64,000 nt of DNA, taken from assembly GCA_036925085.1 (NCBI GenBank), contig JAUPFP010000086.1, positions 1 through 64,000 on the forward strand, read 5' to 3'. This DNA comes from Brachycybe producta. Its lineage: Eukaryota > Arthropoda > Diplopoda > Playtdesmida > Andrognathidae. The position numbers and the translations under genes are program-made. Shown here in pieces: positions 1-64,000 of this stretch. The notes beneath the pieces were generated by a model. It did no database searches. It was not told the origin of the DNA and worked only from the letters and a program-made list of their open reading frames with translations. Numbering within the stretch: the stretch's first letter is position 1; every line of letters begins with the position of its first letter.

Positions 1-180
1 CGAAAAACGCGCGAAAATTTGAAAAATAAGCCAACACGCTCTACACGCCCTTTAAAAAAATGTTAAAAATTTAAAAAAATTGCGGAACATTTTTTTTCCG
101 GATAGTTAATTACTGTAAGTTATGTGTACTAAGTGTACGTACCTTATACTATTATTACCTAATTTTAAATATTGAAAAAC

Positions 181-1215
181 GCGGGAAAATTTTGAAAAAT
201 AAGCCAACACGCCCTACACGCCCTCTAAAAAAAATTTAAAAATCGAAAAAAAAATCGCAGAAAAAGTTTTTTCCAGCAAGGTAATGATGTAAGTTATGTG
301 TATTAAGTGTACGTACCTTATACTAATATTACCTAATTTTAAATATCAAAAACGCGCGAAAATTTTGAAAAATAAGCCAACACGCCCTACATGCCCTCTA
401 AAAAAAATTTAAAAATCGAAAAAAAATCGCGGAAAATTTTTTTCCGGATAGTTAATAACTGTATATTATGTGTACTAAGTGTATGTACCTAATAGTGTTA
501 TTAGCTCTTTTTCAATATATGAAAATTTTGAAAAATAAGACAACACGCCCTACACGCCCTCTAAAATAGTTTAAAAATCGAAAAAAAATTGCGGACATTT
601 TTTTTCCGGTTAGGTAATGACTTTATTTAATTTTTACTAACTGTACGTACCTTATACTATTATTACCTAATTTTAAATATTGAAAAACGCGGGAAAATTT
701 TGAAAAATAAGCCAACACGCCCTACACGCCCTCTAAAAAAAATTTAAAAATCGAAAAAAAATCGCAGAAAAAGTTTTTTCCAGCAAGGTAATGATGTAAG
801 TTATGTGTACTAAGTGTACGTACCTTATACTAATATTACCTAATTTTAAATATCAAAAACGCGCGAAAATTTTGAAAAATAAGCCAACACGCCCTACATG
901 CCCTCTAAAAAAAATTTAAAAATCGAAAAAAAATCGCGGAAAATTTTTTTCCGGATAGTTAATAACTGTATGTTATGTGTACTAAGTGTATGTACCTAAT
1001 AGTGTTATTAGCTCTTTTTCAATATATGAAAATTTTGAAAAATAAGACAACACGCCCTACACGCCCTCTAAAATAATTTAAAAATCGAAAAAAAATTGCG
1101 GAAAATTTTTTTCCGGTTAGGTAATGACTTTATTTAATTTTTACTAACTGTACGTACCTTATACTATTATTACCTAATTTTAAATATTGAAAAACGCGGG
1201 AAAATTTTGAAAAAT
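181..1215 (+). repeat. Basal three-monomer HOR, two copies of 507 bp
   Basis: The landmark triplet 309/481/643 recurs at 816/988/1150, exactly 507 bp later each time. The three monomer types also recur in order: one with cagaaaaagttttttccagcaagg, one with ggataGTTAATAACTG and GTATGTACCTAATAGTGTTATTAGC, and one with TTTATTTAATTTTTACTAACTG. Similarity between copies is much higher than between neighbouring monomers, which defines a higher-order repeat. The second copy starts to diverge near 1215, where a GTGTGGAAATAG-type monomer begins. A three-step spacing summing to about 507-510 bp also appears in the right array, so the trimer looks like the basal unit of the whole satellite. Confidence 0.9.
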
Positions 1216-1820
1216 AAGCCAACACACCCTACACGCCCTCTAAAAAAAATTTAAAAATCGAAAAAAAGTGTGGAAATAGTTTTTTCCGGGTAGTTAATGA
1301 CTGTATATTATGTGTACTAAGTGTTCGTACCTTATACTAATATTACCTAAATTTAAATATACGAAAATTTCGAAAAATGAGCCAACACGCCCTACACGCC
1401 GTTTAAAAAAATGTTAAAAATTTAAAAAAATTGCGGAACATTTTTTTTCCGGATAGTTAATTACTGTAAATTATGTGTACTAAGTGTACGTACCTTATAC
1501 TATTATTACCTAAATTTAAATATCGAAAAACGCGCGAAAATTTAAAAATAAGCCAACAGGCCCCTACACGCCCTCTAAAAAAAATTTAAAAATCGAAAAA
1601 AAGTGTGGAAATAGTTTATTCCGGGTAGTTAATGACTGTATATTATGTGTACTAAGTGTACGTACCTTATACTAATATTACCTAAATTTAAATATACGAA
1701 AATTTCGAAAAATGAGCCAACACGCCCTACACGCCCTTTAAAAAAATGTTAAAAATTTAAAAAAATTGCGGAACATTTTTTTTCCGGATAGTTAATGAAT
1801 GTAAGTTATGTGTACTAAGT

Positions 1821-1952
1821 GTACGTACCTTATACTAATAATACCTAATTTTAAATATCGAAAAACGCGCGAAAATTTTGAAAAATAAGCCAACACGCCC
1901 TACACGCCATCTAAAAAAATTTTAATTAATTAATAATTAATTTTTACTAAGT
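1821..1952 (+). repeat. Truncated 132-bp monomer
   Basis: Landmark spacing here is only 132 bp (1821 to 1953) against the usual 162-174. The middle of the monomer, including the CGGAAA...TTTCCG dyad and the GTTAATGACTG segment, is replaced by a short AT run (ttaattaattaataattaa). An identical short copy sits at 7818-7949 as part of unit B, so the truncation predates the 6-kb duplication. Confidence 0.85.
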
Positions 1953-2193
1953 GTACGTATCTTATACTAATATTACCTAATTTTAAATATTGAAAAACGC
2001 GCGAAAATTTCGAAAAATAAGACAATAAACCCTACACGCCCTTTAAAAAAAATTTATCGAAAAACGCGAGAAAATTTTGAAAAATAATCCAACACGCCCT
2101 ACACGCCCCTCTAAAAAAATTTAAAAATCGAAAAAAAATCGCAGAAAAAGTTTTTTCCAGCAAGGTAATGACTGTAAGTTATGTGTACTAAGT
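1953..2193 (+). repeat. Fused 241-bp monomer with duplicated head
   Basis: Landmark spacing is 241 bp. The monomer head (gaaaaacgcgcg through the cacgccc region) occurs twice: once at about 1990-2055, then again from the junction aaaaatttaTCGAAAAACGCGAG at about 2053. This is what remains of two adjacent monomers after loss of about 100 bp between them. The matching copy in unit B is at 7950-8189 (240 bp). Confidence 0.83.
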
Positions 2194-5100
2194 GTACGTA
2201 CCTTATACTAATATTACCTAATTTTAAATATCAAAAACGCGCGAAAATTTTGAAAAATAAGCCAACACGCCCTACACGCCCTCTAAAAAAAATTTAAAAA
2301 TCGAAAAAAAATCGCGGAAAATTTTTTTCCGAATAGTTAATAACTGTATGTTATGTGTACTAAGTGTATGTTCCTAAAAGTGTTATTAGCTCTTTTTCAA
2401 TATACGAAAATTTTGAAAAATAAGACAACACGCCCTACACGCCCTCTAAAATAATTTAAAAATCGAAAAAAAATCGCGGAAAAAATTTTTTCCGGGTAGT
2501 TAATGACTGTATGTTATGTGTACTAAGTGTACATACCTAATAGTATCATTAGCTATTTTTAAATATACGAAAAATTCGACAAATGAGCCAACACGAACTA
2601 CACGCCCATTAAAAAAATGTTAAAAATTTAAAAAAATTGCGGAAAATATTTTTTCTGGATAGTTAATGACTGTAAGTTATGTGTACTAAGTGTACGTACC
2701 TTATACTATTATTACCTAACTTTAAATATCGAAAAACACGCGAAAATTTTCAAAAATAAGCCAACACGCCCTACACGCCCTCTAAAAAAATTTTAAAATC
2801 GAAAAAAAATCGCGGAAAATTTTTTTTCCAGATAGTTATTGACTGCATATTATGTGTACTAAATGTACGTACCTTATACTAATAATACCTAATTTTAAGT
2901 ATCGAAAAACGCGCGAAAATATCTAAAAATTAGCCAACACGCCCTACACGCCATCTAAAAAAATTTAAAAATCTAATAAAAATCGCGGAAAAAGTTTTTT
3001 CCGGGTAGTAAATGACTGTATGTTATGTGTACTAAGCGTACGTACCTAATAGAATAATAGCTATTTTTAAATATACGAAAATTTCGACAAATGAGCCAAC
3101 ACGCCCTACACGCCCTTTAAAAAAAATTTAAAAATTTAAAAAAAATGCGGAAATTTTTTTTTCCTGGTAGATAATGACTGTATGTTATGTGTACTAAGTG
3201 TACGTACCTTATACTAATAATACCTAACTTTAAATATCAAAAAACGCGCGAAAATTTCGAAAAAACAAACAACACGCCCTACACGCCCTCTAAAAAAATT
3301 TAAAAAATCGAAACAAAGTCGCGTAAATTTTTTTTTCCGGCAAGGTAATGACTGTAAGTTATGTGTTCTAAATGTACGTACCTTATACTAATAATACCTA
3401 ATTTTAAATATCGAAAAACGCGCGAAAATTTTGAAAAATAAGCCAACACGCCCTACACGTCCTCTAAAAAAATTTAAAAATCGAAAAAAAAACGCGGAAT
3501 AAGTTTATTTCCGGATAGTTAATGACTGTAAGTTATGTGTACTAAGTGTACGTACCTTATACTAATAATACCTAATTTTAAATATCGAAAAACGCGCGAA
3601 AATTTTGAAAAATAAGCCAACACGCCCTACACGCCATCTAAAAAAATTTTAAAAATCGAAAAAAAATCGCGGAAAAAGTTTTTTCCGGGTAGATAATGTC
3701 TTTATGTTATGTGTACTAAGTGTACGTACCTTATACTAATATTAAATAATTTTAAATCTTGAAAAACGCGCGAAAATTTCGAAAAATAAGACAATACACC
3801 CTACACGCCCTTTAAAAAAAATTTAAAAGTTTAAAAAAATTGTAGAAAATTTTTTTCCGGGTAGGTAATGACTTTATGTTATGTGTACTAAGTGTACGTG
3901 CTTTATACTAATATTACCTAAGTTTAAATATCAAAAAACGCGCGAGAATTTCGAAAAATAAGACAACACGCCCTAAACGCCCTCGAAAAAAATTTAAAAA
4001 TAAAAAAAAATCGCGGAAAAAGTTTTTTCCGGGTAGTTAATGACTGTATGTTATGTGTACTAAGTGTACGTACCTAATAATATCATTAGCTATTTTTAAA
4101 TATACGAAAATTTCGACAAATGAGCCAAAACGTCCTTTAAAAAAATTTAAAAAATTTAAAAAAATTGTGGAAAATTTTTTTCCGGTTAGGTAATGACTTT
4201 ATTTAATTTTTACTAACTGTACGTACCTTATGCTATTATTACCTAATTTTAAATATCGAAAAACGAGCGAAAATTTCGAAAAATAAGACAACACGCCCTA
4301 CACGCCCTCTAAAAAAAATTTAAAAGTCGAAATAAAATCGCAGAAAATTTTTTTTCCGGCAATTTAATGGTTGTATGTTATGTGTACTAAGTGTACATAC
4401 CTTATAGTAACATTTCTTAAATTTAAATATTAAAAAACGAGCAAAAATTTTGAAAAATAAGCCAACACGCCCTGCACGTCCTCTAAACAAATTTAAACAT
4501 CGAAAAAAAAATCGCGGAAAAAGTATTTTCCGGGTAGGTAATGACTTTATGTTATGTGTACTAAGTGTACGTACCTTATACTAATATTAGCTAATTTTAA
4601 ATATCGAAAAACGCGCGAAAAGTTTGAAAAATAAGCCAACACGCCCTACACGCCCTCTAAAAAAATTTAAAAAATCGAAATAAATTCGCGTAATATTTTT
4701 TTCCCGGCAAGGTAATGACTGTAAGTTATGTGTACTAAGTGTACGTACCTTATACTAATATTACCTAAATTTAAATATCGAAAAACGCTCGAAATTTTCT
4801 AAAAATTAGCCAACAGGCCCTACACGCCATCTAAAAAAAATTTAAAAATCTAAAAAAAATCGCGGAAAAAGTTTTTTCCGGGTAGTTAAGGACTGTATGT
4901 TATGTGTACTAAGTGTACGTACCTAATAGTATCATTAGCTATTTTTAAATATACGAAAATTTTGACAAATGAGCTAACACGCCCTACACGCCCTTTAAAA
5001 AAATATTAAAAATTTTAAAAAAAACGCGGAAAATTTTTTTCCGGGTAGGTAATGACTTTATGTTATGTGTACTAAGTGTACGTACCTTATACTAATTTTA

Positions 5101-5844
5101 CCTAATTTTAAATATTGAAAAACGCGCAAAAGTTTTGAAAAATAAGACAACACGCCCTACACGCCCTTTAAAAAAAATTTAAAAATTTAAAAAAATTGTG
5201 GAAATTTTTTTTCCGGTTAGGCAATGATTTTATTTAATTTTTACTAACTGTACGTACCTTAAACTAATATACCTAATTTTAAATATCGAAAAACGCGCGA
5301 AAAGTTTGAAAAATAAGCCAACACACCCTACACGCCCTTTAAAAAAATTTAAAAATCGAAAAAAAATCGCGGAAAAAGTTTTTTCTATGTAGTTAATGAC
5401 TGTATGTTATGTGTACTGAGTGTACGTACTTTACACTAATATTACCTAATTTTAAATATCGAAAAACGCGCGAAATTTTTGAAAAATAAGCCAACAGGCC
5501 CTACACGCCCTCTAAAAAAAATTTAAAAATCGAAAAAAAATCGCGGAAAATTTTTTTTCCAGATAGTTAATGACTGTATGTTATGTGTACTAAGTGTATG
5601 TACCTTATACTAGTATTAATTAATTTTAAATATTGAATAACGCGCGAAAACTTTGAAAAATAAGCCAACACGCCCTACACGCCCTCTAAAAAAATTTTAA
5701 AAATCGAAAAAAAAAATCGCGGAAAATTTTTTTTCCGGGTAGTTAATGATTGTATGTTATGTGTACTAAGTGTACGTACCTTATACTAATAATACATAAT
5801 TTTAAATATCAAAAAACGCGCGATAATTTCGAAAAAACAAACAA

Positions 5845-5871
5845 CACGCCCTACACACCCTACACGCCCTC
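5845..5871 (+). repeat. 9-bp doublet expanded to a triplet
   Basis: The C-rich core of the monomer is normally two 9-mers, CACGCCCTA and CACGCCCTC. Here there are three: CACGCCCTA at 5845-5853, CACACCCTA at 5854-5862 and CACGCCCTC at 5863-5871. The middle copy has one G-to-A change. Confidence 0.9.
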
Positions 5872-8280
5872 TAAAAAAAATTTAAAAATCGAAATAAAAT
5901 CTCGGAAAATTTTTTTTCCGGCAATTTAATGACTGTATGTTATGTGTACTAAGTGTACATACCTTATAGTAACATTTCTTAAATTTAAATATCAAAAAAC
6001 GCGCAAAAATTTTGAAAAATAAGCCAACACGCCCTGCACGTCCTCTAAAAAAATTTAAAAATCGACAAAAAAATCGCGGAAAAAGTATTTTCCGGGTAGG
6101 TAATAACTTTATGTTATGTGTACTAAGTGTACGTACCTTATACTAATATTACCTAATTTTAAATATCGAAAAACGCGCGAAAAGTTTGAAAAACAAGCCA
6201 ACACGCCCTACACGCCCTCTAAAAAAATTTAAAAAATCGAAATAAAATCGCGTAAAATTTTTTTTTCCGGCAAGGTAATGACTGTAAGTTATGTGTACTA
6301 AGTGTACGTACCTTATACTAATAATACCTAATTTTAAACATCAAAAACGCGCGAAAATTTTGAAAAATAAGCCAACACGCCCTACATGCCCTCTAAAAAA
6401 AATTTAAAAATCGAAAAAAAATCGCGGAAAATTTTTTTTCCGGATAGTTAATAACTGTATGTTATGTGTACTAAGTGTATGTACCTAATAGTGTTATTAG
6501 CTCTTTTTCAATATACGAAAATTTTGAAAAATAAGACAACACGCCCTACACGCCCTCTAAAATAATTTAAAAATCGAAAAAAAATCGCGGAAAAATTTTT
6601 TTCCGGGTAGTTAATGACTGTATGTTATGTGTACTAAGTGTACGTACCTTATACTAATAATACCTAATTTTATGTATCAAAAAACGCGCGAAAATATCTA
6701 AAAATTAGCCAACACGCCCTACACGCCATCTAAAAAAAATTAAAAATCTAAAAAAAAATCGCGGAAAAAGTTTTTTCCAGCAAGGTAATGATGTAAGTTA
6801 TGTGTACTAAGTGTACGTACCTTATACTAATATTACCTAATTTTAAATATCAAAAACGCGCGAAAATTTTGAAAAATAAGCCAACACGCCCTACATGCCC
6901 TCTAAAAAAAATTTAAAAATCGAAAAAAAATCGCGGAAAATTTTTTTCCGGATAGTTAATAACTGTATGTTATGTGTACTAAGTGTATGTACCTAATAGT
7001 GTTATTAGCTCTTTTTCAATATATGAAAATTTTGAAAAATAAGACAACACGCCCTACACGCCCTCTAAAATAATTTAAAAATCGAAAAAAAATTGCGGAA
7101 AATTTTTTTCCGGTTAGGTAATGACTTTATTTAATTTTTACTAACTGTACGTACCTTATACTATTATTACCTAATTTTAAATATTGAAAAACGCGGGAAA
7201 ATTTTGAAAAATAAGCCAACACACCCTACACGCCCTCTAAAAAAAATTTAAAAATCGAAAAAAAGTGTGGAAATAGTTTTTTCCGGGTAGTTAATGACTG
7301 TATATTATGTGTACTAAGTGTTCGTACCTTATACTAATATTACCTAAATTTAAATATACGAAAATTTCGAAAAATGAGCCAACACGCCCTACACGCCGTT
7401 TAAAAAAATGTTAAAAATTTAAAAAAATTGCGGAACATTTTTTTTTCCGGATAGTTAATTACTGTAAATTATGTGTACTAAGTGTACGTACCTTATACTA
7501 TTATTACCTAAATTTAAATATCGAAAAACGCGCGAAAATTTTAAAAATAAGCCAACAGGCCCTACACGCCCTCTAAAAAAATTTAAAAATCGAAAAAAAG
7601 TGTGGAAATAGTTTATTCCGGGTAGTTAATGACTGTATATTATGTGTACTAAGTGTACGTACCTTATACTAATATTACCTAAATTTAAATATACGAAAAT
7701 TTCGAAAAATGAGCCAACACGCCCTACACGCCCTTTAAAAAAATGTTAAAAATTTAAAAAAATTGCGGAACATTTTTTTTCCGGATAGTTAATGAATGTA
7801 AGTTATGTGTACTAAGTGTACGTACCTTATACTAATAATACCTAATTTTAAATATCGAAAAACGCGCGAAAATTTTGAAAAATAAGCCAACACGCCCTAC
7901 ACGCCATCTAAAAAAATTTTAATTAATTAATAATTAATTTTTACTAAGTGTACGTATCTTATACTAATATTACCTAATTTTAAATATTGAAAAACGCGCG
8001 AAAATTTCGAAAAATAAGACAATAAACCCTACACGCCCTTTAAAAAAAATTTATCGAAAAACGCGAGAAAATTTTGAAAAATAATCCAACACGCCCTACA
8101 CGCCCTCTAAAAAAATTTAAAAAACGAAAAAAAATCGCAGAAAAAGTTTTTTCCAGCAAGGTAATGACTGTAAGTTATGTGTACTAAGTGTACGTACCTT
8201 ATACTAATATTACCTAATTTTAAATATCAAAAACGCGCGAAAATTTTGAAAAATAAGCCAACACGCCCTACACGCCCTCT

Positions 8281-10655
8281 AAAAAAAATTTAAAAATCGA
8301 AAAAAAATCGCGGAAAATTTTTTTCCGAATAGTTAATAACTGTATGTTATGTGTACTAAGTGTATGTTCCTAAAAGTGTTATTAGCTCTTTTTCAATATA
8401 CGAAAATTTTGAAAAATAAGACAACACGCCCTACACGCCCTCTAAAATAATTTAAAAATCGAAAAAAAATCGCGGAAAAAATTTTTTCCGGGTAGTTAAT
8501 GACTGTATGTTATGTGTACTAAGTGTACATACCTAATAGTATCATTAGCTATTTTTAAATATACGAAAAATTCGACAAATGAGCCAACACGAACTACACG
8601 CCCATTAAAAAAATGTTAAAAATTTAAAAAAAATTGCGGAAAATATTTTTTCTGGATAGTTAATGACTGTAAGTTATGTGTACTAAGTGTACGTACCTTA
8701 TACTATTATTACCTAACTTTAAATATCGAAAAACACGCGAAAATTTTCAAAAATAAGCCAACACGCCCTACACGCCCTCTAAAAAAATTTTAAAATCGAA
8801 AAAAAAATCGCGGAAAATTTTTTTTCCAGATAGTTATTGACTGCATATTATGTGTACTAAATGTACGTACCTTATACTAATAATACCTAATTTTAAGTAT
8901 CGAAAAACGCGCGAAAATATCTAAAAATTAGCCAACACGCCCTACACGCCATCTAAAAAAATTTAAAAATCTAATAAAAATCGCGGAAAAAGTTTTTTCC
9001 GGGTAGTAAATGACTGTATGTTATGTGTACTAAGCGTACGTACCTAATAGAATAATAGCTATTTTTAAATATACGAAAATTTCGACAAATGAGCCAACAC
9101 GCCCTACACGCCCTTTAAAAAAAATTTAAAAATTTAAAAAAAATGCGGAAATTTTTTTTTCCTGGTAGATAATGACTGTATGTTATGTGTACTAAGTGTA
9201 CGTACCTTATACTAATAATACCTAACTTTAAATATCAAAAAACGCGCGAAAATTTCGAAAAAACAAACAACACGCCCTACACGCCCTCTAAAAAAATTTA
9301 AAAAATCGAAACAAAGTCGCGTAAATTTTTTTTTCCGGCAAGGTAATGACTGTAAGTTATGTGTTCTAAATGTACGTACCTTATACTAATAATACCTAAT
9401 TTTAAATATCGAAAAACGCGCGAAAATTTTGAAAAATAAGCCAACACGCCCTACACGTCCTCTAAAAAAATTTAAAAATCGAAAAAAAAACGCGGAATAA
9501 GTTTATTTCCGGATAGTTAATGACTGTAAGTTATGTGTACTAAGTGTACGTACCTTATACTAATAATACCTAATTTTAAATATCGAAAAACGCGCGAAAA
9601 TTTTGAAAAATAAGCCAACACGCCCTACACGCCATCTAAAAAAATTTTAAAAATCGAAAAAAAATCGCGGAAAAAGTTTTTTCCGGGTAGATAATGTCTT
9701 TATGTTATGTGTACTAAGTGTACGTACCTTATACTAATATTAAATAATTTTAAATCTTGAAAAACGCGCGAAAATTTCGAAAAATAAGACAATACACCCT
9801 ACACGCCCTTTAAAAAAAATTTAAAAGTTTAAAAAAATTGTAGAAAATTTTTTTCCGGGTAGGTAATGACTTTATGTTATGTGTACTAAGTGTACGTGCT
9901 TTATACTAATATTACCTAAGTTTAAATATCAAAAAACGCGCGAGAATTTCGAAAAATAAGACAACACGCCCTAAACGCCCTCGAAAAAAATTTAAAAATA
10001 AAAAAAAAATCGCGGAAAAAGTTTTTTCCGGGTAGTTAATGACTGTATGTTATGTGTACTAAGTGTACGTACCTAATAATATCATTAGCTATTTTTAAAT
10101 ATACGAAAATTTCGACAAATGAGCCAAAACGTCCTTTAAAAAAATTTAAAAAATTTAAAAAAATTGTGGAAAATTTTTTTCCGGTTAGGTAATGACTTTA
10201 TTTAATTTTTACTAACTGTACGTACCTTATGCTATTATTACCTAATTTTAAATATCGAAAAACGAGCGAAAATTTCGAAAAATAAGACAACACGCCCTAC
10301 ACGCCCTCTAAAAAAAATTTAAAAGTCGAAATAAAATCGCGGAAAATTTTTTTTCCGGCAATTTAATGGTTGTATGTTATGTGTACTAAGTGTACATACC
10401 TTATAGTAACATTTCTTAAATTTAAATATTAAAAAACGAGCAAAAATTTTGAAAAATAAGCCAACACGCCCTGCACGTCCTCTAAACAAATTTAAACATC
10501 GAAAAAAAAATCGCGGAAAAAGTATTTTCCGGGTAGGTAATGACTTTATGTTATGTGTACTAAGTGTACGTACCTTATACTAATATTAGCTAATTTTAAA
10601 TATCGAAAAACGCGCGAAAAGTTTGAAAAATAAGCCAACACGCCCTACACGCCCT
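8281..10655 (+). repeat. Internal duplication inside unit B, first copy
   Basis: The stretch starting near 8281 recurs about 2,377 bp downstream: the marker CCGAATAG is at 8325 and again at 10702. Both copies carry the rare tail GTATGTTCCTAAAAGTGTTATTAGC and the unusual gagccaacacgaactacacgcccatt monomer. In unit A the corresponding sequence occurs once. This is the step that made unit B longer than A. Confidence 0.82.
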
Positions 10656-12835
10656 CTAAAAAAAATTTAAAAATCGAAAAAAAATCGCGGAAAATTTTTT
10701 TCCGAATAGTTAATAACTGTATGTTATGTGTACTAAGTGTATGTTCCTAAAAGTGTTATTAGCTCTTTTTCAATATACGAAAATTTTGAAAAATAAGACA
10801 ACACGCCCTACACGCCCTCTAAAATAATTTAAAAATCGAAAAAAAAATCGCGGAAAAAATTTTTTCCGGGTAGTTAATGACTGTATGTTATGTGTACTAA
10901 GTGTACATACCTAATAGTATCATTAGCTATTTTTAAATATACGAAAAATTCGACAAATGAGCCAACACGAACTACACGCCCATTAAAAAAATGTTAAAAA
11001 TTTAAAAAAATTGCGGAAAATATTTTTTCTGGATAGTTAATGACTGTAAGTTATGTGTACTAAGTGTACGTACCTTATACTATTATTACCTAACTTTAAA
11101 TATCGAAAAACACGCGAAAATTTTCAAAAATAAGCCAACACGCCCTACACGCCCTCTAAAAAAATTTTAAAATCGAAAAAAAATCGCGGAAAATTTTTTT
11201 TCCAGATAGTTATTGACTGCATATTATGTGTACTAAATGTACGTACCTTATACTAATAATACCTAATTTTAAGTATCGAAAAACGCGCGAAAATATCTAA
11301 AAATTAGCCAACACGCCCTACACGCCCTTTAAAAAAAATTTAAAAATTTAAAAAAAATGCGGAAATTTTTTTTTCCTGGTAGATAATGACTGTATGTTAT
11401 GTGTACTAAGTGTACGTACCTTATACTAATAATACCTAACTTTAAATATCAAAAAACGCGCGAAAATTTCGAAAAAACAAACAACACGCCCTACACGCCC
11501 TCTAAAAAAATTTAAAAAATCGAAACAAAGTCGCGTAAATTTTTTTTTCCGGCAAGGTAATGACTGTAAGTTATGTGTTCTAAATGTACGTACCTTATAC
11601 TAATAATACCTAATTTTAAATATCGAAAAACGCGCGAAAATTTTGAAAAATAAGCCAACACGCCCTACACGTCCTCTAAAAAAATTTAAAAATCGAAAAA
11701 AAAACGCGGAATAAGTTTATTTCCGGATAGTTAATGACTGTAAGTTATGTGTACTAAGTGTACGTACCTTATACTAATAATACCTAATTTTAAATATCGA
11801 AAAACGCGCGAAAATTTTGAAAAATAAGCCAACACGCCCTACACGCCATCTAAAAAAATTTTAAAAATCGAAAAAAAATCGCGGAAAAAGTTTTTTCCGG
11901 GTAGATAATGTCTTTATGTTATGTGTACTAAGTGTACGTACCTTATACTAATATTAAATAATTTTAAATCTTGAAAAACGCGCGAAAATTTCGAAAAATA
12001 AGACAATACACCCTACACGCCCTTTAAAAAAAATTTAAAAGTTTAAAAAAATTGTAGAAAATTTTTTTCCGGGTAGGTAATGACTTTATGTTATGTGTAC
12101 TAAGTGTACGTGCTTTATACTAATATTACCTAAGTTTAAATATCAAAAAACGCGCGAGAATTTCGAAAAATAAGACAACACGCCCTAAACGCCCTCGAAA
12201 AAAATTTAAAAATAAAAAAAAATCGCGGAAAAAGTTTTTTCCGGGTAGTTAATGACTGTATGTTATGTGTACTAAGTGTACGTACCTAATAATATCATTA
12301 GCTATTTTTAAATATACGAAAATTTCGACAAATGAGCCAAAACGTCCTTTAAAAAAATTTAAAAAATTTAAAAAAATTGTGGAAAATTTTTTTCCGGTTA
12401 GGTAATGACTTTATTTAATTTTTACTAACTGTACGTACCTTATGCTATTATTACCTAATTTTAAATATCGAAAAACGAGCGAAAATTTCGAAAAATAAGA
12501 CAACACGCCCTACACGCCCTCTAAAAAAAATTTAAAAGTCGAAATAAAATCGCGGAAAATTTTTTTTCCGGCAATTTAATGGTTGTATGTTATGTGTACT
12601 AAGTGTACATACCTTATAGTAACATTTCTTAAATTTAAATATTAAAAAACGAGCAAAAATTTTGAAAAATAAGCCAACACGCCCTGCACGTCCTCTAAAC
12701 AAATTTAAACATCGAAAAAAAAATCGCGGAAAAAGTATTTTCCGGGTAGGTAATGACTTTATGTTATGTGTACTAAGTGTACGTACCTTATACTAATATT
12801 AGCTAATTTTAAATATCGAAAAACGCGCGAAAAGT
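10656..12835 (+). repeat. Internal duplication inside unit B, second copy
   Basis: This is the second copy of the 8.28-10.65 kb segment. It lacks one monomer: at about 11320 the sequence passes from gccaacacgccctacacgccc directly to ctttaaaaaaaatttaaaaattt, skipping the atctaaaaaaatt monomer present at about 8950-9110. The copy is therefore about one monomer shorter than the first. It ends where the order returns to that of unit A (cgaaataaattcgcgtaat, near 12890). Confidence 0.8.
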
Positions 12836-14229
12836 TTGAAAAATAAGCCAACACGCCCTACACGCCCTCTAAAAAAATTTAAAAAATCGAAATAAATTCG
12901 CGTAATATTTTTTTCCCGGCAAGGTAATGACTGTAAGTTATGTGTACTAAGTGTACGTACCTTATACTAATAATACCTAATTTTAAATATCGAAAAACGC
13001 GCGAAATTTTCTAAAAATTAGCCATCACGCCCTACACGCAATCTAAAAAAAATTTAAAAATCGAAAAAAAATCGCGGAAAATTTTTTTTACAGATAGTCA
13101 TTGACTGTATGTTATGTGTACTAAGTGTACATACCTTATACTAATATTACCTAAATTTAAATATCGAAAAACGCTCGAAATTTTCTAAAAATTAGTTAAC
13201 AGGCCCTACACGCCATCTAAAAAAAATTTAAAAATCTAAAAAAAATCGCGGAAAAAGTTTTTTCCGGGTAGTTAAGGACTGTATGTTATGTGTACTAAGT
13301 GTACGTACCTAATAGTATCATTAGCTATTTTTAAATATACGAAAATTTTGACAAATGAGCTAACACGCCCTACACGCCCTTTAAAAAATATTAAAAATTT
13401 TAAAAAAAACGCGGAAAATTTTTTTCCGGGTAGGTAATGACTTTATGTTATGTGTACTAAGTGTACGTACCTTATACTAATTTTACCTAATTTTAAATAT
13501 TGAAAAACGCGCAAAAGTTTTGAAAAATAAGACAACACGCCCTACACGCCCTTTAAAAAAAATTTAAAAATTTAAAAAAATTGTGGAAATTTTTTTTCCG
13601 GTTAGGCAATGATTTTATTTAATTTTTACTAACTGTACGTACCTTAAACTAATATACCTAATTTTAAATATCGAAAAACGCGCGAAAAGTTTGAAAAATA
13701 AGCCAACACACCCTACACGCCCTTTAAAAAAATTTAAAAATCGAAAAAAAATCGCGGAAAAAGTTTTTTCTATGTAGTTAATGACTGTATGTTATGTGTA
13801 CTGAGTGTACGTACTTTACACTAATATTACCTAATTTTAAATATCGAAAAACGCGCGAAATTTTTGAAAAATAAGCCAACAGGCCCTACACGCCCTCTAA
13901 AAAAAATTTAAAAATCGAAAATAAATCGCGGAAAATTTTTTTTCCAGATAGTTAATGACTGTATGTTATGTGTACTAAGTGTATGTACCTTATACTAGTA
14001 TTAATTAATTTTAAATATTGAATAACGCGCGAAAACTTTGAAAAATAAGCCAACACGCCCTACACGCCCTCTAAAAAAATTTTAAAAATCGAAAAAAAAA
14101 ATCGCGGAAAATTTTTTTTCCGGGTAGTTAATGATTGTATGTTATGTGTACTAAGTGTACGTACCTTATACTAATAATACATAATTTTAAATATCAAAAA
14201 ACGCGCGATAATTTCGAAAAAACAAACAA

Positions 14230-14256
14230 CACGCCCTACACACCCTACACGCCCTC
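14230..14256 (+). repeat. 9-bp triplet, unit B copy
   Basis: The three 9-mers of 5845-5871 recur here with the same CACACCCTA middle copy, at the offset expected for the later part of unit B (about 8,385 bp). This confirms the mapping of 12.84-15.15 kb to 4.65-6.77 kb. Confidence 0.9.
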
Positions 14257-15149
14257 TAAAAAAAATTTAAAAATCGAAATAAAATCTCGGAAAATTTTTT
14301 TTCCGGCAATTTAATGACTGTATGTTATGTGTACTAAGTGTACATACCTTATAGTAACATTTCTTAAATTTAAATATCAAAAAACGCGCAAAAATTTTGA
14401 AAAATAAGCCAACACGCCCTGCACGTCCTCTAAAAAAATTTAAAAATCGACAAAAAAATCGCGGAAAAAGTATTTTCCGGGTAGGTAATAACTTTATGTT
14501 ATGTGTACTAAGTGTACGTACCTTATACTAATATTACCTAATTTTAAATATCGAAAAACGCGCGAAAAGTTTGAAAAACAAGCCAACACGCCCTACACGC
14601 CCTCTAAAAAAATTTAAAAAATCGAAATAAAATCGCGTAAAATTTTTTTTCCGGCAAGGTAATGACTGTAAGTTATGTGTACTAAGTGTACGTACCTTAT
14701 ACTAATAATACCTAATTTTAAACATCAAAAACGCGCGAAAATTTTGAAAAATAAGCCAACACGCCCTACATGCCCTCTAAAAAAAATTTAAAAATCGAAA
14801 AAAAATCGCGGAAAATTTTTTTTCCGGATAGTTAATAACTGTATGTTATGTGTACTAAGTGTATGTACCTAATAGTGTTATTAGCTCTTTTTCAATATAC
14901 GAAAATTTTGAAAAATAAGACAACACGCCCTACACGCCCTCTAAAATAATTTAAAAATCGAAAAAAAATCGCGGAAAAATTTTTTTCCGGGTAGTTAATG
15001 ACTGTATGTTATGTGTACTAAGTGTACGTACCTTATACTAATAATACCTAATTTTATGTATCAAAAAACGCGCGAAAATATCTAAAAATTAGCCAACACG
15101 CCCTACACGCCATCTAAAAAAAATTAAAAATCTAAAAAAAATCTCGGAA

Positions 15150-15543
15150 AAAGTTTTTTCCGGGTAGGAAATGACTGTATGTTATGTGTACTAAGTGTAT
15201 GTACCTAATAGTATCATTAGCTATTTTTAAATATACGAAAATTTTGACAAATGAGCCAACACGCCCTACACGCCCTTTAAAAAAATTTAAAAATTTAAAA
15301 AAAATGCGGAAATTTTTTTTTCCTGGTAGATAATGACTGTATGTTATGTGTACTAAGTGTACGTACGTATTATTAGCTAATTTTAAATATACGAAAATTT
15401 CGAAAAATAAGCCAACACGCCCTACACGCCCTCTAAAAAAAATTTAAAAATCGAAAAAAAATCTCGGAAAAAGTTTTTCCAGGTAGATAATGACTGTATG
15501 TTATGTGTACTAAGTGTACGTACCTTATACTAATATTACATAA
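15150..15543 (+). repeat. Array tail next to the island
   Basis: These last two to three monomers before the island do not continue the order of units A and B. They include a tail with GTGTACGTACGTATTATTAGC near 15356-15378, in which ccttatact is missing. The final monomer stops at attacataa (15535-15543), after which the sequence changes completely. Confidence 0.85.
15535..15543. repeat. Left copy of 9-bp flanking duplication (attacataa)
   Basis: The 9-mer attacataa ends the left array. The same 9-mer begins the right array at 18217-18225, where it runs straight into ttttaaatatcg as in an ordinary monomer. Some intact monomers also carry acataattttaaat (near 5790 and 14180), so the site is a natural monomer sequence. 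The arrangement is that of a target-site duplication. Confidence 0.72.
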
Positions 15544-15719
15544 CTAGTGGGGTAACCTGTCATAAATGACGGGAGCATCTAGTTTCTTTTTGTGTGACTG
15601 TCCGGTTGTCATGAAGCAATTCGCCTTGACCACTTGTGTTTTTTATAAGCACCTTAATATTGTTATAGGTATGTGAAGACAGGGAGATACAGTCGTGTGC
15701 CCCGCCCCTTTATGACTGT

Positions 15720-15821
15720 CAGACCAAATATCAACCAATTGGAAATTGAAAAGAACGGGGCATGTGACGTCAGACCAAATAACAACCAATTCAAAATTGA
15801 AAAGAACGGGGCATGTGACAT
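15720..15821 (+). repeat. 51-bp tandem repeat, two copies, with CCAAT boxes
   Basis: Copies at 15720-15770 and 15771-15821 differ at four positions by eye. Each contains CAACCAATT (a CCAAT box), a GAAAAGAACGGGGCATG segment and TGAC[G/A]TC at the end. In the first copy CCAATTGG (15735-15742) is a perfect palindrome. Duplicated CCAAT-type modules just upstream of a TATA-like box are common in pol II promoters and viral or transposon enhancers. Confidence 0.9.
15765..15772. promoter_or_regulatory. CRE palindrome TGACGTCA
   Basis: A perfect TGACGTCA, the consensus site for CREB/ATF-type bZIP factors in animals, spans the junction of the two 51-bp copies. The corresponding site at 15816-15823 is TGACATCA, one base off. 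Function is inferred from the motif and its position about 90 bp upstream of the TATA-like box. Confidence 0.5.
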
Positions 15822-15856
15822 CAGACGACATAAAATAATTAAAAGTTGCTGGCCCT

Positions 15857-15890
15857 CATAAAAAGGCGGGGAAAACGACTGTATTTTACT
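15857..15890 (+). promoter_or_regulatory. TATA-like box and likely start region
   Basis: CATAAAAAGGCGGGG at about 15857-15871 looks like a TATA element followed by a G-rich flank. A start would be expected about 25-30 bp downstream, near gactgtattttactgtc (15877-15893). With the CCAAT and CRE sites upstream this makes a plausible plus-strand pol II promoter reading towards the minisatellite. No coding sequence follows, so any transcript would be non-coding. Confidence 0.4.
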
Positions 15891-15920
15891 GTCTTTACTT
15901 GCCTGTCCTTACTATTGTTT

Positions 15921-15988
15921 GGATTCTTGGATCGGGAGAGTGCAACATAAAGTTGACCATGAGAAAAAAGCAGTTCATTTAAATTTCA
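15921..15988 (+). repeat. Direct-repeat block, copy 1
   Basis: This block contains TTCTTGGATCGGGAGAG, TGCAACATAAAGTTGACC, a tgagaaaaaag stretch and GCAGTTCATTT. It recurs with a few changes at 18046-18122 in the same orientation. The two copies bracket the minisatellite, about 2.1 kb apart, so the minisatellite and the 17.8-18.0 kb segment sit between direct repeats. Confidence 0.85.
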
Positions 15989-16003
15989 ATCTGATTAAGT
16001 TTT

Positions 16004-17524
16004 TGTCCTAAAACAATTTACCCTAAAGAAACATTTGCCCTAAAGAAACATTTGCCCTAAAGGGAGATATTGCCCTAAAGGGAGATATTGCCGTAAAGGG
16101 AGATATTGCCATAAAGGGAGATATTGCCCTAAAGGGACATTTGCCCTAAAGGGACATTTGCCCTAAAGGGAGATATTGCCCTAAAGGGAGATATTGCCCT
16201 AAAGGGACATTTGCCCTAAAGGGACATTTGCCCTAAAGGGACATTTGCCCTAAAGGGACATTTGCCCTAAAGGGACATTTGCCCTAAATGACATTTGCCC
16301 TAAAGGGACATTTGCCCTAAATTGAGATATTGCCCTAAAGGGAGATATTGCCCTAAAGGGAGATATTGCCCTAAAGGGAGATATTGCCCTAAAGGGACAT
16401 TTGCCCTAAAGGGACATTTGCCCTAAAGGGACATTTGCCCTAAAGGGACATTTGCCCTAAAGGGACATTTGCCCTAAAGGGACATTTGCCCTAAATGACA
16501 TTTGCCCTAAAGGGACATTTGCCCTAAATTGAGATATTGCCCTAAAGGGAGATATTGCCCTAAAGGGAGATATTGCCCTAAAGGGACATTTGCCCTAAAG
16601 GGACATTTGCCCTAAAGGGACATTTGCCCTAAAGGGACATTTGCCCTAAAGGGACATTTGCCCTAAATGACATTTGCCCTAAAGGGACATTTGCCCTAAA
16701 TTGAGATATTGCCCTAAAGGGAGATATTGCCCTAAAGGGAGATATTGCCCTAAAGGGAGATATTGCCCTAAAGGGAGATATTGCCCTAAAGGGAGATATT
16801 GCCCTAAAGGGAGATATTGCCCTAAAGGGACATTTGCCCTAAAGGGACATTTGCCCTAAAGGGAGATATTGCCCTAAAGGGAGATATTGCCCTAAAGGGA
16901 GATATTGCCCTAAAGGGAGATATTGCCCTAAAGGGAGATATTGCCCTAAAGGGAGATATTGCCCTAAAGGGAGATATTGCCCTAAAGGGAGATATTGCCC
17001 TAAAGGGAGATATTGCCCTAAAGGGAGATATTGCCCTAAAGGGAGATATTGCCCTAAAGGGAGATATTGCCCTAAAGGGAGATATTGCCCTAAAGGGAGA
17101 TATTGCCCTAAAGGGAGATATTGCCCTAAAGGGAGATATTGCCCTAAAGGGAGATATTGCCCTAAATGGAGATATTGCCCTAAAGGGAGATATTGCCCTA
17201 AAAAGACATTTGCCCTTAAAAGACATTTGCCCTAAAAAGACATTTGATCTAAAAAAACATTTGCCCTAAAAAGACATTTGCCCTAAAAAGACATTTGCCC
17301 TAAAAAGACATTTGCCCTAAAAAGACATTTGCCATAAAAAGACATTTGCCCTAAAAAGACATTTGCCCTAAAAAGACATTTGCCCTAAAAAGACATTTGC
17401 CCTAAAAAGACATTTGCCCTAAAAAGACATTTGCCCTAAAGGGACATTTACCCTAAAGGGACATTTGCCCTAAAAGGACATTTGCCCTAAAAAAACATTT
17501 GCCCTAAGGAGATGTTCCCCTAAT
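16004..17524 (+). repeat. Minisatellite, forward arm (17/18-bp units)
   Basis: About 1.5 kb of contiguous short units share the core TTGCCCTAAA. Three unit types occur: an 18-mer GGGAGATATTGCCCTAAA, a 17-mer GGGACATTTGCCCTAAA and a 17-mer AAGACATTTGCCCTAAA. The first units (16004-16060) are degenerate (CAATTTACCCTAAAG, AAACATTTG). From 16150 to 16760 the 17- and 18-mers alternate in blocks. From about 16862 to 17205 nearly every unit is the 18-mer, and from about 17205 to 17445 nearly every unit is the AAGACATTTG 17-mer. Each GGG unit junction gives CCCT-AA-AGGG, a small inverted repeat. Long minus-strand frames here only reflect 18 being a multiple of 3. Confidence 0.96.
16286..16720 (+). 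repeat. Block repeats inside the minisatellite
   Basis: A shortened unit, CCCTAAATGACATTTG, recurs with AAATG at 16286, 16493 and 16665 (spacings 207 and 172 bp). Each time it is followed by one normal 17-mer and then the odd junction CCCTAAATTGAGATATTG. The same composite block has therefore been copied about three times, with slightly different numbers of units. The minisatellite thus has its own higher-order structure. Confidence 0.85.
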
Positions 17525-17549
17525 GAGTAGTCTAAATATACAGTAATTG

Positions 17550-17795
17550 GTTTTAGGGCATATGTTCTTTGAGGGCAAATAGTTTTAGGGCAAATGTTTT
17601 TAAGGGCAAGTGGTTTTAGGGCAAGTTGTTTTAGAGCAAATGTTCTATTAGAGTAAATAGTTTTAGGGTAAATGGTTTTAGGGCAAGTGTTCCTTGAGGG
17701 CAAATAGTTTTAGGGCAATGGTTTTAGGGCAAATGTTCTATTAGGGTAAATGGTTTTAAGGAAAATGTTCCATTAGGGTTAATTGTTTTTATGGC
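17550..17795 (-). repeat. Minisatellite, inverted arm
   Basis: After a spacer of about 25 bp (17525-17549, tctaaatatacagtaattgg) the unit reappears as its reverse complement: TTTTAGGGCAAATG replaces CATTTGCCCTAAAA. About 14 units follow, with variants such as TTAGAGCAAATG, TTAGGGTAAATGG and GGGCAAGTGTTCC. They are clearly more diverged than the forward arm and fade out at attagggttaattgtttttatggc. Together the arms could form a hairpin with a stem of up to about 250 bp, mismatches included. Confidence 0.93.
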
Positions 17796-17893
17796 ACAAT
17801 TGCCTGTGATAAACTGTAGTTTAATTTTGCAACTATTATCCCCTCCCCTTTTTATATTTGAAATAGAAAATGTGTTTTTCATTTTCTCTGATG

Positions 17894-17905
17894 TGCGCAT
17901 GCGCG
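17894..17905. promoter_or_regulatory. NRF1-type site TGCGCATGCGCG
   Basis: The sequence matches the NRF1 consensus YGCGCAYGCGCR at every position and contains the 10-bp palindrome GCGCATGCGC. NRF1 sites are common in animal promoters, which mildly favours an animal host. No transcription unit can be tied to it here; a chance match in alternating CpG-rich sequence is possible. Confidence 0.4.
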
Positions 17906-17944
17906 TCGTTTTTTTTTTTTTTTACTAATTTCATTTCAATTTCA

Positions 17945-18030
17945 GTCACCCCCTCCCACTTTTCCTCCCTCCACGTTTCTCTCTCGCCCCCCCCCCTTCT
18001 ACACTTTCCATCCAACCTTTCCCCCTCTCC
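17945..18030. repeat. Polypyrimidine tract
   Basis: This is an almost pure C/T stretch on the plus strand (caccccctcccacttttcc, then ctctcgccccccccccttct and ctttccccctctcc). The minus strand has G runs of 5 and 10, so it could form triplex or quadruplex structures. Confidence 0.8.
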
Positions 18031-18045
18031 AATTTAATATCATGG

Positions 18046-18122
18046 GGTTCTTGGATGGGAAGGGTGCAACATATAGTTGACCTTGAGAAAAAAAAAAGCT
18101 GTTCATTTCTTCATTTATTTAA
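18046..18122 (+). repeat. Direct-repeat block, copy 2
   Basis: TTCTTGGATGGGAAGGG, TGCAACATATAGTTGACC, a longer A run (tgagaaaaaaaaaag) and GCTGTTCATTT match 15921-15988 with a few substitutions and an expanded A run. An extra cttcatttattt precedes aaattta. The copies differ enough to be old relative to the near-identical satellite units. Confidence 0.85.
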
Positions 18123-18216
18123 ATTTATATAAATTCCGATGTGCTTCAATGGTTGTACAGCGTTATTTCAGACAGAAAGACAGATACACAGACCTGGGAT
18201 ATTATATATATATTAC
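18123..18216. other. Right end of the island
   Basis: About 90 bp follow the direct-repeat block: ccgatgtgcttcaatggttg, a CAGA-rich stretch (cagacagaaagacagatac), then ctgggatattatatatatattac. Nothing here is a terminal inverted copy of the left end at 15544. It meets the resumed satellite at attacataa. Confidence 0.7.
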
Positions 18217-18225
18217 ATTACATAA
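18217..18225. repeat. Right copy of 9-bp flanking duplication (attacataa)
   Basis: The 9-mer matches 15535-15543 exactly and continues into ttttaaatatcgaaaaatgcg, an ordinary monomer head in phase with the left array. Confidence 0.72.
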
Positions 18226-21200
18226 TTTTAAATATCGAAAAATGCGCGAAAAGTTTGAAAAATAAGCCAACACGCCCTACAGGCTCTCTAAAAAAAATTT
18301 AAAAATCGAAAAAAAAATCGCGGAAAAACTTTTTTCCGGGTAGTTAATGACTGTATGTTATGTGTACTAAGTGTACGTACCTTATACTAATAATACCTAA
18401 TTTTAAATATCAAAAAACGCGCGAAAATTTCGAAAAAACAAACAACACTCCTTACACGCCCTCTAAAAAAATTTAAAAAATCGAAATAAAGTCCCGTAAA
18501 TTTTTTTTTCTGGCAAGGTAATGACTGTAAGTTATGTGTTCTAAGTGTACGTACCTTATACTAATAATACCTAATTTTAAATATCGAAAAACGCGCGAAG
18601 TTTTCTAAAAATTAGCCAACACGCCCTACAAGCCATCTAAAAAAAAATTAAAAATCTAAAAAAAATCGCGGAAAATTTTTTTCCGGGTAGATAATGACTG
18701 TATGTTATGTGTACTAAGTGTACGTACCTTATACTAATAATACCTAGTTTTAAATATCGAAAAACGCGCGAAAATTTTGAAAAATAAGACAACACGCCCT
18801 ACATGCCCTCAATAAAAATTTAAAAATAAAAAAAAATCGCGGAAAATATTTTTTCCGGATTGTTAATGATTGTAAGTTATGTGTACTAAGTGTACGTACC
18901 TTATACTATTATTACCTAAATTTAAATATTGAAAAACGCGTGAAAATTTTGAAAAATAAGCCAACAGGCCCTACACGCCCTCTAAAAAAAATTTAAAAAT
19001 TATAAAAAAAATCGCGGAAATTTTTTTTTCCAGATAGTTATTGACTGTATGTTATGTGTACTAAGTGTACATACCTAATAGTATCATTAGCTATTTTTAA
19101 ATATACGAATATATACTAATATTAGCTAATTTTAAATATCCAAAACGCGCGAAAATTTTGAAAGATAAGCCAACACGCCCTACACGCCCTCTAAAAAAAA
19201 TTTAAAAATCGAAAAAAAGTGTGGAAATAGTTTTTTCCGGGTAGTTAATGACTGTATATTATGTGTACTAAGTGTACGTACCTTATACTAATATTACCTA
19301 AATTTAAATATACGAAAATTTCGAAAAATGAGCCAACACGCCCTACACGCCCTTTAAAAAAATGTTAAAAATTTAAAAAAATTGAGGAACATTTTTTTTC
19401 CGGATAGTTAATTACTGTAAGTTATGTGTACTAAGTGTACGTACCTTATACTATTATTACCTAAATTTAAATATCGAAAAACGTGCGAAAATTTTAAAAA
19501 TAAGCCAACAGGCCCTACACGCCCTCTAAAAAAAATTTAAAAATCGAAAAAAAATCGCGGAAAATTTTTTTCCGGATAGTTAATGACTGTATGTTATGTG
19601 TAATAAGTGTATGTACCTAATAGTATCATTAGCTCTTTTTAAATATACGAAAAATTCGACAAATGAGCCAACACGCCCTACACGCCCATTAAAAAAATGT
19701 TAAAAATTTAAAAAAATTGCGGAACATTTTTTTTCCGGATAGTTAATTACTGTAAGTTATGTGTACTAAGTGTACGTACCTTATACTATTATTACCTAAG
19801 TTTAAATATCGAAAAAAGCGCAAAAATTTTGAAAAATAAGCCAACAGGCCCTACACGCCCATTAAATAAATGTTAAAAATCGAAAAAAAATCGCGGAAAT
19901 TTTTTTTTCCAGATAGTTATTGACTGTATGTTATGTGTACTAAGTGTACATACCTAATAGTATCATTTGCTATTTTTAAATATAAGATAATTTCGACAAA
20001 TAAACCAACACACCCTACACGCCCTTTAATAAAAAATTTAAAAATTTAAAAAAATTGCGGAACATTTTTTTTCCGGGTAGATAATGACTTTATGTTATGT
20101 GTACTAAGGGTATGTACCTTATACTAATAATACCTACTTTTAAATATCGAAAAACGCGCGAAAATTTTGAAAAATAAGCCAACACGCCCTACACGTCCTC
20201 TAAAAAAATTTAAAAATCGAAAAAAAAACGCGGAATAAGATTTTTCAGGATAGATAATGACTATAAGTTATGTGTACTAAGTGTGCGTACCTTATACTAA
20301 TATTACCTAATTTTAAATATTGAAAAACGCACGAAAATTTTGAAAAATAAGCCAACACGCCCTACACGTCCTCAAAAAAAATTAAAAATAAAAAAAAATC
20401 GCGGAAAATATTTTTTCCGGATAGTTAATGATTTTAAGTTAAGTTATGTGTACTAAGTGTTCGTACCCTATACTAATATTACCAAGATTTAAATATCAAA
20501 AACGCGCGAGAAGTTTGAAAAATAAGCCAACATGCCCTACACGCCCTCTAAAAAAATTTAAAAATCGAAAAAAAATCGCGGAACAAGTTTTTTCCGGATA
20601 GTTAAAGATTGTATGTTATGTGTACTAAGTGTACGTACCTAATAGTATCATTTGCTATTTTTAAATATACGAAAAATTCGAAAAATGAGCCAACACGCCC
20701 TACACGCCCACTAAAAAAATGTTAAAAATTTAAAACAATTGCGGAAATTTTTTTTTCCGGATAGTTAATTACTGTAAGTTATGTGTACTAAATGTACGTA
20801 CCTTATACTATTATTACCTAAATTTAAATATCGAAATACGCGCGAAAATTTTGAAAAATAAGCCAACAGGCCCTACACGCCCTTTAAAAAAAATTTAAAA
20901 ATAAAAAAAAAATCGCGGAAAATTTTTTTTCCAGATAGTTATTGACTGTATGTTATGTGTACTAAGTGTACATACCTAATAGTATCATTAGCTATTTTTA
21001 AATATACGAAAATTTCGACAAATGAGCCAACACGCCCTACACGCCCTTTAAAAAAATTTAAAAATTTAAAAAAATTGCGGAACATTTTTTTTCCGGGTAG
21101 ATAATGACTTTATGTTATGTGTACTAAGTGTACGTACCTTATACTAATAATGCCTACTTTTAAATATTGAAAAACGCGCGAAAATTTTGAAAAATAAGCC

Positions 21201-21240
21201 AACAGGCCATACACGCCCTCTAAAAAAAATTTAAAAATCG
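18226..21240 (+). repeat. Right array, mixed zone after the island
   Basis: Monomers here mix types. Some resemble the left array (cgaaaaaacaaacaacac at about 18431, as at 3260 and 9260; agataatgactgtatg). Others belong to the right-array set (GTGTGGAAATAG at about 19218; ATGAGCC with GCGGAACATTT). I see no clean super-repeat. It reads as a transition between two homogenisation domains, with the island lying on the left-type side. Confidence 0.7.
19067..19273 (+). repeat. 207-bp rearranged monomer
   Basis: Landmark spacing is 207 bp. The tail segment is partly duplicated: after ttagctatttttaaatatacgaa the sequence restarts at tatatactaatattagctaattttaaatatcc before the normal head. This is an internal junction from an illegitimate exchange within one monomer. 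Confidence 0.78.
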
Positions 21241-21249
21241 AAAATAAAA

Positions 21250-24200
21250 ACGCGGAATAAGTTTTTTCCGGATAGTTAATGACTGTATGTTATGTGTAAT
21301 AAGTGTATGTACCTAATAGTATCATTAGCTATTTTTAAATATACGAAAATTTCGAAAAATAAGACAACACGCCCTACATGCCCTAAAAAAAAATTTAAAA
21401 ATAAAAAAAAAATGCGGAAAATTTTTTTTCCGGATAGTTAATGATTGTAAGTTATGTGTACTAAGTGTACGTACCTTATACTAATACTACCAAGATTTAA
21501 ATATCAAAAACGCGCGAAAAGTTTGAAAAAGAAGCCAACACGCCCTACACGCCCTCTAAACAAAATTTAAAAATTGAAAAAAATCACAGAAAAAGATTTT
21601 TCCGGGTAGCTAATGACTTTATGTTATGTGTACTAAGTGTACGTACCTTATACTAATATTACCTAATTTTAAATATCCAAAACGCGCGAAAATTTTGAAA
21701 AATAAGCCAACACGCCCTACACGCCCTCTAAAAAAAATTTAAAAATCGAAAAAAAGTGTGGAAATAGTTTTTTCCGGGTAGTAAATGACTTTATTTAATT
21801 TTAACTAACTGTACGTACCTTATACTATTATTACCTAATTTTAAATATTGAAAAATGCGGGAAAATTTTGAAAAATAAGCCAATACGCCCTACACGCCCT
21901 CTAAAAAAATTTAAAAATCGAAAAAAAGTGTGGAAATAGTTTTTTCCGGGTAGTAAATGACTGTATTTTATGTGTACTAAGTGTACGTACCTTATACTAA
22001 TATTACCTAAATTTAAATATACGAAAATTTCGAAAAATGAGCCAACACGCCCTACACGCCCTTTAAAAAAATGTTAAAAATTTAAAAATATTGCGGAACA
22101 TTTTTTTTCCGGATAGTTAATTACTGTAAGTTATGTGTACTAAGTGTACGTACCTTATACTATTATTACCTAAATTTAAATATCCAAAACGCGCGAAAAT
22201 TTTGAAAATAAGCCAACAGGCCCTACACAACATCTAAAAAAAATTAAAAAAACGAAAAAAAATTGCGGAAATTTTTTTTCCGGTTAGGTAATGACTTTAT
22301 TTAATTTTTACTAACTGTACGTACCTTATACCAATAATACCTACTTTTAAATATCGAAAAACGCGGGAAAATTTTGAAAAATAAGCCAACACGCCCTACA
22401 CGTCCTCTAAAAAAATTTAAAAATCGAAAAAAAAACGCGGAATAAGTTTTTTCCGGATAGTTAATGACTATAAGTTATGTGTACTAAGTGTACGTACCTT
22501 ATACTAATATTACCTAATTTTAAATATCCAAAACGCGCGAAAATTTTGAAAAATAAGGCAACACGCCCTACACGCCCTTTAAAAAAATGTTAAAAATTTT
22601 AAAAAATTGCGGAACATTTTTTTTCCGGATAGTTAATTACTGTAAGTTATGTGTACTAAGTGTACGTACCTTATACTATTATTACCTAAATTTAAATATC
22701 AAAAAACGCGCGAAAATTTTAAAAATAAGCCAACAGGCCCTACACGACATCTAAAAAAATTTAAAAATCGAAAAAAAATTGCGGAAATTTTTTTTCCGGT
22801 TAGGTAATGACTTTATTTAATTTTTACTAACTGTACGTACCTTATACTAATATTACCTAATTTTAAATATTGAAAAACGCGGGAAAATTTTGAAAAATAA
22901 GCCAACAAGCCCTACACGCCCTCTAAAAAAAATTTAAAAATCGAAAAAAAAATCGCGGAAATTTTTTTTCCGGATAGTTAATGACTGTATCTTATGTGTA
23001 ATAAGTGTATGTACCTAATAGTATCATTAGCTTTTTTTAAATATACGAAAATTTCGAAAAATAAGACAACACGCCCTACATGCCCTCAAAAAAAATTTAA
23101 AAATCAAAAAAAAATGCGGAAAATTTTTTTTCCGGATAGTTAATGATTGTAAGTTATGTGTACTAAGTGTACGTACCTTATACTAATATTACCTAGATTT
23201 AAATATCGAAAAACGCGCGAAAATTTTAAAAATAAGCCAACAGGCCCTAAACAACATCTAAAAAAAATTAAAAATCGAAAAAAAATTGCGGAAATTTTTT
23301 TTCCGTTTAGGTAATGACTTTATTTAATTTTTACTAACTGTACGTACCTTATACCAATAATACCTACTTTTAAATATCGAAAAACGCGGAAAAATTTTGA
23401 AAAATAAGCCAACACGCCCTACACGTCCTCTAAAAAAATTTAAAAATCGAAAAAAAAACGCGGAATAAGTTTTTTCCGGATAGTTAATGACTATAAGTTA
23501 TGTGTACTAAGTGTACGTACCTTATACTAATATTACCTAATTTTAAATATCCAAAACGCGCGAAAATTTTGAAAAATAAGCCAACACGCCCTACACGACA
23601 TCTAAAAAAATTTAAAAATCGAAAAAAAATTGCGGAAATTTTTTTTCCGGTTAGGTAATGACTTTATTTAATTTTTACTAACTGTACGTACCTTATACTA
23701 ATATTACCTAACTTTAAATATTGAAAAACGCGGGAAAATTTTGAAAAATAAGCCAACAAGCCCTACACGCCCTCTAAAAAAAATTTAAAAATCGAAAAAA
23801 AAATCGCGGAAATTTTTTTTCCGGATAGTTAATGACTGTATGTTATGTGTAATAAGTGTATGTACCTAATAGTATCATTAGCTCTTTTTAAATATACGAA
23901 AATTTCGAAAAATAAGACAACACGCCCTACATGCCCTCAAAAAAAATTTAAAAATAAAAAAAAAATGCGGAAAATTTTTTTTCCGGATAGTTAATGATTG
24001 TAAGTTATGTCTACTAAGTGTACGTACCTTATACTAATATTACCTAGATTTAAATATCAAAAACGTGCGAAAAGTTTGAAAAATAAGCCAACACGCCCTA
24101 CACGCCCTCTAAACAAAATTTAAAAATCGAAAAAAAATCACAGAAAAAGATTTTTCCGGGTAGCTAATGACTTTATGTTATGTGTACTAAGTGTACGTAC

Positions 24201-25250
24201 CTTACACTAATATTACCTAATTTTAAATATCCAAAATGCGAGAAAATTTTGAAAAATAAGCCAACACGCCCTACACGCCCTATAAAAAAAATTTAAAAAT
24301 CGAAAAAAAGTGTGGAAATAGTTTTTTCCGGGTGGTTAATGACTGTATATTATGTGTACTAAGTGTACGTACCTTATACTAATATTACCTAAATTTAAAT
24401 ATACGAAAATTTCGAAAAATGAGCCAACACGCAATACACACCCCTAAAAAAAAAGTTAAAAATTTAAAAAAATTGCGGAACATTTTTTTTCCGGATAGTT
24501 AATTACTGTAAGTTATGTGTACTAAGTGTACGTACCTTATACTATTATTACCTAAATTTAAATATCGAAAAACGCGCGAAAATTTTAAAAATAAGCCAAC
24601 AGGCCCTACACGCCATCTAAAAAAATTTAAAAATCGAAAAAAAATTGCGGAAAATTTTTTTCCGGTTAGGTAATGACTTTATTTAATTTTTACTAACTGT
24701 ACGTACCTTATACTATTATTACCTAATTTTAAATATTGAAAAATGAGGGAAAATTTTGAAAAATAAGCCAATACGCCCAACACGCCCTCTAAAAAAAATT
24801 TAAAAATCGAAAAAAAGTGTGGAAATAGTTTTTTCCGGGTAGTAAATGACTGTATTTTATGTGTACTAAGTGTACGTACCTTATACTAATATTACCTAAA
24901 TTTAAATATACGAAAATTTCGAAAAATGAGCCAACACGCCCTACACGCCCTTTAAAAAAATGTTAAAAATTTAAAAATATTGCGGAACATTTTTTTTCCG
25001 GATAGTTAATTACTGTAAGTTATGTGTACTAAGTGTACGTACCTTATACTATTATTACCTAAATTTAAATATCGAAAAACGCGCGAAAATTTTAAAAATA
25101 AGCCAACAGGCCCTACACAACATCTAAAAAAAATTAAAAATCGAAAAAAAATTGCGGAAATTTTTTTTCCGGTTAGGTAATGACTTTATTTAATTTTTAC
25201 TAACTGTACGTACCTTATACCAATAATACCTACTTTTAAATATCGAAAAA
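21250..25250 (+). repeat. Dispersed duplicate block, copy 1
   Basis: This block shares rare variants, in order, with 46.12-50.63 kb. Examples are cgaaaataaaaacgcggaataag, ACTACCAAGATTT (21486 and 46361, 24,875 bp apart), attgaaaaaaatcacag, the taaaaaaacgaaaa monomer near 22250, and GCAATACACACCCCTAAA (24431 and 49816, 25,385 bp apart). The offset grows by 510 bp, one trimer HOR, between these markers, so one copy gained or lost a trimer. Confidence 0.82.
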
Positions 25251-26393
25251 CGCGCGAAAATTTTGAAAAATAAGCCAACACGCCCTACACGCCCTCTAAA
25301 AAAAATTTAAAAATCGAAAAAAAGTGTGGAAATAGTTTTTTCCGGGTAGTAAATGACTGTATTTTATGTGTACTAAGTGTACGTACCTTATACTAATATT
25401 ACCTAAATTTAAATATACGAAAATTTCGAAAAATGAGCCAACACGCCCTACACGCCCTTTAAAAAAATGTTAAAAATTTTAAAAAATTGCGGAACATTTT
25501 TTTTCCGGATAGTTAATTACTGTAAGTTATGTGTACTAAGTGTACGTACCTTATACTATTATTACCTAAATTTAAATATCAAAAAACGCGCGAAAATTTT
25601 AAAAATAAGCCAACAGGCCCTACACGACATCTAAAAAAATTTAAAAATCGAAAAAAAATTGCGGAAATTTTTTTTCCGGTTAGGTAATGACTTTATTTAA
25701 TTTTTACTAACTGTACGTACCTTATACTAATATTACCTAATTTTAAATATTGAAAAACGCAGGAAAATTTTGAAAAATAAGCCAACAAGCCCTACACGCC
25801 CTCTAAAAAAAATTTAAAAATCGAAAAAAAAATCACGGAAATTTTTTTTCCGGATAGTTAATGACTGTATGTTATGTGTAATAAGTGTATGTACCTAATA
25901 GTATCATTAGCTCTTTTTAAATATACGAAAATTTCGAAAAATAAGACAACACGCCCTACATGCCTTCAAAAAAAATTTAAAAATCAAAAAAAAATGCGGA
26001 AAATTTTTTTTCCGGATAGTTAATGATTGTAAGTTATGTGTACTAAGTGTACGTACCTTATACTAATATTACCTAGATTTAAATATCAAAAACGTGCGAA
26101 AAGTTTGAAAAATAAGCCAACACGCCCTACACGCCCTCTAAACAAAATTTAAAAATCGAAAAAAAATCACAGAAAAAGATTTTTCCGGGTAGCTAATGAC
26201 TTTATGTTATGTGTACTAAGTGTACGTACCTTATACTAATATTACCTAATTTTAAATATTCAAAATGCGAGAAAATTTTGAAAAATAAGCCAACACGCCC
26301 TACACGCCCTATAAAAAAAATTTAAAAATCGAAAAAAAGTGTGGAAATAGTTTTTTCCGGGTGGTTAATGACTGTATATTATGTGTACTAAGT
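25250..26393 (+). repeat. Right array, linking segment
   Basis: These are ordinary monomers of the right-array types. Part (from about 25441) repeats the order at 22561 at an offset of 2,880 bp, sharing ttaaaaattttaaaaaattgcgg. It ends at the start of the 5,407-bp super-repeat, with ccgggtggTTAATG just upstream in place of the cagggtag of the next unit. Confidence 0.75.
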
Positions 26394-29300
26394 GTACGTA
26401 CCTTATACTAATATTACCTAAATTTAAATATACGAAAATTTCGAAAAATGAGCCAACACGCCCTACACGCCCTTTAAAAAAATGTTAAAATTTAAAAAAA
26501 TTGCGGAACATTTTTTTTCCGGATAGTTAATTACTGTAAGTTATGTGTACTAAGTGTACGTACCTTATACTATTATTACCTAAATTTAAATATCGAAAAA
26601 CGCGCGAAAATTTTAAAAATAAGCCAACAGGCCCTACACGCCATCTAAAAAAATTTAAAAATCGAAAAAAAATTGCGGAAAATTTTTTTCCGGTTAGGTA
26701 ATGACTTTATTTAATTTTTACTAACTGTACGTACCTTATACTATTATTACCTAATTTTAAATATTGAAAAATGCGGGAAAATTTTGAAAAATAAGCCAAC
26801 ACGCCCTACACGCCCTCTAAAAAAAATTTAAAAATCGAAAAAAAGTGTGGAAATAGTTTTTTTCCGGGTAGTAAATGACTGTATATTATGTGTACTAAGT
26901 GTACGTACCTTATACTAATATTACCTAAATTTAAATATACGAAAATTTCGAAAAATGAGCCAACACGCCCTACACGCCCTTTAAAAAAATGTTAAAAATT
27001 TAAAAAAATTGCGGAACATTTTTTTTCCGGATAGTTAATTACTGTAAGTTATGTGTACTAAGTGTACGTACCTTATACTATTATTACCTAAATTTAAATA
27101 TCAAAAAACGCGCGAAAATTTTAAAAATAAGCCAACAGGCCCTACACGACATCTAAAAAAATTTAAAAATCGAAAAAAAATTGCGGAAATTTTTTTTCCG
27201 GTTAGGTAATGACTTTATTTAATTTTTACTAACTGTACGTACCTTAGACTATTATTACCTAATTTTAAATATTGAAAAACGCGGGAAAATTTTGAAAAAT
27301 AAGCCAACAAGCCCTACACGCCCTCTAAAAAAAATTTAAAAATCGAAAAAAAAATCGCGGAAAATTTTTTTTCCGGATAGTTAATGATTGTAAGTTATGT
27401 GTACTAAGTGTACGTACCTTATACTAATATTACCTAAATTTAAATATCAAAAACGCGCGAAAAGTTTGAAAAATAAGCCAACACGCCCTACACGCCCTCT
27501 AAAAAAAATTTAAAAATCGAAAAAAAGTGTGGAAATAGTTTTTTCAGGGTAGTTAATGACTGTATATTATGTGTACTAAGTGTACGTACCTTATACTAAT
27601 ATTACCTAAATTTAAATATACGAAAATTTCGAAAAATGAGCCAACACGCCCTACACGCCCTTTAAAAAAATGTTAAAAATTTAAAAAAATTGCGGAACAT
27701 TTTTTTTCCAGATAGTTAATTACTGTAAGTTATGTGTACTAAGTGTATGTACCTTATACTAATATTACCTAATTTTAAATATCCAAAACGCGCGAAAATT
27801 TTGAAAAATAAGCCAACACGCCCTACACGCCCTCTAAAAAAAATTAAAAATCGAAAAAAAGTGTGGAAATAGTTTTTTCCGGGTAGTTAATGACTGTATA
27901 TTATGTGTACTAAGTGTACGTACCTTATACTAATATTACCTAAATTTAAATATACGAAAATTTCGAAAAATGAGCCAACACGCCCTTTAAAAAATGTTAA
28001 AAATTTAAAAAAATTGCGGAACATTTTTTTTCCGGATAGTTAATTACTGTAAGTTATGTGTACTAAGTGTACGTACTTTATACTAATATTACCTAATTTT
28101 AAATATCCAAAACGCGCGAAAATTTTGAAAAATAAGCCAACACGCCCTACACGCCCTCTAAAAAAAATTAAAAATCGAAAAAAAGTGTGGAAATAGTTTT
28201 TTCCGGGTAGTTAATGACTGTATATTATGTGTACTAAGTGTACGTACCTTATACTATTATTACCTAAATTTAAATATCGAAAAACGCGCGAAAATTTTAA
28301 AAATAAGCTAACAGGCCCTACACGCCATCTAAAAAAATTTAAAAATCGAAAAAAAATTGCGGAAAATTTTTTTCCGGTTAGGTAATGACTTTATTTAATT
28401 TTTACTAACTGTACGTACCTTATACCAATAATACCTACTTTTAAATATCGAAAAACGCGTAAAAATTTTGAAAAATAAGCCAACACGCCCTACACGCCCT
28501 TTAAAAAAATGTTAAAAATTTAAAAATATTGCGGAACATTTTTTTTCCGGATAGTTAATTACTGTAAGTTATGTGTACTAAGTGTACGTACCTTATACTA
28601 ATATTACCTAAATTTAAATATACGAAAATTTCGAAAAATGAGCCAACACGCCCTACACGCCCTTTAAAAAAAAGTTAAAAATTTAAAAAAATTGCGGAAC
28701 ATTTTTTTTCCGGATAGTTAATTACTGTAAGTTATGTGTACTAAGGGTACGTGCCTTATACTATTATTACCTAAATTTAAATATTAAAAAACGCGCGAAA
28801 ATTTTAAAAATAAGCCAACAGGCCCTACACGACATCTAAAAAAATTTAAAAATCGAAAAAAAATTGCGGAAATTTTTTTTCCGGTTAGGTAATGACTTTA
28901 TTTAATTTTTACTAACTGTACGTACCTTATACTATTATTACCTAATTTTAAATATTGAAAAACGCGGGAAAATTTTGAAAAATAAGCCAACACGCCCTAC
29001 ACGCCCTCTAAAAAAAATTTAAAAATCGAAAAAAAAACGCGGAATAATTTTTTTTCCGGATAGTTAATGACTGTAAGTTATGTGTACTAAGTGTACGTAC
29101 CTTATACTAATAATACCTAATTTTAAATATCGAAAAACGCGCGAAAATTTTAAAAATAAGCCAACAGGCCCTACACAACATCTAAAATAATTTAAAAATC
29201 GAAAAAAAATTGCGGAAAATTTTTTTGTGGTTAGGTAATGACTTTATTTAATTTTTACTAACTGTACGTACCTTATACTATTATTACCTAATTTTAAATA

Positions 29301-31800
29301 TTGAAAAACGCGGGAAAATTTTGAAAAATAAGCCAACACGCCCTACACGCCCTCTAAAAAAAATTTTAAAATCGAAAAAATAACGCGGAATAAGTTTTTT
29401 TCCGGATAGTTAATGACTGTAAGTTATGTGTACTAAGTGTACGTACCTTATACTAATAATACCTAATTTTAAATATTAAAAAACGCGCGAAAATTTTAAA
29501 AATAAGCCAACAGGCCCTACACAACATCTAAAAAAATTTAAAAATCGAAAAAAAATCGCGGAAAATATTTTCCGGATAGTTAATGACTGTATGTTATGTG
29601 TAATAAGTGTATGTACCTAATAGTATCATTAGCTCTTTTTAAATATACGAAAATTTCGAAAAATAAGACAACACGCCCTACATGCCCTCAAAAAAATTTA
29701 AAAATCAAAAAAAAATGCGGAAAATTTTTTTTCCGGATAGTTAATGATTGTAAGTTATGTGTACTAAGTGTACGTACCTTATACTAATATTACCTAGATT
29801 TAAATATCAAAAACGCGCGAAAAGTTTGAAAAATAAGCCAACACGCCCTACACGCCCTCTAAAAAAAATTTAAAAATCGAAAAAAAGTGTGGAAATAGTT
29901 TTTTCAGGGTAGTTAATGACTGTATATTATGTGTACTAAGTGTACGTACCTTATACTAATATTACCTAAATTTAAATATACGAAAATTTCGAAAAATGAG
30001 CCAACACGCCCTACACGCCCTTTAAAAAAATGTTAAAATTTAAAAAAATTGCGGAACATTTTTTTTCCGGATAGTTAATTACTGTAAGTTATGTGTACTA
30101 AGTGTACGTACCTTATACTATTATTACCTAAATTTAAATATCGAAAAACGCGCGAAAATTTTAAAAATAAGCCAACAGGCCCTACACGCCATCTAAAAAA
30201 ATTTAAAAATCGAAAAAAAATTGCGGAAAATTTTTTTCCGGTTAGGTAATGACTTTATTTAATTTTTACTAACTGTACGTACCTTATACTATTATTACCT
30301 AATTTTAAATATTGAAAAATGCGGGAAAATTTTGAAAAATAAGCCAACACGCCCTACACGCCCTCTAAAAAAAATTTAAAAATCGAAAAAAAGTGTGGAA
30401 ATAGTTTTTTTCCGGGTAGTAAATGACTGTATATTATGTGTACTAAGTGTACGTACCTTATACTAATATTACCTAAATTTAAATATACGAAAATTTCGAA
30501 AAATGAGCCAACACGCCCTACACGCCCTTTAAAAAAATGTTAAAAATTTAAAAAAATTGCGGAACATTTTTTTTCCGGATAGTTAATTACTGTAAGTTAT
30601 GTGTACTAAGTGTACGTACCTTATACTATTATTACCTAAATTTAAATATCAAAAAACGCGCGAAAATTTTAAAAATAAGCCAACAGGCCCTACACGACAT
30701 CTAAAAAAATTTAAAAATCGAAAAAAAATTGCGGAAATTTTTTTTCCGGTTAGGTAATGACTTTATTTAATTTTTACTAACTGTACGTACCTTAGACTAT
30801 TATTACCTAATTTTAAATATTGAAAAACGCGGGAAAATTTTGAAAAATAAGCCAACAAGCCCTACAAGCCCTCTAAAAAAAATTTAAAAATCGAAAAAAA
30901 AATCGCGGAAAACATTTTCCGGATAGTTAATGACTGTATGTTATGTGTAATAAGTGTATGTACCTAATAGTATCATTAGCTCTTTTTAAATATACGAAAA
31001 TTTTGAAAAATAAGCCAACACGCCCTACACGCCCTCTAAAAAAAATTTAAAAATCGAAAAAAAGTGTGGAAATAGTTTTTTTCCGGGTAGTAAATGACTG
31101 TATATTATGTGTACTAAGTGTACGTACCTTATACTAATATTACCTAAATTTAAATATACGAAAATTTCGAAAAATGAGCCAACACGCCCTACACGCCCTT
31201 TAAAAAAATGTTAAAAATTTAAAAAAATTGCGGAACATTTTTTTTCCGGATAGTTAATTACTGTAAGTTATGTGTACTAAGTGTACGTACCTTATACTAT
31301 TATTACCTAAATTTAAATATCAAAAAACGCGCGAAAATTTTAAAAATAAGCCAACAGGCCCTACACGACATCTAAAAAAATTTAAAAATCGAAAAAAAAT
31401 TGCGGAAATTTTTTTTCCGGTTAGGTAATGACTTTATTTAATTTTTACTAACTGTACGTACCTTAGACTATTATTACCTAATTTTAAATATTGAAAAACG
31501 CGGGAAAATTTTGAAAAATAAGCCAACAAGCCCTACACGCCCTCTAAAAAAAATTTAAAAATCGAAAAAAAAATCGCGGAAAATTTTTTTTCCGGATAGT
31601 TAATGATTGTAAGTTATGTGTACTAAGTGTACGTACCTTATACTAATATTACCTAAATTTAAATATCAAAAACGCGCGAAAAGTTTGAAAAATAAGCCAA
31701 CACGCCCTACACGCCCTCTAAAAAAAATTTAAAAATCGAAAAAAAGTGTGGAAATAGTTTTTTCAGGGTAGTTAATGACTGTATATTATGTGTACTAAGT
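26394..31800 (+). repeat. 5,407-bp super-repeat, unit 1
   Basis: Landmarks at 26394 and 31801 are 5,407 bp apart, and the sequence between recurs in unit 2 with almost no change. Private variants copied exactly include ctaagggtacgtgcc (28742 and 34149), the single-9-mer monomer gccaacacgccctttaaaaaa (about 27974 and 33381), ttttttgtggttagg (29226 and 34633), and the 16-bp palindrome at 29559. The unit holds about 32 monomers. A 1,188-bp sub-repeat is also seen inside (GTGTGG at 31064 and 32252), along with a 671-bp one (30393 and 31064). Confidence 0.92.
29559..29574. repeat. Perfect 16-bp palindrome in the monomer dyad
   Basis: CGGAAAATATTTTCCG is its own reverse complement. It occupies the place of the usual interrupted dyad CGGAAAA-N(4)-TTTTCCG. 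Identical palindromes lie at 34966-34981 (unit 2) and 37665-37680. A version with a CA centre, CGGAAAACATTTTCCG, is at 30906-30921 and 36313-36328. Confidence 0.92.
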
Positions 31801-34800
31801 GTACGTACCTTATACTAATATTACCTAAATTTAAATATACGAAAATTTCGAAAAATGAGCCAACACGCCCTACACGCCCTTTAAAAAAATGTTAAAATTT
31901 AAAAAAATTGCGGAACATTTTTTTTCCGGATAGTTAATTACTGTAAGTTATGTGTACTAAGTGTACGTACCTTATACTATTATTACCTAAATTTAAATAT
32001 CGAAAAACGCGCGAAAATTTTAAAAATAAGCCAACAGGCCCTACACGCCATCTAAAAAAATTTAAAAATCGAAAAAAAATTGCGGAAAATTTTTTTCCGG
32101 TTAGGTAATGACTTTATTTAATTTTTACTAACTGTACGTACCTTATACTATTATTACCTAATTTTAAATATTGAAAAATGCGGGAAAATTTTGAAAAATA
32201 AGCCAACACGCCCTACACGCCCTCTAAAAAAAATTTAAAAATCGAAAAAAAGTGTGGAAATAGTTTTTTTCCGGGTAGTAAATGACTGTATATTATGTGT
32301 ACTAAGTGTACGTACCTTATACTAATATTACCTAAATTTAAATATACGAAAATTTCGAAAAATGAGCCAACACGCCCTACACGCCCTTTAAAAAAATGTT
32401 AAAAATTTAAAAAAATTGCGGAACATTTTTTTTCCGGATAGTTAATTACTGTAAGTTATGTGTACTAAGTGTACGTACCTTATACTATTATTACCTAAAT
32501 TTAAATATCAAAAAACGCGCGAAAATTTTAAAAATAAGCCAACAGGCCCTACACGACATCTAAAAAAATTTAAAAATCGAAAAAAAATTGCGGAAATTTT
32601 TTTTCCGGTTAGGTAATGACTTTATTTAATTTTTACTAACTGTACGTACCTTAGACTATTATTACCTAATTTTAAATATTGAAAAACGCGGGAAAATTTT
32701 GAAAAATAAGCCAACAAGCCCTACACGCCCTCTAAAAAAAATTTAAAAATCGAAAAAAAAATCGCGGAAAATTTTTTTTCCGGATAGTTAATGATTGTAA
32801 GTTATGTGTACTAAGTGTACGTACCTTATACTAATATTACCTAAATTTAAATATCAAAAACGCGCGAAAAGTTTGAAAAATAAGCCAACACGCCCTACAC
32901 GCCCTCTAAAAAAAATTTAAAAATCGAAAAAAAGTGTGGAAATAGTTTTTTCAGGGTAGTTAATGACTGTATATTATGTGTACTAAGTGTACGTACCTTA
33001 TACTAATATTACCTAAATTTAAATATACGAAAATTTCGAAAAATGAGCCAACACGCCCTACACGCCCTTTAAAAAAATGTTAAAAATTTAAAAAAATTGC
33101 GGAACATTTTTTTTCCAGATAGTTAATTACTGTAAGTTATGTGTACTAAGTGTATGTACCTTATACTAATATTACCTAATTTTAAATATCCAAAACGCGC
33201 GAAAATTTTGAAAAATAAGCCAACACGCCCTACACGCCCTCTAAAAAAAATTAAAAATCGAAAAAAAGTGTGGAAATAGTTTTTTCCGGGTAGTTAATGA
33301 CTGTATATTATGTGTACTAAGTGTACGTACCTTATACTAATATTACCTAAATTTAAATATACGAAAATTTCGAAAAATGAGCCAACACGCCCTTTAAAAA
33401 ATGTTAAAAATTTAAAAAAATTGCGGAACATTTTTTTTCCGGATAGTTAATTACTGTAAGTTATGTGTACTAAGTGTACGTACTTTATACTAATATTACC
33501 TAATTTTAAATATCCAAAACGCGCGAAAATTTTGAAAAATAAGCCAACACGCCCTACACGCCCTCTAAAAAAAATTAAAAATCGAAAAAAAGTGTGGAAA
33601 TAGTTTTTTCCGGGTAGTTAATGACTGTATATTATGTGTACTAAGTGTACGTACCTTATACTATTATTACCTAAATTTAAATATCGAAAAACGCGCGAAA
33701 ATTTTAAAAATAAGCTAACAGGCCCTACACGCCATCTAAAAAAATTTAAAAATCGAAAAAAAATTGCGGAAAATTTTTTTCCGGTTAGGTAATGACTTTA
33801 TTTAATTTTTACTAACTGTACGTACCTTATACCAATAATACCTACTTTTAAATATCGAAAAACGCGTAAAAATTTTGAAAAATAAGCCAACACGCCCTAC
33901 ACGCCCTTTAAAAAAATGTTAAAAATTTAAAAATATTGCGGAACATTTTTTTTCCGGATAGTTAATTACTGTAAGTTATGTGTACTAAGTGTACGTACCT
34001 TATACTAATATTACCTAAATTTAAATATACGAAAATTTCGAAAAATGAGCCAACACGCCCTACACGCCCTTTAAAAAAAAGTTAAAAATTTAAAAAAATT
34101 GCGGAACATTTTTTTTCCGGATAGTTAATTACTGTAAGTTATGTGTACTAAGGGTACGTGCCTTATACTATTATTACCTAAATTTAAATATTAAAAAACG
34201 CGCGAAAATTTTAAAAATAAGCCAACAGGCCCTACACGACATCTAAAAAAATTTAAAAATCGAAAAAAAATTGCGGAAATTTTTTTTCCGGTTAGGTAAT
34301 GACTTTATTTAATTTTTACTAACTGTACGTACCTTATACTATTATTACCTAATTTTAAATATTGAAAAACGCGGGAAAATTTTGAAAAATAAGCCAACAC
34401 GCCCTACACGCCCTCTAAAAAAAATTTAAAAATCGAAAAAAAAACGCGGAATAATTTTTTTTCCGGATAGTTAATGACTGTAAGTTATGTGTACTAAGTG
34501 TACGTACCTTATACTAATAATACCTAATTTTAAATATCGAAAAACGCGCGAAAATTTTAAAAATAAGCCAACAGGCCCTACACAACATCTAAAATAATTT
34601 AAAAATCGAAAAAAAATTGCGGAAAATTTTTTTGTGGTTAGGTAATGACTTTATTTAATTTTTACTAACTGTACGTACCTTATACTATTATTACCTAATT
34701 TTAAATATTGAAAAACGCGGGAAAATTTTGAAAAATAAGCCAACACGCCCTACACGCCCTCTAAAAAAAATTTTAAAATCGAAAAAATAACGCGGAATAA

Positions 34801-37207
34801 GTTTTTTTCCGGATAGTTAATGACTGTAAGTTATGTGTACTAAGTGTACGTACCTTATACTAATAATACCTAATTTTAAATATTAAAAAACGCGCGAAAA
34901 TTTTAAAAATAAGCCAACAGGCCCTACACAACATCTAAAAAAATTTAAAAATCGAAAAAAAATCGCGGAAAATATTTTCCGGATAGTTAATGACTGTATG
35001 TTATGTGTAATAAGTGTATGTACCTAATAGTATCATTAGCTCTTTTTAAATATACGAAAATTTCGAAAAATAAGACAACACGCCCTACATGCCCTCAAAA
35101 AAATTTAAAAATCAAAAAAAAATGCGGAAAATTTTTTTTCCGGATAGTTAATGATTGTAAGTTATGTGTACTAAGTGTACGTACCTTATACTAATATTAC
35201 CTAGATTTAAATATCAAAAACGCGCGAAAAGTTTGAAAAATAAGCCAACACGCCCTACACGCCCTCTAAAAAAAATTTAAAAATCGAAAAAAAGTGTGGA
35301 AATAGTTTTTTCAGGGTAGTTAATGACTGTATATTATGTGTACTAAGTGTACGTACCTTATACTAATATTACCTAAATTTAAATATACGAAAATTTCGAA
35401 AAATGAGCCAACACGCCCTACACGCCCTTTAAAAAAATGTTAAAATTTAAAAAAATTGCGGAACATTTTTTTTCCGGATAGTTAATTACTGTAAGTTATG
35501 TGTACTAAGTGTACGTACCTTATACTATTATTACCTAAATTTAAATATCGAAAAACGCGCGAAAATTTTAAAAATAAGCCAACAGGCCCTACACGCCATC
35601 TAAAAAAATTTAAAAATCGAAAAAAAATTGCGGAAAATTTTTTTCCGGTTAGGTAATGACTTTATTTAATTTTTACTAACTGTACGTACCTTATACTATT
35701 ATTACCTAATTTTAAATATTGAAAAATGCGGGAAAATTTTGAAAAATAAGCCAACACGCCCTACACGCCCTCTAAAAAAAATTTAAAAATCAAAAAAAAG
35801 TGTGGAAATAGTTTTTTTCCGGGTAGTAAATGACTGTATATTATGTGTACTAAGTGTACGTACCTTATACTAATATTACCTAAATTTAAATATACGAAAA
35901 TTTCGAAAAATGAGCCAACACGCCCTACACGCCCTTTAAAAAAATGTTAAAAATTTAAAAAAATTGCGGAACATTTTTTTTCCGGATAGTTAATTACTGT
36001 AAGTTATGTGTACTAAGTGTACGTACCTTATACTATTATTACCTAAATTTAAATATCAAAAAACGCGCGAAAATTTTAAAAATAAGCCAACAGGCCCTAC
36101 ACGACATCTAAAAAAATTTAAAAATCGAAAAAAAATTGCGGAAATTTTTTTTCCGGTTAGGTAATGACTTTATTTAATTTTTACTAACTGTACGTACCTT
36201 AGACTATTATTACCTAATTTTAAATATTGAAAAACGCGGGAAAATTTTGAAAAATAAGCCAACAAGCCCTACAAGCCCTCTAAAAAAAATTTAAAAATCG
36301 AAAAAAAAATCGCGGAAAACATTTTCCGGATAGTTAATGACTGTATGTTATGTGTAATAAGTGTATGTACCTAATAGTATCATTAGCTCTTTTTAAATAT
36401 ACGAAAATTTTGAAAAATAAGCCAACACGCCCTACACGCCCTCTAAAAAAAATTTAAAAATCGAAAAAAAGTGTGGAAATAGTTTTTTTCCGGGTAGTAA
36501 ATGACTGTATATTATGTGTACTAAGTGTACGTACCTTATACTAATATTACCTAAATTTAAATATACGAAAATTTCGAAAAATGAGCCAACACGCCCTACA
36601 CGCCCTTTAAAAAAATGTTAAAAATTTAAAAAAATTGCGGAACATTTTTTTTCCGGATAGTTAATTACTGTAAGTTATGTGTACTAAGTGTACGTACCTT
36701 ATACTATTATTACCTAAATTTAAATATCAAAAAACGCGCGAAAATTTTAAAAATAAGCCAACAGGCCCTACACGACATCTAAAAAAATTTAAAAATCGAA
36801 AAAAAATTGCGGAAATTTTTTTTCCGGTTAGGTAATGACTTTATTTAATTTTTACTAACTGTACGTACCTTAGACTATTATTACCTAATTTTAAATATTG
36901 AAAAACGCGGGAAAATTTTGAAAAATAAGCCAACAAGCCCTACACGCCCTCTAAAAAAAATTTAAAAATCGAAAAAAAAATCGCGGAAAATTTTTTTTCC
37001 GGATAGTTAATGATTGTAAGTTATGTGTACTAAGTGTACGTACCTTATACTAATATTACCTAAATTTAAATATCAAAAACGCGCGAAAAGTTTGAAAAAT
37101 AAGCCAACACGCCCTACACGCCCTCTAAAAAAAATTTAAAAATCGAAAAAAAGTGTGGAAATAGTTTTTTCAGGGTAGTTAATGACTGTATATTATGTGT
37201 ACTAAGT
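31801..37207 (+). repeat. 5,407-bp super-repeat, unit 2
   Basis: This is a near-perfect copy of unit 1. In the lines compared I saw one substitution: position 35792 is A where 30385 is G (aatca versus aatcg). The match fails just past the unit end, near 37300, where ttaaaaattt stands against ttaaaattt and atcaaaaaacg against atcgaaaaacg. This near identity implies a very recent duplication, or an assembly duplication. Confidence 0.92.
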
Positions 37208-40200
37208 GTACGTACCTTATACTAATATTACCTAAATTTAAATATACGAAAATTTCGAAAAATGAGCCAACACGCCCTACACGCCCTTTAAAAAAATGTT
37301 AAAAATTTAAAAAAATTGCGGAACATTTTTTTTCCGGATAGTTAATTACTGTAAGTTATGTGTACTAAGTGTACGTACCTTATACTATTATTACCTAAAT
37401 TTAAATATCAAAAAACGCGCGAAAATTTTAAAAATAAGCCAACAGGCCCTACACGACATCTAAAAAAATTTAAAAATCGAAAAAAAATTGCGGAAATTTT
37501 TTTTCCGGTTAGGTAATGACTTTATTTAATTTTTACTAACTGTACGTACCTTAGACTATTATTACCTAATTTTAAATATTGAAAAACGCGGGAAAATTTT
37601 GAAAAATAAGCCAACAAGCCCTACAAGCCCTCTAAAAAAAATTTAAAAATCGAAAAAAAAATCGCGGAAAATATTTTCCGGATAGTTAATGACTGTATGT
37701 TATGTGTAATAAGTGTATGTACCTAATAGTATCATTAGCTCTTTTTAAATATACGAAAATTTCGAAAAATAAGACAACACGCCCTACATGCCCTCAAAAA
37801 AAATTTAAAAATCAAAAAAAAATGCGGAAAATTTTTTTTCCGGATAGTTAATGATTGTAAGTTATGTGTACTAAGTGTACGTACCTTATACTAATATTAC
37901 CTAGATTTAAATATCAAAAACGCGCGAAAAGTTTGAAAAATAAGCCAACACGCCCTACACGCCCTCTAAAAAAAATTTAAAAATCGAAAAAAAGTGTGGA
38001 AATAGTTTTTTCAGGGTAGTTAATGACTGTATATTATGTGTACTAAGTGTACGTACCTTATACTAATATTACCTAAATTTAAATATACGAAAATTTCGAA
38101 AAATGAGCCAACACGCCCTACACGCCCTTTAAAAAAATGTTAAAATTTAAAAAAATTGCGGAACATTTTTTTTCCGGATAGTTAATTACTGTAAGTTATG
38201 TGTACTAAGTGTACGTACCTTATACTATTATTACCTAAATTTAAATATCGAAAAACGCGCGAAAATTTTAAAAATAAGCCAACAGGCCCTACACGCCATC
38301 TAAAAAAATTTAAAAATCGAAACAAAATTGCGGAAATTTTTTTTCCGGTTAGGTAATGACTTTATTTAATTTTTACTAACTGTACGTACCTTAGACTATT
38401 ATTACCTAATTTTAAATATTGAAAAACGCGGGAAAATTTTGAAAAATAAGCCAACAAGCCCTACACGCCCTCTAAAAAAAATTTAAAAATCGAAAAAAAA
38501 ATCGCGGAAAATTTTTTTTCCGGATAGTTAATGATTGTAAGTTATGTGTACTAAGTGTACGTACCTTATACTAATATTACCTAAATTTAAATATCAAAAA
38601 CGCGCGAAAAGTTTGAAAAATAAGCCAACACGCCCTACACGCCCTCTAAAAAAAATTTAAAAATCGAAAAAAAGTGTGGAAATAGTTTTTTCAGGGTAGT
38701 TAATGACTGTATATTATGTGTACTAAGTGTACGTACCTTATACTAATATTACCTAAATTTAAATATACGAAAATTTCGAAAAATGAGCCAACACGCCCTA
38801 CACGCCCTTTAAAAAAATGTTAAAAATTTAAAAAAATTGCGGAACATTTTTTTTCCGGATAGTTAATTACTGTAAGTTATGTGTACTAAGTGTACGTACC
38901 TTATACTATTATTACCTAAATTTAAATATCAAAAAACGCGCGAAAATTTTAAAAATAAGCCAACAGGCCCTACACGACATCTAAAAAAATTTAAAAATCG
39001 AAAAAAAATTGCGGAAATTTTTTTTCCGGTTAGGTAATGACTTTATTTAATTTTTACTAACTGTACGTACCTTAGACTATTATTACCTAATTTTAAATAT
39101 TGAAAAACGCGGGAAAATTTTGAAAAATAAGCCAACACGCCCTAAACGCCCTCTAAAAAAAATTTAAAAATCGAAAAAAAAATCGCGGAAAATTTTTTTC
39201 CGGATAGTTAATGACTCTATGTTATGTGTAATAAGTGTATGTACCTAATAGTATCATTAGCTCTTTTTAAATATACGAAAATTTCGAAAAATAAGACAAC
39301 ATGCCCTACATGCCCTCAAAAAAAATTTAAAAATAAAAAAAAAATGCGGAAAATTTTTTTTCCGGATAGTTAATGATTGTAAGTTATGTGTACTAAGTGT
39401 ACGTACCTTATACTAATATTACCTAGATTTAAATATCAAAAACGCGCGAAAAGTTTGAAAAATAAGCCAACACGCCCTACACGCCATCTAAACAAAATTT
39501 AAAAATCGAAAAAAAATCACAGAAAAAGATTTTTCCGGGTAGCTAATGACTTTATGTTATGTGTACTAAGTGTACGTACCTTATACTAATATTACCTAAA
39601 TTTAAATATACAAAAATTTTGAAAAATGAGCCAACACGCCCTACACGCCCTTTAAAAAAATGTTAAAAATTTAAAAAAATTGCGGAACATTTTTTTTCCG
39701 GATAGTTAATTACTGTAAGTTATGTGTACTAAGTGTACGTACCTTATACTATTATTACCTAAATTTAAATATCGAAAAACGCGCGAAAATTTTAAAAATA
39801 AGCCAACAGGCCCTACACGCCATCTAAAAAAATTTAAAAATCGAAAAAAAAAATTGCGGAAAATTTTTTTGTGGTTAGGTAATGACTTTATTTAATTTTT
39901 ACTAACTGTACGTACCTTATACTATTATTACCTAATTTTAAATATTGAAAAACGCGGGAAAATTTTGAAAAATAAGCCAACACGCCCTAAATGCCCTCTA
40001 AAAAAAATTTAAAAATCGAAAAAAAAATCGCGGAAAATTTTTTTCCGGATAGTTAATGACTGTATGTTATGTGTAATAAGTGTATGTACCTAATAGTATC
40101 ATTAGCTCTTTTTAAATATACGAAAATTTCGAAAAATAAGACAACACGCCCTACATGCCCTCAAAAAAAATTTAAAAATCAAAAAAAAATGCGGAAAATT

Positions 40201-43200
40201 TTTTTTCCCGGATAGTTAATGTTTGTAAGTTATGTGTACTAAGTGTACGTACCTTATACTAATATTACCTAGATTTAAATATCAAAAATGCGCGAAAAGT
40301 TTGAAAAATAAGCCAACACGCCTACACGCCCTCTAAACAAAATTTAAAAATCGAAAAAAAATCACAGAAAAAGATTTTTCCGGGTAGCTAATGACTTTAT
40401 GTTATGTGTACTAAGTGTACGTACCTTATACTAATATTACCTAATTTTAAATATCCAAAACGCACGAAAATTTTGAAAAATAAGCCAACACGCCTACACG
40501 CCCTCTAAACAAAATTTAAAAATCGAAAAAAAATCACAGAAAAAGATTTTTCCGGGTAGCTAATGACTTTATGTTATGTGTACTAAGTGTACGTACCTTA
40601 TACTAATATTACCTAACTTTAAATATCCAAAACGCACGAAAATTTTGAAAAATAAGCCAACACGCCCTACACGCCCTCTAAAAAAAATTTAAAAATCGAA
40701 AAAAGTGTGGAAATAGTTTTTTCCGGGTAGTTAATGACTGTATATTATGTGTACTAAGTGTACGTACCTTATACTAATATTACCTAAATTTAAATATACA
40801 AAAATTTTGAAAAATGAGCCAACACGCCCTACACGCCCTTTAAAAAAATGTTAAAAATTTAAAAAAATTGCGGAACATTTTTTTTCTGAATAGTTAATTA
40901 CTGTAAGTTATGTGTACTAAGTGTACGTACCTTATACTATTATTACCTAAATTTAAATATTGAAAAACGCGCGAAAATTTTAAAAATAAGCCAACAGGCC
41001 CTACACGCCATCTAAAAAAATTTAAAAATCGAAAAAAAATTGCGGAAAGTTTTTTTCTGGTTAGGTAATGACTTTATTTAATTTTTACTAACTGTACGTA
41101 CCTTATACTATTATTACCTAATTTTAAATATTGAAAAACGCGGGAAAATTTTGAAAAATAAGCCAACACGACCTACACGCCCTTTAAAAAAATGTTAAAA
41201 ATTTAAAAAAATTGCGGAACATTTTTTTTCCAGATAGTTAATTACTGTAAGTTATGTGTACTAAGTGTACGTACCTTATACTATTATTACCTAAATTTAA
41301 ATATCAAAAAACGCGCGAAAATTTTAAAAATAAGCCAACAGGCCCTACACGACATCTAAAAAAATTTAAAAATCGAAAAAAAATTGCGGAAATTTTTTTT
41401 CCGGTTAGGTAATGACTTTATTTAATTTTTACTAACTGTACGTACCTTATACTATTATTACCTAATTTTAAATATTGAAAAACGCGGGAAAATTTTGAAA
41501 AATAAGCCAACACGCCCTAAACGCCCTCTAAAAAAAATTTAAAAATCGAAAAAAAAATCGCGGAAAATTTTTTTCCGGATAGTTAATGACTCTATGTTAT
41601 GTGTAATAAGTGTATGTACCTAATAGTATCATTAGCTCTTTTTAAATATACGAAAATTTCGAAAAATAAGACAACATGCCCTACATGCCCTCAAAAAAAA
41701 TTTAAAAATCAAAAAAAAATGCGGAAAATTTTTTTTCCGGATAGTTAATGATTGTAAGTTATGTGTACTAAGTGTACGTACCTTATACTAATATTACCTA
41801 GATTTAAATATCAAAAACGCGCGAAAAGTTTGAAAAATAAGCCAACAAGCCCTACACGCCATCTAAACAAAATTTAAAAATCGAAAAAAAATCACAGAAA
41901 AAGATTTTTCCGGGTAGCTAATGACTTTATGTTATGTGTACTAAGTGTACGTACCTTATACTAATATTACCTAAATTTAAATATACAAAAATTTTGAAAA
42001 ATGAGCCAACACGCCCTACACGCCCTTTAAAAAAATGTTAACAATTTAAAAAAATTGCGGAACATTTTTTTTCCGGATAGTTAATTACTGTAAGTTATGT
42101 GTACTAAGTGTACGTACCTTATACTATTATTACCTAAATTTAAATATCGAAAAACGCGCGAAAATTTTAAAAATAAGCCAACAGGCCCTACACGCCATCT
42201 AAAAAAATTTAAAAATCGAAAACAAAATTGCGGAAAATTTTGTTGTGGTTAGGTAATGACTTTATTTAATTTTTACTAACTGTACGTACCTTATACTATT
42301 ATTACCTAATTTTAAATATTGAAAAACGCGGGAAAATTTTGAAAAATAAGCCAACACGCCCTACACGCCCTCTAAAAAAAATTTAAAAATCGAAAAAAAG
42401 TGTGGAAAAAGTTTTTTCCGGGTAGTTAATGACTGTATATTATGTGTACTAAGTGTACGTACCTTGTTCTAATATTACCTAAATTTAAATATACGAAAAT
42501 TTCGAAAAATGAGCCAACACGCCCTACACGCCCTTTAAAAAAATGTTAAAAATTTAAAAATATTGCGGAACATTTTTTTTCCGGATAGTTAATTACTGTA
42601 AGTTATGTGTACTAAGTGTACGTACCTTATACTATTATTACCTAAATTTAAATATCGAAAAACGCGCGAAAATTTTAAAAATAAGCCAACAGGCCCTACA
42701 CGACATCTAAAAAAATTTAAAAATCGAAAAAAAATTGCGGAAATTTTATTTCCGGTTAGGAAATGACTTTATTTAATTTTTACTAACTGTACGTACCTTA
42801 TACCAATAATACCTACTTTTAAATATCGAAAAACGCGGGAAAATTTTGAAAAATAAGCCAACACGCCCAACACGTCCTCTAAAAAAATTTAAAAATCGAA
42901 AAAAAAACGCGGAATAAGTTTTTTCCGGATAGTTAATGACTATAAGTTACGTGTACTAAGTGTACGTACCTTATACTAATATTACCTAATTTTAAATATC
43001 CAAAACGCGCGAAAATTTTGAAAAATAAGCCAACACGCCCTACACGCCCTCTAAACAAAATTTAAAAATCGAAAAAAAATCACAGAAAAAGATTTTTCCG
43101 GGTAGCTAATGACTTTATGTTATGTGTACTAAGTGTACGTACCTTATACTAATAATACCTAATTTTAAATATCCAAAACGCGCGAAAATTTTGAAAAATA

Positions 43201-46119
43201 AGCCAACACGCCCTACACGCCCTCTAAAAAAAATTTAAAAATCGAAAAAAAGTGTGGAAATAGTTTTTTCCGGGTAGTTAATGACTGTATATTATGTGTA
43301 CTAAGTGTACGTACCTTATACTAATATTACCTAAATTTAAATATACGAAAATTTCGAAAAATGAACCAACACGCCCTACACGCCCTTTAAAAAAATGTTA
43401 AAAATTTAAAAATATTGCGGAACATTTTTTTTCCGGATAGTTAATTACTGTATGTTATGTGTAATAAGTGTATGTACCTAATTGTATCATTAGCTCTTTT
43501 TAAATATACGAAAATTTCGAAAAATAAGACAACACGCCCTACACGCCCTCTAAACAAAATTTAAAAATCGAAAAAAAATCACAGAAAAAGATTTTTCCGG
43601 GTAGCTAATGACTTTATGTTATGTGTACTAAGTGTACGTACCTTATACTAATATTACCTAATTTTAAATATCCAAAACGCGCGAAAATTTTGAAAAATAA
43701 GCCAACACGCATTACACGCCCTCTAAAAAAAATTTAAAAATCGAAAAAAGTGTGGAAATAGTTTTTTCCGGGTAGTTAATGACTGTATATTATGTGTACT
43801 AAGTGTACGTACCTTATACTAATATTACCTAAATTTAAATATACGAAAATTTCGAAAAATGAGCCAACAGGCCCTACACGCCCTTTAAAAAAATGTTAAA
43901 AATTTAAAAAAATTGCGGAACATTTTTTTTCCGGATAGTTAATTACTGTAAGTTATGTGTACTAAGTGTACGTACCTTATACTATTATTACCTAAATTTA
44001 AATATCGAAAAACGCGCGAAAATTTTAAAAATAAGCCAACAGGCTCTACACGGCATCTAAAAAAATTAAAAATCGAAAAAAAATTGCGGAAAATTTTTTT
44101 CCGGTTAGGTAATGACTTTATTTAATTTTTACTAACTGTACGTACCTTATACTATTATTACCTAATTTTAAATATTGAAAAACGCGAGAAAATTTTGAAA
44201 AATAAGCCAACACGCCCTACACGCCCTCTAAAAAAAATTTAAAAATCGAAAAAAAGTGTGGAAATAGTTTTTTCCGGGTAGTTAATGACTGTATATTATG
44301 TGTACTAAGTGTACGTACCTTATACTAAAATTACCTAAATTTAAATATACGAAAATTTCGAAAAATGAGCCAACACGCCCTACACGCCCTTTAAAAAAAT
44401 GTTAAAAATTTAAAAATATTGCGGAACATTTTTTTTCCGGATAGTTAATTACTGTAAGTTATGTGTACTAAGTGTACGTACCTTATACTATTATTACCTA
44501 AATTTAAATATCGAAAAACGCGCGAAAATTTTAAAAATAAGCCAACAGGCTCTACACGCCATCTAAAAAAATTAAAAATCGAAAAAAAATTGCGGAAATT
44601 TTTTTTCCGGTTAGGTAATGACTTTATTTAATTTTTACTAACTGTACGTACCTTTTACCAATAATACCTACTTTTAAATATCGAAAAACGCGGGAAAATT
44701 TTGAAAAATAAGCCAACACGCCCTACACGCCCTTTAAAAAAATGTTAAAAATTTAAAAATATTGCGGAACATTTTTTTTCCGGATAGTTAATTACTGTAA
44801 GTTATGTGTACTAAGTGTACGTACCTTATACTAATATTACCTAATTTTAAATATCCAAAACGTGCGAAAATTTTGAAAAATAAGCCAACACGCCCTACAC
44901 GCCCTCTAAAAAAATTTAAAAATCGAAAAAAAGTGTGGAAATAGTTTTTTCCGGGTAGTTAATGACTGTATATTATGTGTACTAAGTGTACGTACCTTAT
45001 ACTAATATTACCTAAATTTAAATATACGAAAATTTCGAAAAATGAGCCAACAGGCCCTACACGCCCTTTAAAAAAATGTTAAAAATTTAAAAAAATTGCG
45101 GAACATTTTTTTTCCGGATAGTTAATTACTGTAAGTTATGTGTACTAAGTGTACGTACCTTATACTATTATTACCTAAATTTAAATATCAAAAAACGCGC
45201 GAAAATTTTAAAAATAAGCCAACAGGCCCTACACGACATCTAAAAAAATTTAAAAATCGAAAAAAAATTGCGGAAATTTTTTTTTCCGGTTAGGTAATGA
45301 CTTTATTTAATTTTTACTAACTGTACGTACCTTATACCAATAATACCTAATTTTAAATATTGAAAAACGCGGGAAAATTTTGAAAAATAAGCCAACACGC
45401 CCTACACGTCCTCTAAAAAAATTTAAAAATCGAAAAAAAAACGCGGAATAAGTTTTTCCCGGATAGTTAATGACTATAAGTTATGTGTACTAAGTGTACG
45501 TACCTTATACTAATATTACCTAATTTTAAATATCCAAAACGCGCGAAAATTTTGAAAAGTAAGCCAACACGCCCTACACGCCCTCTAAAAAAAATTTAAA
45601 AATCGAAAAAAAGTGTGGAAATAGTTTTTTCCGGGTAGTTAATGACTGTATATTATGTGTACTAAGTGTACGTACCTTATACTAATATTACCTAAATTTA
45701 AATATACGAAAATTTCGAAAAATGAGCCAACACGCCCTACACGCCCTTTAAAAAAATGTTAAAAATTTAAAAAAATTGCGGAACATTTTTTTTCCGGATA
45801 GTTAATTACTGTAAGTTATGTGTACTAAGTGTACGTACCTTATACTAATATTACCTAATTTTAAATATCGAAAAACGCTGGAAAATTTTGAAAAATAAGC
45901 CAACACGCCCTACACGCCCTCTAAAAAAAATTTAAAAATCGAAAAAAAAATCGCGGAAAATTTTTTTCCAGTTAGGTTATGACTTTATTTAATTTTTACT
46001 AACTGTACGTACCTTATACTATTATTACCTAATTTTAAATATTGAAAAACGCGGGAAAATTTTGAAAAATAAGCCAACACGCCCTACACGCCCTCTAAAA
46101 AAAATTTAAAAATCGAAAA
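37208..46119 (+). repeat. Right array, mosaic of trimer HORs
   Basis: These monomers are of the same types as the 5.4-kb units but in shuffled order. About 37.66-38.32 kb follows 34.96-35.62 kb. The segment 39.14-39.87 kb is repeated at 41.51-42.25 kb, sharing ccctaaacgccctct and the rare GACTCTATG (39213 and 41587, 2,374 bp apart). The rare tail ACCTTGTTCT at 42461 is shared with 61474 and 62824. No second full 5.4-kb unit fits here. Confidence 0.75.
40280..40640 (+). repeat. Recent tandem duplication of a single monomer
   Basis: Two adjacent monomers of the CTCTAAACAAAATT/CACAG type both carry the same 1-bp deletion, CGCCTACACG for CGCCCTACACG, at 40319 and 40491 (172 bp apart). Elsewhere consecutive monomers differ in type, so this is a one-monomer duplication. 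Confidence 0.82.
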
Positions 46120-49100
46120 TAAAAACGCGGAATAAGTTTTTTCCGGATAGTTAATGACTGTATGTTATGTGTAATAAGTGTATGTACCTAATAGTATCAT
46201 TAGCTCTTTTTAAATATACGAAAATTTCGAAAAATAAGACAACACGCCCTACATGCCCTAAAAAAAAATTTAAAAATAAAAAAAAAATGCGGAAAATTTT
46301 TTTTCCGGATAGTTAATGATTGTAAGTTATGTGTACTAAGTGTACGTACCTTATACTAATACTACCAAGATTTAAATATCAAAAACGCGCGAAAAGTTTG
46401 AAAAAGAAGCCAACACGCCCTACACGCCCTCTAAACAAAATTTAAAAATTGAAAAAAATCACAGAAAAAGATTTTTCCGGGTAGCTAATGACTTTATGTT
46501 ATGTGTACTAAGTGTACGTACCTTATACTAATATTACCTAATTTTAAATATCCAAAACGCGCGAAAATTTTGAAAAATAAGCCAAAACGCCCTACACGCC
46601 CTCTAAAAAAAATTTAAAAATCGAAAAAAAGTGTGGAAATAGCTTTTTCCGGGTAGTAAATGACTTTATTTAATTTTTACTAACTGTACGTACCTTATAC
46701 TATTATTACCTAATTTTAAATATTGAAAAATGCGGGAAAATTTTGAAAAATAAGCCAATACGCCCTACACGCCCTCTAAAAAAAATTTAAAAATCGAAAA
46801 AAAGTGTGGAAATAGTTTTTTCCGGGTAGTAAATGACTGTATTTTATGTGTACTAAGTGTACGTACCTTATACTAATATTACCTAAATTTAAATATACGA
46901 AAATTTCGAAAAATGAGCCAACACGCCCTACACGCCCTTTAAAAAAATGTTAAAAATTTAAAAATATTGCGGAACATTTTTTTTCCGGATAGTTAATTAC
47001 TGTAAGTTATGTGTACTAAGTGTACGTACCTTATACTATTATTACCTAAATTTAAATATCCAAAACGCGCGAAAATTTTGAAAATAAGCCAACAGGCCCT
47101 ACACAACATCTAAAAAAAATTAAAAAAACGAAAAAAAATTGCGGAAATTTTTTTTCCGGTTAGGTAATGACTTTATTTAATTTTTACTAACTGTACGTAC
47201 CTTATACCAATAATACCTACTTTTAAATATCGAAAAACGCGGGAAAATTTTGAAAAATAAGCCAACACGCCCTACACGTCCTCTAAAAAAATTTAAAAAT
47301 CGAAAAAAAAACGCGGAATAAGTTTTTTCCGGATAGTTAATGACTATAAGTTATGTGTACTAAGTGTACGTACCTTATACTAATATTACCTAATTTTAAA
47401 TATCCAAAACGCGCGAAAATTTTGAAAAATAAGCCAACACGCCCTACACGACATCTAAAAAAATTTAAAAATCGAAAAAAAATTGCGGAAATTTTTTTTC
47501 CGGTTAGGTAATGACTTCATTTAATTTTTACTAACTGTACGTACCTTATACTAATATTACCTAATTTTAAATATTGAAAAACGCGGGAAAATTTTGAAAA
47601 ATAAGCCAACAAGCCCTACACGCCCTCTAAAAAAAATTTAAAAATCGAAAAAAAAATCGCGGAAATTTTTTTTCCGGATAGTTAATGACTGTATGTTATG
47701 TGTAATAAGTGTATGTACCTAATAGTATCATTAGCTCTTTTTAAATATACGAAAATTTCGAAAAATAAGACAACACGCCCTACATGCCCTCAAAAAAAAT
47801 TTAAAAATAAAAAAAAAATGCGGAAAATTTTTTTTCCGGATAGTTAATGATTGTAAGTTATGTGTACTAAGTGTACGTACCTTATACTAATATTACCTAG
47901 ATTTAAATATCAAAAACGTGCGAAAAGTTTGAAAAATAAGCCAACACGCCCTACACGCCCTCTAAACAAAATTTAAAAATCGAAAAACAATCACAGAAAA
48001 AGATTTTTCCGGGTAGCTAATGACTTTATGTTATGTGTACTAAGTGTACGTACCTTACACTAATATTACCTAATTTTAAATATCCAAAATGCGAGAAAAT
48101 TTTGAAAAATAAGCCAAAACGCCCTACACGCCCTCTAAAAAAAATTTAAAAATCGAAAAAAAGTGTGGAAATAGCTTTTTCCGGGTAGTAAATGACTTTA
48201 TTTAATTTTTACTAACTGTACGTACCTTATACTATTATTACCTAATTTTAAATATTGAAAAATGCGGGAAAATTTTGAAAAATAAGCCAATACGCCCTAC
48301 ACGCCCTCTAAAAAAAATTTAAAAATCGAAAAAAAGTGTGGAAATAGTTTTTTCCGGGTAGTAAATGACTGTATTTTATGTGTACTAAGTGTACGTACCT
48401 TATACTAATATTACCTAAATTTAAATATACGAAAATTTCGAAAAATGAGCCAACACGCCCTACACGCCCTTTAAAAAAATGTTAAAAATTTAAAAATATT
48501 GCGGAACATTTTTTTTCCGGATAGTTAATTACTGTAAGTTATGTGTACTAAGTGTACGTACCTTATACTATTATTACCTAAATTTAAATATCCAAAACGC
48601 GCGAAAATTTTGAAAATAAGCCAACAGGCCCTACACAACATCTAAAAAAAATTAAAAAAACGAAAAAAAATTGCGGAAATTTTTTTTCCGGTTAGGTAAT
48701 GACTTTATTTAATTTTTACTAACTGTACGTACCTTATACCAATAATACCTACTTTTAAATATCGAAAAACGCGGGAAAATTTTGAAAAATAAGCCAACAC
48801 GCCCTACACGTCCTCTAAAAAAATTTAAAAATCGAAAAAAAAACGCGGAATAAGTTTTTTCCGGATAGTTAATGACTATAAGTTATGTGTACTAAGTGTA
48901 CGTACCTTATACTAATATTACCTAATTTTAAATATCCAAAACGCGCGAAAATTTTGAAAAATAAGCCAACACGCCCTACACGACATCTAAAAAAATTTAA
49001 AAATCGAAAAAAAATTGCGGAAATTTTTTTTCCGGTTAGGTAATGACTTTATTTAATTTTTACTAACTGTACGTACCTTATACTAATATTACCTAATTTT

Positions 49101-50630
49101 AAATATTGAAAAACGCGGGAAAATTTTGAAAAATAAGCCAACAAGCCCTACACGCCCTCTAAAAAAAATTTAAAAATCGAAAAAAAAATCGCGGAAATTT
49201 TTTTTCCGGATAGTTAATGACTGTATGTTATGTGTAATAAGTGTATGTACCTAATAGTATCATTAGCTCTTTTTAAATATACGAAAATTTCGAAAAATAA
49301 GACAACACGCCCTACATGCCCTCAAAAAAAATTTAAAAATAAAAAAAAAATGCGGAAAATTTTTTTTCCGGATAGTTAATGATTGTAAGTTATGTGTACT
49401 AAGTGTACGTACCTTATACTAATATTACCTAGATTTAAATATCAAAAACGTGCGAAAAGTTTGAAAAATAAGCCAACACGCCCTACACGCCCTCTAAACA
49501 AAATTTAAAAATCGAAAAACAATCACAGAAAAAGATTTTTCCGGGTAGCTAATGACTTTATGTTATGTGTACTAAGTGTACGTACCTTACACTAATATTA
49601 CCTAATTTTAAATATCCAAAATGCGAGAAAATTTTGAAAAATAAGCCAACACGCCCTACACGCCCTATAAAAAAAATTTAAAAATCGAAAAAAAGTGTGG
49701 AAATAGTTTTTTCCGGGTGGTTAATGACTGTATATTATGTGTACTAAGTGTACGTACCTTATACTAATATTACCTAAATTTAAATATACGAAAATTTCGA
49801 AAAATGAGCCAACACGCAATACACACCCCTAAAAAAAAAGTTAAAAATTTAAAAAAATTGCGGAACATTTTTTTTCCGGATAGTTAATTACTGTAAGTTA
49901 TGTGTACTAAGTGTACGTACCTTATACTATTATTACCTAAATTTAAATATCGAAAAACGCGCGAAAATTTTAAAAATAAGCCAACAGGCCCTACACGCCA
50001 TCTAAAAAAATTTAAAAATCGAAAAAAAATTGCGGAAAATTTTTTTCCGGTTAGGTAATGACTTTATTTAATTTTTACTAACTGTACGTACCTTATACTA
50101 TTATTACCTAATTTTAAATATTGAAAAATGCGGGAAAATTTTGAAAAATAAGCCAATACGCCCTACACGCCCTCTAAAAAAAATTTAAAAATCGAAAAAA
50201 AGTGTGGAAATAGTTTTTTCCGGGTAGTAAATGACTGTATTTTATGTGTACTAAGTGTACGTACCTTATACTAATATTACCTAAATTTAAATATACGAAA
50301 ATTTCGAAAAATGAGCCAACACGCCCTACACGCCCTTTAAAAAAATGTTAAAAATTTAAAAATATTGCGGAACATTTTTTTTCCGGATAGTTAATTACTG
50401 TAAGTTATGTGTACTAAGTGTACGTACCTTATACTATTATTACCTAAATTTAAATATCGAAAAACGCGCGAAAATTTTAAAAATAAGCCAACAGGCCCTA
50501 CACAACATCTAAAAAAAATTAAAAATCGAAAAAAAATTGCGGAAATTTTTTTTCCGGTTAGGTAATGACTTTATTTAATTTTTACTAACTGTACGTACCT
50601 TATACCAATAATACCTACTTTTAAATATCG
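46120..50630 (+). repeat. Dispersed duplicate block, copy 2
   Basis: This is the counterpart of 21.25-25.25 kb in the same orientation, with about 510 bp extra. Inside it a segment of roughly 1.5 kb is itself repeated in tandem: the sequence from aagccaaaacgccctacacg near 46580 recurs near 48110, both with atagctttttccgggtagtaaatgac. Its end overlaps the start of the 3,060-bp repeat. Confidence 0.8.
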
Positions 50631-53600
50631 AAAAACGCGGGAAAATTTTGAAAAATAAGCCAACACGCCCTACACGTCCTCTAAAAAAATTTAAAAATCG
50701 AAAAAAAAACGCGGAATAAGTTTTTTCCGGATAGTTAATGACTATAAGTTATGTGTACTAAGTGTACGTACCTTATACTAATATTACCTAATTTTAAATA
50801 TCCAAAACGCGCGAAAATTTTGAAAAATAAGCCAACACGCCCTACACGCCCTCTAAAAAAAATTTAAAAATCGAAAAAAAGTGTGGAAATAGTTTTTTCC
50901 GGGTAGTAAATGACTGTATTTTATGTGTACTAAGTGTACGTACCTTATACTAATATTACCTAAATTTAAATATACGAAAATTTCGAAAAATGAGCCAACA
51001 CGCCCTACACGCCCTTTAAAAAAATGTTAAAAATTTAAAAATATTGCGGAACATTTTTTTTCCGGATAGTTAATTACTGTAAGTTATGTGTACTAAGTGT
51101 ACGTACCTTATACTATTATTACCTAAATTTAAATATCCAAAACGCGCGAAAATTTTGAAAATAAGCCAACAGGCCCTACACAACATCTAAAAAAAATTAA
51201 AAAAACGAAAAAAAATTGCGGAAATTTTTTTTCCGGTTAGGTAATGACTTTATTTAATTTTTACTAACTGTACGTACCTTATACCAATAATACCTACTTT
51301 TAAATATCGAAAAACGCGGGAAAATTTTGAAAAATAAGCCAACACGCCCTACACGTCCTCTAAAAAAATTTAAAAATCGAAAAAAAAACGCGGAATAAGT
51401 TTTTTCCGGATAGTTAATGACTATAAGTTATGTGTACTAAGTGTACGTACCTTATACTAATATTACCTAATTTTAAATATCCAAAACGCGCGAAAATTTT
51501 GAAAAATAAGCCAACACGCCCTACACGCCCTTTAAAAAAATGTTAAAAATTTTAAAAAATTGCGGAACATTTTTTTTCCGGATAGTTAATTACTGTAAGT
51601 TATGTGTACTAAGTGTACGTACCTTATACTATTATTACCTAAATTTAAATATCAAAAAACGCGCGAAAATTTTAAAAATAAGCCAACAGGCCCTACACGA
51701 CATCTAAAAAAATTTAAAAATCGAAAAAAAATTGCGGAAATTTTTTTTCCGGTTAGGTAATGACTTTATTTAATTTTTACTAACTGTACGTACCTTATAC
51801 TAATATTACCTAATTTTAAATATTGAAAAACGCGGGAAAATTTTGAAAAATAAGCCAACAAGCCCTACACGCCCTCTAAAAAAAATTTAAAAATCGAAAA
51901 AAAAATCGCGGAAATTTTTTTTCCGGATAGTTAATGACTGTATCTTATGTGTAATAAGTGTATGTACCTAATAGTATCATTAGCTCTTTTTAAATATACG
52001 AAAATTTCGAAAAATAAGACAACACGCCCTACATGCCCTCAAAAAAAATTTAAAAATCAAAAAAAAATGCGGAAAATTTTTTTTCCGGATAGTTAATGAT
52101 TGTAAGTTATGTGTACTAAGTGTACGTACCTTATACTAATATTACCTAGATTTAAATATCGAAAAACGCGCGAAAATTTTAAAAATAAGCCAACAGGCCC
52201 TACACAACATCTAAAAAAAATTAAAAATCGAAAAACAATTGCGGAAATTTTTTTTCCGTTTAGGTAATGACTTTATTTAATTTTTACTAACTGTACGTAC
52301 CTTATACCAATAATACCTACTTTTAAATATCGAAAAACGCGGAAAAATTTTGAAAAATAAGCCAACACGCCCTACACGTCCTCTAAAAAAATTTAAAAAT
52401 CGAAAAAAAAACGCGGAATAAGTTTTTTCCGGATAGTTAATGACTATAAGTTATGTGTACTAAGTGTACGTACCTTATACTAATATTACCTAATTTTAAA
52501 TATCCAAAACGCGCGAAAATTTTGAAAAATAAGCCAACACGCCCTACACGACATCTAAAAAAATTTAAAAATCGAAAAAAAATTGCGGAAATTTTTTTTC
52601 CGGTTAGGTAATGACTTTATTTAATTTTTACTAACTGTACGTACCTTATACTAATATTGCCTAATTTTAAATATTGAAAAACGCGGGAAAATTTTGAAAA
52701 ATAAGCCAACAAGCCCTACACGCCCTCTAAAAAAAATTTAAAAATCGAAAAAAAAATCGCGGAAATTTTTTTTCCGGATAGTTAATGACTGTATGTTATG
52801 TGTAATAAGTGTATGTACCTAATAGTATCATTAGCTCTTTTTAAATATACGAAAATTTCGAAAAATAAGACAACACGCCCTACATGCCCTCAAAAAAAAT
52901 TTAAAAATAAAAAAAAAATGCGGAAAATTTTTTTTCCGGATAGTTAATGATTGTAAGTTATGTGTACTAAGTGTACGTACCTTATACTAATATTACCTAG
53001 ATTTAAATATCAAAAACGTGCGAAAAGTTTGAAAAATAAGCCAACACGCCCTACACGCCCTCTAAACAAAATTTAAAAATCGAAAAAAAATCACAGAAAA
53101 AGATTTTTCCGGGTAGCTAATGACTTTATGTTATGTGTACTAAGTGTACGTACCTTACACTAATATTACCTAATTTTAAATATCCAAAATGCGAGAAAAT
53201 TTTGAAAAATAAGCCAACACGCCCTACACGCCCTATAAAAAAAATTTAAAAATCGAAAAAAAGTGTGGAAATAGTTTTTTCCGGGTGGTTAATGACTGTA
53301 TATTATGTGTACTAAGTGTACGTACCTTATACTAATATTACCTAAATTTAAATATACGAAAATTTCGAAAAATGAGCCAACACGCCCTACACGCCCTTTA
53401 AAAAAATGTTAAAAATTTAAAAATATTGCGGAACATTTTTTTTCCGGATAGTTAATTACTGTAAGTTATGTGTACTAAGTGTACGTACCTTATACTATTA
53501 TTACCTAAATTTAAATATCGAAAAACGCGCGAAAATTTTAAAAATAAGCCAACAGGCCCTACACAACATCTAAAAAAAATTAAAAATCGAAAAAAATTGC

Positions 53601-56600
53601 GGAAATTTTTTTTCCGGTTAGGTAATGACTTTATTTAATTTTTACTAACTGTACGTACCTTATACCAATAATACCTACTTTTAAATATCGAAAAACACGG
53701 GAAAATTTTGAAAAATAAGCCAACACGCCCTACACGTCCTCTAAAAAAATTTAAAAATCGAAAAAAAAACGCGGAATAAGTTTTTTCCGGATAGTTAATG
53801 ACTATAAGTTATGTGTACTAAGTGTACGTACCTTATACTAATATTACCTAATTTTAAATATCCAAAACGCGCGAAAATTTTGAAAAATATGCCAACACGC
53901 CCTACACGCCCTCTAAAAAAAATTTAAAAATCGAAAAAAAGTGTGGAAATAGTTTTTTCCGGGTAGTAAATGACTGTATTTTATGTGTACTAAGTGTACG
54001 TACCTTATACTAATATTACCTAAATTTAAATATACGAAAATTTCGAAAAATGAGCCAACACGCCCTACACGCCCTTTAAAAAAATGTTAAAAATTTAAAA
54101 ATATTGCGGAACATTTTTTTTCCGGATAGTTAATTACTGTAAGTTATGTGTACTAAGTGTACGTACCTTATACTATTATTACCTAAATTTAAATATCCAA
54201 AACGCGCGAAAATTTTGAAAATAAGCCAACAGGCCCTACACAACATCTAAAAAAAATTAAAAAAACGAAAAAAAATTGCGGAAATTTTTTTTCCGGTTAG
54301 GTAATGACTTTATTTAATTTTTACTAACTGTACGTACCTTATACCAATAATACCTACTTTTAAATATCGAAAAACGCGGGAAAATTTTGAAAAATAAGCC
54401 AACACGCCCTACACGTCCTCTAAAAAAATTTAAAAATCGAAAAAAAAACGCGGAATAAGTTTTTTCCGGATAGTTAATGACTATAAGTTATGTGTACTAA
54501 GTGTACGTACCTTATACTAATATTACCTAATTTTAAATATCCAAAACGCGCGAAAATTTTGAAAAATAAGCCAACACGCCCTACACGCCCTTTAAAAAAA
54601 TGTTAAAAATTTTAAAAAATTGCGGAACATTTTTTTTCCGGATAGTTAATTACTGTAAGTTATGTGTACTAAGTGTACGTACCTTATACTATTATTACCT
54701 AAATTTAAATATCAAAAAACGCGCGAAAATTTTAAAAATAAGCCAACAGGCCCTACACGACATCTAAAAAAATTTAAAAATCGAAAAAAAATTGCGGAAA
54801 TTTTTTTTCCGGTTAGGTAATGACTTTATTTAATTTTTACTAACTGTACGTACCTTATACTAATATTACCTAATTTTAAATATTGAAAAACGCGGGAAAA
54901 TTTTGAAAAATAAGCCAACAAGCCCTACACGCCCTCTAAAAAAAATTTAAAAATCGAAAAAAAAATCGCGGAAATTTTTTTTCCGGATAGTTAATGACTG
55001 TATCTTATGTGTAATAAGTGTATGTACCTAATAGTATCATTAGCTCTTTTTAAATATACGAAAATTTCGAAAAATAAGACAACACGCCCTACATGCCCTC
55101 AAAAAAAATTTAAAAATCAAAAAAAAATGCGGAAAATTTTTTTTCCGGATAGTTAATGATTGTAAGTTATGTGTACTAAGTGTACGTACCTTATACTAAT
55201 ATTACCTAGATTTAAATATCGAAAAACGCGCGAAAATTTTAAAAATAAGCCAACAGGCCCTACACAACATCTAAAAAAAATTAAAAATCGAAAAACAATT
55301 GCGGAAATTTTTTTTCCGTTTAGGTAATGACTTTATTTAATTTTTACTAACTGTACGTACCTTATACCAATAATACCTACTTTTAAATATCGAAAAACGC
55401 GGAAAAATTTTGAAAAATAAGCCAACACGCCCTACACGTCCTCTAAAAAAATTTAAAAATCGAAAAAAAAACGCGGAATAAGTTTTTTCCGGATAGTTAA
55501 TGACTATAAGTTATGTGTACTAAGTGTACGTACCTTATACTAATATTACCTAATTTTAAATATCCAAAACGCGCGAAAATTTTGAAAAATAAGCCAACAC
55601 GCCCTACACGACATCTAAAAAAATTTAAAAATCGAAAAAAAATTGCGGAAATTTTTTTTCCGGTTAGGTAATGACTTTATTTAATTTTTACTAACTGTAC
55701 GTACCTTATACTAATATTGCCTAATTTTAAATATTGAAAAACGCGGGAAAATTTTGAAAAATAAGCCAACAAGCCCTACACGCCCTCTAAAAAAAATTTA
55801 AAAATCGAAAAAAAAATCGCGGAAATTTTTTTTCCGGATAGTTAATGACTGTATGTTATGTGTAATAAGTGTATGTACCTAATAGTATCATTAGCTCTTT
55901 TTAAATATACGAAAATTTCGAAAAATAAGACAACACGCCCTACATGCCCTCAAAAAAAATTTAAAAATAAAAAAAAAATGCGGAAAATTTTTTTTCCGGA
56001 TAGTTAATGATTGTAAGTTATGTGTACTAAGTGTACGTACCTTATACTAATATTACCTAGATTTAAATATAAAAAACGTGCGAAAAGTTTGAAAAATAAG
56101 CCAACACGCCCTACACGCCCTCTAAACAAAATTTAAAAATCGAAAAAAAATCACAGAAAAAGATTTTTCCGGGTAGCTAATGACTTTATGTTATGTGTAC
56201 TAAGTGTACGTACCTTACACTAATATTACCTAATTTTAAATATCCAAAATGCGAGAAAATTTTGAAAAATAAGCCAACACGCCCTACACGCCCTATAAAA
56301 AAAATTTAAAAATCGAAAAAAAGTGTGGAAATAGTTTTTTCCGGGTGGTTAATGACTGTATATTATGTGTACTAAGTGTACGTACCTTATACTAATATTA
56401 CCTAAATTTAAATATACGAAAATTTCGAAAAATGAGCCAACACGCCCTACACGCCCTTTAAAAAAATGTTAAAAATTTAAAAATATTGCGGAACATTTTT
56501 TTTCCGGATAGTTAATTACTGTAAGTTATGTGTACTAAGTGTACGTACCTTATACTATTATTACCTAAATTTAAATATCGAAAAACGCGCGAAAATTTTA

Positions 56601-58370
56601 AAAATAAGCCAACAGGCCCTACACAACATCTAAAAAAAATTAAAAATCGAAAAAAAATTGCGGAAATTTTTTTTCCGGTTAGGTAATGACTTTATTTAAT
56701 TTTTACTAACTGTACGTACCTTATACCAATAATACCTACTTTTAAATATCGAAAAACACGGGAAAATTTTGAAAAATAAGCCAACACGCCCTACACGTCC
56801 TCTAAAAAAATTTAAAAATCGAAAAAAAAACGCGGAATAAGTTTTTTCCGGATAGTTAATGACTATAAGTTATGTGTACTAAGTGTACGTACCTTATACT
56901 AATATTACCTAATTTTAAATATCCAAAACGCGCGAAAATTTTGAAAAATATGCCAACACGCCCTACACGCCCTCTAAAAAAAATTTAAAAATCGAAAAAA
57001 AGTGTGGAAATAGTTTTTTCCGGGTAGTAAATGACTGTATTTTATGTGTACTAAGTGTACGTACCTTATACTAATATTACCTAAATTTAAATATACGAAA
57101 ATTTCGAAAAATGAGCCAACACGCCCTACACGCCCTTTAAAAAAATGTTAAAAATTTAAAAATATTGCGGAACATTTTTTTTCCGGATAGTTAATTACTG
57201 TAAGTTATGTGTACTAAGTGTACGTACCTTATACTATTATTACCTAAATTTAAATATCCAAAACGCGCGAAAATTTTGAAAATAAGCCAACAGGCCCTAC
57301 ACAACATCTAAAAAAAATTAAAAAAACGAAAAAAAATTGCGGAAATTTTTTTTCCGGTTAGGTAATGACTTTATTTAATTTTTACTAACTGTACGTACCT
57401 TATACCAATAATACCTACTTTTAAATATCGAAAAACGCGGGAAAATTTTGAAAAATAAGCCAACACGCCCTACACGTCCTCTAAAAAAATTTAAAAATCG
57501 AAAAAAAAACGCGGAATAAGTTTTTTCCGGATAGTTAATGACTATAAGTTATGTGTACTAAGTGTACGTACCTTATACTAATATTACCTAATTTTAAATA
57601 TCCAAAACGCGCGAAAATTTTGAAAAATAAGCCAACACGCCCTACACGCCCTTTAAAAAAATGTTAAAAATTTTAAAAAATTGCGGAACATTTTTTTTCC
57701 GGATAGTTAATTACTGTAAGTTATGTGTACTAAGTGTACGTACCTTATACTATTATTACCTAAATTTAAATATCAAAAAACGCGCGAAAATTTTAAAAAT
57801 AAGCCAACAGGCCCTACACGACATCTAAAAAAATTTAAAAATCGAAAAAAAATTGCGGAAATTTTTTTTCCGGTTAGGTAATGACTTTATTTAATTTTTA
57901 CTAACTGTACGTACCTTATACTAATATTACCTAATTTTAAATATTGAAAAACGCGGGAAAATTTTGAAAAATAAGCCAACAAGCCCTACACGCCCTCTAA
58001 AAAAAATTTAAAAATCGAAAAAAAAATCGCGGAAATTTTTTTTCCGGATAGTTAATGACTGTATCTTATGTGTAATAAGTGTATGTACCTAATAGTATCA
58101 TTAGCTCTTTTTAAATATACGAAAATTTCGAAAAATAAGACAACACGCCCTACATGCCCTCAAAAAAAATTTAAAAATAAAAAAAAAATGCGGAAAATTT
58201 TTTTTCCGGATAGTTAATGATTGTAAGTTATGTGTACTAAGTGTACGTACCTTATACTAATATTACCTAGATTTAAATATCGAAAAACGCGCGAAAATTT
58301 TAAAAATAAGCCAACAGGCCCTACACAACATCTAAAAAAAATTAAAAATCGAAAAACAATTGCGGAAATT
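50250..58370 (+). repeat. 18-monomer HOR, 3,060-bp unit, ~2.65 copies
   Basis: Landmarks at 51099, 54159 and 57220 mark successive units of 3,060 and 3,061 bp. Within the first full unit I counted 18 monomers, at 51270, 51443, 51615, 51786, 51960, 52122, 52293, 52466, 52637, 52811, 52973, 53146, 53318, 53481, 53651, 53824, 53996 and 54159: six trimers of about 510 bp. Private variants mark the copies, such as attaaaaaaacgaaaa (51204, 54264, 57323), tgaaaaaTATGCC (53888 and 56949) and cgaaaaaCACGGG (near 53695 and 56756). A partial unit precedes 51099 and a partial unit follows 57220, up to about 58370. Confidence 0.92.
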
Positions 58371-58890
58371 TTTTTTCCGGTTAGGTAATGACTTTATTTA
58401 ATTTTTACTAACTGTACGTACCTTATACTAATATTACCTAATTTTAAATATTGAAAAACGCGGGAAAATTTTGAAAAATAAGCCAACAAGCCCTACACGC
58501 CCTCTAAAAAAAATTTAAAAATCAAAAAAAAAATCGCGGAAATTTTTTTTCCGGATAGTTAATGACTGTATCTTATGTGTAATAAGTGTATGTACCTAAT
58601 AGTATCATTAGCTCTTTTTAAATATACGAAAATTTCGAAAAATAAGACAACACGCCCTACATGCCCTCAAAAAAAATTTAAAAATCAAAAAAAAATGCGG
58701 AAAATTTTTTTTCCGGATAGTTAATGATTGTAAGTTATGTGTACTAAGTGTACGTACCTTATACTAATATTACCTAGATTTAAATATCGAAAAACGCGCG
58801 AAAATTTTAAAAATAAGCCAACAGGCCCTACACAACATCTAAAAAAAATTAAAAATCGAAAAACAATTGCGGAAATTTTTTTTCCGTTTA
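58061..58890 (+). repeat. Local 507-bp trimer duplication
   Basis: The marker GTATCTTATG at 58061 recurs at 58568, 507 bp on, with flanking monomers repeated in the same order. The 3,060-bp order then resumes from about 58880, matching about 55300. This shows one basal trimer being added inside a larger unit. Confidence 0.85.
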
Positions 58891-61800
58891 GGTAATGACT
58901 TTATTTAATTTTTACTAACTGTACGTACCTTATACCAATAATACCTACTTTAAAATATCGAAAAACGCGGAAAAATTTTGAAAAATAAGCCAACACGCCC
59001 TACACGTCCTCTAAAAAAATTTAAAAATCGAAAAAAAAACGCGGAATAAGTTTTTTCCGGATAGTTAATGACTATAAGTTATGTGTACTAAGTGTACGTA
59101 CCTTATACTAATATTACCTAATTTTAAATATCCAAAACGCGCGAAAATTTTGAAAAATAAGCCAACACGCCCTACACGACATCTAAAAAAATTTAAAAAT
59201 CGAAAAAAAATTGCGGAAATTTTTTTTCCGGTTAGGTAATGACTTTATTTAATTTTTACTAACTGTACGTACCTTATACTAATATTACCTAATTTTAAAT
59301 ATTGAAAAACGCGGGAAAATTTTGAAAAATAAGCCAACAAGCCCTACACGCCCTCTAAAAAAAATTTAAAAATCGAAAAAAAAATCGCGGAAATTTTTTT
59401 TCCGGATAGTTAATGACTGTATGTTATGTGTAATAAGAGTATGTACCTAATAGTATCATTAGCTCTTTTTAAATATACGAAAATTTCGAAAAATAAGACA
59501 ACACGCCCTACATGCCCTCAAAAAAAATTTAAAAATAAAAAAAAAATGCGGAAAATTTTTTTTCCGGATAGTTAATGATTGTAAGTTATGTGTACTAAGT
59601 GTACGTACCTTATACTAATATTACCTAGATTTAAATATCAAAAACGTGCGAAAAGTTTGAAAAATAAGCCAACACGCCCTACACGCCCTCTAAACAAAAT
59701 TTAAAAATCGAAAAAAAATCACAGAAAAAGATTTTTCCGGGTAGCTAATGACTTTATGTTATGTGTACTAAGTGTACGTACCTTACACTAATATTACCTA
59801 ATTTTAAATATCCAAAATGCGAGAAAATTTTGAAAAATAAGCCAACACGCCCTACACGCCCTATAAAAAAAATTTAAAAATCGAAAAAAAGTGTGGAAAT
59901 AGTTTTTTCCGGGTGGTTAATGACTGTATATTATGTGTACTAAGTGTACGTACCTTATACTAATATTACCTAAATTTAAATATACGAAAATTTCGAAAAA
60001 TGAGCCAACACGCAATACACACCCCTAAAAAAAAAGTTAAAAATTTAAAAAAATTGCGGAACATTTTTTTTCCGGATAGTTAATTACTGTAAGTTATGTG
60101 TACTAAGTGTACGTACCTTATACTATTATTACCTAAATTTAAATATCGAAAAACGCGCGAAAATTTTAAAAATAAGCCAACAGGCCCTACACGACATCTA
60201 AAAAAATTTAAAAATCGAAAAAAAATTGCGGAAATTTTTTTTCCGGTTAGGTAATGACTTTATTTAATTTTTACTAACTGTACGTACCTTATACTAATAT
60301 TACCTAATTTTAAATATTGAAAAACGCGGGAAAATTTTGAAAAATAAGCCAACAAGCCCTACACGCCCTCTAAAAAAAATTTAAAAATCGAAAAAAAAAT
60401 CGCGGAAATTTTTTTTCCGGATAGTTAATGACTGTATGTTATGTGTAATAAGTGTATGTACCTAATAGTATCATTAGCTCTTTTTAAATATACGAAAATT
60501 TCGAAAAATAAGACAACACGCCCTACATGCCCTCAAAAAAAATTTAAAAATCAAAAAAAAATGCGGAAAATTTTTTTTCCGGATAGTTAATGATTGTAAG
60601 TTATGTGTACTAAGTGTACGTACCTTATACTAATATTACCTAGATTTAAATATCAAAAACGTGCGAAAAGTTTGAAAAATAAGCCAACACGCCCTACACG
60701 CCCTCTAAACAAAATTTAAAAATCGAAAAAAAATCACAGAAAAAGATTTTTCCGGGTAGCTAATGACTTTATGTTATGTGTACTAAGTGTACGTACCTTA
60801 TACTAATATTACCTAATTTTAAATATTCAAAATGCGAGAAAATTTTGAAAAATAAGCCAACACGCCCTACACGCCCTATAAAAAAAATTTAAAAATCGAA
60901 AAAAAGTGTGGAAATAGTTTTTTCCGGGTGGTTAATGACTGTATATTATGTGTACTAAGTGTACGTACCTTATACTAATATTACCTAAATTTAAATATAC
61001 GAAAATTTCGAAAAATGAGCCAACACGCCCTACACGCCCTTTAAAAAAATGTTAAAAATTTAAAAAAATTGCGGAACATTTTTTTTCCGGATAGTTAATT
61101 ACTGTAAGTTATGTGTACTAAGTGTACGTACCTTATACTATTATTACCTAAATTTAAATATCGAAAAACGTGCGAAAATTTTAAAAATAAGCCAACAGGC
61201 CCTACACGCCATCTAAAAAAATTTAAAAATCGAAAAAAAATTGCGGAAAATTTTTTTCCGGTTAGGTAATGACTTTATTTAATTTTTACTAACTGTACGT
61301 ACCTTATACTATTATTACCTAATTTTAAATATTGAAAAATGCGGGAAAATTTTGAAAAATAAGCCAACACGCCCTACACGCCCTCTAAAAAAAATTTAAA
61401 AATCGAAAAAAAGTGTGGAAATAGTTTTTTCCGGGTAGTTAATGACTGTATATTATGTGTACTAAGTGTACGTACCTTGTTCTAATATTACCTAAATTTA
61501 AATATACGAAAATTTCGAAAAATGAGCCAACATGCCCTACACGCCCTTTAAAAAAATGTTAAAAATTTAAAAAAATTGCGGAACATTTTTTTTCCGGATA
61601 GTTAATTACTGTAAGTTATGTGTACTAAGTGTACGTACCTTATACTATTATTACCTAAATTTAAATATCAAAAAACGCGCGAAAATTTTAAAAATAAGCC
61701 AACAGGCCCTACACGACATCTAAAAAAATTTAAAAATCGAAAAAAAATTGCGGAAATTTTTTTTCCGGTTAGGTAATGACTTTACTTAATTTTTACTAAC

Positions 61801-64000
61801 TGTACGTACCTTATACTATTATTGCCTAATTTCAAATATTGAAAAACACGGGAAAATTTTGAAAAATAAGCCAACACGCCCTAAACGCCCTCTAAAAAAA
61901 ATTTAAAAATCGAAAAAAAAATCGCGGAAAATTTTTTTCCGGATAGTTAATGACTGTATGTTATGTGTAATAAGTGTATGTACCTAATAGTATCATTAGC
62001 TCTTTTTAAATATACGAAAATTTCGAAAAATAAGACAACATGCCCTACATGCCCTCAAAAAAAATTTAAAAATCAAAAAAAAATGCGGAAAATTTTTTTT
62101 CCGGATAGTTAATGATTGTAAGTTATGTGTACTAAGTGTACGTATCTTATACTAATATTACCTAGATTTAAATATCAAAAACGCGCGAAAAGTTTGAAAA
62201 ATAAGCCAACACGCCCTACACGCCCTCTAAACAAAATTTAAAAATCGAAACAAAATCACAGAAAAAGATTTTTCCGGGTAGCTAATGACTTTATGTTATG
62301 TGTACTAAGTGTACGTACCTTGTACTAATATTACCTAAATTTAAATATACAAAAATTTTGAAAAATGAGCCAACACGCCCTACACGCCCTTTAAAAAAAT
62401 GTTAAAAATTTAAAAAAATTGCGGAACATTTTTTTTCCGGATAGTTAATTACTGTAAGTTATGTGTACTAAGTGTACGTACCTTATACTATTATTACCTA
62501 AATTTAAATATCGAAAAACGTGCGAAAATTTTAAAAATAAGCCAACAGGCCCTACACGCCATCTAAAAAAATTTAAAAATCGAAAAAAAATTGCGGAAAA
62601 TTTTTTTGTGGTTAGGTAATGACTTTATTTAATTTTTACTAACTGTACGTACCTTATACTATTATTACCTAATTTTAAATATTGAAAAACGCGGGAAAAT
62701 TTTGAAAAATAAGCCAACACGCCCTACACGCCCTCTAAAAAAAATTTAAAAATCGAAAAAAAGTGTGGAAATAGTTTTTTCCGGGTAGTTAATGACTGTA
62801 TATTATGTGTACTAAGTGTACGTACCTTGTTCTAATATTACCTAAATTTAAATATACGAAAATTTCGAAAAATGAGCCAACACGCCCTACACGCCCTTTA
62901 AAAAAATGTTAAAAATTTAAAAATATTGCGGAACATTTTTTTTCCGGATAGTTAATTACTGTAAGTTATGTGTACTAAGTGTATGTACCTTATACTAATA
63001 TTACCTAATTTTAAATATCCAAAACGCGCGAAAATTTTGAAAAATAAGCCAACACGCCCTACACGCCCTCTAAAAAAAATTAAAAATCGAAAAAAAGTGT
63101 GGAAATAGTTTTTTCCGGGTAGTTAATGACTGTATATTATGTGTACAAAGTGTACGTACCTTATACTAATATTACCTAAATTTAAATATACGAAAATTTC
63201 GAAAAATGAGCCAACACGCCCTTTAAAAAATGTTAAAAATTTAAAAAAATTGCGGAACATTTTTTTTCCGGATAGTTAATTACTGTAAGTTATGTGTACT
63301 AAGTGTACGTACTTTATACTAATATTACCTAATTTTAAATATCCAAAACGCGCGAAAATTTTGAAAAATAAGCCAACACGCCCTACACGCCCTCTAAAAA
63401 AATTTAAAAATCGAAAAAAAGTGTGGAAATAGTTTTTTTCCGGGTAGTTAATGACTGTATATTATGTGTACTAAGTGTACGTACCTTATACTATTATTAC
63501 CTAAATTTAAATATCGAAAAACGTGCGAAAATTTTAAAAATAAGCCAACAGGCCCTACACGCCATCTAAAAAAATTTAAAAATCGAAAAAAAATTGCGGA
63601 AAATTTTTTTCCGGTTAGGTAATGACTTTATTTAATTTTTACTAACTGTACGTACCTTATACCAATAATACCTATTTTTAAATATCGAAAAACGCGTAAA
63701 AATTTTGAAAAATAAGCCAACACGCCCTACACGCCCTTTAAAAAAATGTTAAAAATTTAAAAATATTGCGGAACATTTTTTTTCCGGATAGTTAATTACT
63801 GTAAGTTATGTGTACTAAGTGTACGTACCTTATACTATTATTACCTAAATTTAAATATCAAAAAACGCGCGAAAATTTTAAAAATAAGCCAACAGGCCCT
63901 ACACAACATCTAAAAAAATTTAAAAATCGAAAAAAAATTGCGGAAATTTTTTTTCCGGTTAGGTAATGACTTTATTTAATTTTTACTAACTGTACGTACC
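58890..64000 (+). repeat. Right array, distal mosaic
   Basis: From 58.89 to 60.0 kb the order follows 55.3-56.4 kb. At 60012 the rare GCAATACACACCCCTAAA monomer appears (third occurrence, after 24431 and 49816). From about 60.82 to 61.44 kb it follows 26.25-26.87 kb (shared aaatattcaaaatgcgag, 34,567 bp apart). Around 62.98-63.7 kb it follows 27.74-28.5 kb, with GTACGTACTTTATAC at 28069, 33476 and 63305. The array continues past the window end in mid-monomer. Confidence 0.8.

Follow-up and report, generated by a model that had tools for sequence, protein, structure and literature searches.

An insertion with a 9-bp target-site duplication and a Helitron-like left end in a satellite array of Brachycybe producta

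The DNA analyzed here, a 64,000-nt window of contig JAUPFP010000086.1 from the diplopod Brachycybe producta (assembly GCA_036925085.1), carries a satellite array that is interrupted by an island of 2673 bp at positions 15544–18216. The 9-mer ATTACATAA forms the final satellite bases ahead of the island (15535–15543) and, as a second copy, the satellite's opening bases past it (18217–18225). The 9-mers have no strand, and the island would have one (minus) only under the Helitron-like reading discussed below. A first-pass annotation had placed all of these bounds correctly to the base and had proposed an insertion with a 9-bp target-site duplication, which the array itself bears out. Within the 64 kb, ATTACATAA occurs twice, at the two island edges, and not at all on the other strand. 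A fuzzy search for the intact satellite slot gave 366 matches, of which 58 belong to a different part of the monomer according to a manual reading of the list; ATTACATAA is found in none of the 366, ATTACCTAA in 215 and AATACATAA in two. The presence of AATACATAA in two slots shows that the C-to-A change also exists elsewhere; it is the full 9-mer that is unique. Sequence identity between the edges breaks off immediately on either side of the 9-mer pair, and the duplication is therefore exactly 9 bp long. Furthermore, the anchor spacing over the island is 2857 bp, from which subtraction of 2673 and 9 leaves a closed-up monomer of 175 bp, in phase as had been claimed and inside the 170–176 class that accounts for 110 of 284 anchor spacings (exactly 175 in three).

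Given that the 9-mer is common to both edges and absent from the remaining array, an insertion with a 9-bp target-site duplication in one satellite monomer is strongly supported. Identical 9-mers at the spacing of the island occur at 13 of 61,300 window positions, the true pair included, and the island shares with the rest of the window only two 18-bp matches (E 0.5). It is possible that the 9-mer pair arose by an earlier tandem duplication of the satellite slot, but the slot is 9 nt long in 307 of the 309 cases measured, 8 nt in the other two and expanded in none, so that such a duplication would be without precedent in the window.

The island is a mosaic, which the first-pass annotation had overlooked together with the Helitron-like left end. 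Near its left side lies a nested, MITE-like inverted-repeat element of 242 bp (15665–15906, no strand) the arms of which agree at 44 of their first 60 positions; the arm score is 48, the highest among 1000 shuffles is 27, and the RNA fold of 15660–15910 has a z score of −8.0. This element contains a 51-bp tandem repeat of 2.4 copies (15713–15833, plus strand) and is adjoined by plus-strand direct repeats, CCTTAATATTGTT on the left (15652–15664) and CCTTACTATTGTT on the right (15907–15919), that agree at 12 of 13 positions. A longer direct repeat is present on the plus strand at 15921–15980 and 18045–18108, with 53 of 60 aligned bases identical and a score of 74 (highest of 300 shuffles, 32). 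Between its copies are a 17/18-bp minisatellite of 85.6 copies, the unit of which ends in GCCCTAAA (16016–17507, plus strand), and an inverted array of the same minisatellite with about 14 diverged units (17548–17789, minus strand; 14.1 copies counted over 17548–17767). Inverted tandem-repeat arms are also a property of foldback elements such as FB and Tetris, and duplications of about 8–10 bp are given for Tetris (PMC4079207). The arms found here, however, are internal: they span approximately 16002–17789, more than 400 bp from either island end, and the ends themselves are not inverted repeats, which rules out a foldback element.

The absence of terminal inverted repeats and of a coding region, both noted in the first-pass annotation, stood up to scrutiny. 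The local score between the island ends is 16, below the 95th percentile of shuffles (17), and the longest stop-to-stop frame beyond the minisatellite measures 81 amino acids. Ten of the 34 listed island frames were scanned, and these gave only two Pfam matches below the cut-off (E 0.028 and 0.031), which we take as chance, and no RepHel, transposase or reverse-transcriptase match. An Rfam search of 15400–18400, covering ribozymes and RNA genes, returned 11 matches with E up to 5, each under half its gathering score; no tRNA genes were found in the 64-kb window, and a scan of 15544–16020 for bacterial-type promoters and terminators gave none.

These results bear on the earlier suggestion of a Mutator-like element, which in its present form would be a non-autonomous, cut-and-paste DNA transposon without terminal inverted repeats that makes a 9-bp duplication. 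The length agrees, since MULE duplications are 8–11 bp and some MULEs are described as lacking terminal inverted repeats (PMC6446971). The non-TIR MULEs of the VANDAL type resemble the island in the 9-bp duplication, the lack of such repeats and the presence of non-coding tandem repeats. The targets of VANC, an anti-silencing protein of such Arabidopsis elements, are reported often to form tandem repeats (PMC5735166). Against this origin, which we regard as distinctly unlikely, are the missing inverted repeats, the failure of the 10 scanned frames to match a transposase and the internal position of the minisatellite arms, which precludes a foldback form; only the duplication length and the lack of terminal inverted repeats point to a Mutator-type element.

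The left edge of the island offers a different comparison. Read on the minus strand, it consists of an 18-nt imperfect palindrome (CCCGTCATTTATGACAGG, 15556–15573), 8 nt, CTAG (15544–15547) and then T as the next base. CTAG fits the CTRR 3' terminus of Helitrons, and the palindrome, with six standard pairs and one C-A mismatch, lies 12 nt from the island end. The closed-up insertion site is A/T (the slash marking the junction), which on the minus strand reads AAAA/TTATGTAAT; this is weak evidence, as AT makes up 9% of satellite dinucleotides. The satellite flank next to this end reads TTATGTAATATTAG. Helitrons are described as having a 5'-TC, a 3' CTRR (mostly CTAG), a hairpin of 16–20 nt located 10–15 nt from the 3' end, an A/T target site and no terminal inverted repeats (PMC6591975). 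In Helraiser, a 19-bp palindrome lies 11 nt from the end, CTAG is joined to T, and A+T-rich sequence is preferred at the 3' side (PMC4778049). The earlier statement that the island fits no standard element was thus too strong, because its left end on the minus strand matches the published Helitron 3' end.

How much weight this match can bear depends on how a hairpin is defined. The palindrome fails our first, stricter definition and passes a relaxed one that allows a single mismatch. Under the relaxed definition, the two strands of the window together hold eight sites with a palindrome, 8 nt, CTAG and T, namely six copies of one satellite variant, a plus-strand reading of the edge palindrome and the edge itself. 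Shuffled sequences gave 191 such sites per 1,788,000 strand positions, or about 2 in 10,000 when both edges are considered, a figure that holds for the relaxed definition only. The plus-strand fold of 15543–15583 has a z score of −2.7 (13 of 1000 shuffles were equally stable); the fold of 15544–15600 alone is ordinary (z −0.9) and lends no support of its own to a structured end. As CTAG flanks the palindrome on both sides, its position is the only indication of its direction.

The right edge is less orderly. A Helitron 5' end would show TC directly after A, but on the minus strand this edge reads GTAATATAT, and the nearest A/TC is 17 nt inside the island; such a triplet would be found there by chance fairly frequently. 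Between this first possible A/TC and the right 9-mer lies an A+T tract, TATTATATATATATTAC (18200–18216, no strand), and TATATATA, from the region of this tract, is absent from the rest of the window. There is no poly-A at this end, only the 17-nt A+T tract, and the fold of 18040–18216 (z 0.4) gives no independent support for a structured end. The tract could have filled the 5' junction of a Helitron, or it could be the tail of a retroposon.

In the latter case, the island would be a plus-strand retroposon inserted by target-primed reverse transcription, with its 5' end at 15544, its A+T tail at 18200–18216 and the 9 bp derived from two staggered nicks. A 9-bp duplication is of a usual length for target-primed retroposons, and a non-autonomous retroposon of composite structure, built around a minisatellite, would behave as human SVA does; SVA-type elements, with their composite body, central minisatellite, simple tail and duplication, resemble the island, in which the A+T tract may be such a tail. 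The asymmetric ends, the lack of terminal inverted repeats and the tail-like A+T tract adjoining one copy of the duplication are in keeping with this origin. Yet the island has neither a poly-A tail nor the known modules of SVA, no tRNA gene and no Rfam match at the gathering score, and none of the 10 frames scanned matched a reverse transcriptase; the CTAG and palindrome at the left are present but not required, and a non-coding mosaic of 2.67 kb is in our judgment unusual for a retroposon. We therefore consider a retroposon a doubtful, if serious, candidate.

Among the explanations weighed, we tentatively prefer a Helitron-like element, non-autonomous and aberrant at its 5' junction. Such an element would have entered one satellite monomer in a single event and would lie on the minus strand; the CTAG that closes its 3' end, preceded by the palindrome and 8 nt, would adjoin the T of the A/T site at 15544. 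The 5' end, on the right side, would have been joined abnormally, without a clean A/TC junction: the target end may have been recopied (9 bp, then GTAAT) and then joined to the A+T tract. Mobilization would have depended on a RepHel enzyme supplied in trans. The single insertion, the 9-bp duplication, the left-end motif and the closed-up A/T site are observed directly; the Helitron machinery, the minus orientation and the repair of the 5' junction are inferred. Canonical Helitrons (Helitron1; Helraiser/Helibat) resemble the island in the CTAG joined to T, the 18-nt palindrome 12 nt from the end, the closed-up A/T site, the A+T-rich 3' flank and the lack of terminal inverted repeats, and their non-autonomous members are likewise non-coding.

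Several observations argue against a Helitron-like origin. Canonical Helitrons differ from the island in its 9-bp duplication, the mismatch in its palindrome and the lack of TC after A at its other edge, and Helitrons are described as making no target-site duplication (PMC7492417, PMC5148889, PMC5876387, PMC4038834); a standard Helitron is incompatible with the duplication and with the absence of the 5'-TC. In addition, the error assumed here is at the 5' end, whereas the errors reported from the Helraiser experiments were at the 3' end, and deletion of that end still left the 5' TC-A junction canonical (PMC4778049). The mismatch and failure under the stricter definition also count against it, as does the lack of a second copy in the microbial and viral collections searched. 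The Helentron branch does not provide a better fit. Central tandem repeats have been described in its non-autonomous elements (PMC7492417), and HINE/DINE-1, bivalve Pearl and Cg_HINE share with the island flanking modules around a central tandem array and a palindrome near one end; however, the island does not lie at TT and has a duplication. A Helentron/HINE element was rejected since there are no convincing subterminal inverted repeats of 11–15 bp: comparison of the left 60 with the right 120 bases gave 13 candidates of 11–13 bp, all with two mismatches and mostly of low complexity, and a local score within the range of shuffles. We also considered an HUH-type rolling-circle element that has a standard Helitron 3' end and regularly makes a staggered 9-bp duplication, and that may also stop local satellite homogenization. 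We think this very improbable; if true, a regular 9-bp duplication would be a mode of insertion without description in the Helitron literature consulted.

The search for other copies also bears on whether the island is a mobile element at all. BLAST of the island against phages gave a 35-bp match in two Sulfolobus virus records, and against plasmids four Acinetobacter records in which some 80 bp of the minisatellite are matched at 74% identity; we take all of these as chance. A full-text literature search with six sequence words brought up eight papers, all apparently unrelated by title. Scans of viral contigs and genome contigs found no copies; these used exact patterns in virus and prokaryote collections and so have little bearing on a eukaryote. 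Instead, the island could be a piece of non-mobile chromosomal DNA that was inserted on a single occasion while a staggered break in the array was repaired. The unrelated modules of the mosaic, the filler-like bases at the right junction and the lack of a second copy in those collections are compatible with such an event, but a palindrome and CTAG precisely at the left edge would not be expected from it, and the single-copy state was checked against microbial and viral collections only. We find repair insertion improbable and continue to prefer the Helitron-like element.

The island represents a real, if not sensational, insertion. In a satellite array of known phase, the exact bounds of an insertion can be read off, as hundreds of neighboring monomers show what the empty site looks like. 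A 9-bp duplication together with a Helitron-like opposite end is a combination outside the prediction of the rolling-circle model. If other copies show the same, that model would need a second mode of joining; otherwise, the island would record one repaired junction or a different kind of element. Segments with at least 97% identity, a sign of recent duplication, number 0 of 19 in the array stretch that holds the island as opposed to 316 of 335 elsewhere. The island therefore lies in the one extended part of the array that is without recent duplication and has not been overwritten by recent amplification, and the region offers a small test case for the idea of insertions and array homogenization opposing each other.

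Several observations indicate that the island, a 2673-bp segment at 15544-18216 within one satellite monomer, is very probably a genuine insertion accompanied by a 9-bp duplication. Its edges, the duplication and the monomer phase lie where the first-pass annotation had placed them, and the 175-bp spacing that it gave for the closed-up monomer is confirmed by anchor spacing across the island. The 9-mer ATTACATAA borders the island at both edges (15535-15543 and 18217-18225) and occurs nowhere else in the window, and the duplication identity stops immediately beyond the 9 bp on either side. Among 366 fuzzy matches to the equivalent monomer position (the slot) across the array, which by our reading of the list include 58 from another monomer part, 215 read ATTACCTAA and none reads ATTACATAA; AATACATAA, bearing the same C-to-A change as ATTACATAA, was seen twice. 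Judging by the sequence, both copies most likely derive from one monomer's slot rather than from two slots agreeing by chance, and the strongest evidence for this is that a rare 9-mer is common to both edges. In nine alignments, the sequence within 40 bases of the closed-up join, to its left and to its right, agrees with equivalent copies at 0.65-0.95, which is ordinary for the array. The insertion is a solid finding. No convincing second copy turned up in collections of viruses and prokaryotes, as expected given that the sequence looks eukaryotic.

The island is a composite. Near its left end lies a palindrome region with CTAG on each side when read on the plus strand (15544-15583), followed by a 242-bp inverted-repeat element (15665-15906) whose arms score far above shuffles and whose RNA-type fold has a z of -8.0. 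Direct repeats of 13 bp, agreeing at 12 of 13 positions, adjoin both ends of this element. The non-minisatellite part of the island holds 59 pairs of 13-mers that match as well, and the border pair is the only one outside the 51-bp repeat, the 64-column direct repeat and the low-complexity run at 15974-15976. We read the element as MITE-like, possibly a MITE, nested in the island. By eye, it may contain CCAAT-, CRE-, GC- and TATA-box-like motifs (about 15700-15875). Two direct-repeat copies (15921-15980 and, near the right end, 18045-18108; 53 of 60 aligned bases identical) enclose a minisatellite of 85.6 copies of 17- and 18-bp units, which has its own block repeats at offsets of about 172-207. 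The main block is followed by some 14 diverged units of this minisatellite in the opposite orientation; further right lie a poly-T run, a stretch rich in pyrimidines, the second direct-repeat copy and then an A+T tract. The minisatellite (16016-17789) thus has two blocks facing opposite ways, and its unit contains CCCTAAA, the plant-type telomere heptamer, which recurs roughly every 17-18 bp; its presence is likely a coincidence. In the three 1-kb windows with the largest share of island sequence (15001-18000), G+C is 0.34-0.44, and in all others it is 0.27-0.31. The CpG observed/expected ratio is 2.19 in the satellite (strongly enriched), 0.20 in the whole island and 0.61 in its non-minisatellite part.

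A single satellite makes up the array, running from base 2 to base 64000 and repeating about every 172 bp. We compared 345-bp segments with their best matches elsewhere in the window, leaving out those overlapping the island and fixing the bounds after the list was seen. Matches of at least 97% were found for 79 of 87 segments starting at 1-14900, 0 of 2 at 14900-15200, 0 of 17 at 18217-21150 and 237 of 248 from 21150 on. Long recent duplications reach to about 15120 on the left and begin again at about 21180 on the right, and the interval between (0 of 19 segments at >=97%) is the only extended part of the array that lacks them; recent higher-order duplications prevail on either side, where segments below 0.96 are singles or pairs only. 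By these comparisons, the island lies in an older patch that has a recently amplified domain on each side. The patch is lopsided, with about 0.4 kb left of the island and 3.0 kb right, and in its left part some ungapped 40-bp bins match another copy at 92-100%. The island may locally block exchange in the array, or it may persist only where amplification did not reach. Of the 61.3 kb of satellite, the patch takes up about 3.4 kb, so that a random insertion would land there about 1 time in 18, which is suggestive only. In the left domain (170-15120), higher-order duplications are offset by about 5997, 8212-8214, 8385 and 2214 and are mostly 99-100% identical. Among the matches listed, 21180-64000 has a distinct set of recent duplications, including a 3060-bp unit repeated in tandem around 51-57 kb and others with an offset of 28953. 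A 207-bp monomer at 19043-19250 has an internal insertion that, by eye, looks like an incomplete repeat of the monomer's own TTAGCTA-TTTTAAATAT segment.

As for origin, the left end resembles the 3' end of a Helitron. On the minus strand it reads CCCGTCATTTATGACAGG-TTACCCCA-CTAG followed across the edge by TTATGTAATATTAG, with an imperfect 18-nt palindrome (15556-15573) 8 nt before CTAG, and the closed-up site reads AAAA followed by TTATGTAAT. Canonical Helitrons have CTRR, usually CTAG, together with a hairpin of 16-20 nt that lies 10-15 nt from the end, and their sites are between A and T (PMC6591975). In the active bat element Helraiser, a palindrome of 19 bp lies 11 nt from the end and CTAG is joined to T, with A+T-rich sequence favoured on the CTAG-T side (PMC4778049). 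To gauge chance, we counted, in the window and in shuffles, each CTRR-T site that had a palindrome 5-15 nt before it. Under a strict definition, in which the stem needs 7 or more unbroken pairs, the edge site drops out because one minus-strand pair is C-A. The sole match in the window is then the same palindrome read on the plus strand, where CTAG lies at 15579, and shuffled sequence yielded 56 in 2,682,000 strand positions. When one mismatch is tolerated and 6 standard pairs suffice, the edge is the only minus-strand site, and the plus strand has seven (six copies of one satellite variant and the palindrome at 15579). Shuffles of the non-minisatellite part then gave 191 in 1,788,000 strand positions, or about 2 in 10,000 for two edges. 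The true weight of the match is smaller, by our estimate perhaps 1 in 1,000, since the looser definition was adopted only once the stricter one had failed and the motif was picked with the sequence already in view.

The right edge is more difficult to reconcile with this origin. Its minus-strand sequence is AAAA-TTATGTAAT-GTAATATATATATAATA-TCCCAGG: the second 9-mer copy, another GTAAT, an A+T run and, after these, a possible A/TC junction, with no TC start at the edge itself. Many animal Helitrons may start with comparable A+T runs and then GTCTGTCTG-like sequence; an exact-pattern scan of viral contigs for a start of the GTCTGTCTG type gave 0 matches. Three accounts report no target duplication for Helitrons, since one strand is transferred (PMC5148889, PMC5876387, PMC4038834). 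In Helraiser the left (5') end is essential, the TC-A junction is canonical and irregular ends lie on the 3' side, so that an error on the 5' side only would be of the less usual kind (PMC4778049). On our reading, repair copying may have made the right-edge junction. Read on the plus strand, TATTATATATATATTAC precedes the duplication, and this tract as the tail of a target-primed retroposon would account for the junction equally well; we regard a retroposon as rather unlikely. No terminal inverted repeats were found at the island ends, in agreement with the first-pass annotation, and a DNA transposon of the kind without them is improbable; that the whole island is a repair insertion seems slightly more improbable still. 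We tentatively favor a Helitron-like element with an abnormal 5' junction. The island is not classed as a Helitron, because it departs from that group in two defining features; its left end is Helitron-like, and the island may have worked like a Helitron.
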